Shown here in pieces: positions 1-64,000 of a stretch of 64,000 bases of DNA. The DNA is from Astrocystis sublimbata (taxonomy: Eukaryota > Ascomycota > Sordariomycetes > Xylariales > Xylariaceae). Made by a program: the position numbers and the translations under genes. Numbering within the stretch: the stretch's first letter is position 1; every line of letters begins with the position of its first letter. The notes under the pieces are model-generated. The model saw only the letters and a program-made list of their open reading frames with translations, did no database searches and was not told the origin of the DNA. The DNA is taken from the NCBI GenBank assembly GCA_022453515.1, contig JAJNNY010000059.1, positions 62,001-126,000 on the forward strand, read 5' to 3'.

Positions 1-2782
1 TTGACGCTACTGTCCCGTGCACTACTGTTAGAAACACGCAAGAGCGAGAGAGATACGAGACTTCTCCGAGATGATGGCCCGTCTCTTCATATCGTTCATC
101 GCCAAGGCGATTCTCAACCCCAAGACCATGAGAATGAGTCCTTTAGCTCGTTTGAGATTGACGCCTTGCGATCGAGTAAACGGTGATGTTTTCTCGCCCG
201 TGTGGTGTGGCAGTTGAGGGTGTGGTCTAGACACGGACAGACCGCACCCTGCAGTAGTTCGTACTCGATCGAGCTATGCCCTCTCTGCTGTTTGGTTTGT
301 GTCAGCTCGAGGAACAACCATGAGAACAGCGCTAGGCTTTTCCTGATACTTTGGGATGGGGTTAAGGCCGAATCTACCATTGGGAGCATGGCTGTTTGGC
401 TGTTTCAAAAATGGCCATGCGAATGATGATGTACCTACCAACTGAGTGGTGTGGTGCCTCTTAGGCTGCTGTCTTGTCACGCTTGTGCGATGGGGGGAAT
501 CACATTGGATTAGTCCGATTGTCAGGGGCGGCGAGCTCAGCCAATCATGTGATCTGGCTTACACTATCCTTAGCTGGACTTGGCGCTCAGACTATGCCGT
601 CATCATACAGGATAAGTTTCCTCAATCAAATCTTTTGCAGGGTTGTGGAGCCTTTGGGTACTTGGGGGGCATGTCCAGGAATGGGGCCAGCAGGGGGCGG
701 CTATGTATGTACATGGCGGAACTGGAACCAACAACAAACTCGACTCTCTGAGGCCTGGTTGCCGCCACTCCTTCGAAGTTCTCAGGGGGTACACTGCACA
801 CGATATTACGACGCGTTCCAAACTTCGAAGCCAGGCCAGAGACCAACTGCATCGGGTAAATCGTCACGAGCCTGCCGCCTGTTCAGCTGAGTTCTCTTGT
901 GGTACGCATTGAGAGGGCTCAGACTCGTAAAACATTATGGTTGCAGTAGACTTATGTTTAACCTTAGTAGGCGAAGAATTGGGCAAAACACCGCAAGCAG
1001 ACGCCAAGATGGACTTGGTATTACACACATGCGAATGTCCATGGCAATTTGCAAAGACATTGGCATTGCAATTGGGTAATTCCGCCTTCTAACCAAAGGC
1101 AGCGAGAGAGGGAGAGAAAAGCTCGCTTCACGGCTTACCTTTCGAGCATAGTTCCGCGGTAGGTGAGGTGTCTAGACTCTATTGAGAGATGTGATTGACT
1201 CCAGCACTCACATCTCTTTGAACAGCTCGCATGTCAAGATGTAGTAGTTGCGTGCTACTTATTACTTAGACTTACGGTGCTGACAGCCGACCCTGTGGTC
1301 AGACCTAGAGGCTCTGCAGGGCGTGCCGCGTTATCCAGCTGAGGAGGGTGCCCCTCGCCCAGACCTCGCAATTCCACATTGCCATGCAAATACTCGCCGC
1401 AAATCAACTTGCTTATACACCGGATACTGTGTCCCACAAGAGGGTGATTCTCATTGGGCGTCAGTCCTCGACGACGCTCGTATGTTGTTATAGACATTGC
1501 ACGAGTGACCGCAAGTAATACAAGTCGAGGTACCCGCCTTGGCCGCTTTCGGTGGGCTGGATCAGAATACCAGAGCGTGCGCGCCTAGGACTGCGCAAAG
1601 TTTCTCATACGTAACAGCAACACAATTGTTTAATGGCGAAGAGACGAGCAGGTGGGCTATTACATCATTGAGCCTGAACCAAGCGAGAGAGTAAAAATAC
1701 CACCACACTTTCCAACGCAATTGCGAATATGGGCATTGAGGAACCTAGGGACCCAATCGGCAACCCTTGACAAAATGCAATACTGCAAGCAATGACGCTG
1801 CTGTGTAACGTACTTTTGGTAGAGACGCGGGTTGGTGGCATGTGATCTAGGAGTAGGAGAACCACCCACTCGGTCGCGCCGCATTGTTCTCGACAACATC
1901 CCTATAGGGCAACCCACCTATCTATCTTTGTTCCATAAGGGTTATCTATGGCAACGCACCCTAGACGTTTCGTAAATATTGAGCTGGGCCACAGTTGTCT
2001 GCTGCTGCTCCACTGTCTATTCGTTAGTGTACCATGTTGACTGCTTGGAAGTACTCGTATGCGCCGTAGATACAAAGCTTGAGGTATTTGCGATGGGCGG
2101 CCACAAGGGGGAAAGCAATCTTGCTGAACGCTGCTAGCTGGAATTGCGCACCAACCCAACCCAACCCACTGGGCTACTGGGATTTCAGACGGCCCCGGTT
2201 CAAGATGGACAGTACGAACTCCTTAGTGTCGCACCCCTCCAAACGCCCAGTCTTTTAGCAGCGGCGTCTTTCCCCAGGCGTCTGCCCAGGTGGCGCATAA
2301 AGGATTCACGAGCCAGGGTCTCGACCAGGATAATCCAGGCTCGACTGCCATCTCGCACGATTCTGTGTCCCGCAACAGTCCGATAGGGAGTGCTATCGGG
2401 AGACGATACTACTACACGGGCGCATGGCAAGCCTGTCCCTATTGCCGTAGGCAGTGGCCGAGAGACTGCCTGATGACGAAAGATTGGAGTGATGGAAAAA
2501 CTTACGAGGCTGTTGTTGCGCAGAGCCTGACGTTATTATTCCTGTCCTTGGTATCTTCAATGGGCCGGAGTAGTATTATGACTTGGTACTATTATACCCA
2601 AATATAAAAGTTTTTCATAATTATCCTTGTTGGGAGCCTCGGGAGCTCATTAAAGGTTAGTTCGAGTAGATCGACTGTCAGCACACCGCGTGGCTTTTTT
2701 TCTTTCCTTCTCGAAGGCCAGGGCTCGGTGACAGCGAAGAGGAAAGTGGCAATGGAAAGAGGTGATTTGCGAGCCCGTCGCG

Positions 2783-3391
2783 CTACCATCCATAGCGCAA
2801 GCTGAAGTTACACCAGCAGTTGAGGCAGTGGTAGTAGTCCAGCCGAGACGTTGCGAGTATATGTGGGCAGTATGCGCATTGCGTACACAGATCTGACATG
2901 GCCATTGCCATTGCGATGCCCATGGCGAACATTGCGGGCATGCTTGGGATCCGACAGGGATACGACGACAGTACCTGGACGGAGTGTGATGAGTACAATG
3001 GATCCGGAATGGAGGAGTACTTGCACATCCGTTCTTGTGCCGCGTGCGTACGTGTAGAGTGGATAGGGAGCAGGACCTGCGACCCGGCGGAGGCTGCGAC
3101 TTCACTGGACGGCGCGCATCTGGAACGTAATGCTGATTCGACCGTATCGGCGACGTACTGGAGGACAAAGGACCCTAACACGCCGAGCACGCCTAAATCG
3201 TCTAAATCGCCTCTTGCCAGCTTAGCGCGCAGAGTTGGTGGGAAGTCGTTGCAGTAGCTGGCGCGCTGTGGCGCCCATCCTCGTCCATCCCTCCTGTTCC
3301 CTCCGCAGGCCCCTCCACAGGCTCCGAGCCCCTCGCAGATTGGCAGCCTTTCGTCAGATGTGAGTCGGCCCCGTTGTACTAGTGGAAGCAC
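2783..3391 (-). CDS. Questionable 202-residue ORF with Cys-rich C-terminus
   Basis: An uninterrupted ORF of 202 codons lies in a GC-rich stretch of an otherwise gene-poor spacer. I do not recognise it. The only feature is a Cys-dense tail with the spacing C-x2-C-x2-C, then HC-x2-C-x-C, over the last 35 or so residues, which would suit a small metal site. A central Met/Ala run and Gly/Arg-rich N-terminus look like low-complexity translation. Overlapping ORFs occur on the plus strand (2898-3257) and in another minus frame (2650-3168), so this may be a chance open frame. Confidence 0.18.
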   Translation of the reverse strand: MLPLVQRGRLTSDERLPICEGLGACGGACGGNRRDGRGWAPQRASYCNDFPPTLRAKLARGDLDDLGVLGVLGSFVLQYVADTVESALRSRCAPSSEVAASAGSQVLLPIHSTRTHAAQERMCKYSSIPDPLYSSHSVQVLSSYPCRIPSMPAMFAMGIAMAMAMSDLCTQCAYCPHILATSRLDYYHCLNCWCNFSLRYGW

Positions 3392-3862
3392 TAGCTACCT
3401 GGACAGTGGACAGCCCGAGAACAGCCAGCCCAGCCCCGGTGGATTGCCCCAGTCTACAAGGTACATGTAGCGATAGAGAGAGAACACTAACACTGGGGGG
3501 CTCTACAGTACCATGCTGGAGTAGGCATTGTAGCGCATCTGGGCGCTATATAGTACCCCTGCACGACGACGCCCACCCTGCTAGGCAGGTACAAGGTTGG
3601 TGCTGCCAACTTGCTAGGTACCTCGGGTACATGACCATGTGCTCGATGAACGAATGCTTGCTGAACAGGTACATGGACTGAGGTACCCAACGATCCACCG
3701 GCGCACTACCTCTGGCAGGCAATGGGCCGAACGTAGCCATAGTCGCCCAGCGAAATGGAGCGAGGGCGCTGAGCAAGGTACTTGCAAACAGGTACCTACT
3801 TGCACCGGTGAAAACCACACACCCTCTTGCGCCTGCTCGCATCTCGCTCTCACTGCCATGCC

Positions 3863-3868
3863 TTATAA
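3863..3868 (+). promoter_or_regulatory. TATA-like box upstream of the amino-acid permease
   Basis: The hexamer TTATAA lies about 190 bp before the permease start codon, followed downstream by a pyrimidine tract. Its position suits a core promoter, but this rests on sequence only. Confidence 0.35.
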
Positions 3869-3931
3869 GTCACGCCTCCCGTCAACCTTTCCGGACATCC
3901 TGTCTGTCGTCTCGGTCATCAGAGCGTTGAA

Positions 3932-3954
3932 TTCCCCCCTCCCTCCCCCCCTCT
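3932..3954 (+). promoter_or_regulatory. Pyrimidine (CT) tract before the permease gene
   Basis: An almost unbroken C/T run of about 23 bases sits roughly 100 bp before the permease ATG. CT-rich blocks just upstream of the transcription start are common in highly expressed filamentous-fungal genes; the link to transcription is inferred. Confidence 0.35.
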
Positions 3955-4052
3955 GACCGGATATCCTCTAATGGGCCGTACTTGCTCCAAAATCTTGCTT
4001 CCATTGTCTAGTACTCCGCTCAACCAGCGGAGTTCTCTATCTTGCTCTCAGT

Positions 4053-5861
4053 ATGGCGGCAGTACAAAATGAGAAGCCCACGGCGGCCGGCGAGAACATG
4101 GAAAAGGACTCGCGCCACAGTGAATCGCGGAACAGCGACTCCATTGGCGAGCTCAACGTCCAGTCTGACCAGCTGCAGCGTCATCTCGGTAATCGACAGA
4201 TCCAGATGATCGCTGTCGGCGGTACCATCGGCACCGGTCTCTTCGTCAGCATCGGCGGCGGGTTGGCCGTCGGTGGCCCCGGCAACCTCCTCCTCGGTTA
4301 CTCGATCCACGCTCTCATGGTCTGCCTCATCAACAACTCGCTCGCTGAGATGGTCTGCTACATGCCCGTGAGCGGCTCGTTCATTCGCATGGCTGGTCGA
4401 TGGGTCGACGATTCGCTCGGTTTCCTGGCTGGCTGGAACTTCTTCCTCTACGAAGCCATTCTGATCCCCTTCGAGATCACGGCCCTCAACCTGGTATTGA
4501 CCTTCTGGACCGACAAAATCCCTGTCGCTGCCGTCTGTATCATTGTTATTCTGCTCTATGCCATTATCAACATCGCTGCAGTGAAATACTACGGGTAAGT
4601 CTGAGCTGCCTCCCCCACGATGCCCCACCCACCTATACATCGCTTCCGCAGGGGTTGTATTGGTCGCGCCGCCAAGCACCCGTATGTTATATGCATGCTA
4701 ACAGCCAATAGTGAGGCGGAATTTTGGCTCTCGACCGGAAAGCTGCTGCTTATCTTGATTGTCTTCTTCTTCACCTTCATCACCGCCGTCGGCGGTAACG
4801 CCCAGCACGATGCGTACGGATTCCGGTACTGGTACAGCCCAGGTGCCTTTGCCGAGCACATCACCACCGGCACCCTTGGCCGATTCCACGGTTTCCTCGG
4901 CTCCTTGTTCTCTGCCTGCTTCACCGTCGTCGGTCCCGAGTACATCGCCATGGTTGCAGGAGAGGCCGAACGCCCACGAGTCTACATCAAGAACGGTTTC
5001 AAGACCATCTACTGGCGCTTCTTCGTCTTCTTCGTTCTGGGATCCCTGGCCGTCGGCGTTGTCATTCCCTATAATGACCCCAAGCTGAACAACGGTTCCG
5101 GTACAGCTGACGGATCTCCCTACGTTATTGCCATGCAAAACATGGGAGTCGCCGTGCTACCTCACATCGTCAATGCGCTCCTCCTCACTAGTATCTTCAG
5201 TGCTGGCAATGCTTACGTCTACTGCGGCATGCGAACTCTGCACGCGTTGGCTTGTGACGGGCAGGCGCCTGCGATCTTCAAGAAGACCATGAAGAACGGT
5301 ATTCCCATCTATGCCTTCGCGGTCACGATGGCTTTCCCGTTCCTCTCTTTCCTCCAGGCCGGAGGCAGTACTGGCAGCGCTGTCAGCACGCTACAATCTG
5401 TTACTGAGGGTGCCACCATGATCAACTACATCTGCATCAGTTTGACGTACATCTTCTTCTACAGAGCATGCAAGGCGCAAGGCGTCGACCGAAAGTCAAT
5501 GCCGTACTATGGTTACTTCCAGCCTTACGGCGCCTACATCACCTTTGTCTACATGATCCTCATCGAGGCTATCTTTGGCTACGTCGTATTCATACCCGGC
5601 CACTGGAGCGTCGCTGCCTTCTTCCCGCCATACACCATGGCATTCGTCGCAATTTTGCTGTACTTTGGCTGGAAGATTGTCAAGCGCACCAAATTCGTGA
5701 AGCCTATGGAAGCCGATCTCGTCTGGGAGAAACCCATGATTGACGCATACGAGGCTACATTCACTGAGCCGCCCACGCGGTTCCGGGATGAGATGTGGGA
5801 ATTCATCACCCGACGAAAGAGGACGAAGAATACCCATGAGGAGGACCTCAGTAGCAGTTAA
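4053..5861 (+). CDS. Amino-acid permease, yeast AAT family
   Basis: Plasma-membrane amino-acid/proton symporter of the AAT branch of the APC superfamily; the substrate cannot be read from sequence. Two exons, 4053-4594 and 4712-5861, give 563 residues, normal for the family. The intron (117 nt) has a GTAAGT donor, a TGCTAAC branch point and a TAG acceptor, and splicing restores the GEAEFWL motif that follows the fifth membrane segment. The N-terminus (about 45 residues) is hydrophilic and cytosolic. Then comes the family signature GGTIGTGLFVSIGGGLAVGG and about 12 hydrophobic segments. FFYRACKAQG and YYGYFQPYGAY are typical of the C-terminal half. The start is the first ATG before the signature. 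Regulation by nitrogen source is usual for the family but not demonstrated here. Confidence 0.93.
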
Positions 5862-8800
5862 GAGGCATACCACATGTCTCAATCAATCTCAATCCACCAG
5901 AAATTTCAATCTATCATTGGCTATTCGATTGGGGCTTGCATTTCTTTTCGCTTTGTTAGCTTAACTCATGTTACAAGTAAATCATACCCAGCAAGCGTCA
6001 TATCAGCATATAGCCAATCCAAATTAAATTTGCCTCCAATTCTCCTGCTCTGTCCTCTACTACGTACTTCATGTGAATGATTTTGTATTCATTGTAAATC
6101 ACCACGAAGCAAGAACACCAATTCTTGGATGGTTTAATTAGACGAAAACCTCATTACTCCGTTCGGCCACCCTTCATTGCTACCATCTAAGAATAGTCAA
6201 AAGTCCATCGGAGACGGGTATGCCCCATATCAGGTGTATTCGGTATATCCTCGTGAGGTTTGTTCGTAGCTAGGTTCATTCCTAACACCCGTTATTTCTT
6301 GGCAATTACAATCATGTAGCTCTTACTCGCCAGCTCACTCATTCAGGAACATTGACCATATTCAGACAGATCTACCTCGACTCACTCGTCCCCTTGCATC
6401 GGCGCTGCTGCAGACCGGTTCGTTTAGGCCGGACTGGGACGGGGTCGGACCCGTTGGCTGGCATGGAACCTTAAGGTAGGTAGGTACTTACTTAGTCTGG
6501 CTATTATGATTCTTCCCTTGTATATATCGCAGGAACAGCAATTATCCAATACAAGTCAGGCAAGGTAAGACGCGCCGGCCAAGGTCAGTGTCGTCAATAC
6601 CACCGAACTATCTACCGAAAGGACCCTGGCTAACTGTTGGTCATACTTACCTGCATCTCATCCTTGGAAGGTATTATTCACTCACTCACTCACTGCTACA
6701 TCCCCGAGATAGCTAAGGTAACCTAGCTCGCCCTGCTCCACCATTCCCCGGAATTGCCCACCGCCGCAGTAGTGCTACTAGCTGCCTGTCACCCCCATCC
6801 CGGACCAGGCATATTACGACCTTAGCCTGGACGTCTGTCTGGAAACAGATCGACAGGTCAGGCTGATCTGATCACCAGGGTTTCCCGGCCGTTGGCTCTT
6901 GGACGTATATGTAAGGGTCAAGGTGTAGGTAGGTTAGGTAGTTAATGAAGACAGGTAGATGACAGGGTACCGCGCTTGGTACCGAGCCCCGACTCACGGA
7001 ACCGCTCACGTGAGCAGCCTGATGCCGCTGGAGGGAGGTTGTTGTTGGAGTCTTGCTAGGGTGTTTCGGTACTTCTATCTCTTCACCTTGACTCTAATCT
7101 GACATTACTATGATATGTTCCGATGAGCCAAGGTGAGCGAAGCCGTGGTAGCTCCTCGTGTGTGTGCGTGCGTGTGTGTGTGTCTCGGATCTAGCCCCCG
7201 GGAGGAGGAGGCTTGGATGGGGAAACAGAGATAGCGAGAATTCACCGAGCAAGGCCTATCTCCCCCGCCTTCCTATCGCAACCTTGCATGTTTGCGGTAT
7301 CAAGTACACGATGTATATCCAGCTAACTACTACGCCCCTGTTCGCTGAAAACTGAAGAGGACTATGTGTATCTAGACCGGTCTGATGTTCACTACCGGGA
7401 AGTGCCCTCGAGGCAAAGCTCGATGGGAGCATTGATGTGGTGGAAGCGGAGGGGTGTCCGCACGACGACTAGAAACCCCATTGTTGGCGCTGCCTGACAG
7501 GCAGCTTGGATGCGACACTATTATTGCCTCTAGCTCGTGGATCCGGCGGCAAGAACACAAACGAACGGCGAGAGTCCCATGAGCTGGGCGGGGATGAGGT
7601 ACATCGGATCAGCGAGAAGATACATCGTGGCACGAGGACGCTTGTTCTGTGACATTCAGACCATGTACCGAGCCTCGAATGGTGAATCGTCTACCTACAT
7701 ACCCTTGGTACCTACCTGATAACCGACGAAGGATGCCGTGCCCAGCTGCCTGGAACCTAGATCCTGAGACCGATCTACCTACGACTAGGTACGAGAAGTA
7801 GCCGGTTTGGCATTCTTGGACATACTTAGACCAGGCCCCGTTGCTCCTGAGCCTAGGCCTCAGGACAGCAACATGGAGTCTGCTGATCTATCCGGCGCTC
7901 TAATTACTGGTATCCCCAACCAGTCAAGGACTCTCGTATTGTAATAGCTCGCGGCTAGCTACCACGACATACGAAACTCATAGGTCCACACCGTATTTAG
8001 TAGCATCTTGATATATCTTGATAGTCAGGTCGTTGATAAGACATGATCGAACATACGATGATGTCTTACGGTAATTAGTCGAGTGTATATCCTAAAGGTT
8101 CCGCTACCACTCTGTTTACGTAGCTTGAAAACAACGCCACTCACTGTTAGTAAATATGGACTACTGATGATGAAGATAACAGGTGCCAATAGTCCCACGG
8201 CCCTTCATTATTATACCAAGTAATAGGCAATTATGTCTAGATCACATTCACGGCGTTCACAGCATAATTAGTTTCTGGCTTACACAAGATATGATCATCT
8301 AGGAGGCTGGGACATTCTAGATGGGGTGAAGCTTTCACAGCTTATCAACTGCGTCTGTAATTTCCAGGTATGTAATTGAATAACGACAACTAAACTCACG
8401 ACAATCTCGCATAAAGGCACGGCGAGTGGGTCGGAGATTCACCGACAATCTTCGTCATGCAATGTGATTATTCCTCCCGAAGCCGGGTATGTACATGCAT
8501 CCGATCGCAGATCTCCTTTCGAGCCTCATCATCGGCATACGCAGATCAGCATTGCATGAGAGAATAATTCTAGAAGCAAACAAGATAATTAGCTGGTTTC
8601 AGATTGGCGAAAGTTTCAGGCTGATCTGATGAGGCTGGGATAATGTCGTTGTTGTGACTCCATTTTCCTTATCTCGACAATGGCTATTGCAGTTAGTCTA
8701 TGTGGGTTTGCCTCGTGAGATTACCACCTTCTTATCTTTCGGACTGCGTGCTACCCATAGCATGGCATGGCAGGAGCATGGTACAATCAGGAACATTTAC

Positions 8801-9579
8801 TGCCCATCGCAATATTGGGGACACCGTATGTTTGTTCCCCGTTTGTTTTGCGTTGTTTTCATATTAATAGAATGTGGATGTTGTTGCGCCTGAGGCGAAG
8901 TTCCCATCTTGGGAAACGTTGACGACATCGTTTAGGTTAGATTGTGAGATGATAGCTGTTTTACCAACATCACTGAATTACATCATTATCTTTAGGAGTC
9001 AAGCTCGGTGAACAAGTATCTGGGAGACCCTCTGTATTAATCAATATAGTCATGGGCATCGTCATTCGCGTCTCACATAACATTCGGTGATGGAGTGGGA
9101 TGAAGCTGGCTTATCCCGCCCCAGTGAGGCCGCCGCGTCAAACTCCCTGCTATGCTAGATCAGAGCACTACATTTCACTCAGAGACGTTTCGATCATCTA
9201 TATCAATAGGACCTCCTCTCATGAACCCATTTTTTCCGTACGACTGGAATCCGGGAATATTGAGTTGGTCTCCTTAGGGTGATTGCACTCTCTCCTTGGT
9301 CCCAAAACCCATACACTACGCCTGGTAGAGATGGCTGTCTACAGACGACCCTTCTCCTTAAGATGCCGAGGGGCCAGTCGATAATAGGACCTCAGATAGG
9401 CAAATTCATATTCAAGTTCCTTGGATACACGAACCGTCATTATTTCATAGTGGCTGGCTTTGTTGATCCTCTAGCCGAAGCAGGACAATTGCCATACGTA
9501 TCAATGAACCAATGTTCGAAATATTGGTATGTTATAAAGATACAGCTCGTCATTACATTGACACAAGGATGCGATAGCA
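5862..9579. other. Gene-free spacer of 3.7 kb
   Basis: No ORF with recognisable homology. The stretch holds short simple repeats: CACT units near 6681, GTAG units near 6475-6490, and a TG/CG run at 7158-7183. Several TACCTAGGTA-like palindromic microrepeats also occur. I see no RNA gene. Confidence 0.5.
7158..7183. repeat. GT-type dinucleotide microsatellite
   Basis: Alternating G/T of about 26 bases, interrupted by two C substitutions. A simple-sequence repeat with no evident function. Confidence 0.7.
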
Positions 9580-10657
9580 TTAACAATTAGCATAACTTTC
9601 CTCTCCCCTTTTCTTCTTTTCCTCCTTCCCGCCCTTTAACTTAGACAGAGCAGCAACAAAGACAAAAATACCTACTGTCACGACCGGAATCTGCGCCGTG
9701 GCTGCGCCAGCTGCAATGGCTGTCGTCCCTGCGAGGATACCCAAGATGGGCACAGCGTTTCGGCTTAGAGCCCTCCGCTTCTCCTCGAGCTTCCCTTTGC
9801 GAGTCGCGTCCTTGAGTTTTAACATGTTTTCCTCTTGTATATCTCCGTAACTCTGCTTCGTAAGTCCATAGAGCTCATCGAACTTTTGTTGATTTGCTAA
9901 TGTTGATATTCTCGCCATCTGGCTCTGGTTTCCGCGCGATTCGGAGTCATACAGTTCGTCGGTCTGCCTCATGTTGTCTTCAAATCGCTCGCACTCTTTT
10001 TGATAACTTTCTAGTTATCTTTTCATGCAATTGTGTTCCTCTCGGATTGTATCGTAAAGGTTCCTGTATGTTTCTCTTTTCCCTTCGAACACAGCCTCGA
10101 CGCTATCACGCAATCCAGCTTCGCAGCCTCCGCCCCTTGTATCCCACCTTCCATTCGTCCTTTCCGCTTCTGTAACTTCTTAGAAGTAGAAGGTTTGTGA
10201 TTTTCTAATCTTTCTGCTCTCACGTATTGATTCTCGAGCTTTCCAAACCCCTGGTGAGTGTAATCTTTCAGAAGTGTTCGCCCCGCGGTGAGATAGCCTC
10301 AAGTCCACTGCCGCTCGGAATAGAATTCCACGTTGTAGTGACCAGTTGAAATATCTTCGCCGCGTTGGGGTCGTACATCGTTCTCAGCGCATTGAAACTC
10401 CTGACCGCAAACCCCGCGACCCTATTGTCCGTAATGCGGTGCAAATAGACGATGCCTCCCGGGCGACGCCCATTTCGATAGGGCCGGCTCAGTAGAAAGA
10501 TGAGTTCCTTGAATATTTCGACATCCGTGTGGTACGTGGCGTTGAACCCGGGCGTGTGGAGCAAAAACATCCAACGGCCGTCGGTGCTATTCATCTGTGC
10601 AAGTCTGTGTATTTGATAATGTGAGTTTTCAGTTGCTTCGTGCTTGGCTTTAGACAC
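9580..10657 (-). pseudogene. Relic of a fungal AIG1/septin-like GTPase
   Basis: Reading down the minus strand, 10657-10268 encodes part of a G domain. It contains HTPGF in place of the expected DTPGF G3 motif, then TDVEIFKEL and GGIVYLHRITDNRVAG, which match my memory of the large fungal P-loop GTPase family. The G1 P-loop is missing. After a stop at about 10268-10270, coiled-coil sequence resumes in another register (about 10110-9972, for example ETYRNLYDTIREEHNC), interrupted by an in-frame TAA at 10015-10017. The final 130-codon open stretch (9972-9580) ends in a hydrophobic segment (ILGILAGTTAIAAGAAT) and a Lys/Glu tail. Lost P-loop, altered G3 and internal stops point to a pseudogene. 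Alternatively, introns could hide some of the breaks. Confidence 0.65.
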
Positions 10658-10924
10658 CGGGAATTTGGGCAGTACTTAGCTTACCTTGTTCTACTGAAAT
10701 ACTTTTCCAGTCTTGCTGACTTTGGGCGACGATTGATATTCTCTATACTCTCTCGCTCTCGCCCGGTGGAGGGGTAATGTAATTGCTGCTGTGATAGGGG
10801 CTTGTGTTCAATACTCACCTATGGGCGTTGTCCAAGTTCAACTCACCCCTTTTTGGATCATACATAAATAAGTCTTTGGTTTTCATATCTTGTGAGCTCG
10901 ATCTAGGACTCAGTCTCAAGTCAC

Positions 10925-11575
10925 TTGACGGGACAGCAAGTAAACGGTATTACATTACCTGCTGGCGCACTTCACTTTGACGACAAGAGACGAACGAAGA
11001 TGCGGATACAGAAGGAGATGGTCAATGACAAGAAGATGCTGAACGAGACCACGGCCGAGCAGGAACTGGATTCAGAGATCCGAGCAGCGGAAGTGCGTTT
11101 CCAAAAAGAGATAGTCAACGACAAGAAAATGCCCCGTCAAGCTCTCGTGCAAAAGGACGACGACTCAGCCAAGCTTTTGAGAGAGAAATGAGAGGGTGAT
11201 CTTGGAGAAGACGGAGAGACTCGTGTGGAAAAAGGACGACATGAAGATCTCCATAGATAAGATGCACGACCAGAACTCCGAGCTGGGGAAGAGGCTGGAG
11301 CACCAGAGCGAGATGTATCGGCACGCGACGAACGCAGAATAGGCACAGGACCTGGCGAGGCAGTTGGAAGTGCAGAGGCGGACATATGCGATAGAGAAGG
11401 CCTGGCAGGATTACAACGCTGTGCTCAACGGACAGAAGGCAACGGCCTGGAAAAGCAAGTGCGCGATCACGAGTCGTTGAACACGAAGTTTCAGCGACTG
11501 GAGAGGAGGGTCGAAGATAAGAGATATGATAATGAGCGACTGTGACACGAGAGAGACAGGTACAAGGACTAGGCG
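10925..11575 (+). pseudogene. Relic of a GTPase-type coiled-coil C-terminus
   Basis: The plus strand encodes charged heptad-like sequence: IQKEMVNDKKMLNETTAEQE, then KMHDQNSELGKRLEHQSEM. This resembles the coiled-coil tail that follows the G domain in the fungal AIG1-like family, as I recall it. It is broken by a stop at 11189-11191, a frame change, an in-frame TAG near 11340, another frame change near 11450 and further stops. No G domain lies upstream on this strand. The neighbouring minus-strand relic holds a G domain of the same family, so the two are either head-to-head decayed copies or one gene broken by inversion. Confidence 0.5.
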
Positions 11576-11937
11576 AAATCGAAGCTGATTTTATTTTTCG
11601 TCCTTTGAGCATTTGAAACATTTCAATCACGTTAGGCAATCTAGCATCAGGAGCTTAATCTCAGTTCAATTGTGTTGTGATAAAAGATCACTGATAGCGT
11701 ACATACTGAAGACTACAACACATTGTGAGTGATATAATAACTCATATTCGCGTGCATAATGTAAAGCTGTCAGGGAAGCATAGACACTATATCACATATG
11801 AAGAAGTGTGCTCGAGATGTAAGCATCCCACAACAATTAATATTCGATTCCACGTCACGAGCTAAAGGAAGGTATCACAGCCTTGATTCTTTCATTAGGA
11901 TGGAAAGTCCGCCAAATCAGATTCCCAGGACGCTATA

Positions 11938-13614
11938 CTAATCACTCTTTAGCTGGGAAGCCGCATGTCCGGACGGGGTAGCAGAGCTGGCTGCCAACTT
12001 GACGTTCTCAAAGACGCCGCTCAACGTGTGCCCGATTTCGTCGAGAATCTGAGGTCTCGTCTCATGAGCCTTCGCGTCAATGCCACCCTGCTTCTCTGCA
12101 TTAACCTTCGTCAACTCGGTCACGAAGCTCTGGCCCCACCACGCCGAAGTGTACTTAAAAACGTATCGCTCCAGCTTGCGGTAGTTGGCCTCCCGTGTCC
12201 CTGGTGACATGGTAACGGCATCGTGGATCGAATTTGCGAGCTCCTCGATGTTCCAGGGGTTGACGATCAAGCTGCCGTTGAGTGATTGTGCGGCTCCCGT
12301 AAATTCCGACAAAATCATGACGCCGTGGCGCTTGCGTTGCGTCGCAATGTATTCATATGAAACCAGATTCATGCCGTCGCGGGTGGAACTAACTAAGCAG
12401 ACGTCTGAAACGGCATACAGGGCACAGAGCTCGTCGAAGTTGACACTCTGGTGCAGGAAGTGGATGGGCATAAACTCGACAGTGCCGAACTTGCCATTGA
12501 TCCTTCCGACGAGCTCGTTGACCACAGCTCGGAGGTTCTGGTATTCTTCCACATCCTGCCGCGAAGGCACGGCCACTTGGACGAGAACCACCTTTCCGAT
12601 CCATTCAGGGTGCTCTGTCAGGAACACTTCAAGCGCGTGGAGCTTCTGCGGCACGCCCTTGATGTAGTCCAGTCGGTCTACACCCACAATGAGCTTCACA
12701 CCCTCGAACTTGCGAGACAGCGTCGTGATTCGGTCCTGCACGTTCGGCTTCTTCAGCCCTTCCACGAACTTCTCTGGATCTATACCGATAGGGAACGCCG
12801 CGACAGTGATAAACTTGCCGTCGTATTCGACGCCGTTCGGGGTGGTGTGAGTGTCGAGGATGCGGGAGCAGGCGCTGAGGAAATGTCTCGCATAGTCGTA
12901 GGTGTGGAACCCGATCAGGTCGCATTGGAGAAGTCCCTTGAGGAGGGCTTCTCGCACGGGAAGGATGCGGTAGACTTCGCTGCTGGGGAACGGGGTGTGG
13001 AGGAAGAAGCCAATCTTGACATTCTTCTTATCGCCGAGACCCTTCCGCAGCATCTCGGGCAGCAACATTAGGTGGTAGTCGTGCACCCAGATGATATCGC
13101 CATCTTGTACATCCTTCAACACGGTCTGGGCGAAGAGTCGGCTCACTTCCTTGTAGGCGGTCCAGGCGCTCTCGTCGAAGGTAATCTCGCCGGGGTGATA
13201 GTGAAACAAGGGCCATAGGATCTCGTCTGTAAGCACGGTCGATGGTTAGTAACTTGGATTTCTCTATGAGAGATCGAATAGAATCAGATAAGGGCAGAAA
13301 TGAGGCATACTGCTGAAGCCGTTGTAGTGTCGGTCGGCGAGTTCGTCGTCGATGAAGATGGGATGGGCGCCGTATTCGTCCTTTAGCTGCTTGGTGACAT
13401 CGGCGATCTCGTCCTCGGGAATCTCCAGGCCTGGCCAGCCATACCACTGAAAGCTCGTTGTCTTGCTCAGACCACTTAGACCGGTGACGAGACCACCGGA
13501 AGACATAGAGAATTCATAGTCGCCCTCTGCCTTCCGTTTTATCGTGATGGGTAGTCGGTTTGAGACGAGGAGCAGGCGGCGATCGCCGGTGGGGTCCGCT
13601 TCGCTATCAGGCAT
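11938..13614 (-). CDS. tps1: Trehalose-6-phosphate synthase (UDP-forming)
   Basis: Transfers glucose from UDP-glucose to glucose-6-phosphate, the first step of trehalose synthesis; cytosolic, glycosyltransferase family 20. Two exons on the minus strand, 13614-13311 and 13226-11938, give 530 residues, close to the usual Tps1 length. The 84-nt intron (GTATGC...TTACAG) is fixed by restoring GFSNEILWPLFHYHPGE. N-terminal LLLVSNRLPITIKR and GGLVTGLSGL form the sugar-phosphate site. IWVHDYHLMLLPEMLR, IGFFLHTPFPSSEVYR, GVDRLDYIKGVPQK and DGMNLVSYEYIA are hallmark blocks. There is no C-terminal phosphatase domain, so this is the synthase subunit. AGGGG/CCCCT stress-element-like pentamers occur about 0.7-0.8 kb upstream. 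Confidence 0.96.
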
Positions 13615-16058
13615 GTTGTCGCTGCAGCGGTGGATGTGGGTTGGTGTGGTGTTGTAGCAGGACGGGCTGCTGCTTTCGGTGGCTGCTTCTAGTGCCTAGG
13701 AGAAGCGCTTCTGGCTGAGACGATTGAGGTGACTAGATTGAGGAGGATGTGTGTGTAGTCCTGGTAGTCATGCAATCTCGAGATGGCAAATGGTGGCTTC
13801 CAAGTACGATGCAAGACCAGCTATGTGCAAGAAGAATCGGTGTCGAACAGCCTATTGGCTCAAATCTGGATTCGATCCGGCAAACGGCAACGATAGCTTG
13901 GTACGGTAGACTACCTCCTTGGCGGGTGAGAGATCGGGGCTTTGTAGGGAGTTGAAGGGACGGGATTATCTGCGAGGCGGGGTGGAAATAGCGTCAGTCA
14001 AAGTGTCCCAACTGCAACAACAGCGGAAAGGGATAGGGACTTACGTAGGTATTTGTTGAGATGTAGGCAGAGGGCGGGTTCAGCTTTGGCTGGGGAGAGT
14101 CTGGATGTTTTTATGGAGGAGCAACGACAGCCAGCTATTGTTTCACGTTGCTTCGTGCCTATCTCGCCGCAAAAAAGCTGGAGCCAACGACGTAATGTTT
14201 AGCGGGGCCTGTTCCTGTTTCCACCCACATCTCCCATCCCTATCAGGACTAGCGCTGCTTCTGCCACTGCGATGTTATCCCTACTTGGTACTAGATCACA
14301 AAATAATCACTGCAACCCCGCGGGCCGTGACACACAATGAAGGGGAGGCTGAGACCTAAATGCAGGTACCTAATTTGGTAGCCATCAGTCAGTGGTCAAC
14401 AAATGTGAAGCAACACAACCAACCGACCAACTTAACCGTCCCCTTGGGTAAGATTAAAAGATGACTGGCTGCTTATTATGCCACTCGCAGCCAATCACCC
14501 ATTCTCTGACCGCAACTGGCAGTAAGATCGGTTGCCAAGACTGAGTCAATGACGTGTCTGCACAACGTCTGTGTGTAAGTTTGGTTTGATCGTAGTACAT
14601 CTTGCGTGCTTGTGTTCAGCTCGAGTTCGCCGTAGGCCAGGTTACGTTATACACAACAGTCACGTTTTCGAGTCTCTATTTTGGCCTAGGTACGAGGGAG
14701 TCGGCTAGCGGCAACGTCTACATCACAAGATTTCTTCTCGTTTTCTTTGAGCTAAGGTTGTTCAAGGTACGCGTTGATATCTATTTTTCGGTACATTTTA
14801 CAGGTACTTACTTACCTACGGGACAGCATCAACCAAAATAGATCGCTTGTCTAGGACATTTTTAACCAATCATAGTCCGACTTAGATCTCGAGTTTGCCT
14901 AATCTAGCTATGGCCCATTTCGGCCGGACCAAAATGTCCTTGCCCAGGCTTGCGACCGGCACCGTCCCATCACATCCTCCATTTAAGCTTGTCTCAGGGC
15001 TGTCATCTGTGTGGTTTGCCGCCTTTTCCTCAAGTAACATCAGACACAACCTCTCCGCAAATAGCGCATGACTTATCCGGACTTCCCCCGTAAAATAAAT
15101 ACCCATTACCTATTTATTGTTGCTTGTGACTGCAGGAATAGCCACCAGGATAAGGTCGGCATCGCTTGTTTGAGTTGTTGCTTAATCACGCAATAGCCAG
15201 ATCTTAGAGGGGTTACGGACGGGCTTTCGCCTGTCGATTTTGGAAAGGGTGTGCACTTCATAAACGTGGTTTCCGTGTCTTGATAACGAACAGTTCAAAC
15301 TGGTTGGCTCAAACGACTTCTGATGAACCAGTGGCCTAGATATGACGTGATCAGATACCAAAGTCGGACAATGTAGGTATAACTGGCCTCTATCACGCGA
15401 GCATTATCCAGGGAGGGGTGAGGAAGGGGTGAGGGGAAAACATACTCACCGCAAATACGACTTCACAATCAGAAGCGTTGTCTCTGGAGTACAATCAATG
15501 GTCAAGGTATAAATAACCTCGTGGGTAGTGGCAAACCACGTCACGTCACATCAATGAATGAACAAAATTGTTCTCATATTTCATTTGAAATCTTGCTATT
15601 TTCTTAAATAAGTTTTGAGGCTTCAGGCTAACATACCTAGTCTTTCTAGCAATGCTGCTAATCTTGTTCATGATCCTCGACGCGCTCTTATGAAGTAAAT
15701 CAAATGCCGCTTCATCAAAATGGCCAGCCCCCTTCACTGCGGCCCCAATGCATGGCAAAACCAAGTACATGCTCATTATGTCGCCGCCCTCCCATAAACT
15801 CCAACATGGCCTAAGGGTATATCATTATGTACACGCCCCCACTCAAGAAGGCAAATATGCGTCGCGATGGATCGCTCAGATACAGACGAAGGAAGAAAAT
15901 TAAAAGAAAATTATGCCGTCGTGGTTCATGGTCCTAATACCATCGTAAATGATGGTAAGACAGTGTCAAATGTACAGGCGAAGGTGGTCGCTGGCCTTGG
16001 TAATTGTTTGTAAGTCTTTTTCACCGTTGCGTGGCTGCGCTTCCGGCAGGTCGCGCTC
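13615..16058. other. Spacer between tps1 and the tyrosinase gene
   Basis: This holds the tps1 promoter. A 76-codon minus-strand ORF at 15546-15776 starts with a hydrophobic stretch (MYLVLPCIGAAVKGAG) followed by helical charged sequence. I do not recognise it and list it as unlikely. Nothing else is supported. Confidence 0.45.
14341..14444 (-). promoter_or_regulatory. Possible STRE pair upstream of tps1
   Basis: AGGGG at 14341-14345 and CCCCT at 14440-14444 match the stress-response element core bound by Msn2/4-type factors in yeast, where trehalose genes are known targets. They lie about 730 and 830 bp from the start codon. Five-base matches are common by chance, so this is tentative. Confidence 0.2.
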
Positions 16059-17676
16059 TTAGTAGTTGTAATGGTAGCACAAGGGGCCACTGAGCGTGTT
16101 CAGGGCATCGCGGACGGCCATGTCTGGCATGATGCCGCTGGAGCTGAGCATCGTGTCCAGTGTGATGGGGGTGCAAGGACTCTTGGCATCGGCACATCCG
16201 CTGATGGTCGTGCGACGCGACGGGTTGGCGTTCTGCCAGATTCGGAACGTGTGGTCGACGAAGAGATGGTGCATGAAGAAGATCGGGTCGCCCACTGACG
16301 CCGATACTTCCGCCATGACTGCGCCAATGCCGTTGTGGCCATAGCCGTGGGGTCTGCAGAGGGGATTGTTAGCATTGCCAGCCTGATCGCAAGGGTGGTG
16401 GGTGAGTGCAGTCGACATACCCTAGCTCGAAGCAGTCGCGGAACTCTTCGTACGACTTCATGGACAAGCAGCTGTTGGTGAAGTCCTTGTTGCACTGAGC
16501 GGTTTGCGATTCGTCGACGGCTCGGGAGAGGCAGTGGTTCTCGTTGTTCTGGCCGGGACCCACGTGCAGTGTCGTGCCCGAGAATTCCTAAGACGAGTCA
16601 GCGATTGAGAACATTTAAGAGGCCATTGCTGCGAAAGTGGTGTTACTTACACCCGATACGATGCAGGTACCCTGGCCATCTGAAGTCTTCGCAGGCAGAT
16701 GACCGAACCACTCGTCAATGAAGACATCCGAAGCAGCAAAGTTGCCGGCATGTTTGGTCTCGTCCCACCACGGCATCGCCTTGTCGAACCCACACTCGTC
16801 ACGGAGCAGCTGCTCGAACACCCAGACGAAGTAACGGTGCCACACGAGGAAGGCCGCCGTCTGGTGGATGTTCGCCGTCATACCACGGTGCACCGAGATC
16901 AGGTCTTCGTATCGGTTCTGAGACCCCGTGAATTGGCTGCCACCCGATGGCTTGCCCTGCAGACACTTGATGGCCGTGACAAAGGCCGTGCGGTCGGCCT
17001 TGGCGTAGCTTGACCATTCGTAGCGAACGTGGGAATTGCTCGGGTTGCAGGTTGCTGCAGCCTCCTTGTTGCCGCTGGGCTCCTTGCTGCCGCTGGGTTC
17101 CTTGTCGCCGCTAGATTCTTTGCTGCCACTCGAGGGCTTCTTCGTCTCTTCAGGCTCTTTGGGGACCTTGCTGTTGTCAGGAGCCTTCATGCTCTGGCCC
17201 GGCGCGCTGGGAGTCTTGGGCGGACTAGCCGGTTTCTTGGCCTTGTTGCCGTCGCTTTTCTGAGCATGGCCGCCGAGCTTCAGAGGCTTGAGACCCGACT
17301 TGAGGTCGTCATCAAACTTGTCTTGCAGCTGCTCGAAATGGTCGTGCACCTTCTCGAGATCGTCCTCAATCTTTTGCTTTACTTTATCAAAGTGCAGCTC
17401 AAGCTTGTCTTCGATGTCCTCGAGTATGGCCAGGGGGCGGTCTATCCAGTTTCCGGACGCGTCCATCGGCCCGTCATTGAACATGCCCATGCCGAAAATC
17501 TCCCGAATCGATGCATCGGCCTTGTCAAAGTACTTCTTGGGATCCGCCGTTGGGAAGCTTTTAAAGCTAGATATGTCGACGTGCTGGGCGCGGCTTTGCG
17601 AATGCGACACCGGCACCGTCAGCGCAGACACCGTGGCAGCGCCGCAGAGGGCCTGCGATGCAATTGAGTATCGCAT
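16059..17676 (-). CDS. Secreted tyrosinase-family copper oxidase
   Basis: Type-3 copper enzyme likely oxidising phenols; the substrate is unknown. Three exons on the minus strand, 17676-16651, 16587-16421 and 16353-16059, give 495 residues. Introns of 63 and 67 nt have good signals and restore frame. I chose the ATG at 17676, not the in-frame one 25 codons upstream, because it opens a signal peptide (MRYSIASQALCGAATVSALT). Residues 84-130 form a charged, probably coiled-coil helix. Residues 140-205 are a Lys/Pro/Ser/Gly linker with degenerate KEPSG repeats. The copper A site follows: H263, H271 and H280 in FLVWHRYFVWVFEQLL. Copper B: H400 and H404 in PHGYGHNGIG, then FFMHHLFVDHTF at 424-434. 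The catalytic domain is short and C-terminal, and no C-terminal shielding domain is seen. Confidence 0.88.
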
Positions 17677-20600
17677 GGTGTGCTGTACTGATGGATACAG
17701 TAGCAGGAAAGAGCCCTCTGTAAGTAAGTCTTTGAAAAGACCGAAAAGCAATGACGATTAATTAGAAATGAACTAGGCCGGGCTGAATGTGTAGAGCTCT
17801 TCGAAAGAATGAAGAGTCGCACAAAGAGGGCGCAATATAGCTAGACATCATGGTCAGAAAAAGGAGGATGTGCGTGCCGTTGAGACCTCCTTTAATATCC
17901 GGAGGGGTCGCGGTTCGTCGATCGTTATTTTCACTCGCAGCTGCTGCAAGGCCAGGTGGTTTCTGAGTCGTTGTTGAGTCCAAGGTGATCGGCAGCATTC
18001 CCACTCTAAGCCTGCAGGGCGAACCGAGACCCAGGCGAGGCGGGTGACAAAAGAAAGTTTACACCCCTTCTTGGCAGGCCTACGAAAGTGACTTATGTTT
18101 CTACTTCAACAATTATTCAACGTACGGATAACAGAAGCCCCGTGAAATAGAGTTAATAGTAGAAAAGTTCTACTATTATTAGATATATTTTTAAGTATTA
18201 TTGAAGTATCTAGATACTTAAATCTATTTTAATAGTTTTAGAGCAGCTTAAGTCTCGTTAGTAAGGTTAGGATCGCTTTAATAATAGTTACAACAGGAGA
18301 TCTACGGAATAAAGTTTTCTAGCTTCAGATGTACTGTGGCGGTAAAAAACTGCGCCGAGTGTAAACTTTGTTTTGTCACCCGCCTCGCCAGGGTGCGTCG
18401 GGTGCGTCGCATGGCGCGCGCTCGACTGGGCAACCGACCTCCCGCTAGCGGTTTAGTTGGCGACGCCAAAATCCATTCCTCTCGTGGGTCACGACAGAGG
18501 CATAAATGACCACTATATTCCTGTTTTACAGAACAGTATAATGCTAGTCTAGACTCCAGAACCTACCTGTTTAGGGCTTTGTGTTTCACAATTGAACACA
18601 CAAAGACTCGAATGCAGGTTGCATTCCTATAGCGACGTCAACGTGACCGGCCAGTCGACAACAAAGGCTGCCACTTTCTAGACGTTGCCGACAAGCCGAG
18701 CTGCGACTATGGGCAATGTTGTGCTCAGGTCCTGCTCATGCTCAGACTTGGGTTGTAGAGCGAATGCAGTCTTCGATCGCCATCGCATTTTGCGAATACC
18801 TCGCTTCTGTTAGCGACGATGCTACTCTGATCTCGATGCGGTCTGGTATTTGACGATCTTATCGTCATGTCTCCTGGCCTATTGTCACCTTTTGTCCTTT
18901 ACTCGTGCCACATTCAAAAGTAGACGGAGAATTCTCCACGTGTGCTGTCACCTGAAGGGTCGAGGATGTCGGCTCATGAAGTAACATGAACCCCTGTACG
19001 GCGCGTAGGCGTATGTGTGGCCGTAGTATTCGAGTGTCTAAAACCTTGTTTCGATGACTTTTGTTGTCGCGATGTAGATCCACAATCCATCGCGCGCGGT
19101 CTACTGTAAAGTGAGCGTATGCGGTATAAAGACGCCCAGCCTCATGCATGCAACTTGGCTTAGTGCGGGGTTGAAGACCGTCTGTGACGACAGCTATTCC
19201 CAATCAACTCGTCGCAAGTAAGGGCAATTGAAGCCCAAAAGGCTGCATGTAAGCTTAATTGATGGATCAACAATATGACGTTTAATGCACTACATACTGA
19301 CTTTCAGCCTTCTCAACGGTCAATACGAAAGATCTACATCTGAGGAGGCGAGAGAGTCAAGGAAACGTTACGCTACCTATATTAACCAGCTTGACGCCCA
19401 TCCAGCAACGGTGCTGCGCTGTTGGATCATTGGCAAGGCTGCTTTGCCTCAGCTCATCTCAATCCAACGTGAATTGGAGGGTGGCATTCCAATTGCTTGG
19501 GCTCTGCAAATACGAGATAGAGATGGTTGTATGACGTTGCACGGCAGATATCACAACCGATGCCTTAAAATCACTATGCCCACGGGGGCAAGTGGTATTG
19601 ACGGTTCGTTGTTTTGGACAGCTTCATGGTCTGAATAGGCTACCGATAGGGCGATCCCCCAACAACGGATGTATGTCAATAGATCTTCACTGCATCTTGA
19701 CATAACAACTATCTAGATCGCTGATCTTTGGTATTCTCGCTCAGCTCTACCACGTATAACGGGCAGATAGCTTCAATTCTAAAAGACCGCCATGCTTTAT
19801 GACTTCATTCATGATGACAAAAATCGCATTACCAAACTTCGATAACTTCGGTCGGCAACTTCTGGGCATGCTGTTCACCGACCGAGGCTATATCGTTGCC
19901 GGCCGTGGTGCCGTCTGGTCGGTCATACGTCACGGGGTGAAAGATCCGACGCTGGGCATTTTGATATTGACGACCTTCCGAATTTCGACGTTCCTGAAGC
20001 CGTAGCATAATTGATGAGAAGCGCAGCTACGTAAGTATACAGTGTGTGCATCGTGCAATCAAGATTCATATATTGGGCCAAGGCCAGTGTGAATAAGATT
20101 TGACGACGCCACAGTGAGTGACCAGGCACGCCAGGGTCATAGTGATAGGGATGTGCCCGCCTACTTAGTTGTTCCTTTTTCTCTATCTATTCCACTTTCT
20201 TATCGCTCTTGGCCTCATCTTTGTTAGACTTGTGTAAACTCTAAGTAATACTACCACATTGACTCATACTTATGGCTTATCAGCCAACAAGTTGAGCACG
20301 TTCATCTTATAAGTACACACGAACGCCATTCCGCCCTCGACAGGCAGCCGAGATGCAGCACTCCATCATCCCAGGAGGGCCCACTAGCTATTACTGATTG
20401 GGACGCCGCTGATAGGAACAACCTGCCGTTTTAGTTGGACTATCAACGGCATTATGGAGATGTGTTATTCACCGAGTCTAGGTGCGGCGATCCGGTCGGA
20501 ATTTGATACAAATGCATAAGTGACTAAATCATAGGCCAACTCAACGAGCTTGCTCATCCAGGGAACCATTGAGTGACAAATTTGATTTTTCTATGTCGCA

Positions 20601-22155
20601 AGATAGCACAGCAGTGGCACAGATCACATGCCAAGAACCGACCAATTTCCTCAAATTAATATTCTACGCCTCCAGATGTATCGTGGATTGACTGCCAATT
20701 AATACGTAGCGGCTCGTGGAGTGGAGTTGACGAACTAAGAATTTCATAATGCTATGAGAGTTGCTCAACAGGCATTTTCCAGCAACGCGAGCTACACCCG
20801 TATCCCTGATGGGAACAGGTCCTAGTTTGCCCTATCTGTAAAAGTTAGGACAAACTATCATGCGACCCTATACGAACCGATAGCAGATCGCGATGCGACT
20901 TTCGAATTGAAGTGAGCAGAATGAGGAGATGTTCTAAAGGAAGCAGTACATATACTACGCACGTAGGCATGTCAAGAAGGCAGCCACTTTAATACGCGAA
21001 CCACTACCAGGCTTGCCTGTTTCTTGACCGGTCTGCTTTCTATGCCTCCAACCCGCTTCCTGCCATGCTTAAGTAACTAGCTGCAGAACAGATCGGAGGA
21101 CCATCCAATCACAAGTACCTGTCACGTCCTCTCCATCGCATGCCTTTCCTTCCTATTACCATCTCGCATAACCAGCTTCTAGACACATGATTTGCGACTC
21201 AAATCCTTGTTAGATTGAGTGGAAATGCACATTGGCTTTCTCACAATCGATAGGTCGATCTCGCAAAGATGGCTCCGTGTGTGACTTGACGAGCGACATC
21301 TGGTCCCAAGGCCGCAGAGAACTACACAGTAGCTGGCTTGCAGGCGTTAGAGAGTATAATTTGCTTCATATTTTTCACTGAACCTCACCGTCGGCAAACA
21401 TCTATACAAATATATTCAAATAAGGAAATCAAAACACACATTTACCTTATTAAATTAAGCAATTGTTTAAGTATAATTAAATCAGGATTAAGCTATTTAT
21501 TCGTGTTTATGTCCAGTAGACTTGTGGAGTGTATGAAACATAGATTAAAGCGCCTTTCAATTTTGGTTTCAGTTGTGCCAAAACTCCAGAAAATGACGAG
21601 AGTGGCATGTGTTGATCGGCGATTATTGGAGGCACAGTCCGCCAAGACAAATTAGGGGAGGTTATGGTGTGGACCCTGGGCCTGGACGATGGGGGCCCTC
21701 ACACCGCACCGCGTGGCTGTATGCGCGACCCCTTCGCCCCTGATGTGCCCGACGTTCATCATTGTCAACTTCACGGTTGAGCATTGAATCCGTCCCAACC
21801 CAATCCCTTACCCAACTGCATCACACTCGTTATTGAGCTAATGAGCCGCCGCCGGACGCGCGCCTTCTACTCGGATTGACACGTTTTCAGCCCTGCCAGC
21901 AAAGCGAAGCGCGCACCCCTGTCTTGTCTTTTGCACCATCTATTTAGCACAGCTTGGCTCCCATCGCGACGGGTCGATCCGCCTGACCCTTACTGTGAGT
22001 TCGGTAGGTTTAACGGCCTTGGCGGTTAAGTGCGCGCATCTATCTGTCGGAATACGCTTCCTGTACATCTACACCAAACTGAACACTGTCCATACAATCA
22101 AAGATCTTTTGGCGCAGTCGTAGATCCAACGGGTTCCGCACCCGCAACCGCGGGA
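17677..22155. other. Spacer of 4.5 kb carrying a MITE-like element
   Basis: Apart from the inverted-repeat element at 18034-18389, I see no recognisable gene. A 117-codon plus-strand ORF at 19285-19638 has no known motif. Sequence around 19800-20000 looks like broken coding sequence (for example HFDIDDLPNFDVPEA in one frame), but I cannot assign it. Confidence 0.45.
18034..18389. mobile_element. MITE-like element with 31-bp terminal inverted repeats
   Basis: The left end (18034-18064) and the reverse complement of the right end (18359-18389) agree at 30 of 31 positions; both begin GGCGAGGCGGGTGACAAAA. A weaker match continues a few bases outward. The 294-bp interior is strongly AT-rich (TA-rich tracts at about 18160-18240), has no ORF, and contrasts with the GC-rich ends. 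This is the layout of a non-autonomous DNA transposon, possibly affected by repeat-induced point mutation. I could not identify a clear target-site duplication. Confidence 0.65.
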
Positions 22156-24647
22156 ATGGGTCTCAAGCGGTGGCACGACTTCGAGGAGAAGCACCCAGAG
22201 CTGTGCGAAACGTGGGCGACGCGATGGGAAGTCATCCGCCCCTATCTACCGCCCGTCAACTTCATCACACTACACTATGCCTACTTCATCGTCATAGCCC
22301 TCATCGGGGCCCTCATCTTCTGGGGCTCCTCGGCTCCTCAGTATAGCATCGGCTGGTGGGACAGCCTATTCATGGTCATGTCCGCATTGACGGCGTCGGG
22401 CCTCAACACGGTCAACGTCAGCCAGCTCACCACCTTCCAGCAGGTTCAGCTGTGTGTCTTCATGATCATGGGCAGCCAGGTCATCGTTTCTTATTTCACC
22501 ATTGCCTTTCGCAAACGCATTTTTGAGAAGCGATTTGAGGACATAGTGGAGATGGAGCGTGCCAAGAGGAAAGCGACCACCTCAAAGACAGGTGCTGTTG
22601 TGGGCATCACGGGCGCCATGATCGGGCTGCAGGTCATGGGCTCTTTTGGCAAATCGCAGGGCCGAAAACAAGGGCAGAGCAGTAGACCGTGGGCTTCAAA
22701 GCGCAATATGGAACCCAATGTCCTACCTGTAAGTATCCCTGAGGAACCGGCATCACAGGACAATTCCGCAACGGGAATTTCGGGAGAAAGCGAGCGAGGC
22801 CAGCCACAGCAGCAACACATCGGATTCCTTGAACCGATTCGCGAGGACGGGCCCCAGGCCGCGACGACTGGGCATTCCATTTACCAGACACACTCTCACC
22901 AGTCCGGAAACACTGCACGACGAAGGCCACAGACTATGGAGTCGAGAACATCTGATGCTGGCTTCAATGTCCAGACATTCCTTAAGGAGCAAAAGGGCAA
23001 CATTGGACGCAACGGGCAGTTCTTCAACCTGTCCGACGACCAGCGCGAGTACCTCGGCGGTGTGGAGTACCGGGCTCTGAAGTTCCTTTCGGCATTTGTC
23101 ATTGCTTATTTCGTGCTGTGGCAGCTCATCGGCGCCATTGCCCTGGGCGCCTGGATGTCTGTCTACGCCGTCGACGACTCGGCCGTCAATGCCCAGAATC
23201 CTTGGTGGGCGGGCATCTTCCTCGCCATCTCAGCCTACAACAATGCCGGCTTCACCCTCCTCGATGCAGGTTTCATACCCTTCCAAGACTCCTATTTTGT
23301 ACTGGTCATCGTCACCATCCTCTCGCTTGCTGGGCCTGCCGCGTTTCCCGTTTTCATGCGCTTGTTGATCTGGGCTATGTCCAAGGTGTTCCATTTCTTC
23401 ACGCGAGACCCGGAGGACTACACGATCTGGAAAGAAGGCTTTGATTTCATCCTCAAGTTTCCACGCCGCGTGTATACCAGCATGTTCCCCGCGCGGGACA
23501 CGTGGTTATTTGTTGCCACATTTGGGGGCTTTGTGCTGGCCGATTGGGTCCTGATCCTTGTGCTCACCACTGGCAATCCGACCATGGAGGCCATCCCGGT
23601 AGGACAGCGTATATTTGACGCTCTGTTCGAAGGATTCTGTGAGTTGCATCCCTGCCCCTGCCTAGTTATCTCGGAAACTCAGCGAGCCTGTCTCCTAACC
23701 TTTGAATTCCACTCACAGCAATTCCATCCGGAGGCTACGCCATCGTCTCCCCATCAGCCATGTACTTCGATATACACGTTCTCTGGCTCGTCATATTCTA
23801 CACGGCCGCCTATCCGCATATTATTACTATGCGTAGGACGAACGTCTACGAAGAGCGCTCTCTGGGCATCTACGAAGGAGACCAGACTGAGATTGAGCAA
23901 CTCCACTCGGAGACAAGCAGTGTGTTTGATGAAGTTGACGCTGAAGCCATGCGCCAAGACCGTCTCGAGGCGGGCGTTACCTCCGCATTCAACTCCGACA
24001 GCAACGCGAAGGGGAGAAACTGGGATGCAGCCTCACAGACGCCGTCCGTCATGGCCGGCAAGCGCCTCTATGCCGCGGGCCGTCGCGGCACGGCCTTTGT
24101 AGGCCGCCAGTTGCAGCGACGCATGACTGCCTTTCAAGGCGTCGGCGTCGCCCACGCCCAGGCAGCGGTACCCGACGGTCCCGCTATCAAGCCCCTCCGT
24201 CGCGCCGCCACCATGGACTTTGCATCGGTGCACTCCCTGCGGAACCACACGGCAGCCGGCCCGCCGAGCCTGGTATCGCAGCAAGTGCGCGGCCAGCTCA
24301 GCCACGACGTGTGGTGGGTTGCCCTGGCCCTGTTCCTCGTCACGCTCATCGAGACGCGCCACTCGCTCGGGGATCCGGTCACCTTCAGCGTCTTTAGCAT
24401 CCTCTTCGAGATCGTCTCGGGCTACACGAATATCGGCATCAGCATCGGCCTGCCGGACCAGAGTTATAGTCTGACAGGGGGCATGTATACGGGGAGCAAG
24501 ATCATCATGATTCTTGTTATGTTGAGAGGACGGCATAGGGGCTTGCCGGTTGCGCTGGATCGCGCTGTCAGGCTGCCTGGGAAGCAGTTGGCGGAGCTGG
24601 AGGAGGAGGATGCGGAGATTAGGAGCATGGCTGGTTTCTCACCGTAG
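22156..24647 (+). CDS. TRK-type high-affinity potassium transporter
   Basis: Plasma-membrane K+ uptake system of the Trk/HKT superfamily. Two exons, 22156-23638 and 23719-24647 (intron 80 nt), give 803 residues. I chose the ATG at 22156 because the frame upstream has no other ATG and the opening KRWHDF...PYLPPVNFITLHY is typical. Pore loops: P1 SALTASGLNTVN (about 76-87), P2 SAYNNAGFTLLD (about 359-370), P3 FSIPSGGYAIV (about 494-504, spanning the splice site) and P4 SGYTNIGISIG. A hydrophilic loop of about 170 residues separates the first two units, as in fungal Trk1. MRRTNVYEERSLGIYEGD and VMLRGRHRGLPVALDRAV are conserved fungal blocks. P3 departs from the usual R-T/S-A/S-G-F form and has Pro where Arg is normal. 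It could be a divergent paralogue. Confidence 0.93.
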
Positions 24648-25408
24648 GACTTTCATTTTTCTTTCTGGGTTTTATTCTGACTAAGTGTAATTAAAAAGTG
24701 AATGATAGAATTAGCGTGATTAGATAGATAGCGTTCAGACCAGTCGCTGGAATTTCATTGATCCTACTGCAGGGTCTTGCCTTGTGAGTTAATACTAGAC
24801 CTACCTGATAAAAGTTGTGAAGTATGTGGTATATGAGTGCATTTACTCAGTTGAGTGACCAGACTCTACTGTATAAGAGAGGTAGGTGGGAGGAGCTTCT
24901 TATAAATACTGACATGATGAGTCCGTGGCAGTGTAGTGACCCCTTGACCTAACACCACTTTAGCAAAAGGAGCCGCGCTCTCAATTCCAATCTTTCCTCT
25001 ATGCGATTTCCCTGTATTTCATAATAATCTGAAATGTTTTACTACGGCAGTGGCAGATGGCAAAGTCCCTCCTCCTATGTCGCCTCTAATTTATTGACCA
25101 CTTCGGGATGCCAAGCCATCGACAAGTTATTCTACGCTCCTTTTGGAAGGAAGGTTGATAACTTCCAAAGGTGTAGATTACTTCAAGGTTGTTCAGCTTG
25201 TTCAGCTTGTCCAGCTTGTTCAGCCCCCAAAATGGGCTGCAAGGGCCTGTCGCAGGATCTGTCGCAGGATCAGAATCGCACGAGACCCCCGCTCTCAAGA
25301 CTTTTTGCAACCAGAGCACCATTCTTTACACTCTTTCTTCCGACTTTGAATTGCTCATTTCTTGAAAGTGTGTTATCCGCTGTCTTTTAATCTGGCATGT
25401 GAGACGCG
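24648..25408. other. Spacer between the TRK and HET genes
   Basis: An AT-rich 3' region of the transporter is followed by a more GC-rich stretch with short tandem repeats (25192-25227 and 25247-25270). No gene is recognised. Confidence 0.5.
25192..25270. repeat. Short tandem repeats upstream of the HET gene
   Basis: Four 9-bp units of the TTCAGCTTG type run from 25192 to 25227; the last two are degenerate. A perfect 12-bp direct repeat CTGTCGCAGGAT occurs twice at 25247-25270. They lie 140-220 bp before the HET start codon, so could sit in its promoter or 5' UTR. Confidence 0.75.
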
Positions 25409-27598
25409 ATGTATCTGCTTCACACTACAGACTTTAGACTGAAATTGTATCTTGACGACGCCAAGCGACCGCCTTATGCCATACTATCGCACACGTGGTT
25501 GCGAGATGGCGATGAAGTTAGCTTCGAAGGCCTAGCCCAGTATCACAGCGCGAAAGCCGACGAGAAAGCACAGGAAGCTGACACAATATGGTCTCTCCCG
25601 GGCTTCTGCAAGATACGCGGGAGTTGTGAAATAGCAAAACAGCATGGGATGGAATGGATCTGGATCGACACATGTTGCATTGACAAACGAAGCAGCGCTG
25701 AGCTGTCTGAAGCTATAAACTCCATGTTCAAATGGTACAAAGAGTCTGCCATGTGCATCGTCTTTCTGGAGGACGTTAGAGGGACGGTCATCAGCGAGGA
25801 CCTCTTGCGAGACAGCCGATGGTTCACACGAGGATGGACTCTTCAAGAGCTCCTTGCACCACAGAAGCAGCTCCTATTCTTTGATTGTGAATGGCAACTT
25901 ATCGCCGATCTGAGGAAAAACAATGAGCTTTGCCGCGTGATCAGTCATATGACTCGCATTCCTGCCGCATATCTCAATGGCGCACCCTTGTCGGAAGTCT
26001 GCGTCGCAAAGAAAATGTCGTGGGCAGCTAATAGGGAAACAACGCGCATCGAAGACAGGGCATATTCGCTGCTCGGTATATTTGATGTTAACATGGCGCT
26101 TCTATACGGCGAAGGCGAAAAGGCCTTCATTCGTCTCCAAGAGGAAATCCTCAATCAAACTCATGATCATTCCATCTTGGCCTGGGGCAGGATGATTGAT
26201 TGGAGAAAAGATCACCATGATGTGCGAGACCCGACTAGAGTAGGAGTATTTGCAGCATCACCGCAAGAGTTCGAAGACTGCTGGGACTTTGAGATCGCCC
26301 CTGAGTACCTTCACAAGAACGCCAATCCGATGTTCCAGATGACGAGCGCAGGAGTTCAACTCGGCACACGCATAGCAAAAGACTACAGTGGCTCGTACAG
26401 ATGCCAGCTGGCCTGTTTTAGCTGGCGAGAGCCGAGGGAGTGCTTATGCATCAGGGTGAGCGCGGGTCCTCGGGCGACGACCGAGCTCTCGACTGCAGCT
26501 GTCACGGCTCTATCGCCGTGGCTCCCAATTCTGCCACAGTACGTGAGAACAGAGACCGTGGTGACTAGAGGTTGCCCCCCCAGTGTAAGAAAGAGATCAG
26601 CAACCATCACGCTCGCGAAACAGCCCGAACAGCCCAAAGATGACACAGGCGTTCTGCTCCTAGATCTCCCGCAGGGGTTTGCTCCTGAGCAAGTGTACAC
26701 TAAACCCAACTTTAAGGTCCAGGCGGATACACACAGGTTAGGACAACGCTCGTTTCGAATTTCATATCAGCCGGAAGCCGATAACATCATCTCACTTCCC
26801 ATTTCTAGTCGCGTTATTATGTGGCTCTTGATTGCTGAAGCTGCTGGTCTGGGCGGCGCAGGCATCTACCTGGCTGTTCGCCTATTGAGGGAGAATTGGC
26901 AGACTTCTAACTCAGCCGTATACTTCACGACATTTGTCATTGTACTAGGTGGACTCTTGTTTACGGTAGGCCTCAGTTTCGCCCTTCTTTGGGCACTCTT
27001 CAGGGTATTCGAGGCGTACATAATCAACAGCGCATGGGTGCTGCATAGGCGCCTCAAAGCAGCTTTCTCAAAAGTACAGAATGGACAACTTTCCAGCATC
27101 AGATATCTTTGGCGCTCTACCGCCGATCGGGAGACTACGCAAGTTTGCTTCCGCATCAAAGAATCTGGAGAGACGTTGGGACCTGGCGAGGATGGGATGG
27201 GGCTGATCATTGTGTACTCGCCCCGTGTCTACGGCATGATCCGATCAAAGGAATATGTTTTACTACGCCCCGCTGTGCTGCGATGTTTTCTCATAGCTAT
27301 ACCCCCTAAAGCCCGCGATCCAGAGTCTGTTAACTGGACCAATCTCGGCCGATGGCTTTCGGTACTTCAGCATTGGCCTACGAAAGGTGGCCTTCAGCTC
27401 CGCGTCGACAGCCGTGTGCTATCATCCACGCGCGATGAAACGAAAGCGCCGAGTTTATCATTTGCTGTTGTTGCTCAACAGTCCAACCTTGAGCGTCTCC
27501 GGGTATTTTTCCAATCTCCACAGGGCGATCCGAGACGTTATACAGCGCTGGATCCTGTCGCAGCTGTACCAAATCTTCTACCTTTTGCGAGAGACTGA
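25409..27598 (+). CDS. HET-domain protein with C-terminal membrane segments
   Basis: Intronless ORF of 729 residues. The N-terminal 270 residues are a heterokaryon-incompatibility (HET) domain: PYAILSHTWL, WIWIDTCCIDK, MFKWYKESAMCIVFLEDV and WFTRGWTLQELLAPQ, then the common ARTIEDRAYSLLGIF-like block as TTRIEDRAYSLLGIFDVNM. This layout is that of HET-E-like proteins that trigger cell death after fusion of unlike hyphae; recent work treats HET as a TIR-related fold. No NACHT/WD40 part follows. Instead there are two strong hydrophobic segments, about residues 469-493 and 504-533, and a further 200 residues that I do not recognise. The start is the first ATG, 17 codons before SHTWL. Confidence 0.87.
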   Translation: MYLLHTTDFRLKLYLDDAKRPPYAILSHTWLRDGDEVSFEGLAQYHSAKADEKAQEADTIWSLPGFCKIRGSCEIAKQHGMEWIWIDTCCIDKRSSAELSEAINSMFKWYKESAMCIVFLEDVRGTVISEDLLRDSRWFTRGWTLQELLAPQKQLLFFDCEWQLIADLRKNNELCRVISHMTRIPAAYLNGAPLSEVCVAKKMSWAANRETTRIEDRAYSLLGIFDVNMALLYGEGEKAFIRLQEEILNQTHDHSILAWGRMIDWRKDHHDVRDPTRVGVFAASPQEFEDCWDFEIAPEYLHKNANPMFQMTSAGVQLGTRIAKDYSGSYRCQLACFSWREPRECLCIRVSAGPRATTELSTAAVTALSPWLPILPQYVRTETVVTRGCPPSVRKRSATITLAKQPEQPKDDTGVLLLDLPQGFAPEQVYTKPNFKVQADTHRLGQRSFRISYQPEADNIISLPISSRVIMWLLIAEAAGLGGAGIYLAVRLLRENWQTSNSAVYFTTFVIVLGGLLFTVGLSFALLWALFRVFEAYIINSAWVLHRRLKAAFSKVQNGQLSSIRYLWRSTADRETTQVCFRIKESGETLGPGEDGMGLIIVYSPRVYGMIRSKEYVLLRPAVLRCFLIAIPPKARDPESVNWTNLGRWLSVLQHWPTKGGLQLRVDSRVLSSTRDETKAPSLSFAVVAQQSNLERLRVFFQSPQGDPRRYTALDPVAAVPNLLPFARD

Positions 27599-29855
27599 GA
27601 AATTTGGGGCCAAATCGAGTCAATCCACGTACATAATATGGAAGGAGTAGTTGAAAACACTTCACTATAATCGACACACCACTTCGAGATGTAACATTCT
27701 CTGGATATGCATGCTTCTTGTAAGTATTGAACATTGCGGCTCGATTATGTTGGCCTAACACTCTGTTTACTTAGACCATTTTCTAAATGATGATCTGGCA
27801 TGTAATAAGGCAATATTTTGGAAATTCGAAGAAGTTCACGGCCCACGGCCTGATTTCGCATATCTGCATCTCCATATGTTTCGGCAATTCCGTGTGCCAC
27901 CATGCCAAGGAGTGGTGGCCGCCTCAATCGCAGGCTCAATATCGTCTGTTCGTGCTGCGCAAGTTAAGTATCTTACCTACATAACAGGGTGGCTGGCAAG
28001 GCTTGATGTTGGTCACCGCTTTTGCGTCGAAGCCACAAACTGAATGTTGCATTCGAGTTTTATGGTGGTGCACTGACCAGGGCGGTCGCACTAGGTTTGG
28101 ATGCACGTCTGACGCTGTCAGCATTCCTTCGTTGGAGCAACGCGCCCGGCACTTGGTCTTTCGGTTCCGCTTCTGGTATGTAAGTAATTGTTATATTGCA
28201 CCGCACTCTGTCGATTTGGTTCACCCGTCTGTTTGCCAGATCAATTAATTTGGGTTGAAAAATTGAAACCTTCGCGATGTGATCCATACAAGTGTACCTA
28301 CCTAGGTAAATAAGAGCATCACTCCATCCTATGATGCCTACTAGCGGGGCTATGGAAAAATAGACCACACAATCATCATGAGCACAACTCTTCTTTTAAG
28401 ATGAAGATTTTATGGGATGCACGCGCAGTACGAAACTGGAAGACACTATGCTAGATACTCACATAGGAATTTACTCCCCCAGACCAGTGTGCATTAAATG
28501 CCTCGGCGTCTAAGAAAATTGACACAATATCTTTTGCCCCTTATGTGTCACAGTTCTAACTTTTGTCATAATGAATGCGAATACCATCATCAGAGGCTAA
28601 ATAAAGATCGTGTTCTATTTTCGATGCAAGCTGATGTGCTGGTGAGGGTTTTTCATTCAGTTTTCAGGCCGCATGACAGACTCGGAGATGTTCGGAATCG
28701 CATATTGGCATGTCGGGTCCGACTTTCTGCTCAGCTCCTCCGCATTCCCCGAAAGCTTCCGCTAATACGACGGGCGTGCACCGCTCTCCATTGCCAATTA
28801 TTTGACAACGTCGTAACATTGTGAAGAATATCCCAATTGCCTTGATGACAATTAATGTGCAGACAATGCCAAGGAGCTGGATCTAAGTGCTTATACTCAC
28901 TGCCACCACATACCTGTGACACGAGCTGATATCAACGGGGCCACAGCTCCCTTCGTAAATTTGTGATCATGTTTGCCCGTTCAATTATCCGAGCATCCAA
29001 TGAACGTAAAGAGTAAGAAACACATTGATAATTACAGCCATGTACTACGTAGTGCCAAATTAGTTGTCTCCTTGTGTATGAGAAGCTACAGCAGCAATCA
29101 TTCACCCTGCCCATTGGATTGGAGATGCACCAGATAACACTCGAAAGTTTGGCGCAGATGTATACTTACCTACCACCTGGGCATACAGAAGGCCGGCCTG
29201 ATTTGGCCGAGTTAGTCATCATCAATGCTACCGTCGTTTTTTCGCTTTTTTTTGAATCATAGTGACTCAGTTTTCATCTGTGCGAAATCAAGTAAGCTTA
29301 CCTCCTCCTAGCGTCGATCTTGCCGCACGATCCTGGAGGTCGGACTGGTCGGGGCGCGAAGTCTTTGTGAGCACCTGCTTCTCTACTGTACCTAGGTTCG
29401 GCCGTTGCGTTCGCCAAGAGCACTAACACCTCTCTCTCTGAGAAGGGGAGAGCGCCGCCGTGCTGAGCTAAGAAAGCGCCGGAATAGTGTTGGTACGGAA
29501 GCTAAAGCTAGCTCCACCCCTCACGATGAGAAGTCGGACTGTTGGAAATACGAACCCGTCGAAAACCCGTGCTTGCTGTTCAGCTGTGCCAGCGAGCTTG
29601 AGTAATTGGGACACCGCCTTCCGACCAGTGCGGCTCGAGCCGAAGACGACACTCGAAGGGATCTTCAAAGTATTATTACTATAAGTTGCAGATACCCTCC
29701 CTGAACGAGACCCCTAAACAGTGCTTTGCTCCAGACTCCTACTTCGATATACCTTAAGAACAAGCTTACTCTTTATTCCTGATCTTCTTCTTCTTCTTCA
29801 TAAACACACTCGACACCTATCACCTGTACAATTTCCCATCAACACCATATCCAAA
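27599..29855. other. Spacer of 2.3 kb between the HET and monooxygenase genes
   Basis: No recognised gene. The segment 29400-29690 is open in several frames on both strands and is more GC-rich than its surroundings, but none of the translations is familiar. A stretch near 28500-28830 likewise has open frames without motifs. Confidence 0.45.
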
Positions 29856-31560
29856 ATGCTAAGGCAAGTGGATGTTCTGATCGTTGGTGGAGGCCCTACG
29901 GGAATGACGCTAGCTCTTGAGCTGGCCGCTCAAGGGGTCTCCTTCCGCATCGTAGACAAAGCCACGGAGCGATCACCATACAGCCGTGCTCTTGTTGTGC
30001 AACCCAGAACATTGGAACTTCTTAACCGCCACAGTCACACCGAGATCCAGGAACTTGTGGGAGAAGGCAATGTTGCCCCACGAGCCTCTGTTTGTGTTGC
30101 GGCGAAGAAAATAACAGACATCAACTCGAGCGAATTCAAGCTCCCAGGCACTAAGTTCCCGGCTTCAATGACCATCACACAATCAGAGACCGAGACTTGG
30201 CTTGAGAAGGAGCTTGCCAAGCATGATGTTCAAGTTGAGATGGGCATAGAAGCCAAGAACATCACCCAAGATGCTGAAGGCGTTACTGTGACCTTGTCAT
30301 CGAAAGATAAAGGGGACGAAGAACTACGAGTAAAATAGTAAGTTTTCCTTTCTGTTTTCTTCCCCTTCTGTTTCGGAACGATTTGCCTTCGTTAGAATCA
30401 ATATCTTTAGTCACTACATCTGACGTACTTATTTCTGTAGCGTGGTTGGAGCGGATGGAGCACACAGTGCCGTTCGTCATGCTTCAAATCTCACCTTCGA
30501 CGGTGATGCTTACCCTCAAGAATTTCTGTTGGCCGACGCCTATATGGAATCTGAGATGCCTGGTGGCCAGGCTTACATGTGCCTAGGCAACGGAGCGCTT
30601 ATTGTCCTACCGCTGAAGGGAGGGAGAGTTCGTCTTGTTGTTTCTCGTCCTGGTCAAGATACCTCACGTGAGCCCAAGCTGGAAGATATACAAGACTTCG
30701 TGCAGGAGACATTTCCAGGCGGCGGCACTCTGCATGATCCTGACTGGGTCACGCGATTCCGGCTTCATCATCGCGGTGTCAACAACTACCGTGACGGCAG
30801 ACTATTTGTGGCAGGAGATGCGGCCCACATACACTCGCCAGCCGGCGGACAGGGCATGAACACAGGAATACAAGACGCCGTCAATCTGGGATGGAAGTTG
30901 GCCACGGTCCTCCGCGGCGAAAAACCCGACTCCTTCCTTGATACCTACCACAACGAAAGGCATCGCATCGGACAGTATCTCCTCACGAGTACCGACAGAG
31001 CCTTCACATATGTCACCTCGACGAATCCCATCTTCGTATTCTTGCGCAACCTTATCCTTCCATGGGTACTGCCCATAGTGTCGTTGAACAAATCACGCAT
31101 GTTGAAGCAGCTTCAGTTTATATCGCAGCTGCGCATTCGATATCGGCACAGCAACATCGTCGGCACAGGTAGCGGCTTCTACGGCCCCATCAAGGGCGGC
31201 GACCGAGCTCCCGACAATAAAATTAAGAGCCCAGACGGCAAAGAACTCTGGTTCCTTGACCTCCTGACCCCCACCAATCACCATCTTATGCTATTCTCGG
31301 GATCTGGCTCGAACCAAGCTACCGAGGGCGATCTGACTCGTGCCGAAGCAGCTTTCCAGAATGATACCAAGACCGCAGTCAAGGTTCACACGATCTTTAG
31401 CGGACAACATGAGGGACAGGCAGGGTACGTGGATGTGGACGGTGCTCTTCACAAGACGTTTGGTTTCGACAACGCCGGTTACGTTCTTGTTCGGCCTGAT
31501 GGCTACATAGCGAACATTGGTCTGTTAAAAGAGATCGGTGAGGCAACAAAGTGGCTGTAA
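29856..31560 (+). CDS. FAD-dependent aromatic hydroxylase, PheA/TfdB type
   Basis: Flavoprotein monooxygenase of group A, probably hydroxylating a phenolic or related substrate with NAD(P)H and O2. Two exons, 29856-30337 and 30441-31560, give 533 residues; the 103-nt intron rejoins KYVVGADGAHSAVRH. Rossmann motif IVGGGPTGMTLALELA at residues 8-23, the family block RALVVQPRTLELL at about 49-61, the DG motif at 166-167 and the GD motif GDAAHIHSPAGGQGMN at 286-301 are all intact. The C-terminal about 150 residues match the thioredoxin-like phenol-hydroxylase tail in length, with GDRAPD at its start. The ATG has a favourable CCAAAATG context; no signal peptide. Such enzymes occur both in catabolism and in secondary metabolism. 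No partner genes adjoin it. Confidence 0.92.
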
Positions 31561-32056
31561 AAAGCGCCGAAGAAGAACGAACGACATGTTAATTTCCCCT
31601 GTATCATATCCCAATTTTATTGTACAATAGATCTAAGTATTAGTAATTACCGGTAGCAATACACATATATTGTACCATTATCTATATGAATGGCATGGCC
31701 AAAAGTTATCAAAGTGATATTTACCAGACATCCTGTAACAATCATAAGTGTTCCCACAAAGCCGTGCGACTACGTAGTTGGGAGACAAAGAAAGCTACTG
31801 TAATCATAGGCGTCGGAAAAGAGTTTTAGACGCAAAGCATTGAGATATCGGCTTTCATTGCCCGGCGACATCGCGCAGGAACAAAGCTGTGTGCTTTGAG
31901 ATGTCAATAGAAACGTGTAGACAGCTCCTCAACCTTCACTTGATTACTTGAAGATGCCTCATTCTTTCATTCAAATCAAATAAATGTACGCCTGTATCCC
32001 TTACTTGCCGTGAAAGTTTCACGGTCAAGACATCCTCTCTAGGTACCTACACCAAC
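31561..32056. other. Spacer, about 500 bp
   Basis: AT-rich 3' flank of the monooxygenase, then the promoter of the next small gene. No further feature seen. Confidence 0.5.
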
Positions 32057-32797
32057 ATGGCTTCCAAAGCACAGCATAAGAGACTAAATGATGGTCCCAG
32101 CTCAGAAAGCCACACCCCGGTGAGACAGAACTACATGCGAGAAGCTTTGATGACATGCTTTACGAATAAAGCACCAGACCAGTATGACAGAGAGCTCCTT
32201 CAACGCGAAAAGTACTTGCGTGAGAAATGGGGAGGCGATGAAGCGATTCCAGACCCTTTCGACCCCGATAAGCTGGAAAAAGTCATGAAGACGCGGTTTC
32301 CAAGGGAAAGCAGCGGCCAGAAAGGGAAAAGCAGCAAGACGTCAAAATCAAGGTCTAAGTCTCGGGATAAACGAGGAGATGTGCAACCCACATCACATCA
32401 AAATGCCTGTGCGGGTCCGAGCAATACTTCAACCGCGAAGCACGCCAATGATTCATGCGATCATGGCGACGATGAAAGCGGCAGCGATAGCGAAACTTCC
32501 TTAGACAAGATTGACCATGCGCTTGAAGAAACTGCTGCGCTCTGGTTTCAATCGAACCTGAGCACAGTCAGCCTTGCTGAGCTGAGAGAAACGTCATCGT
32601 CGTCGTCGTCGTCGGAGCGAACTGAGACGCCAAGGATCGGCGCTGGCTCGAAGCCGCCGCTTAGTTGGAGTGCATTTACGGAGGGTGGCGTCTGCGATCG
32701 TAAGCGATGCAAGTCAGACAAAGCCAGGAAATTGCCAAGGCAACCGTCTGAGTACTTTCCGTTCCAAGCTCGACGACACTCGAGATCTGAGGATTAG
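32057..32797 (+). CDS. Unknown 246-residue hydrophilic protein
   Basis: I do not recognise this protein. A single ORF opens with ATG in a good context (ACCAACATGG). The N-terminal third has ordered-looking charged sequence: REALMTCFTNKAPDQYDREL, then DPFDPDKLEKVMKTRFP. A basic Ser/Lys/Arg tract follows (about residues 95-115), then an acidic Ser/Asp stretch. A six-Ser run encoded by a TCG trinucleotide repeat is at about 180-186. There is no membrane segment or signal peptide. It is probably an intrinsically disordered protein restricted to a few fungal lineages. The length of the open frame and codon regularity favour a real gene. Confidence 0.55.
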   Translation: MASKAQHKRLNDGPSSESHTPVRQNYMREALMTCFTNKAPDQYDRELLQREKYLREKWGGDEAIPDPFDPDKLEKVMKTRFPRESSGQKGKSSKTSKSRSKSRDKRGDVQPTSHQNACAGPSNTSTAKHANDSCDHGDDESGSDSETSLDKIDHALEETAALWFQSNLSTVSLAELRETSSSSSSSERTETPRIGAGSKPPLSWSAFTEGGVCDRKRCKSDKARKLPRQPSEYFPFQARRHSRSED

Positions 32798-33544
32798 CTG
32801 CGTGGCTCCAGATGCGCTGGCAGTGGGAGAGACTGGTTCTGAAAACCTTGGGTCTGACCAGTAGCTCAGAAGCAATTTTCACTAGATTTTCTGCCCGTCA
32901 AGAAGCATTCGTATGGTTTCAGGGATATGGGCGGGTGACGAGGCAGATGACGGGAGGGTGTGATCTTGCTGTTGCCGTATTCTAGCATAATACACTAATG
33001 TGAAGCCACAAGACTTTCCTGTATATATCTCTATGTGTTTTTTTTAGTATGAATGCAAAATTCCATCTCAAATATTCAGCATGAGCTGATGCTACAAGTA
33101 TGAGAGTACGAGCAAAGCGTTCTGATGCGGTGGAACTACGTCAGAGAACGATCAAGTTACAGGCAGCAATATGGTTGTGTAGCATCGAAAAGATGCTCTC
33201 TACGCTTTGACGCTGTTTGATTTGATCCTGTAGTGACACAGATGTTCAGCCTATTTTTATCATAGCCTCCCACCAGTTGCAGCGGCCTGCAAATGCGACC
33301 ATTCCCCCGCCAATTCGCTATGATGGGGTAGGTCAGATCCCCCCTTGGCTTGAACTATTGCTGTCATATTAGTCGTCGCTGCGACTTCTTGCGGTCGCAT
33401 CATGTTGGGAATACCACCTAAAGGCGTCATTGGATTGTGGCACTGCTTTGAAACATAGCTATACATATCCGTCATATCACAACATATTCATGCCCACCGT
33501 AACTACGCACTTTCTCTATCAGATTATGTCTGCACTTACTTAGA
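32798..33544. other. Spacer, about 750 bp
   Basis: 3' flank of the small gene and promoter of the DUF3176 gene. A 71-codon minus-strand ORF at 33260-33475 carries no motif and is not called. Confidence 0.45.
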
Positions 33545-35824
33545 ATGTCAGCATACGTACACCCCCAGTCTTACCCGCAAGATGTCCGGCATGCCACGCG
33601 CAGCTCCTTGGAGGTGGATGACGATGCAGTCTATGCCGACGGCTACTACGGAACCGAAGTTGTTTACGACAGCCAGTCATTAGATGACGGTGTCATTCGG
33701 CCCAATGAAGGTGATCATACCGACCTGGGCCAAAGCCAACCGTCGAATTCCTCAGAAACCGAAGGGATTCCCGAGATCGCAAAAGCACCGCCTCAATCCG
33801 GAGAGAAGCTCGGGTTCTGGCGGACTGCTCGCCGCAAAAGTCCTCGCAATCACGACCAGCCACCGTCCGTAACCGTGCCGAGTTGGAAACCCGAGCTTCT
33901 TGCCGTGTTTCTGAGCCTCTCCGCCATTATCACCATGGTCACCCTTCTCATCTACGCGGATAAGAGACCCATCCAGGCGTGGAATTTCTTCATATCTTTC
34001 AACACTGTCATTTCCATCCTAGCCGCGGTAGCGCGAGTGCCTCTTGCTTATGCCATCGGCTCCTGTTTGAGCCAGGAGAAGTGGAACTGGTTCAAAGCAC
34101 GGCCGGATAGTCTCCGACTTTTTGAGAGCTTCGAGACTGCGGGACGCGGACCGCTGGGAAGCTTCTGGTTCTTGATGAAACTGCGTGTACGGTAAGGTGA
34201 CTGTTTCAGTTACTTCGACGTTAGAGATTAAATCACGAGAAGCTGACGGACGGAATCGTTTGGTAGCCACTGGACTCTCCTCGGTCCGTTCGTCACCATT
34301 CTTTTGCTGGGATTTGAGCCCTTCTTCCAAGCCATCATCTACTATGACGGGTGGGCAGCGACGCCGCATGATTCCCAGGTGCCCACGATCTCGGTAGGAA
34401 GCACCTTCGCCGCCGGTTCATATAGCGAGTCACCTCCGGGATCCTACCCACCCTATCCCAATACGAAGATAGATAACAATCACACATTTCCAAGAATAGA
34501 GTTCCAAGGCCAACAGGGAGCTGGATTTGGTACAGCCATATTGGGTGGCTTCCAGATAGGTTCGGCATTCGATACCCCACATCCGTTCTTCCAGTGCTTG
34601 ACGGGAAACTGCACTTGGACTCCGTTCGCCTCGTTAGCGGTTTGCAGCTCTTGCAACGACGTTAGCAAAAGCCTCGTCCGGAGCGAAAACCACACTGATG
34701 AGGGGCAAGAGCTGAGTATTCCCCGTCAATATCCAAGTCCAAGTGGGAAGACCGTGACTTATGCACTCCCGTATGTAAGTTTGACAAACTTGGCGGTGGA
34801 CGACGATGAAATACCAGCATATATAGCAGCGTCCAGCGTGTTAAGTCCGGATGGAAGTGTTGCATTTCAGCATTTGAAAAGCATGTTCATGGCAGCAGGT
34901 ATTGTTCGAGCGTCGGAGACGTATGAGCAGAAGGTAACCCAATGGGAAGACACGAAGGTGACGGCCACGGAGTGCGCGCTGTATCTGTGTGTGCGAGCCT
35001 ACCAATCCCGGGTCGAAAATGGCGTCCTGTCCGAGGACATATTGGGCACTTGGTCCGATCGAGTCGACGGTTCCTACAGGATAGTCAAGGACATTACTGA
35101 TCCGCACATGAACGATCAGGACTTTGAAGAGTTCGAAAAGGAGCACAACTACACCCTGTGTCCTTCCACGTTGCATAGTACCTCCTTCTCTCGTCTTGAC
35201 CTCCAAATGAGTGTACCTGCCGCCGAAGCACGTCGGGTATCCCTGCCGGCAGAGCAGCAGCTCACTTTCAACGCAACCCAGGGCGGGATCTGCGGCTCGC
35301 TGATGCAAGTCGGTCCCACATTGTTCGGAACCGAGGAGGACGCCGCGGTAGTCTGGCCAGATACCAATCTCGACACAACGGTGTTGCGCATTTCATCGGA
35401 GATGCTGCACGCCAGCGACGACTACGAGCGCACTTTCGCGCGCCTCGCTACCAGCCTGACGAACTGGATTCGCGACAGTGCATCCGCCTCAACCTCTGGC
35501 GATGCCAATGGTGGCCGCCACAGGGGCACGCAGCAGGAGTGGGCGACATACATCCGGGTGCGCTGGGGCTACCTGGCGCTGCCGCTGGTGGCCTTCTCGG
35601 CAGGGTGCGCGTTCGTGGCGCTCTCCATCTTCAATACGAGACGCCTGGGCCTGGAGCCGTGGAAGGCGGACGTCAACGCGACGTTTGCGTATGCGGTCGA
35701 CGCGGAGACGAGGGCGCAGCTGCGGTTTGCGTTCTGGAACAAGCAGCCCAAGGCGACGGTCAACAAAGTGGTCGTGCAGCTGAGGGATTACGGCGGAGGG
35801 TGGGAGCTTGGCCAGGTTCGGTAG
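33545..35824 (+). CDS. DUF3176 membrane protein
   Basis: Large fungal membrane protein of unknown function. Two exons, 33545-34191 and 34267-35824 (75-nt intron with a GCTGACGG branch point), give 734 residues. The N-terminal about 110 residues are acidic and disordered. Two hydrophobic segments at about 118-141 and 147-178 are followed by QEKWNWF and the GRGPLGSFW block that marks DUF3176, then a third segment (LLGPFVTILLLGFEPFFQAI) right after the splice site. A roughly 400-residue loop with spaced Cys (CLTGNCTW, CSSCND, CALYLCVRAYQ) is likely extracellular, with N-x-S/T sequons. A last membrane segment (WGYLALPLVAFSAGCAFVAL) precedes a short cytosolic tail. Family function is not known. 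Confidence 0.88.
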
Positions 35825-37195
35825 GCGAAAGGAAAGGAATTGTAGGTCTGCATTCTGACCCGCTGTCGAAAGCACTTCGTCGTCTCTCTGATGATCTAGC
35901 TTGTCTCTAAGCCCTAGAAGATTCAGTGATTAGTTGCCCATTGTAGTAGGTTCACAGAATTCTTCGGCCAGATAACATCATCTTCATTTTCTCATTAAAA
36001 GATAGGGCAAGATGTACGAGGCTTGAATAATAGAATTTATTTTTATTTTAGAGACGACCTAAGTAGCTTATGAGGCCTCGAACGCGGAGGTAATGGCAAC
36101 GCCTAGTAGTAATGTGAAGACCTTCCCGAGTTTGTCTGGCAATAGCGTAGATAGATATGAAGACGATGCCTCCGGGCAAGCACCTGCTCTTATTTCAGTC
36201 CAAACCTGGCCCGCGGGCGGAGGTTTAAGTGTCCGGTGTAGTTGAGTGTAGGTAGATGTGGACCCGGACACTTAATCTTACGCCCATGTGCCTGGGCTTC
36301 GATGCGTTCTGGACATGAGTAGGACCAAAGATTCCATCAAGGCAGCTAACCAAAAACGGCCATGCCTCGGCACGTTTTGAGGTGGGGCTCGGGCTCAGAG
36401 TGTAGCCGAAAATGGAACTAGCGCGAGCTGCCGAGACGGCTACATGACATCACCCGTGCGCAGCCGTTACTGCAGACTGCAGCATGCCGGGCCACCACGC
36501 ATTCACATGCCAAACGTGCCAGATGCTGCTACCATCTGCAACCGCATTGAGACCACAACAGGAACCATCACTGTTGCCTGCCTGAGCTTAGGCGACTATT
36601 GAAAGACTGGCCCGACTGGCTCGACTGGCTCGACTGGATTCCAGCAACGGTCCTGCATGTACCCCGGAACTCAAGAAGTCTGCTTCCTCTTCTTTCGGCT
36701 CGGCCCAACTACCCCAGCCTGTACCCCAACGCCCCAGTCATGGTTGTGGGGTGGGATTTCTTTTCAATGAGGCTTGCCGCTTCAGCCAGCCCGTCAGCAA
36801 CAATGGCCAGTCGTGACTCGTGGCTCGTGACTCGTACACCAGTGGATGGGGAAGTCTGGGCCGTGCATTCCCTCAAACACCGTCAGCCGCTGGGCGCTGT
36901 TTGCAGCATGTGAAAATCGGAGCCGAGCTTCGCCAGGTTTAGGGTACTTTGAATTCGGCTCGATTCCCAACCGTCGGTAGGTAATATAAGACTTGATATG
37001 ACAGGCCGAGGACTAGGGAGCGAGTCGTCCCATTAAATGCTCTCCCTCTTATTTCCCCTCGAACAGAATATTCACTTGACTTTGTGATTCTAAACTTTGT
37101 CGTCTTGTAAACCACATTACTGGAACGTCACCATCCCACTCTACTGCCACCGGATTGACTCACATTCCCCAATTCCTCGAGTAGCACTTCACGCA
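35825..37195. other. Spacer of 1.4 kb with short tandem repeats
   Basis: Three 9-bp CGACTGGCT units at 36613-36639 and direct repeats of CGTGACTCGT near 36820 are visible. The last 250 bp are the promoter of the acyl-CoA dehydrogenase gene, with a TA-rich motif near 36985. No gene is recognised. Confidence 0.5.
36613..36639. repeat. Three tandem 9-bp units
   Basis: CGACTGGCT occurs twice perfectly and once with a single change in direct succession. Function unknown. Confidence 0.7.
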
Positions 37196-39081
37196 ATGGC
37201 CAAGACGTTCAGCAAAGCCGACGTTGCGTCGCACAACAAGGGCGACTCTCTGTGGATCGTTGTCGACAATGATGTCTACGATCTGACCAAGTTCCAAGAC
37301 GAGCACCCAGGTATGCAATAAGCACCTCTATCTCAGCGATTGTGCGCATGCACGAAATAAACGCCTCCGTTTATGTTTTGCGTGCTTTGCGCTCTCGAGA
37401 ACATTTTCTGACATCTGATTGATCGCAGGTGGCAAGAAGATCCTGACCAAAGTCGCCGGCAAGGATGCATCGAAACAATTCTGGAAGTACCACAGCGAAG
37501 GTGTTCTCAAGAAGTACAAGCCCTCCCTCCAGATCGGCTCCCTAGATTCCAAGCCCAAGGCGGAGCCAAAGCCCGAACCAAAGGCCGACGCGAAGCCCTC
37601 CGCCACCTATGCCGCCCCCGTACCCTCCAAAGCTACCGTCCCGTCCTCCCACCAAGAGTCCGAGGCCCTGGAGCAGTTCGGCGCCCAGATCCCCTTTGCC
37701 GACCCTAGCTGGTACCAAAACGTATGTATCACCTCCCAAGACCAGTTGGACACTACGGTGGAGAAACCCACAGCTAACGGCTGCATACATAGTACCACTC
37801 TGCTTATTTCAATGAGTCGCACGCCGCTCTGCGCGCCGAGGTTCGCGAATGGGTTGAAAGTGCAATTGAACCCTACGTCACTGAATGGGACGAGAAGAAG
37901 GAGGTGCCCCAGGAGATCTATCTCGAGATGGGCCGTCGCGGGTACTTGGCCGGCCTCCTGGGTGTGAACTACCCTGTTCAATACACCAAGAACACTGTCA
38001 AATCGGTGTCACCTGAGAAGTGGGACCTGTTCCACGAGATGATTATCACCGACGAGCTGTCTCGCGTCGGCTCTGGTGGTTTTGTGTGGAACATGATCGG
38101 TGGCTTCGGCATTGGCGGCCCGCCGCTGATCAAGTTCGGCAAGAAAGCCCTCAAAGACCGCATCATGCCTGGTATCCTGACAGGTGAGAAGCGCGTCTGT
38201 CTCGCTATCACTGAGCCCGATGCCGGAAGCGACGTGGCCAACTTGACCTGTGAGGCCAAGCTGTCCGAGGACGGCAAGCACTATATCGTCAACGGCGAGA
38301 AGAAATGGATCACCAACGGTATCTGGTGTGACTACTTCACTACCGCTGTGCGCACGGGTAGCGATGGCATGAATGGTGTGTCGCTCCTCTTGATCGAGCG
38401 CGACATGGGTGGTGTCAGCACAAGGCGCATGGACTGCCAGGGTGTGTGGTCGAGCGGCACCACCTACATCACATTTGAGGATGTCAAGGTACCAGTCGAG
38501 AACCTGCTTGGCAAGGAGAACCAGGGTTTCAAGGGTAAGTTGACATCTCCGCCTCTTTGACTTTGCACTTAGCTAATTCACATCTAGTCATCATGACCAA
38601 CTTCAACCACGAACGCATCGGCATCATCATCCAGTCCCTGCGATTCTCCCGCGTATGCTACGAAGAGTCCGTCAAATACGCGAACAAGCGACGGACGTTT
38701 GGCAAGAAACTCATCGACCACCCCGTCATCCGCATGAAGTTGGCGCACATGGCACGCCAGATCGAAGCGTCATACAACTGGATGGAGAACTTGATCTACC
38801 AATGTGAGAAGATGGGCGAAACCGAGGCCATGCTGCGCCTTGGAGGTGCTATTGCCGGCCTCAAGGCCCAGAGCACCCTGACTTTCGAGTTCTGTGCTCG
38901 CGAGGCGAGTCAGATCTTCGGCGGCCTCAGCTACTCTCGCGGTGGCCAGGGCGCTAAGGTCGAGCGCCTGTACCGTGATGTCCGCGCTTACGCTATCCCT
39001 GGTGGCAGCGAGGAGATCATGCTCGATCTGAGCATGAGGCAGAGTCTCAGGGTTGCGAAGGCCTCGGGGATGAAGTTGTAG
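37196..39081 (+). CDS. Cytochrome b5-acyl-CoA dehydrogenase fusion
   Basis: A heme-binding cytochrome b5 domain is fused to an acyl-CoA dehydrogenase, a pairing known in fungi; the acyl substrate is not known. Four exons: 37196-37310, 37429-37721, 37793-38534 and 38588-39081 (introns 118, 71 and 53 nt), giving 547 residues. The cytochrome b5 domain covers about residues 5-75, with heme ligands H37 in DEHPGG and H60 in FWKYH. A Lys/Pro/Glu linker (about 78-100) follows. The dehydrogenase part carries the FAD/substrate blocks CLAITEPDAGSDVANL and YIVNGEKKWITNG, then the helical C-terminal domain with YANKRRTFGKKL and IPGGSEEIMLDL. No mitochondrial presequence or peroxisomal C-terminal tripeptide is obvious (it ends MKL). 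Confidence 0.93.
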
Positions 39082-39600
39082 TTGTAGTTCTATTGTAGCA
39101 TTTTGGGCTGTGTTGTCTGTGCATATAGTGGCGATGCGGCGTTCGGGGAGTTTGGGAAATACCGGTGATTTTGGTGCACCTTTAGGATGTCCATGGTTCT
39201 ATTTGTGATAACAAAAACTATTCAGATACTCATACTAAGAAGGATAAATGAGAGTCTCGCTTCATTCACAATCACCTGCATACTCAGCTCATACTATGCG
39301 AAGTCATGAACGTCGTTGCTCTTCATCCGATCGAAGCTTCCTGAATTCCCAGCTGAAGCTACCTATGGGGATGGGCGCGCTAGGAATGCCGTTCATTGGC
39401 ACAATCTCGAAGATGCGCAGCTTCTTATCTCGGCCCTAAGCGTCGGTCATTGTTTCAATCACTTGAGTGGTTATTATGATCCTCTATACGATCCTTTCAA
39501 GGCATATGCATATACGATTGAGAGACTTCTGAGCGCAATTTATATGGCTCGTATTGACCTCAGTTTATTCATTAGGTAGGTACCCATGTATGCATTCGTC
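39082..39600. other. Spacer between convergent genes
   Basis: Both flanking genes end here. I see only 3' flanking sequence and short chance ORFs. Confidence 0.5.
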
Positions 39601-41645
39601 TTACTCCTCCGGAGGATATACAACGATATGGCTAAGGTCTGCCCCTTTGTAGTCGAACCCGCTGAATAGTCCGCCAACAGTGATGGTGTTTTGCGACCCC
39701 TTTTCGAGATTCAGCTGCAGCGGCGTTGATAATATGATTCCCTTATGCGTGTCTCTTTGGTAGAGAGTCTCGACGTTTTTAGTGTCACCATTGACCACGA
39801 CACTGCTGATGCGTCGAAGCTGCCACTGTAACCGTAGCAGTTAGTCTTCGTTGTGAGAAAGGTGTCGTGCGAGGACGCCGCGATGTTTGAGATATTATAG
39901 GCTGCCAAAGGCGGATTCGCATTTTCTGAAGAATTGCGAGTTTTGGAAGTAATGAATTGGAAGATGACTTACTGCGCCTCCTATTCGGTCAGGCGAGCCC
40001 CCGGCTGTCTACGGTCAGCAAAATGAATTGTGGTTGAGACAATACACGTACGTTGGTCGCCAAACCCCATATCATCGGTATCTGTCCCATGCTTAGCGAA
40101 TTGTCAAGCACCTCCAGTGAGGGGGTGATTGTTACTTTGGTAATGGAAGGACACCCATTGAGGGCTCCCGGCGCCTTCTATGCCGTGGAATGTGACGGTA
40201 CTGTCGTTGCCGTAAATCCCAGTTAAGCTTGTGCCCTCATTGGCAAAATTCTACCCATTGATTCAGCTAAATTTAGTAATCGAAGCGTTCATTAGGGAGA
40301 AATCAAAGACGTACAGCTTCTTGCTTGAATGCGCCCCCATTAGTAGTTGCATTTGCTTGTCCGTATGTCTGCCCTTCAACAGCAGACCACTCCCCGGTTT
40401 CTCTTCAGTCTTCGTTAGTTTACTTAGAAGAAAAGATTAACCAGTGTCTAGAACTTACACATTCAAGTCGAACACATCGTACCAATCAAGGGACAACATC
40501 TTCCTCTCATCATCGATGGTCATCGGCAGCCAGATATAGCGACTTTCCCAGAGTGAGTTGGAATCCCACTGGTCGCCCAGGTACAAGTAAGTCGTCTGTT
40601 TGCTGCCGTTTATTCGTAACGTAGATCCAGACTGAGAGTTGTACGCCCTTGTATTGGGCGCAGCGACAATCCATGGTTGCGACCAAGGTCCACTCAGCTT
40701 GTCTGCTCGAAATGCCACCACATCTATACTTGGTTTACTACAGCTTCTTTATGCAAGGGGAGCTAGTTTGAGGATTATAACTCTTACTGTTGGGACGATA
40801 GCCGGTCTTGTGACTCATGAGCGCATAATAGCTATGCTCAGTCTGGACGATTGAGGGAGCTTCCAGGTCGTACTTATCTGGCAGTTCGTTAGTCGGCATT
40901 TATGAGGATCAAATTTATACGCCAGACGAAATAAGAAAATGGACCGGTGTCCATGCGGAACTCTCCAACGCACCAAATCGATGCATAACACTGTCCAACG
41001 CGGATACCTCATCATTATAAGCGGTGAGATAGACGTCTCGTCCCTCCTTTGAGTCACCGTTCGAGTAGAGGGCGTATGAGCGGCCATCCTTCCAATCTGT
41101 GAAAAGACAAAAGTCCTGACTCCAGTTCCCCAATGGGGCTGTTGCATTGAGAAACTTATACGGTCCCTCGATATTCTCTGCCGAAGCGAGGCCTTGAAGT
41201 AGAAGACTGTATTTCGAGTCGTCGGCGTGCCACCACATCTAGGTCTGTTCAGCCTGAACTCCGGAAAGCACAATCAAGAGCGATCGATGCGTACATGATA
41301 CTGTCCTGTCGGCTCGCTATATACCACTTTGGGCCGTTGAATGATCATGTTCGGGGATATATACGGATGGCCTTCAACCGGCTCCAAAGCAAGCCCGTGA
41401 GATTGCCATGTAGCCAGGTCTTTCGACGAGTAGACGGCCACGCCTCCGCCTTCTTGCCGTCTCTCAGTCTTGTATTCGCCGAACAGCCAGAACGTGTCCT
41501 TGTCGAGGACCACGTTACCGGCATGCGCGTTGACCAGATTGCCCTCGGTGTCTCGCCATCTTGCGCCTGGCACGATGTACTTCGCCTGTGCCGTTGCGCT
41601 GAGGAGCAGACACTGCAAGAGAAAGATAGAGGGGAAACCGAACAT
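39601..41645 (-). CDS. Secreted GH43 glycosidase, exo-beta-1,3-galactanase type
   Basis: Predicted secreted five-bladed beta-propeller glycosidase with a C-terminal beta-sandwich module, acting on galactan or arabinogalactan side chains by family resemblance. Nine exons on the minus strand: 41645-41295, 41238-40974, 40877-40788, 40723-40459, 40402-40315, 40250-40136, 40081-40052, 40004-39973 and 39825-39601; 486 residues. Signal peptide: MFGFPSIFLLQCLLLSATAQA. Propeller blocks include NLVNAHAGNVVL, FWLFGEY, RFDKYDLEAPSIV (E211) and YNSQSGSTL (Q266), the last two matching my recollection of the catalytic Glu and unusual Gln of subfamily 24. The tail VVVNGDTKNVETLYQRDTHK belongs to a CBM35-like domain. 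The last intron (39826-39972) has an alternative acceptor six bases on and could hold another small exon. Confidence 0.82.
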
Positions 41646-42320
41646 GATGCTTTAATCCGAAGGACAAGCTCGAAGTCTGGATTCTCGATAAAATATCCTG
41701 GTGTGTCGAAAAACTTGCGGGTTTGCCATGCCATTAGCCGGTATTATCTCATGATGCTACCCCACGATGCCCCTGTTACTCCACGTTCTGTTTTGTAGTA
41801 ATTCTCCACTCGCTATGAGATACCCCGAACGAAGTATGACGAGTTCAAGTTATTTGGTGATTTCATCGGTTATATAAGTAAATTCGTTTCTGTCACCTCA
41901 TGCCTTTGTGTCGGGCAGCTGGATGAACCGTACGACTTGTGGCCCATTTTGAACTCCATGCAGATGTTTCCAATTATCGTCAATTCATTATTCTACAGCA
42001 CCGCGGAAGTCCTCCAACCTGCAGTGAGTATCTGCCAACTTGTTGGGCATCCCGAGGGCCTCGAAAATTGGGATACGATGATTGGCATTGTGTCTGACAT
42101 AGGCTGGGCCGCTTGTACGCTAGCCACCCACAGGCTCATCTCCTATCGTGGGAGGGCTCACTAATTCATACATGGAAATACAATAAAATCGACTCGCACG
42201 CTCTGCTCCGTCTCCAAATCGTCTCTAGAAAATCCCAGTAATTACTCGAATACCCAGCGTGATTACGCGGGTTGCGGCTTCAATCGGTGGATGTGGAACA
42301 ATGGACGCTGGGGGTATCCA
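41646..42320. other. Spacer with the GH43 promoter
   Basis: A TATATAA motif at 41871-41877 lies about 230 bp upstream of the GH43 start and may be its TATA box. The rest is 3' flank of the P-loop kinase gene. Confidence 0.4.
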
Positions 42321-43012
42321 TCATCCTGATACCTCGTTGTTTGCATCACCAGTCAAGAACACAATCTCGCCTTCGCCAATCGGTTCTTCAAACCCTTCCC
42401 AATACATGTCTAAAATTTCCGGCGTGATCTGATATGCGCAGTCCGAGGTGATCTGTTCCTGCCCTCTCGCGCATATGCGCCGCCAATGAGTAACCTTGTC
42501 CGGCGCCTTCAGGTAAGCCAGCACCCATCTAGCGCCGAGTTTCTCGATGTGCTTTTTCGCTTGGTCGCGATCCTCCTTGTTCCAGAAAGCGCGATCGAAG
42601 ACGACGTCTCTGTCGCGCTCGGCCAAGAGCCGCGTGAGTCGCTCCTGGCACTCATCGGCTGCCTCCTCCAGATACGTCATGTACATGTCGGGCGCATAGT
42701 CTACGTCGAAGAGGCCGTGTTTCTCCGCGAGAATAGCGTCAATGGACAGACGGTCGAAGTTGGGATGCGACGCTACCACGGCTTGGGAGAGTGTGGATTT
42801 TCCTGCCCCTGGATTCGACGTCAGTATCGGGGAAAACGCAATTGACGTATCTGTCGAGAGGTCCGTTGGCGTCTTGCAATACCTGCGATGCCGCATGTCA
42901 TAAGAACTACTGGCCGCGGGTCGGCCTCCGTCCGAGCCAGGTGAGGCCGAAGGCTCTCGACGATACCTGTTATCGCAGCAGGGGTTTTCATAGGTCTTGT
43001 CATCTCTTTCAC
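42321..43012 (-). CDS. Small P-loop kinase (AAA_33/zeta-toxin-like fold)
   Basis: ATP-binding phosphotransferase-like protein of unknown substrate. Two exons on the minus strand, 43012-42883 and 42808-42321, give 205 residues. The intron (74 nt) interrupts the Walker A codons; splicing gives CGIAGAGKSTLSQ, with G46-K47-S48. Downstream are SIDAILAEKHGLFDVDY (a typical Asp after strand 2), LLAERDRDVVFDRAFWNKED (Walker B-like with an arginine-rich lid) and the C-terminal ITPEILDMYWEGFEEP, a signature of this fungal and bacterial kinase group. Three in-frame ATGs occur in the first eight codons (43012, 43003, 42991); I take the first. An alternative frame upstream gives a longer but unspliced ORF lacking a proper P-loop. 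Confidence 0.8.
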
Positions 43013-43949
43013 GGGACCATTTCAATGTGGAATGATGTAAGTAGTGTCTACACTTTGCTGTATTGCGCAATCGCTGGATTTCAATAATATGTATGAAAGC
43101 CGACGCTCACGGGAGGTACAATGACTCATAGGGGATGTTGATCACCAAGATAGCCAGCGGCGTCGAAGTCAGTGCATTTTCTTGGCACGATTCTACCCGG
43201 AGTTATTGGTCCTGCAGTACCAAGAGAGTACAGTTGGTTGGGCAAGCCTAAAACCTGTTTTACAAGACAAGGGAGGCGGAGCCAATAGAAATTGGCAGTC
43301 CTCCTCGGGCGCTATAAAGAATAGGTCACACTACTTAGTGATAAACATGGTGAGGACTGTGCCATTTCTACATAGTAGTTATCTCGCCTCCTAGGCTCCA
43401 AGAGCCAAGCTGTCAATATTCCGTGGCTCCGCTTCTATGCGCTATGATAAAGAGTACCTACTTCTCGCTATGCTCTCTGTGATTTGCCAATCAATCATTC
43501 GGTGAGCTTTGTATTCGCTCGAAAGGCATTGATCTTCAGATATGTAAGATCTACTGATTTGCTGGCTGGTCCTCCTTTTACGTTCGCCACCTACACAGGC
43601 ATGGCAGGCTCACCTGATCGTTGTCTACACGCAGTCGCTCAACCAACCAGCACAGCGAATGCAGTTGTCGCGGTCGCGTTTCTGTGAAAGACATTCATGC
43701 ATACAATCAAGGTCCAAAATCAAATATTTTCTCAATTATGACTTTCTCAATTCACGAATACCCTCGCTGCTTCGTAAAACCTTGCTCTCTATGAAAAAAA
43801 AGTAACACTTATTTTGTTGTGATTTTCTTTCCATTTTCAATGAAATCAAAACTATCATTTGCTCATCTCACGCAATTTAAACACCCTTCAAACCCTTTAC
43901 CAATCAAGTCACGTCCCTCCTCCATTCACTTCCTGACACGCCTCAAAAC
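43013..43949. other. Spacer, about 940 bp
   Basis: No gene recognised. It contains the kinase promoter and 3' flank of the Ser/Thr-rich gene, with A/T runs near 43790-43830. Confidence 0.5.
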
Positions 43950-45128
43950 TCACTTGCCTGCCTCGTCGGTCTCCACTGGAGTCGACAAGGTCGTCGTGAC
44001 TGTGTGGCCACGCCAAGGGTCCGGGTGCTCAGTCGCGACGGGACTGCAGTCGTCCTCCCAGAAGTCGCAGTCAGCAATGGAAATAGTCGATGATGTGCTT
44101 GTTCCTCGAGTGCTGCGGGTGCTGCGGGTGCGGTACGAGTACGTGTGCTTGGAGGTGGTAGCAGAGGTAGTCGTTGTGTCCTCTGCCATTGTTGAGAGGG
44201 AAGTATCGCAGTCTGACGACGATGATGCCGATGATGTTGTTGGAGTAGGGAACACGTCCGTTGTCAACTCATCCGTGAACGAGTAGTCGGCAGTTGAGCT
44301 CAGACTATATCACATTTAAGTCAGTGCCTGTGCCTCGCTGTCTAGTAACACTCCGTGAAATGGGAATTGCAGCTTTTTTCAGAAACAGTATATCTATTAC
44401 GGCGAGTCATCTCCTGGAGACGTGCTTGAAGTGGGACAGAAGACAGCAGCGGTCACATACCAAAACACCTCAAGATCAGGGTCGCATGTTGCCGTGATTT
44501 CAGGAGATCCATACGTGGAAGATGTAGACGATTTGGATGATGTGGACGTTTTGGTTGACCTGGTCGATGTGGATGAAGTAGACGATGTAGACGACGTAGA
44601 CGATTCGGTCGTCGTGGAAGATGTGGTCGATGTCTCAATCCCTGGCACTGTTATCGTCGAGAGGTCATACGAACTGGTTGACGTAGAATCACATAGCGAG
44701 TACCCGTACTTCGACACCACAGAGTCGATGCACAGGAAATCCGTGCAGGTGTAAGAAGTGAAGGCATCGCTGATCTCTGATGTCCCATACCCGCCAGTTG
44801 GTGTTGGCATAGTAAAAGGGGTGGGGGTAAAAGGAGTCGGAGTGACAGGAGTAAGACTGAAAGTAGGAGTGAAAGGTGTTGGGAATGTGAACGTCCACGA
44901 GCTGCAAGAGGAGGATCCTACACCCAGCTCCCATTCGCAGAAAACTCCAGTGCGGGTAGGGTAGGGTACATGGTGGTGGCTCCGAGAAGACACCTTGGTG
45001 ATAGAGGCAAAAGTGCTGAAGTCAAACGGCGATACCGAAAAGGGGCGATGGACCGCGCTGTATGTAGACGTATTAGGAGTAATGGTATGAGTGGGGTGAA
45101 CACTCGAGCTTGAAGAGGTGTTACCCAT
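43950..45128 (-). CDS. Ser/Thr-rich low-complexity protein
   Basis: Two exons on the minus strand, 45128-44461 and 44304-43950, give 340 residues. The 156-nt intron has a GTATGT donor and a GATATAG acceptor, and the same Ser/Thr-rich composition continues in frame across it. The protein is dominated by Ser and Thr, with Pro/Thr repeats (PTPFTPTF, TPTPFTPTPF) at about 85-110 and STSSTSS-type runs at about 165-205. A central Cys-containing part (SYTCTDFLCIDSVVSKYGY) could be folded. Composition suits an O-glycosylated wall or mucin-like protein, but I see no signal peptide at this ATG and no GPI signal, so an upstream exon may be missing. Expressed function unknown. Confidence 0.5.
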
Positions 45129-47037
45129 CTTGTCTAGATTGCCAACGATTTCACAGAAAGAGATGGGGGTTCTTTGGCTTTATGAAAAACCATGGTCTCA
45201 GCATACGAAGAGTCGTCGCTCTTTATACTACTCAAAAACTGTATTGGGTGCCTACCTGTATACTGACTCGGAGTAAAGCGAGGGTTAGTGTAACCCAGCA
45301 CAGAGTCCAGTCGCAAATCGTGATCTTGGTCTAGTTTGTGAGAGTCCGTGTCCGTATCTGAGCTGGATCATGTCATTGTGAGGGGGAGAACAGCGTTCAT
45401 AGAATAGCTTGCTCATCTTCTATGAAGTTTAGACATGCCCCGTCTGAATCCCGGCCCGACTGCAGGCAACACCAACCGGTAATTGACGCCATTTCGGGGC
45501 AAGCCCTTTTCGAGGCGATGATCTTCACTATATTCACCTCGTAGAATCACAAGATCGCGTCGGTCTGCAGGTTCTACAGGAATTGAGTGTGACGCCGCTC
45601 AGCGAACCTGCAGACACCCAAACGAGACATGTGACAACTACAATAGTGCGCAAGAGGAATCGCAATACTCAATTTTACAACATCATCGGTATAGTTTTCA
45701 ATCAAGTTAACCACTGCCCCGACAAAGCCATACATTGTCTAGGTCGGACGTTTGGAACTCGATCCATCGCTATCGTTGCGAACACATCGTAGTATCAAGG
45801 AGGCATGCGCTGAAGCTGACATGGAATACGACCATTCTGGCTGTGTTCGCTATTTCTAATGTTACAGGAGTACCTGGTTTTCAGATGACGCCGAAGACTG
45901 TGATACCGTGTTACTTGCTCTGGTTTCACCGTCCGACCGCAGACTTTTGACCCCTGAGACATGAGTGAATATAACGCCGAAGGAGAATACCGAAGTCCGT
46001 TATGTTTTTGAATGTTTGTCACAGTGTTCCATCTAAGCGAGACCGTTCTACAATAAACACCGATTTATCGTTGTATTTCTACATCATGTAACAAGTCCCC
46101 GAGTGTTTGTCGTCACATCAAGTCTGCAGATGGTTGTGTGGGGCTGAATAATCGAGCACATGTGTTTCTTCAGATATTCCAAACCTTCTATTTGCTATAT
46201 TACTTTCGCATTCAAGTTGCCGGATGGCGGGTACTGTGTCTTGACAAATCACCTCATAAGCACAATCGAAAGATGATTATGAAACAGGTGACAATGGTTG
46301 ATGACACCGAGTGGAAGAAGGCAGCCCAAACATAGCATCCCAGAATGAATAGATAACATCTTCGTGTGTGACATAACGGAGCCGTCCTCATGTTTCTGAG
46401 TGTAGGTGCCAGCACTCGAGGAGCCAAGTGCCGAAATATCCGACGAAGGGGTACATCTACAAGAGTTCCATGCGGAAGAGCTCAAGTCTCGACTGGTCAG
46501 ACTCATTATCGATTGTTGTAGTAGCAAACTGATGTAAATCAAAGGCTCGATATAACAGCATCGGATTGCCTGTCTTAAAGGTGGACTAGGGCGGCATTGT
46601 CAGGTTGATGATGTGATGATCTAGTTCGAGACGTAACGAACAGCGCGAATAATTTATACTGCGACGGATTGACTGACTCAGATGGATTCAACAAGTTGCC
46701 TAGTAAGAGTACCGCGTTGGCAGAAATCAAGCAGTAGTATCGTGTACTGCGCTCTCAATCGCCAAGATCAACATCATTACACAGTATGAATATTTCTATT
46801 CAACAGGAGAATTCAATAGTCCGTCACATCATGGAAATACGAAACACGAAGCTGAACGGCATGTATATTCAAAGGAGTTGAACAATCGTGATAAGAGGGA
46901 TAGTGATTCCACCCATTTATTTTCGTCACACTCACTCAAGCTAAATGTATCTATATGACTTCGTCACCGGAAAGCATCATCAATATAGCTACTAGGGCAA
47001 AATTCTATTTAGGTTGCCTGTCGAGAAACCGCAGCTA
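45129..47037. other. Spacer of 1.9 kb at the left border of the terpenoid cluster
   Basis: AT-rich, with no recognised gene. It separates the Ser/Thr-rich gene from the first cluster P450 and is the likely left edge of the cluster. Confidence 0.45.
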
Positions 47038-48793
47038 TCAAGTCTGAACCGACTTTACTTTAACCCTCAAACCTTTCGTGTCTTGCTTTGGTGATGGTAC
47101 GAAGAAATCATGCTGGATTTCGATGTCGGTGATATCGGTGTCATACAGTTCGAATTCAAAGCGACGGAACAAAGTGGCGAGTACTCTGTACAGCTCTACA
47201 TATGCCAAGCTATCACAATGCGCAGTCAGTACACGGTTGTCCAAATAAGCACGTCAAACTTACTTGACACCAATACACATCCGGGGGCCTTTGCCGAAGG
47301 GCACAAAGTAGCGGCTAATGTTCTCGCCTTCGCTCGTCTTAGGGTTGTCTAGCCAGCGCTCAGGGATGAAGGCGCGAGGGTTGTAAAATACGCCGTCGTC
47401 GTTGAGCAAGTCGAGTGTGGTCATCGATACAGGCGTTCCGGCGGGTATCACCCAGTCCTTGTACTTCATGGGCTTATCCCGCGAGATGCGTGGTAGGCGA
47501 ACTGACACGCCTGTTGACAACCGAACTCCTTCTCTAACACATCCAGTAAGATAGGGAAGTCTTTCCAGATGAAGAGAGTCTGGAATCGCGTCAGGGTCCG
47601 GGATGGCCTCGCGGAGCTCAGCCTGCAACTTCTTCAGAGTAGACGGGTTGTTAGCTAGGTGAAAGACTGTCGTGGTTAATGCCCAAGCAACGGTCTCCAG
47701 GCCGGCTCCTATCAATTGCTGCGCTTCAGCAGCTAGGCGACCGAGCGATTTCTCCTGCGGTGGCAGATCGCTGCCGAGCAATTCAGTGAAAATTGTCGGG
47801 TGCTCACGATCGGAGTTATCACCCTTGCCATTTATGATGTTTACAATTTTGGATTTAAGATCCTTTTACTGTTAGTGAAATAGGCCTTTCAGTGGCGTGG
47901 AAGAACACACCTTTTGTAGAATGAACATCTGATGAATGTTAGGTGTCACCCGTTTCATGACCCAAGTTGGGGTTAAACCCAAGACCTGCATCATATTAGA
48001 ATTCATCAAAACGAGATCGATGTTCGGGATCATTATACTACTTACAATGAACATGCTGGGGAACTGGAGCCCGAGGTGAGCGAACTTGCGCACGGCCTCG
48101 TAAGCGTTGTGAAAGTTGTCTTTGAAGTCGGATGAGTCCAACTGGTCCCAGCAGAACCCGAAACAATAAGAGGCGATAACATCGCCCGAGAATGCATTGA
48201 AAGCGTTATTCAAGGCAAGGATGTTACTCTTGTCTGCATACGATGCTAAGCGCTCGCTCAATAGTTCTACCTTCTGCTTAATGACAGGCTCGAACTTGGT
48301 GATGCTTCGCTTGGAGAACATCGGGTTGAGCGGAGCTCTGCGAATAGCATGAATGTCACTCCTCACGGTCGAAGACGTTGTTGTGTTCGCGCCGAATCTC
48401 CCCGACATCCATTCATATCGCTCATACTCCTTGTGTCCCGTGTAGAGCTCATCCCAGTAGTTGCTGTCTTCCACATGCAACTCAAAGGGGTTTATACGGA
48501 CAATGGGACCTTTCGATATTTAGAAATTTGGGGCTGTAACCGGCTTTGATGTACCACATACCGTATTTCTTGTGCATCTTTTGGATCTGAAATGTGAACT
48601 GTCCTCGCATCACCACATCGTGATAAAATTCGTACCATTTTGTCGCAGCCGCGAGTTTGGGACCCGGGAACATTGACAGTGGGCTGAAGTATAAGCGATA
48701 CACCACGAGGCCGATGAGATAGGCTATCCATAATGTGACACCCGCCGCCCATATGGCGACGGTCGGCCGCTCAAGCAGTGATGAATAATCCAT
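47038..48793 (-). CDS. Cytochrome P450 (cluster P450-1), TRI4-like group
   Basis: Membrane-anchored monooxygenase, probably oxidising the cluster terpene. Five exons on the minus strand: 48793-48562, 48509-48046, 47985-47911, 47862-47264 and 47209-47038; 513 residues, usual for microsomal P450s. The N-terminal anchor (about 12-35) is followed by the proline hinge FSPLSMFPGPK. I-helix GAGLETVAW, ExxR EGVR, FIPERW and heme loop FVPFGKGPRMCIG (C453) are all intact. It resembles trichodiene-oxygenase-like fungal enzymes (KWYEFYHDVVMRGQFT; GPIVRINPFELHV). It shares splice positions and LAAEA/PQEK blocks with P450-3, so the two are paralogues. Its promoter is shared with the divergent P450-2, 342 bp away. 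Confidence 0.93.
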
Positions 48794-49134
48794 ATTGACA
48801 ACAGAGAATGATTAACATAAGAGCCAGAGCAAGCGATGCAGCCATCGACAGCCCTCTGTTAATGAAGCCATGAGCGCCAGACAGCCCAAAGGCTCAACTA
48901 AAAACTAGTGGATATAGTGGAGATGGGGATGGCCAGGGTATTCGGAGCTCGACACTGCTCAATAAGGAAAACCCGGAATCGTTGCTCGCATATCGCATTA
49001 GCAGAAACGCCATTCGTCAACATGTTGCAAACGGATTCCATAGCGCATCTTTCAAAACATCCTTCAAGAAGAGCCCTGCGCATTTGGTGCAGTTCTGATG
49101 AAGATTGTTGCATCTACGCTTTAGAAGCTTCATC
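48794..49134. promoter_or_regulatory. Divergent promoter between P450-1 and P450-2
   Basis: The two start codons face away from each other with 341 bp between them, which must serve both genes. I see no strong TATA motif and none of the GCCTAA hexamers present in the other divergent promoter of the cluster. Confidence 0.55.
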
Positions 49135-50853
49135 ATGGGTCTCTTGTCAGTATGGCCAGAGGGCTTAGTGCCTTCGGTCCCCCAGCTTGCCATTGGGGCG
49201 GCTCTCTACATGGTAAGTTTGGCCTCATTATGATTTCAGAGATGGAAACTCTGCAACTAACTATGAGAAGGCTTATTGGATAGCATCAGCTATCTACAAT
49301 AGATTTTTCAGCCAGCTTCGCAAGATACCTGGCCCATTTTTGAACTCAGTCTCCTGGATTCCGTGGTACAAGTACTGGTTCTCAGGGTACATGCACCGCC
49401 ATGTCACGAGACTCCACGAAGAGTACGGCCCAGTTGTGAGATTAGGGCCTACTGAGATCTCATTCATAGACGGCGCTGCCTGGAAAGACATTTACAGCCT
49501 GAAAAGATGTCGCCAGATTGAGCGCGACCCAAAGTCATTCCCAGCGCTCACGCCCAATGGCGCTAGGTTCGACCTGTTGACGTATAGTCCGGAAGGTCAC
49601 GCGAAATATCGCAAGATCTTAAATCCGTCGTTCTCAGAGAAATCGACGAAGGAATACGAACCGACGATCCAGGAAAACACGGACAACTTCATCAAAAAGC
49701 TGTCGACTAAGCTTGAGCAGAAAAATGTCAAGATCAACCTCACTCAATGGCTGCAATGGCTGACCTTTGACATGGTCGCCGATGTTGTGTTTGGTACTCC
49801 ATTCAGTTGCGTCTCAGAGGAGAAAAGCCACCCTTGCCTAGCACTTTCTATGGACCTCGTCTCGGCTTCGTCTTTCATTGTTTTCGTCAGCTGGTGGACT
49901 GGGCTCAAAAACTTCCTGGTGAAGTTGTCTGGCGTTGAGAACTTGTTCATCAACATGGTTCGCACCAAGTGCGAGACGAATCTGAGCTCAAAATCCACCA
50001 AAGCAAGCATCTTCTCCAACCTCACAAAAGCCGGTGACCCGTTGAACCAGGCCGAGATCGACGGCAACATGACCGCTTTGGTCATCGCTGGAAGCGAGAC
50101 GACCGGATTCATCTTGACCGCCACTAGCTTTTACCTCGCGACGAACCCGGAGTGCTTCCGGAAAGCAGCCGAGGAAGTGAGGTCGGCGTTTTCCACTGCA
50201 GAGGAAATCACCGATGACGAGATCAGAAAATTGCCTTACCTCCGAGCCGCGACAGACGAGGCCTTGAGGATGACGTAAGTAGCCCCAAAACTCGTTGCTT
50301 TCTTGCGCATGCCTTTCTTTAGTTTCGTGATATTTAAGGATGGTATTTGAAAAGACAGTACTAACTAACAGCGCTCTAGTCCCGCGGAACCAAACGGCTT
50401 GGCAAGAAAGGTGGTGATCGATGGCATTGACATCGCAAACCAATACATCCCGAAAGAGGTAAGTCATCATAGAGCGTTATCACGAAATTATCGTGAAGCT
50501 AACTTGTGCAGACTGCGATCTACGTTTCCCAGTACGCTCAAAACAGGCAATCGTCTAATTTCCACCTTGCCGATGAGTATCGCCCTGAGCGATGGTTGAA
50601 CGACCCTGAGTTTCAAAACGATAAATTGGATCTAGTTCAACCGTTCATCATGGGCGTCAATGTCTGCATTGGAAGAGGTTTAGCTTGGATGGAGATGAGG
50701 ATCATTCTGGCGAAGATGCTATGGCATTTCGACTGGACTGTAGATGTCAAGGACAGAGAGCCGTTCGAGCAGGCGAAGGCGTGGCATGTGTGGACGAAGA
50801 ACCCGATTCAGATCAACTTGCTGCCAAGAGGCGCTCTCGATGCTAAAGCTTGA
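49135..50853 (+). CDS. Cytochrome P450 (cluster P450-2)
   Basis: Four exons, 49135-49212, 49271-50274, 50380-50458 and 50512-50853, give 500 residues. The short first exon supplies the hydrophobic N-terminus (VPSVPQLAIGAALYM) and joins to AYWIASAIYNRFFSQL and the hinge KIPGP; without it the protein would lack an anchor. I-helix IAGSETTGF, ExxR EALR and YRPERW are intact. The heme loop is FIMGVNVCIG (C439): the Arg that normally sits two residues before Cys is Asn437. The block PEGHAKYRKILNPSFSEKS is typical of fungal secondary-metabolism P450s. It is divergent from P450-1 and shares the phase-0 intron before the TAIY/TPVS segment with P450-3. Role inferred: oxidation of the terpene skeleton. 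Confidence 0.92.
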
Positions 50854-51561
50854 GCGTATCTTCGGAGAGTAGTACATCGCTAGTAACGAAAGGCATAGAC
50901 CAAACTGTCACATGCGTCCAACTGTCGAGACTGTGACGGCAAATAGCGTGATGCAACGTGACAATACATTATTGTTAATCTGACATTTTGATTGGGCAAA
51001 TACAACGCAGGGGTTGCGTCTGAAAATTTCCTACTCCAAAGCACTAAGTTCTGACAATGGCGGAGTCTTATTAAGCGTCTAAGTCAACAAAATACCGATA
51101 GTGGTCGATCTACATCGTCGCATACCTATTTGAGTGTTAACTACAGAATCCACCCAACCGACATGCTGACCTAAATATAAGCTCGGTAAGTACCTGACTG
51201 GACTAATGCTAGTTGCATTGGACCCTGATCTAGTGAATCCTTGCTGACAGACCGCCTATAATTTGGTTTGAAAATTTAGGCGCTTTGATCGTGCAAGATG
51301 CCGCCGTGACATCATTCCACCCCACGTTCTGCTTGTTCACTCACCCTGTCGTCTGTCGAGCTTGTCGGGACGGTCAGCACTTAACTGAAGCTACGCAGAA
51401 GAAGCGTGGACGTAATGGTAAACAAACCTGTCGTCATGACGGTGATTTGATGTTCACTAATATGATATTTTTGGACATTCATATCACTTCGAGTTTCACG
51501 AGGAGAAAGAGAGAAATGTGTGCTCATGAACCAAGACTGCGTTTATATTAGCGTTGCTAGA
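50854..51561. other. Spacer between convergent P450-2 and the NTF2-like gene
   Basis: AT-rich 3' flanks. An 88-codon ORF at 51285-51551 has no motif. Confidence 0.5.
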
Positions 51562-52172
51562 TTACTTGGCCATACCAGGTAGCTTCTGGATGAACGGCAG
51601 GAAAGGTACCCTGTCCTTGTAAATGTACATCTTTTCTATTTTGCCCGCATCAGGACCTTCTGTGACAATATCGAAACGACCAATCATGGGGATGGTGACC
51701 GAGGGTGCATCGGGAAGCGCGTTGAAGATTGCGGTCGAGGTTCCTGAGCTGTAGATAGTGCCGTTGGTAACGTCTTTGGGAAATGATTAGTTCATACTCT
51801 GCAAGACCGATGAAGGTGCTTGAGGAGAATCTCACCGTTCTTGAATCTAGCATGCGATGTCTTCATTGATGGCATGATTTGCATCTGCTTCTTCAGGTTC
51901 TGTAATGCCAAATTAGTCCCGTAAAGTGATACCAGCCATTGTCGGACTAAGCATACCGAGGTGAATGTTTCTAGACCTTCATCCTTCTGCAGACCACCCT
52001 GATAATCAAGGCTTGCTGCAAACACTTCGGGGAATCGGTCGAAATCGTAGGAATCCAGGATTTCGAAGACCTATGAGCATCAGAACCAGCTGACGAGAGT
52101 GACAAACATCATTTAGCTCACCTTGGCCAGAAAGGCCTCTGGGTCCTGTAGCGCGGCGATGTTGGCGGCCAT
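51562..52172 (-). CDS. NTF2/SnoaL-like small protein of the cluster
   Basis: Predicted cone-shaped alpha+beta-barrel protein of 146 residues. Four exons on the minus strand: 52172-52122, 52070-51957, 51899-51836 and 51773-51562; introns of 51, 57 and 62 nt, all with clean GT-AG sites. The opening (PEAFLAKVFEILDSYDFDRF) has the helical start typical of SnoaL-like domains. The later DVTNGTIYSSGTSTAIFNAL and GRFDIVTEGPDAGKIEKMYI fit the strand-rich half with the usual final 'interest in K-I-x-x-M/I-Y-I-Y' strand. Such proteins act as isomerases or cyclases in fungal meroterpenoid and polyketide clusters (the Trt14 group is an example). It is transcribed away from P450-3 across a 455-bp shared promoter. 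Catalytic residues cannot be assigned. Confidence 0.75.
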
Positions 52173-52627
52173 GTTTGGATTTGGGATACTTTAGGCTTTT
52201 GGTTTCAAAATATCGTGACTTTGCTTCTCACAACTATTATCCAAATATTAATCTTAATTCATCACGTCTACTAGCGATATAAGTAGAATCAATCGCTTAT
52301 TGATGTTGAGGGCGACGTGGAAATTCGGGTCTGCCTAATAGGGAGCGCTCGGGGCGGTTTAGGCGGCCTATTCAGCGCCCTGTTTGACAATTTACAGAGG
52401 CTCGGACCTGCCTAAGTAAGACATGTTAGAGCCCCAAATTCGCGCCTAACTGTGAAATCTACAGCACATATCTACCGTGCATAGAATGCGAATCTCGTCT
52501 TATTAGGAAATGAAATAGATCATCGACTTATTCAATTTTACAATTTCCATGTATTGATCCAATTTCGTGCACGCTAGACGCCGTCTTCACACAACACGCA
52601 TCGTGGTGAACGAAACCGTCAAGCGCC
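52173..52627. promoter_or_regulatory. Divergent promoter between the NTF2-like gene and P450-3
   Basis: This 455-bp segment separates two outward-facing starts. It holds five exact copies of GCCTAA or its complement TTAGGC: 52191-52196 (-), 52333-52338 (+), 52359-52364 (-), 52410-52415 (+) and 52444-52449 (+). Two of these overlap or adjoin a GC-rich block (52345-52380) with the near-palindrome TAGGCGGCCTA at 52360-52370. The surroundings are AT-rich. A shared operator for a pathway regulator is an inference. Confidence 0.5.
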
Positions 52628-54548
52628 ATGGGAGCCTTTCAGGACGGGCTTGATGCCTATCAACAAGCCAGTTACGGGCAGCTCGTGGGAGCTTCAGCCG
52701 TTCTCCTGGTGGTCTACAGCATCGCTTTAGTTACCTACCGCCTCTTTTTCCACCCTCTCGCCAAATTCCCTGGGCCCAAGATCGTAGCAGCATCTACGTG
52801 GTATGAGACCTATGTAGATCTCTTCAAACATGATTTCCCAGAGCGTTTAGTGCGGATGCACCAAAAATACGGTTAGTAGTCCAACACAAGGGCCCCATGA
52901 AGCTGCAGCTCACGAAGTTTTACATAGGTTCTATCGTGCGGGTCTCCCCCAATGAGATTCACATCAGTGATCCTGATTTCATGACCACGGTGTTTGCCAC
53001 TGCTGCGAAGCACCGGACTGATATCATTCCCCCTCGGGGATTGGGTATGGATGGTATGTGGACGACCTGACTAATATGTTTGACCATCCGTGACAACTTT
53101 CGTTAATACGGCATCTGTTCAGATTCCATTGGATCAACGCCAGGCCACGAGGCGCACGCAGTTAGAAGGAAGCCTTTGGACAAGTACCTCTCACGCCAAA
53201 ATGTGGTCAGACTTCAGTCCATCATTCATGATGAGATCAGACTCCTGGACCGAAAGATGATAGAGACCAAGGATACAGGTGTGCCAGTCCGACTAGACTG
53301 TGCTTTCACAGCTTTCACCGGAGATATTGTCGGACACATTGCTTGCGGCGAAAGCCCACAGCTGCTGGAGGGCAAAGACTTCACACCCGAATGGTACACC
53401 ATGATCCGAGGAGCCGCAAAGATCATCCCCCTACTCAGACACTTCCCACAAGTCGGCCTTATCACTCAATACGTACCGGCATGGTTGGTGCAGACGTTAA
53501 TACCCAACACCACTGGTTTCCGGATCCTGCAGCTTGTAAGTGCACCTCTCTGGCCTTGATCTTTGCTGTGGGACTCTTTTACTGACCGGATCAGCTCGGC
53601 GAGCAACGTGTGAACCGGATAAGCAAGGAGGTCGACATGGAGAAGAAAGGTCAAGTCGAGGTTGAGGAGAATGGATCCATGTTCCATCACCTTTTGCGTA
53701 GCGACATCCCTTCGCAAGAGAAACAACCTGCCCGCCTGGCTGCTGAAGCTGTCTCCTTCCTGGGCGCTGGAACTTATCCCACCGCTGCCACACTGATCTT
53801 AACTGCATACTACATCCTTGCCAAGCCAGAGATCGAGGAACGCCTACGCAAGGAGCTCCAAGGGGTCATGGCCAACTTTGATGATGAAGTACCGAACTGG
53901 GTGGATGTAGAGCAAGTCGAATATCTAGGTGCCTGCATCAAGGAGGGACTTCGGTAAGCACTCGTGCATCCCAATGGAATTGACGACGCTGATGACAACG
54001 ACAGAATTCTGCGCCTATTCCGCCGGAAGGGTCGCATTTCCATCGACAAGGATCTTCAGTACAAGGAGTGGACGATCCCTCAAAACGTAAGGCTAACCCC
54101 ACTTAACTACCATAGACTTCATATGCTAATACAGATGTTCACAGACACCCGTCAGCATGTCGCCTTTCTCTATGCACATAGATCCAGAGGTTTTCCCGGA
54201 CCCTTTCACCTTCAACCCGGATAGGTGGTTGGGCAAGAACTACGATTCCAAGATGGACCGCAACCTGAACCCCTTCCTCCAGGGCTCGCGAATTTGCATC
54301 GGCATGCAGTAAGTGCCCCCGACTCCCATTCGGTGCTTGTTAGGCAAAGGCATCTAACCGAATCTTCTTATAGCGTCGCTTGGGCTCAGATGTACCTCAT
54401 CCTGGCCACATTATTCCGGCCCAACAAGTCATACCGTCTGCGCCTTGGTGCTTGCGACGAGTCAGATGTGTTCCCTACGATCGACAATGAGTTCGGAGTT
54501 GCGAAGTACGATTCCAGAGGGCTCGTCGGTGTAGTCAAATCCGAGTAA
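52628..54548 (+). CDS. Cytochrome P450 (cluster P450-3), altered I-helix
   Basis: Seven exons: 52628-52871, 52928-53053, 53123-53535, 53595-53953, 54005-54086, 54145-54308 and 54374-54548; 520 residues. N-terminal anchor at about 18-38, hinge [12 protein letters not shown], then [13 protein letters not shown]. ExxR EGLR, FNPDRW and heme loop [10 protein letters not shown] (C459) are intact. The I-helix reads GAGTYPTAA at 318-326: the acid of the usual A-G-x-D/E-T-T/S motif is Tyr322 and the following Thr is Pro323. That suggests either atypical oxygen activation or a non-monooxygenase role. It is a paralogue of P450-1, sharing three intron positions, and belongs to the TRI4-like group. Divergent from the NTF2-like gene. 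Confidence 0.92.
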
Positions 54549-55240
54549 ATTGTCTAGGTGCTTTGTTAGCCAATAGCATCACAGCTGAAGCTGAGACTAA
54601 ACCCCAAAACAGTAATTTCCTAACTGAGGGGCTGGGGTCTCTACCAGAGCAACAAGACCTAGAAACATAGAATATAGACAAATGTAAAATGTAAATATCC
54701 TCACAATGCATTTCTTATCACCTGTTACGAGCATGATATCTTCTTGCGGGAAAAATTGTACTAAGAAGATAATGTGCACCATTCGCCGACTTAGGTCTTA
54801 GAAGTTGTTGACCACAGTTGCGCTACGCTAGGGAGCGCGAAGCCGTCACCGAGGAATACCGCCCCTCTATGTAATGTTTTCGGAAGAGGGGGGAGGGGTC
54901 GTCTTGGAAGATACCTATTGAGGGTTGAAATTGCACAACATCAAAACCAGGCAGAGTAAGCCTAAACTCTAAGATGTTGCAAGATCGAAGCACTCGAACT
55001 CTCATGATCTTATATTATAGTGTTGGCAAGCATTTCACCAAATGCGACCGTTAGTGAAGTTGTACGTCGTCATTAGTTTACCAATTTGTTTGTCAACGAC
55101 AAGGGTCACATCGCAAGGTGTGCAGTAGTGGAATATCGTTGGAATATAGCTTTGCATCGCTCTAAACAGAAGTTTTATAGCCAAAAGACCCGACAATAAT
55201 TGCCACGCAATATCTTACAAGACCTTCACTGGCACTTTAG
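54549..55240. other. Spacer between convergent P450-3 and the glycosyltransferase
   Basis: 3' flanking sequence of both genes. No feature recognised. Confidence 0.5.
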
Positions 55241-56953
55241 CTACTCAAAACACAGGTCCGTGATAATCTTCGCAGCTTTAGTTCTCCCACCACTGTTCCG
55301 ACACACCTCACCCAGTTCCGCCGCCCTCTTACTCATCGCATCCGCTTTTTGGTCCCCCTTAACACGCCCAACGGTTCTCAGTAGAGCATCGCCAAACTCC
55401 TGGCCATCAACCATAAGCGGCGCTTGGTAGTTCTCATTGTCAACGACGCAGTTTCGGCCGGCATCACGATTGCCGTACACGCCTATGCCGAGGTGCTCAA
55501 TGCGCGTGGCGTAGTCAAACGTATCATACCACATCGAAAGGATCACTTGCGGAATGCCAGCCCTGAGAAAAGTCAGCTTGATCTCGCAAAATTGAACCTA
55601 GAGGTAGAAACCAAGGGTTTCACTCACCATGTCGCCTCGAAATATGAGTTGGCTCCGCCGTGATGAATGGCACACACCACATGGCCACTTCGCAAAATCG
55701 CTACCGGGTCGGGTTTGAGCCAGCTCTCGATCCTAACCCTCCCGCTTTCTAACTCATCGCCGAGAATAGTGTTTAGGGTCTCCTTGCCATCCCCTTCTGA
55801 GCTCTCCTCTGGCTTTAGTTTCCATAGCACCTGAATATCCGGTCGTGCATCCAGAAGGACGCGCAAACCGACGGCTTGCTCTCGTACTGTTGCCGCATAG
55901 GCTCTGTTAAACATGACAGTTAGATATTTGGATCGTAACAGGGCTTTGACGCATTCATCTAGCGTTTTGACTTTCACTCACTCGAAGTGTGTCCCTAGAG
56001 CCATGAGAACTGTTGGTCTCTTCTCGAGCCAAGCTAGCAGATCGGGGTCGTTTTCCTCGATGGGTGTCGAGGGCAACATGATGGGCCCGCAATTATGTAC
56101 ATTCGAAGGCCATTCCAAAGGAAGATCGATCTCGGGAAGTGAGGGACAGATATGTGGCACATCTTTCACCCATGGTGTGAAACTTCCCAGTGGCTCGTGG
56201 AGGCCCTGGGCGCGTCTGGCGTCATTTATCTCTTTGACTTTGGGATCGTAGGCAGCGTTCTCTATCGTCCTTTTCGTGTAATAGTTCTCTAGCATGTAGC
56301 TCCAAGGCAATGGGTACGGGAAACCGGTCGCGAAGCTTTGGAGATGAAATATTAGCATAATTGCATTAAGCCCTGGACTGATAGGAATCTTACGCTGGAT
56401 ACTTCCAGTACGCTGCAAGCCAGGGTTGTTCGGATAATAACCCTTCTGCTAGCGTACAGGGACTCAAGACGGCGTATTTTCGCTTCAGTTTCCGCGCCAT
56501 GTCATGTATCGGGACCAGGTGAGGGTCAACGACAACAAGAGCAGGGTCCAGCTCTTTCGTCAAATCGGCAGCCCAATTCAGCAGCGCCAAATGAGCCTCC
56601 GGACCCCAGGCAGAGAGGAACCTGACAGCTAACATGGAGATTCTCTCCGCCCCGCGCGAGCCTGGCGGGTGCGGTATATCGGCCTTCTTTCTGTTCCCAT
56701 TTTTCTTGGCGAACTCGATGAATCCGGGGAAGGACGCGAGATTGTGGTATGTGATGGGCGGTATCGACTCGGACGGGTTTTCGTCTTGGGCTTGTTGCGA
56801 AAGCTTCTCGAGACGCGGCTGCAACGGCGCCCAAGAGGCAATGTGAATATTGTGTTTGTTTTGGCGCAGGAGCTCGTAGGCTGTTGACAGAACAACATTC
56901 GCTTGGCCGAAGTCCGAGTTGGTGAAGAAAATGAGGGTCTTGCGTGCCACCAT
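55241..56953 (-). CDS. UDP-glycosyltransferase, GT1 family
   Basis: Cytosolic GT-B enzyme transferring a sugar from a nucleotide donor to a small lipophilic acceptor. Four exons on the minus strand, 56953-56394, 56335-55982, 55903-55628 and 55562-55241 (introns 58, 78 and 65 nt), give 503 residues. An in-frame ATG ten codons upstream exists, but I prefer 56953, where MVARKTLIFFTNSDFGQANV gives the usual N-terminal Rossmann strand. VLMALGTHFE is the hinge strand before the donor domain. The donor signature is HHGGANSYFEATWAGIPQVI followed by DTFDYATRIEHLGIG, a divergent form of the UGT motif that keeps H-x-G-G-x-N-S and E. There is no signal peptide or C-terminal anchor. Its place between P450s suggests glycosylation of the oxidised terpene. 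Confidence 0.88.
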
Positions 56954-59387
56954 TGTTGCTATTGTCTTTCTTTTTTTACACAAACTGTCTCGTTGTTACT
57001 AGTAGAACGCGAGAGTACCTGCAAGATTATGCGCAGAGTCGATCTCTTCAGCTGGTGATAATACGTATTAGTCCAGGCAGAGAATGGCACAATCTCGTCA
57101 CAACAATGTTCGGCGATAACATATTACTATGCTTGGTTAAGCTTCATTTTCGTCGGTAGCGCGTCACTCGCTCGCTATGTTAGATTGTCGGGCTTCAGCC
57201 GACCAATATTAGAACTACTCTACTTGGTAATAATGCCTATCCCCTTGGATCCTTGAAGTTCAGGACTCTGCCTCAAAAATGTCTACTTGGCGATACCCAC
57301 ATCCCGTTTCGCGATTGCCTGTTCCAGCAAGACCCGGGTATCTAACTCGCTAGGCAGATGATAGATCCTACCCAAGACCCTGAAAACGTTCCTGTATTTA
57401 GCTTGGATGACGTCGCATCGGTACTACGTCTTGACGCTATCAGATTGAAATGGGAGACCTTTGATTGGGTGGCCGATATTGTCGGCTTGCTGACACAACG
57501 AAAAGAGGCAATATCACATGCTTGCGATGCTTTTGGCAATCGACGACACTCAGAAGGGGATTATTAATATTACCATATTCGACAGTACTTGGTACCTGAA
57601 CACTAAATTACGACTCCGGTCAACGCCCGCATATGCACTGCTTTTTTAGCCCCGAAGGAGAGAATAACAACTTACCTACGGAGACAAGGCTGCGAGATAG
57701 CAATTACCTGCCCGTAACTACTGTCAATCACATCTGACCAGTGATGTCGTACATGATATTGATTACCTTAGTTGTGTCGACCAGTGAGATTATGTCTTAT
57801 CAAGTTGACCATTGAATTGCCCAGAGATTGCTCGTCATTTACTTGAACACTGAGCTACAACTAAAACTAGAGAGTGGCTATTACAATTTGTTTATAACCT
57901 CGATGCAGGGTCTGTGTCTGTACTTGTAAGCTCATGTATCAGAATGCTGTCAAGCCTATTCGATGATTGTAACTATGATGTACCTAGGTAGTATATGACT
58001 GCACAGTGGCCGAGAACCAACAACCATTCGAAGTTGGAGCACAGGAAACCGACAATCTTGTGAACACTAGGGTATGGGCAGCAACATGTCCACTCAGTCT
58101 GTCAATCCAGGATGCATTCAGTGACAATCATTAGATGTGGGGTGTACAAACTATATTCATTCCTTGTTGGTCGCATGGTTTCCACGTGGATCGTGAGTTT
58201 GGAGCCACAGGAGTATATCTGTATTACATCGAACTAGTAGAGGGCAGAAAACGTATAGCTGGTACCCACGATGTGTTGGCAGCCGTGCGGGCGTATTTTG
58301 TATGTCTTGTTACTCGACTTCGACGGAATTTATTTACACCTACTTCATTGGCTTCCATGATGAGCGAACACCTATTACAAACCAGGACCAATGAATTCCA
58401 GGGGGTGAGAAATAGCCCATTTTGAAAAATCACGATTGAGTCTTTTTCGAAATTGGTACCGAGTCTGTATTCCAACTTCAACGAGAAGTTTCGAGTTGAT
58501 CAATGGGTCCTCATTGTGTACGTTGTGCTCTCGCAGGGGCCAAGAACCACCCTCAATCGAAATTGGGCTAACTCTGCCTGATCTCATCATAGCGGTGACT
58601 AAATCAGAGCGGTTTGAGAGACCCATTGATCATAGCAAAAAGCATATCATGGGCGATGTTAATCTAAGTATCGGTGCCAAGGATAAAGGCGTGAGTACCT
58701 AGGTATGTATGAAGGTTTCAACATTTTGCGATAACTTCCTTGGGTTTGCCTACTTCTGTCTACTCAACGTGGGTTCTGCCCATGGTACAACTGGGCAATA
58801 CAGCCCTACTTCTAGTATGATCATACGTACCAGGTACCCAGGCAATACTGGTTGACTCCAGGGCTTTTGTCCATCGAAGCAGGAAAGTTGAGGCATTCCC
58901 AGGACTTTTATGATGAATATTGGCTTGTTGCATTTAACTGTTACATGCATTCAATTTATGTATTTATCCTGACTGACCGCCTTTCCGGGATCCCATTGCC
59001 CCAGCCCTTGGGGTACCTACCTCATGATGGGCAATTCGATTTCGCGATTCAATTGAGCATTCGCTGGGTTTCTCTCGCTCGATTTTTTTACACGCTGCTC
59101 TGAGATAGTACGGTAACACATATAAAACGGCTTCTGCATGTTGAAGTTGATAGCCATCTTCAAGATGAGTTGGATAATACAAATCGCGTTTACAGCGGGC
59201 CCGGTACTGCTAAAATGGGCACTTCCGGGTACCTTTTTACCGCTAAATTCTGGCGACGAATAGCGACTAATGAAGATGTACCGACGTAATCTGGATTTGA
59301 AATAAAGTAAATTCAGCTGAATCCTGAAGTCGACATTCTCAATCTGCAACTTTTCATCTTTATTCTGTGCCAATTTGCATAGCAAAG
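56954..59387. other. Spacer of 2.4 kb inside the terpenoid cluster
   Basis: No recognised gene. ORFs at 57358-57567 (69 codons) and 58135-58425 (96 codons) carry no motif. The right end is the promoter of P450-4. Confidence 0.45.
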
Positions 59388-61215
59388 ATGGAGGCTCTAC
59401 ACCCTGTCCAACACAATGGTACCTACGACAAGCTAAATGCGGTCGTAGGTGCCGATGTCTCCACGTTCTTGTCCACCTTCAGTGCTTGGAAAGGACTTGT
59501 TTTATTACTCTGCCTTTCTTGGGGCGCATCTACAATAGCGACGAGTCGGAGGGTGAGGGTTGAAGGTGCCCCAGTTCACGGTTACTGGGGTTGGTTTGAG
59601 CCTACATGGTTCTTCAAGCTCAGATACGCTCGAGATGCCCACAAATGGATTGAGAGCGGCTACCACAAGGTATGTCTTTGAACAAACCACGAGGTCGAAA
59701 ACAGACAATTAACAAATGAATTAGTTCAAGGATTCACCTTTCGTCCTTCGCCGCCTGGATCACGACATTACGATTCTTCCTACCAAATACGTCGACGAGC
59801 TCCGATCGATTCCCAATGCGAAGCTGAGCCGTGGAAGAGCAAACTTCCTGGTTAGTACTATTGCCGAAATATATTTGCTTCGCTCTCTTACATGTCCATA
59901 TAGGAATGGGGTGACCAATGGGCAATGCACTCGCTCTGGTCGCACTCTGAGGTATCCATTAAAGCTATTTCTGAGAACCGCAATGGTCAGATGGGAAAGT
60001 ACCTGGAGGCTATTCGAAAGGAGTTGGATTACGCTTATGAGATTGAGATGCCTAAAGGCGACGGTACGTTCTAAAAGCATTGCGAATATCGATACAGGTG
60101 CTAATTGTTATAGATTGGGAAAAGGTCGATATATCCCACGTTGTCAGCCAGATCCTCGTACGATGCATTGGAAAAATGATTGTTGGTAACCCGGCATGCC
60201 GTAGCGAAAAATGGTTGAAGCTTGGCTATACCGAGGATTTCGTTGCCGCATCGCTCATCATGCGCTTCCTGCCGACCTGGACACACCCCCTGATCACGAA
60301 CATAATTCCCCAAAGAAAACGACTTGTGAACGGCGTGCAGACAGTGCGTGAGATTATTGCACCAATGATCGCTCGACACGAAGAATTCAACAAGCAGAGG
60401 GCTCAAGGAATTGAGGTTGATGAAGAGGACTCTATGTTGAACTGGGTTCTCGACAACGCAGACGAAGAAGCCTTGAAGAACATCGCGCAGATTGTTCTGG
60501 TCATGTTTGTTCCAGCTGCTCATACCACCTCTATGGGTATCGCCAACGTCTTATTTGATCTCTGCAACCGGGACCACCCCGAGTGGGTTCAAGATTTGCG
60601 TGAGGAGATATCTGAGGTGACCGACGAGTTTGGCCCGATTGGCGAGAAAGTACCAGTGCGCGATTGGGCACTGAAGCTCGACAAATTGGACAGCTTTTTC
60701 CAGGAGAGCCAACGTCTCAGTCAACCCATCTCGAGTAAGTTTCTGTCGAAGTGGACAACATAACACATTTGTAATATGTACTGACTATTTCAGTTACCCC
60801 CAACCGTTATGCCTACCAGGACGTCACATTCAAGGACGGTCTGACCGTTCCCAAGGGAGCCCTCATTGGGTTCGTGGCTGTTCACAACCAGATTGACCCA
60901 GAAATTGCACCAAACCCTGAGGTATTCGACCCGATGCGAAGCTACCGCAGGCGAATGGTGAACGCCGAGGAGAGACAGAAGTACATGGCCGGGCAGCCCT
61001 CCAAGGAGAACTTTGCCTTTGGCTACGGCGCTCAAGCATGCCCAGGAAGGAACTACGCGGTTGCTGTGCTGAAAATGGTGTTGTCAAGAATCATTATGGA
61101 CTACGAGTTCAAGTTCCCTGAAGGGCAGACGGGGCCTACCAAGTACCATCTGATGGAGTTCATTATCCCTGACCCTAGGGCGAGACTCATGATGCGAAAG
61201 AGGAAAACGGCTTAA
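59388..61215 (+). CDS. Cytochrome P450 (cluster P450-4), kaurene-oxidase-like
   Basis: Five exons, 59388-59669, 59725-59850, 59904-60063, 60114-60734 and 60794-61215, give 536 residues. Membrane anchor at about 33-50 (WKGLVLLLCLSWGAST). This differs from the other three P450s: the I-helix is VPAAHTTSMG, with His in place of the acid, as in fungal ent-kaurene-oxidase-like and related terpenoid P450s. ExxR is ESQR. The heme loop is FAFGYGAQACPGRN (C479), with the CPG form. Other family blocks are KYVDELRSIPNAKLSRG, GNPACRSEKW and RKRLVNGVQ. The start is the ATG at 59388 (AAAGATGG). It is co-oriented with the terpene synthase, 985 bp upstream of it, and is a likely multi-step oxidase of the terpene. 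Confidence 0.93.
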
Positions 61216-62200
61216 ACACATAGACACAGCAGTTATCAATGAACATACAAGTGGTTTCTACATCGCAAAACAATAGATATTAGTTAACAATACCCATGCT
61301 ATTACATGACGTACCTACTGGAGAACACCTCGTAGCTCTTGTGGCGCAGGGCTCTTGAGCCTGGCAGCCTCACCCAAAAAGGGTTGGTGGGAGATGAAGG
61401 GTGGAAATGATGGGGCCCGAATAGTTGTGCACATTGCATCATGTAGATTTACATGCAAATTGACTGACCAAGGTATCTATCTACCTCGTGTACCATACTG
61501 ATCGACACGACAGTCGTATCAGTTAAGCTTGGTGCTTGGCAGCATTTGGAGACGGGTAGATCACGTAGGCTTCGAGCTCGCAACTATCGATATAACTTCA
61601 ATGACCTCATACACAGAATCCTACTGCAAGTAGACACCACCTTATCACCCTCACATCGCATTCGCCGGGGCCTTGACGCTCGGTCCAGGCATAACGTTAG
61701 CTCAGGGTATAAGACGCAGAGGCTCGCATATGGATGTCGATAAGAACTAGTTCCCTAGTGACCCAAGCAATTACAATTTTGACAGAGTCGGATGCATTTT
61801 GTCGCTCTTCCGGTTGCTGCTCTGTTCCTGTTTGTACATACTCTATATAGAAATTCCGAATGTTTATGTAATATGCGGGATCCATAACTATCGCAGAGAT
61901 CAACACTCTGGTACCGGACCAGGAACCGGACCTTTCCTCTTCCAGCCAATGACATCCCTTCAATTCTAGTATTTACGCTAATAACATGTTCACTAAATGG
62001 GAAGTTGCCGAGTCCACCCCGTGCATGTAAAGGTGCGTGTAAGTCAATACCTGTTCACGTCATTGGATCGAGTAGTAGTTAGCTCTTGAAAACACGCAGT
62101 TCCAATAATCGTGTTTAAATCTCAAAAGCGTGATTGATACTTTCTGATTGTTCATTTTACTTTACCATTCATTACTCGTTGTCGATATACGTTATACAAA
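61216..62200. other. Spacer with the terpene synthase promoter
   Basis: No gene recognised. A TA-rich stretch lies just before the synthase ATG (62180-62200). Confidence 0.45.
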
Positions 62201-63886
62201 ATGCCGTCAGCCAACGAGATCCACGAGACAGCCGTTCTCACCAACGGCGGTGCGACCAACGGCATCAAGAAAGCAAACGGTACCAATGGCACCAATGGCA
62301 CCAACGGAGCCAACGGCAAGACTTCGCGAACTCTTCACATTCCAGACCTCTTTGGCGGTATCCTGTCGGGCGACCCGGTTGAGAACCCGTTAGAGCCTAC
62401 AATTGGCTCTGCATCTGAGGAATGGACCAAGGCGTACGTTTAGCTGGCTAGAGATCGAAGTAAATACTGACATCGATGTAGTCTCACAAAGATGGACCCC
62501 AAAACGGCGAAGATATTGTCGAAAGCCAACTTCGCTTATCTGATCAGTTTGGCCGCACCAGAAGGTAGCCTACCCAAATCACTCCGTGAACGAAACATAA
62601 ATTAACGACAATTCAGCGAATGAATTTGCATTCAGAATGGCGGTCGACTGGTGTATATGGGTGAGTTTCAAATCACAATTTCAATTCGTTTCGAGTTTGC
62701 TAACGTATTATTCAGGCATTTGTTTTTGACGACCAGTACGATGAGGGCGAGATGAAAGACAAGACCATCGAGTCCGCTGAGGAGATGATATGGACATTAT
62801 CTCTCATGGATGACTCATACCCTCCCGTTGACCCCGAGAAGCACGCACTCCGTTTCATGTTCCAGAGCACCTGGCGACGATTCCAAGAAGTAAGCATTCT
62901 CCTCAGCCCGCAATTTTGGCACCCAAACATAGCTAACCGCCGAATTACAGAGAAACCCAGCACCAGGTAATTTGCTACCGAACCCCACATTCAACGCATT
63001 ACGAGACTCGAGGTCAGCGTGTCAGGAATTGAACGACGGCTAACTTATTCATCAATAAAGATCTACAACAGAGATGGAAGGAGACGCATCGTAGATGTCT
63101 GTACGCTATCCTGAAGCAGGTTGTAAGTCACCCCGAGCGACGGCTCTATAATGACCACGACTTTCACGGGCGACAACTGACTCAATTTCTCATAGTGGCT
63201 GGCCCAATCTCAGACTGGTCTCGACGTTCCCATTCCAGAATACATGAAGACTCGGAGAGAATCGATAGGCTCCTACTGCCTGTTTGTCGTGGTTGAGTGG
63301 GCGCACGGCATAAAGCTCACACAAGACATTATGGACCACCCCTCCATAGCGACTTGCGAGCGTGCTGCGGCTGATCTGACATGGCTGTAAGGCACTAGAC
63401 GGTCCCAAAATCTCGCCAATCGGATGCTGACAATTAAATTCCAGCGTGAACGACGTTCTGTCATACAAGAAGGATTTGGTAAGACGAAACCCACGAAAAA
63501 ATTGGAGCCCAAGCTAATCAATTTAACTTTTCAGGCTTTTGGCGTAGAGCACAACCTCATCTGCTTGCTCATGCGACAGGGCTGCTCTGAGCAAGAAGCT
63601 ATGGACAAGACTGGTGAAGTAATGGAACAGTGCCAGAAGGACTGGGACGATGCGGTAGCAAACCTACCTTCTTGGGGTGAAGAGAAGGACAAGGAGGTGC
63701 AGAGGTACCTCGGAGCCTGCCGCGACGTCGCAAGAGCTAACCTTTGGTGGAGGTAAGTTGATCCGTGTTCGCTCTGAGTAGAAACCACCACTAACACAAT
63801 CTCACAGTTTCAAGAGTGGTCGATACCTGAACGCCGAGGAGGCGGCCCAGGCGAGGACAAACAAGATTATGACTTTGACGAATTAG
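62201..63886 (+). CDS. Class I sesquiterpene synthase
   Basis: Ionises a prenyl diphosphate, most likely farnesyl diphosphate, and cyclises it; cytosolic, Mg2+-dependent. Ten exons: 62201-62433, 62482-62564, 62617-62660, 62716-62889, 62951-62966, 63061-63122, 63196-63386, 63445-63478, 63535-63752 and 63808-63886; 377 residues. One exon is only 16 nt. Aspartate motif DDQYD at 125-129, NSE-type motif NDVLSYKKD at 270-278 (final Glu replaced by Asp), and C-terminal SFKSGRY with the R357-Y358 pair. The order and spacing match ascomycete single-domain synthases of the presilphiperfolanol/pentalenene-like clade, as I recall them. The N-terminus carries an Asn-Gly-Thr repeat (about 25-38). No prenyltransferase domain is fused. 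Product not predictable from sequence. Confidence 0.93.
62277..62318 (+). repeat. In-frame Asn-Gly-Thr codon repeat in the terpene synthase
   Basis: A 9-bp unit of the type AATGGCACC is repeated about four times with small changes, encoding NGT NGT NGT NGA. Such slippage-prone repeats vary in length among strains. It lies upstream of the catalytic fold. Confidence 0.75.
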
Positions 63887-64000
63887 ACGGGAGTTGTACA
63901 GTTGCAAGCGCTATAGATTGACAATTATTTTTGAGTAATACAAAGAAGTCTCAAAAAATACACGAGAATGGAATAAGTGATGTTTGGTAATCAAATGTTT

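What the first reader, a model, noticed from the sequence alone, without database searches (positions are those of the whole stretch)
47038..63886. Candidate sesquiterpenoid glycoside biosynthetic cluster
One terpene synthase, four P450s of at least two groups, an NTF2-like small enzyme and a GT1 glycosyltransferase lie within 17 kb with no unrelated gene between them. I do not recognise this gene set as a characterised cluster. Terpene synthase plus glycosyltransferase suggests a glycosylated sesquiterpenoid, uncommon in ascomycetes. The order of reactions is inferred.
Basis: partly seen in the sequence, partly recalled or inferred. Interest (0 to 1): 0.85.

Follow-up and report, generated by a model that had tools for sequence, protein, structure and literature searches.

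The report
Sordarin-type antifungal diterpene gene cluster
The seven genes are real and belong together, but they form a copy of the already described pathway for sordarin-type antifungal diterpene glycosides, with its unusual Diels-Alder enzyme, in the fungus Astrocystis sublimbata, rather than a new sesquiterpenoid pathway.

Summary
The gene set is real and sits at the stated coordinates, but the reading "sesquiterpenoid glycoside, uncharacterised" is very probably wrong. It is a compact sordarin-type (sdn) diterpene glycoside cluster in Astrocystis sublimbata: two of my spliced proteins equal its deposited proteins over full length, from a contig of the same length. Four of the seven genes were tied to sdn genes by sequence. 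The small "NTF2-like" protein is 52% identical (69/132) to SdnG, the norbornene-forming Diels-Alderase. The synthase is 66% identical to a protein named cycloaraneosene synthase sdnA, one P450 is 69% identical to Sordaria araneosa SdnE, and the glycosyltransferase is 63% identical to named SdnJ. The other three P450s are assigned to SdnF, SdnH and SdnB by elimination and order only. Sun et al. [quoted passage not shown] Here no SdnD-like methyltransferase was found nearby, and no GDP-mannose dehydratase passed its cut-off, in searches of limited sensitivity. That hints at a non-O-methylated sugar. New member of a known kind; low interest.

The parts
47038..48793 (-). P450 'CYP_A', SdnE orthologue (sordaricin C-18 hydroxylase by homology); exons 48562-48793, 48046-48509, 47911-47985, 47264-47862, 47038-47209
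   Evidence: model; P450; identical to P0024 of Astrocystis sublimbata; 341/497 (68.6%) to SdnE of Sordaria araneosa P0039
49135..50853 (+). P450 'CYP_B'; SdnF (aldehyde to carboxylate) inferred from position between E and G, not matched by sequence; 4 exons
   Evidence: model; P450; assignment inferred
51562..52172 (-). SdnG-type norbornene-forming Diels-Alderase, 146 aa; 4 exons
   Evidence: model; PDB chain 8yhg_A SdnG, E 1.6e-37; 69/132 identical; the only place in this genome that matches it
52628..54548 (+). P450 'CYP_C'; SdnH (desaturase) inferred from position between G and J, not matched by sequence; 7 exons
   Evidence: model; P450; ExxR, I-helix and heme regions align with 12 relatives; assignment inferred
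55241..56953 (-). GT1 glycosyltransferase, SdnJ orthologue; 4 exons
   Evidence: model; identical to P0144; 315/499 (63.1%) to P0155 and 314/499 to P0156, both named Glycosyltransferase sdnJ
59388..61215 (+). P450 'CYP_D'; SdnB (diol formation and C-C cleavage) inferred from its place beside the synthase, not matched by sequence; 5 exons
   Evidence: model; P450; assignment inferred
62201..63886 (+). class I terpene synthase, SdnA orthologue (cycloaraneosene synthase); motifs DDQYDE and NDVLSYKKD; 10 exons
   Evidence: model; Terpene_syn_C_2; 226/345 (65.5%) to P0015 named Cycloaraneosene synthase sdnA; 260/315 aligned residues (82.5%; 67%, where gaps count) to the Xylaria hypoxylon protein P0010

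Best explanation
This is a compact sordarin-type cluster. By homology, the SdnA-type synthase cyclises GGPP, supplied by enzymes encoded elsewhere, to the 5-8-5 hydrocarbon cycloaraneosene. The four P450s make the 8,9-diol, desaturate the ring to a cyclopentadiene, cleave the diol, oxidise one aldehyde to a carboxylate and hydroxylate C-18. The SdnG-type protein speeds the intramolecular Diels-Alder reaction that gives the norbornene core of sordaricin. The SdnJ-type glycosyltransferase then adds a deoxysugar. Shown here: gene structures, family membership, and close sequence relationship of four genes to A, E, G and J. Taken from the literature on sdn: the chemistry of each step. Inferred: which P450 is B, F and H, the sugar, the lack of O-methylation, and any role of the neighbouring Zn2Cys6 regulator.
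For: SdnG match E 1.6e-37 in PDB sequences, 69/132 identical; Sun et al. report that their BLAST found no SdnG homologue outside sdn-like clusters. Synthase 65.5% to a named sdnA and close to the X. hypoxylon protein; P450 68.6% to S. araneosa SdnE and 82.8% to the R. necatrix protein; glycosyltransferase 63% to two named SdnJ. These two species carry the published compact cluster with A, four P450s, G, J and D. Co-location elsewhere, judged only by equal contig length: 7 of 23 synthase rows (6 species) share a contig length with an SdnE-type row and 5 of 23 with an SdnJ-type row; all three coincide in X. palmicola, X. acuta and Naviculisporaceae sp. PSN 640 (rows). Gene order E-?-G-?-J-?-A fits the lettering E F G H J B A, if letters follow gene order.
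Against: No SdnD-like methyltransferase was found in or beside the cluster, although the published compact clusters have one. CYP_B, CYP_C and CYP_D were not matched to SdnF, SdnH and SdnB by sequence; the best P450 rows retrieved were about 25-27% identical to CYP_B, 22-26% to CYP_D and at most 46% to CYP_C. The closest solved synthase is the sesquiterpene enzyme BOT2. The sdnA name on P0015 is presumably an automatic label, and no row named as S. araneosa SdnA appeared. The tree has no BOT2 row, is rooted for drawing only, and its fork joining the window protein to the named sdnA is open, so it is consistent but not decisive. No GGPP synthase hit on this contig, as in the published compact clusters. 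No metabolite data.
Confidence: 0.93

Rival explanations
1. A sesquiterpenoid glycoside cluster: the synthase cyclises FPP, for instance to a presilphiperfolane, and P450s and the glycosyltransferase decorate it.
For: Best PDB match of the synthase is presilphiperfolan-8-beta-ol synthase, E 3.3e-73; two of 23 homologues carry that name (P0016, P0022); no GGPP synthase hit on the contig.
Against: 65.5% to a named sdnA against 44.6% to P0022, a long outlying row with the presilphiperfolanol name; P0016, which also bears that name, falls in a well supported clade with the named sdnA. Companion genes resemble SdnE, SdnG and SdnJ.
Confidence: 0.04
2. A brasilane-type (bra) sesquiterpene glycoside cluster: terpene cyclase, P450 and N-acetylglucosamine transferase.
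For: bra clusters occur in X. hypoxylon and Hypoxylaceae and make sesquiterpene glycosides (PMC8403587 passages).
Against: Terpene cyclase 6 (7w5f) scores only 40.5 bits against 250.1 for BOT2; that 7w5f is the brasilane-forming TaTC6 named is from recall. The core of bra is one cyclase, one P450 and one glycosyltransferase, without an SdnG. BraA and BraB sequences were not compared directly.
Confidence: 0.01
3. A sub-case of the best explanation, not exclusive of it: an sdn-type cluster whose end product differs from sordarin B, for example sordaricin with another or a non-methylated sugar.
For: SdnD not found near; gmd not over its cut-off while an RmlB-like dehydratase frame exists elsewhere; SdnG only 52% identical to the SdnG of the PDB.
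Against: All core sordaricin genes appear to be present; absence of SdnD and of gmd are negative results of limited sensitivity, and the broad family PF16363 has 18 matches in the genome, most of them not examined.
Confidence: 0.35

Closest known systems
Compact sordarin B cluster of Rosellinia necatrix and Xylaria hypoxylon (Sun et al. 2022, PMC9095873)
   Same: One SdnA-type synthase, four P450s, SdnG, SdnJ, and no GGPP synthase gene among the cluster genes. Close relatives from both species: P0030 of R. necatrix to the SdnE-type P450 (82.8%) and P0010 of X. hypoxylon to the synthase (82.5% of aligned residues).
   Different: The published set has eight genes including methyltransferase SdnD; only seven were found here. 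The figure with gene order was not available to me.
sdn (hypoxysordarin) cluster of Sordaria araneosa, LC079035.1
   Same: Relationship to SdnE and SdnG shown by sequence, to SdnA and SdnJ by named relatives; order consistent with its lettering if letters follow order.
   Different: sdn has twenty genes, among them a GGPP synthase, a GDP-mannose dehydratase, a FAD oxygenase and a polyketide synthase; none of these is among the seven genes here.
tdn cluster of Talaromyces adpressus (PMC12006653)
   Same: Same core A, B, E, F, G, H, J.
   Different: Its table lists sixteen genes including C, D, I, N and O.
bra (brasilane glycoside) cluster
   Same: Terpene synthase, P450 and glycosyltransferase in Xylariales.
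   Different: Three core genes with one P450; different synthase type.

Membership tests
sdn-type sordarin cluster | SdnA-type cycloaraneosene synthase | tested here: met
   226/345 identical to P0015 named sdnA; 260/315 aligned residues to X. hypoxylon P0010. Tree of 22 of the 23 homologues plus the window protein is consistent but not decisive: fork to the named sdnA open, no BOT2 row. By sequence only; product not assayed.
sdn-type sordarin cluster | SdnG Diels-Alderase | tested here: met
   E 1.6e-37 to SdnG chains, 69/132 identical; activity not assayed
sdn-type sordarin cluster | SdnE P450 | tested here: met
   341/497 identical to P0039, Sordaria araneosa SdnE
sdn-type sordarin cluster | SdnB, SdnF and SdnH P450s | tested here: inconclusive
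   Exactly three further P450s are present; reference sequences were not among the 120 of 853 rows listed, nor in the PDB rows shown, so identity rests on count and order
sdn-type sordarin cluster | SdnJ glycosyltransferase | tested here: met
   315/499 and 314/499 identical to two proteins named SdnJ
compact (sordarin B) version | SdnD sugar O-methyltransferase in the cluster | tested here: inconclusive
   No methyltransferase in the frames scanned from gap and flanks and no listed hit of five methyltransferase families within C145:62001-126000 (searches scored only 28 of 100 and 50 of 116 candidates); SdnD's own sequence and family were not available
compact (sordarin B) version | No GGPP synthase in the cluster | tested here: met
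   4 polyprenyl synthase hits in the genome, none on contig C145
sdn-type sordarin cluster | Production of sordaricin or a glycoside of it | not testable with these tools
   needs chemistry
sesquiterpenoid glycoside cluster | Synthase acts on FPP | not testable with these tools
   sequence evidence points to the SdnA type
bra cluster | BraA/TaTC6-type synthase | tested here: not met
   40.5 bits to Terpene cyclase 6 against 250.1 to BOT2; that this entry is TaTC6 is from recall

The most novel reading that the evidence does not exclude
The A. sublimbata cluster makes a sordaricin glycoside whose sugar is not the 4-O-methylated one of sordarin and sordarin B: SdnD is missing, and the donor is not a GDP-6-deoxyaltrose made through a GDP-mannose dehydratase. 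SdnJ would then have changed donor. This would be a naturally simplified sordarin.
Probability: 0.3. Interest if true: 0.35.

Novelty: new member of a known kind. Interest (0 to 1): 0.2.

Why it matters
It replaces a claim of a new sesquiterpenoid pathway with a testable prediction: Astrocystis sublimbata should be able to make a sordarin-type inhibitor of fungal elongation factor 2. It adds an SdnG homologue at 52% identity for studying this Diels-Alderase class, and a possible natural case of the pathway without sugar O-methylation. It also shows a labelling trap: a protein that groups with the named sdnA (P0016) is labelled after the sesquiterpene enzyme BOT2.

Tried and rejected
Rejected: sesquiterpenoid product (synthase and companion genes are sdn-like); bra-type cluster; relic cluster (all seven frames intact; two equal deposited proteins).

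Led nowhere: PDB searches with CYP_B, CYP_C and CYP_D showed only P450s of other pathways among the best 60 rows each. One search with an alignment of all four P450s had 853 hits but listed 120; of these 108 are closest to CYP_A and 12 to CYP_C (at most 46% identical), so SdnB, SdnF and SdnH references were not obtained. The elongation factor family search gave 2 matches and says nothing about self-resistance. The methyltransferase hit at C145:22440-22838, about 86 kb left of the cluster, lies in a 273-aa frame that I read as sterol-methyltransferase-like from recall; another weak one lies at C145:156424-156750, about 30 kb right. Neither was compared with SdnD, whose sequence I did not have. 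The broad sugar-dehydratase family PF16363 had 18 matches; I looked at two of the places. The frames at 29718-31560 that look like a FAD monooxygenase were not compared with SdnN. Window 1-45179 was read as open frames and in the whole-genome family searches, not scanned frame by frame with Pfam.

Literature: searches were made, each over the open-licence PMC library, and some listed only part of their hits. No listed title is about this cluster in Astrocystis; the two papers naming A. sublimbata were seen in the search listing only. Read: PMC9095873 parts 1-4 of 7 and two passages; PMC12006653 parts 1-2 of 6; passages of PMC8403587, PMC8000789, PMC10971283 and PMC8951520. Kudo et al. 2016 was not read.
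Full report
Observation. The window lies at C145:62001-126000 of a 42.6 Mb assembly. Splicing by hand, with intron ends checked in the script, gave seven intact genes spanning exactly 47038-63886: P450 (-), P450 (+), small protein (-), P450 (+), glycosyltransferase (-), P450 (+), terpene synthase (+). Pfam confirmed four P450s, Terpene_syn_C_2 and a glycosyltransferase domain (EryCIII-like_C; UDPGT just at cut-off); the 146-aa protein had no Pfam family. Two of the seven models are identical over full length to deposited proteins of Astrocystis sublimbata from a contig of 220,280 bases, the length of C145.

The key clue. The small protein matches SdnG, the sordarin Diels-Alderase, at E 1.6e-37 in the PDB sequences, with 69 of 132 aligned residues identical. 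Sun et al. [quoted passage not shown] The window has one synthase, four P450s, an SdnG homologue and a glycosyltransferase.

Gene by gene. The synthase has 23 homologues at E <= 0.001 among the candidates scored. The one named 'Cycloaraneosene synthase sdnA', of Naviculisporaceae sp. PSN 640, is identical at 226 of 345 aligned positions; the X. hypoxylon protein at 260 of 315 (one search gives 67% for the latter because gaps count there). In a tree of the window protein and 22 of the 23 homologues (P0023 left out) the window protein sits with Xylaria proteins. The row named presilphiperfolan-8-beta-ol synthase from FL1019 is a long outlying branch, while the Apiospora protein with that same name groups with the named sdnA. 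The root is for drawing only, 10 of 20 inner branches are well supported, 7 are open, the fork between the window's group and the named sdnA's group is open, and no BOT2 sequence was in the tree: it is consistent with the SdnA reading but does not prove it. P450 CYP_A is 341/497 identical to S. araneosa SdnE and 424/512 to the R. necatrix protein. The glycosyltransferase is 315/499 and 314/499 identical to two proteins named SdnJ.

The other three P450s. A joint search did not list SdnB, SdnF or SdnH (120 of 853 hits listed), and PDB searches showed only P450s of other pathways. With E, G, J and A fixed, the order in the window is E, CYP_B, G, CYP_C, J, CYP_D, A. This fits the letters E F G H (I) J and B A if letters follow gene order in sdn, which I assume and did not see. 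CYP_B = SdnF, CYP_C = SdnH and CYP_D = SdnB are therefore inferences. The CYP_C gene model is supported by agreement with 12 relatives around the ExxR and heme regions.

Co-location elsewhere. Each row stands for a cluster of sequences and only 120 rows were listed per P450 and glycosyltransferase search, so these are probably lower bounds; equal length does not prove the same contig.

What is missing. No GGPP synthase hit lies on the contig (4 polyprenyl synthase hits, all elsewhere), as in the compact clusters, so GGPP would come from enzymes encoded elsewhere. No SdnD-like methyltransferase was found: the 17 frames from the 2.4 kb gap, the 12 from the left flank 45180-47037 and 14 of 18 from the right flank (L009 1401-8500) hit none; the left flank gave only a weak FGGY_N match, E 0.087, below its cut-off. 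Five methyltransferase families searched in the whole genome listed no match within C145:62001-126000 (in some only 28 of 100 and 50 of 116 candidates were scored). The nearest listed were about 86 kb left and 30 kb right. GDP-mannose 4,6-dehydratase (TIGR01472) had one match of 54.1 bits against a cut-off of 415; of the 14 control genomes, all rang and 6 passed the cut-off. That match lies in a frame closest to dTDP-glucose 4,6-dehydratase, itself below that model's cut-off (280 against 365.1 bits). The broad family PF16363 has 18 matches in the genome, most not examined. Genes broken by introns can be missed by such searches. Sun et al. predict rhamnose as the sugar for compact clusters, which would fit.

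Surroundings. Immediately right of the window, at the equivalent of 64006-65540 on the minus strand, is a 473-aa Zn2Cys6 protein, a plausible but untested cluster regulator. The SdnG-type protein matches only its own place in the genome. A second SdnA/BOT2-like synthase lies at C1:352748-353600, 37-38% identical to the named sdnA.

Mechanism. By homology with the reconstituted pathway: GGPP to cycloaraneosene (SdnA type); 8,9-diol (SdnB); cyclopentadiene (SdnH); diol cleavage (SdnB); aldehyde to carboxylate (SdnF); Diels-Alder closure (SdnG type); C-18 hydroxylation (SdnE type) to sordaricin; glycosylation (SdnJ type). Shown here is only the presence and relationship of the proteins.

Known context. 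Sordarins are said to be produced mainly by Xylariales (PMC8000789 passage), and Xylaria yields sordaricin derivatives (PMC10971283 passage). A sordarin cluster in a xylariaceous fungus is thus expected. Sesquiterpene glycosides are also already known from the order, as brasilanes (PMC8403587 passage).

Verdict. An ordinary but now better named cluster: new host for a known pathway, with one open point (sugar and its methylation).

Noticed in passing
window equivalent 64006-65540 (L009 6-1540, minus): Zn2Cys6 regulator of 473 aa directly beyond the synthase and just outside the window; may be the cluster's regulator.
   Followed up: partly
49135-50853 and 59388-61215: Heme-binding motifs deviate: FIMGVNVCIG (N where R is usual) in CYP_B and FGYGAQACPG (Q where R or H is usual) in CYP_D (the usual residues are recalled).
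   Followed up: no
52628-54548: I-helix of CYP_C reads GAGTYPT without the usual acid-threonine pair; the 12 relatives aligned also lack the acid, so it looks like a family trait (the usual motif is recalled).
   Followed up: partly
P0016 and P0022 (homologues of the synthase): Two homologues of the synthase carry the name presilphiperfolan-8-beta-ol synthase; P0016 groups with the named sdnA and shares a contig length with an SdnJ-type row (P0160), so its name is probably wrong.
   Followed up: partly
G000:C1:352748-353600: A second terpene synthase related to SdnA/BOT2, 37-38% identical to the named sdnA, elsewhere in the genome.
   Followed up: no
G000:C67:356786-357937: dTDP-glucose 4,6-dehydratase-like frame (below that model's cut-off), a possible source of an activated rhamnose-type sugar.
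   Followed up: partly
29718-31560: Frames that read like a FAD-dependent aromatic monooxygenase (by eye), about 15 kb left of the cluster; not compared with SdnN.
   Followed up: no
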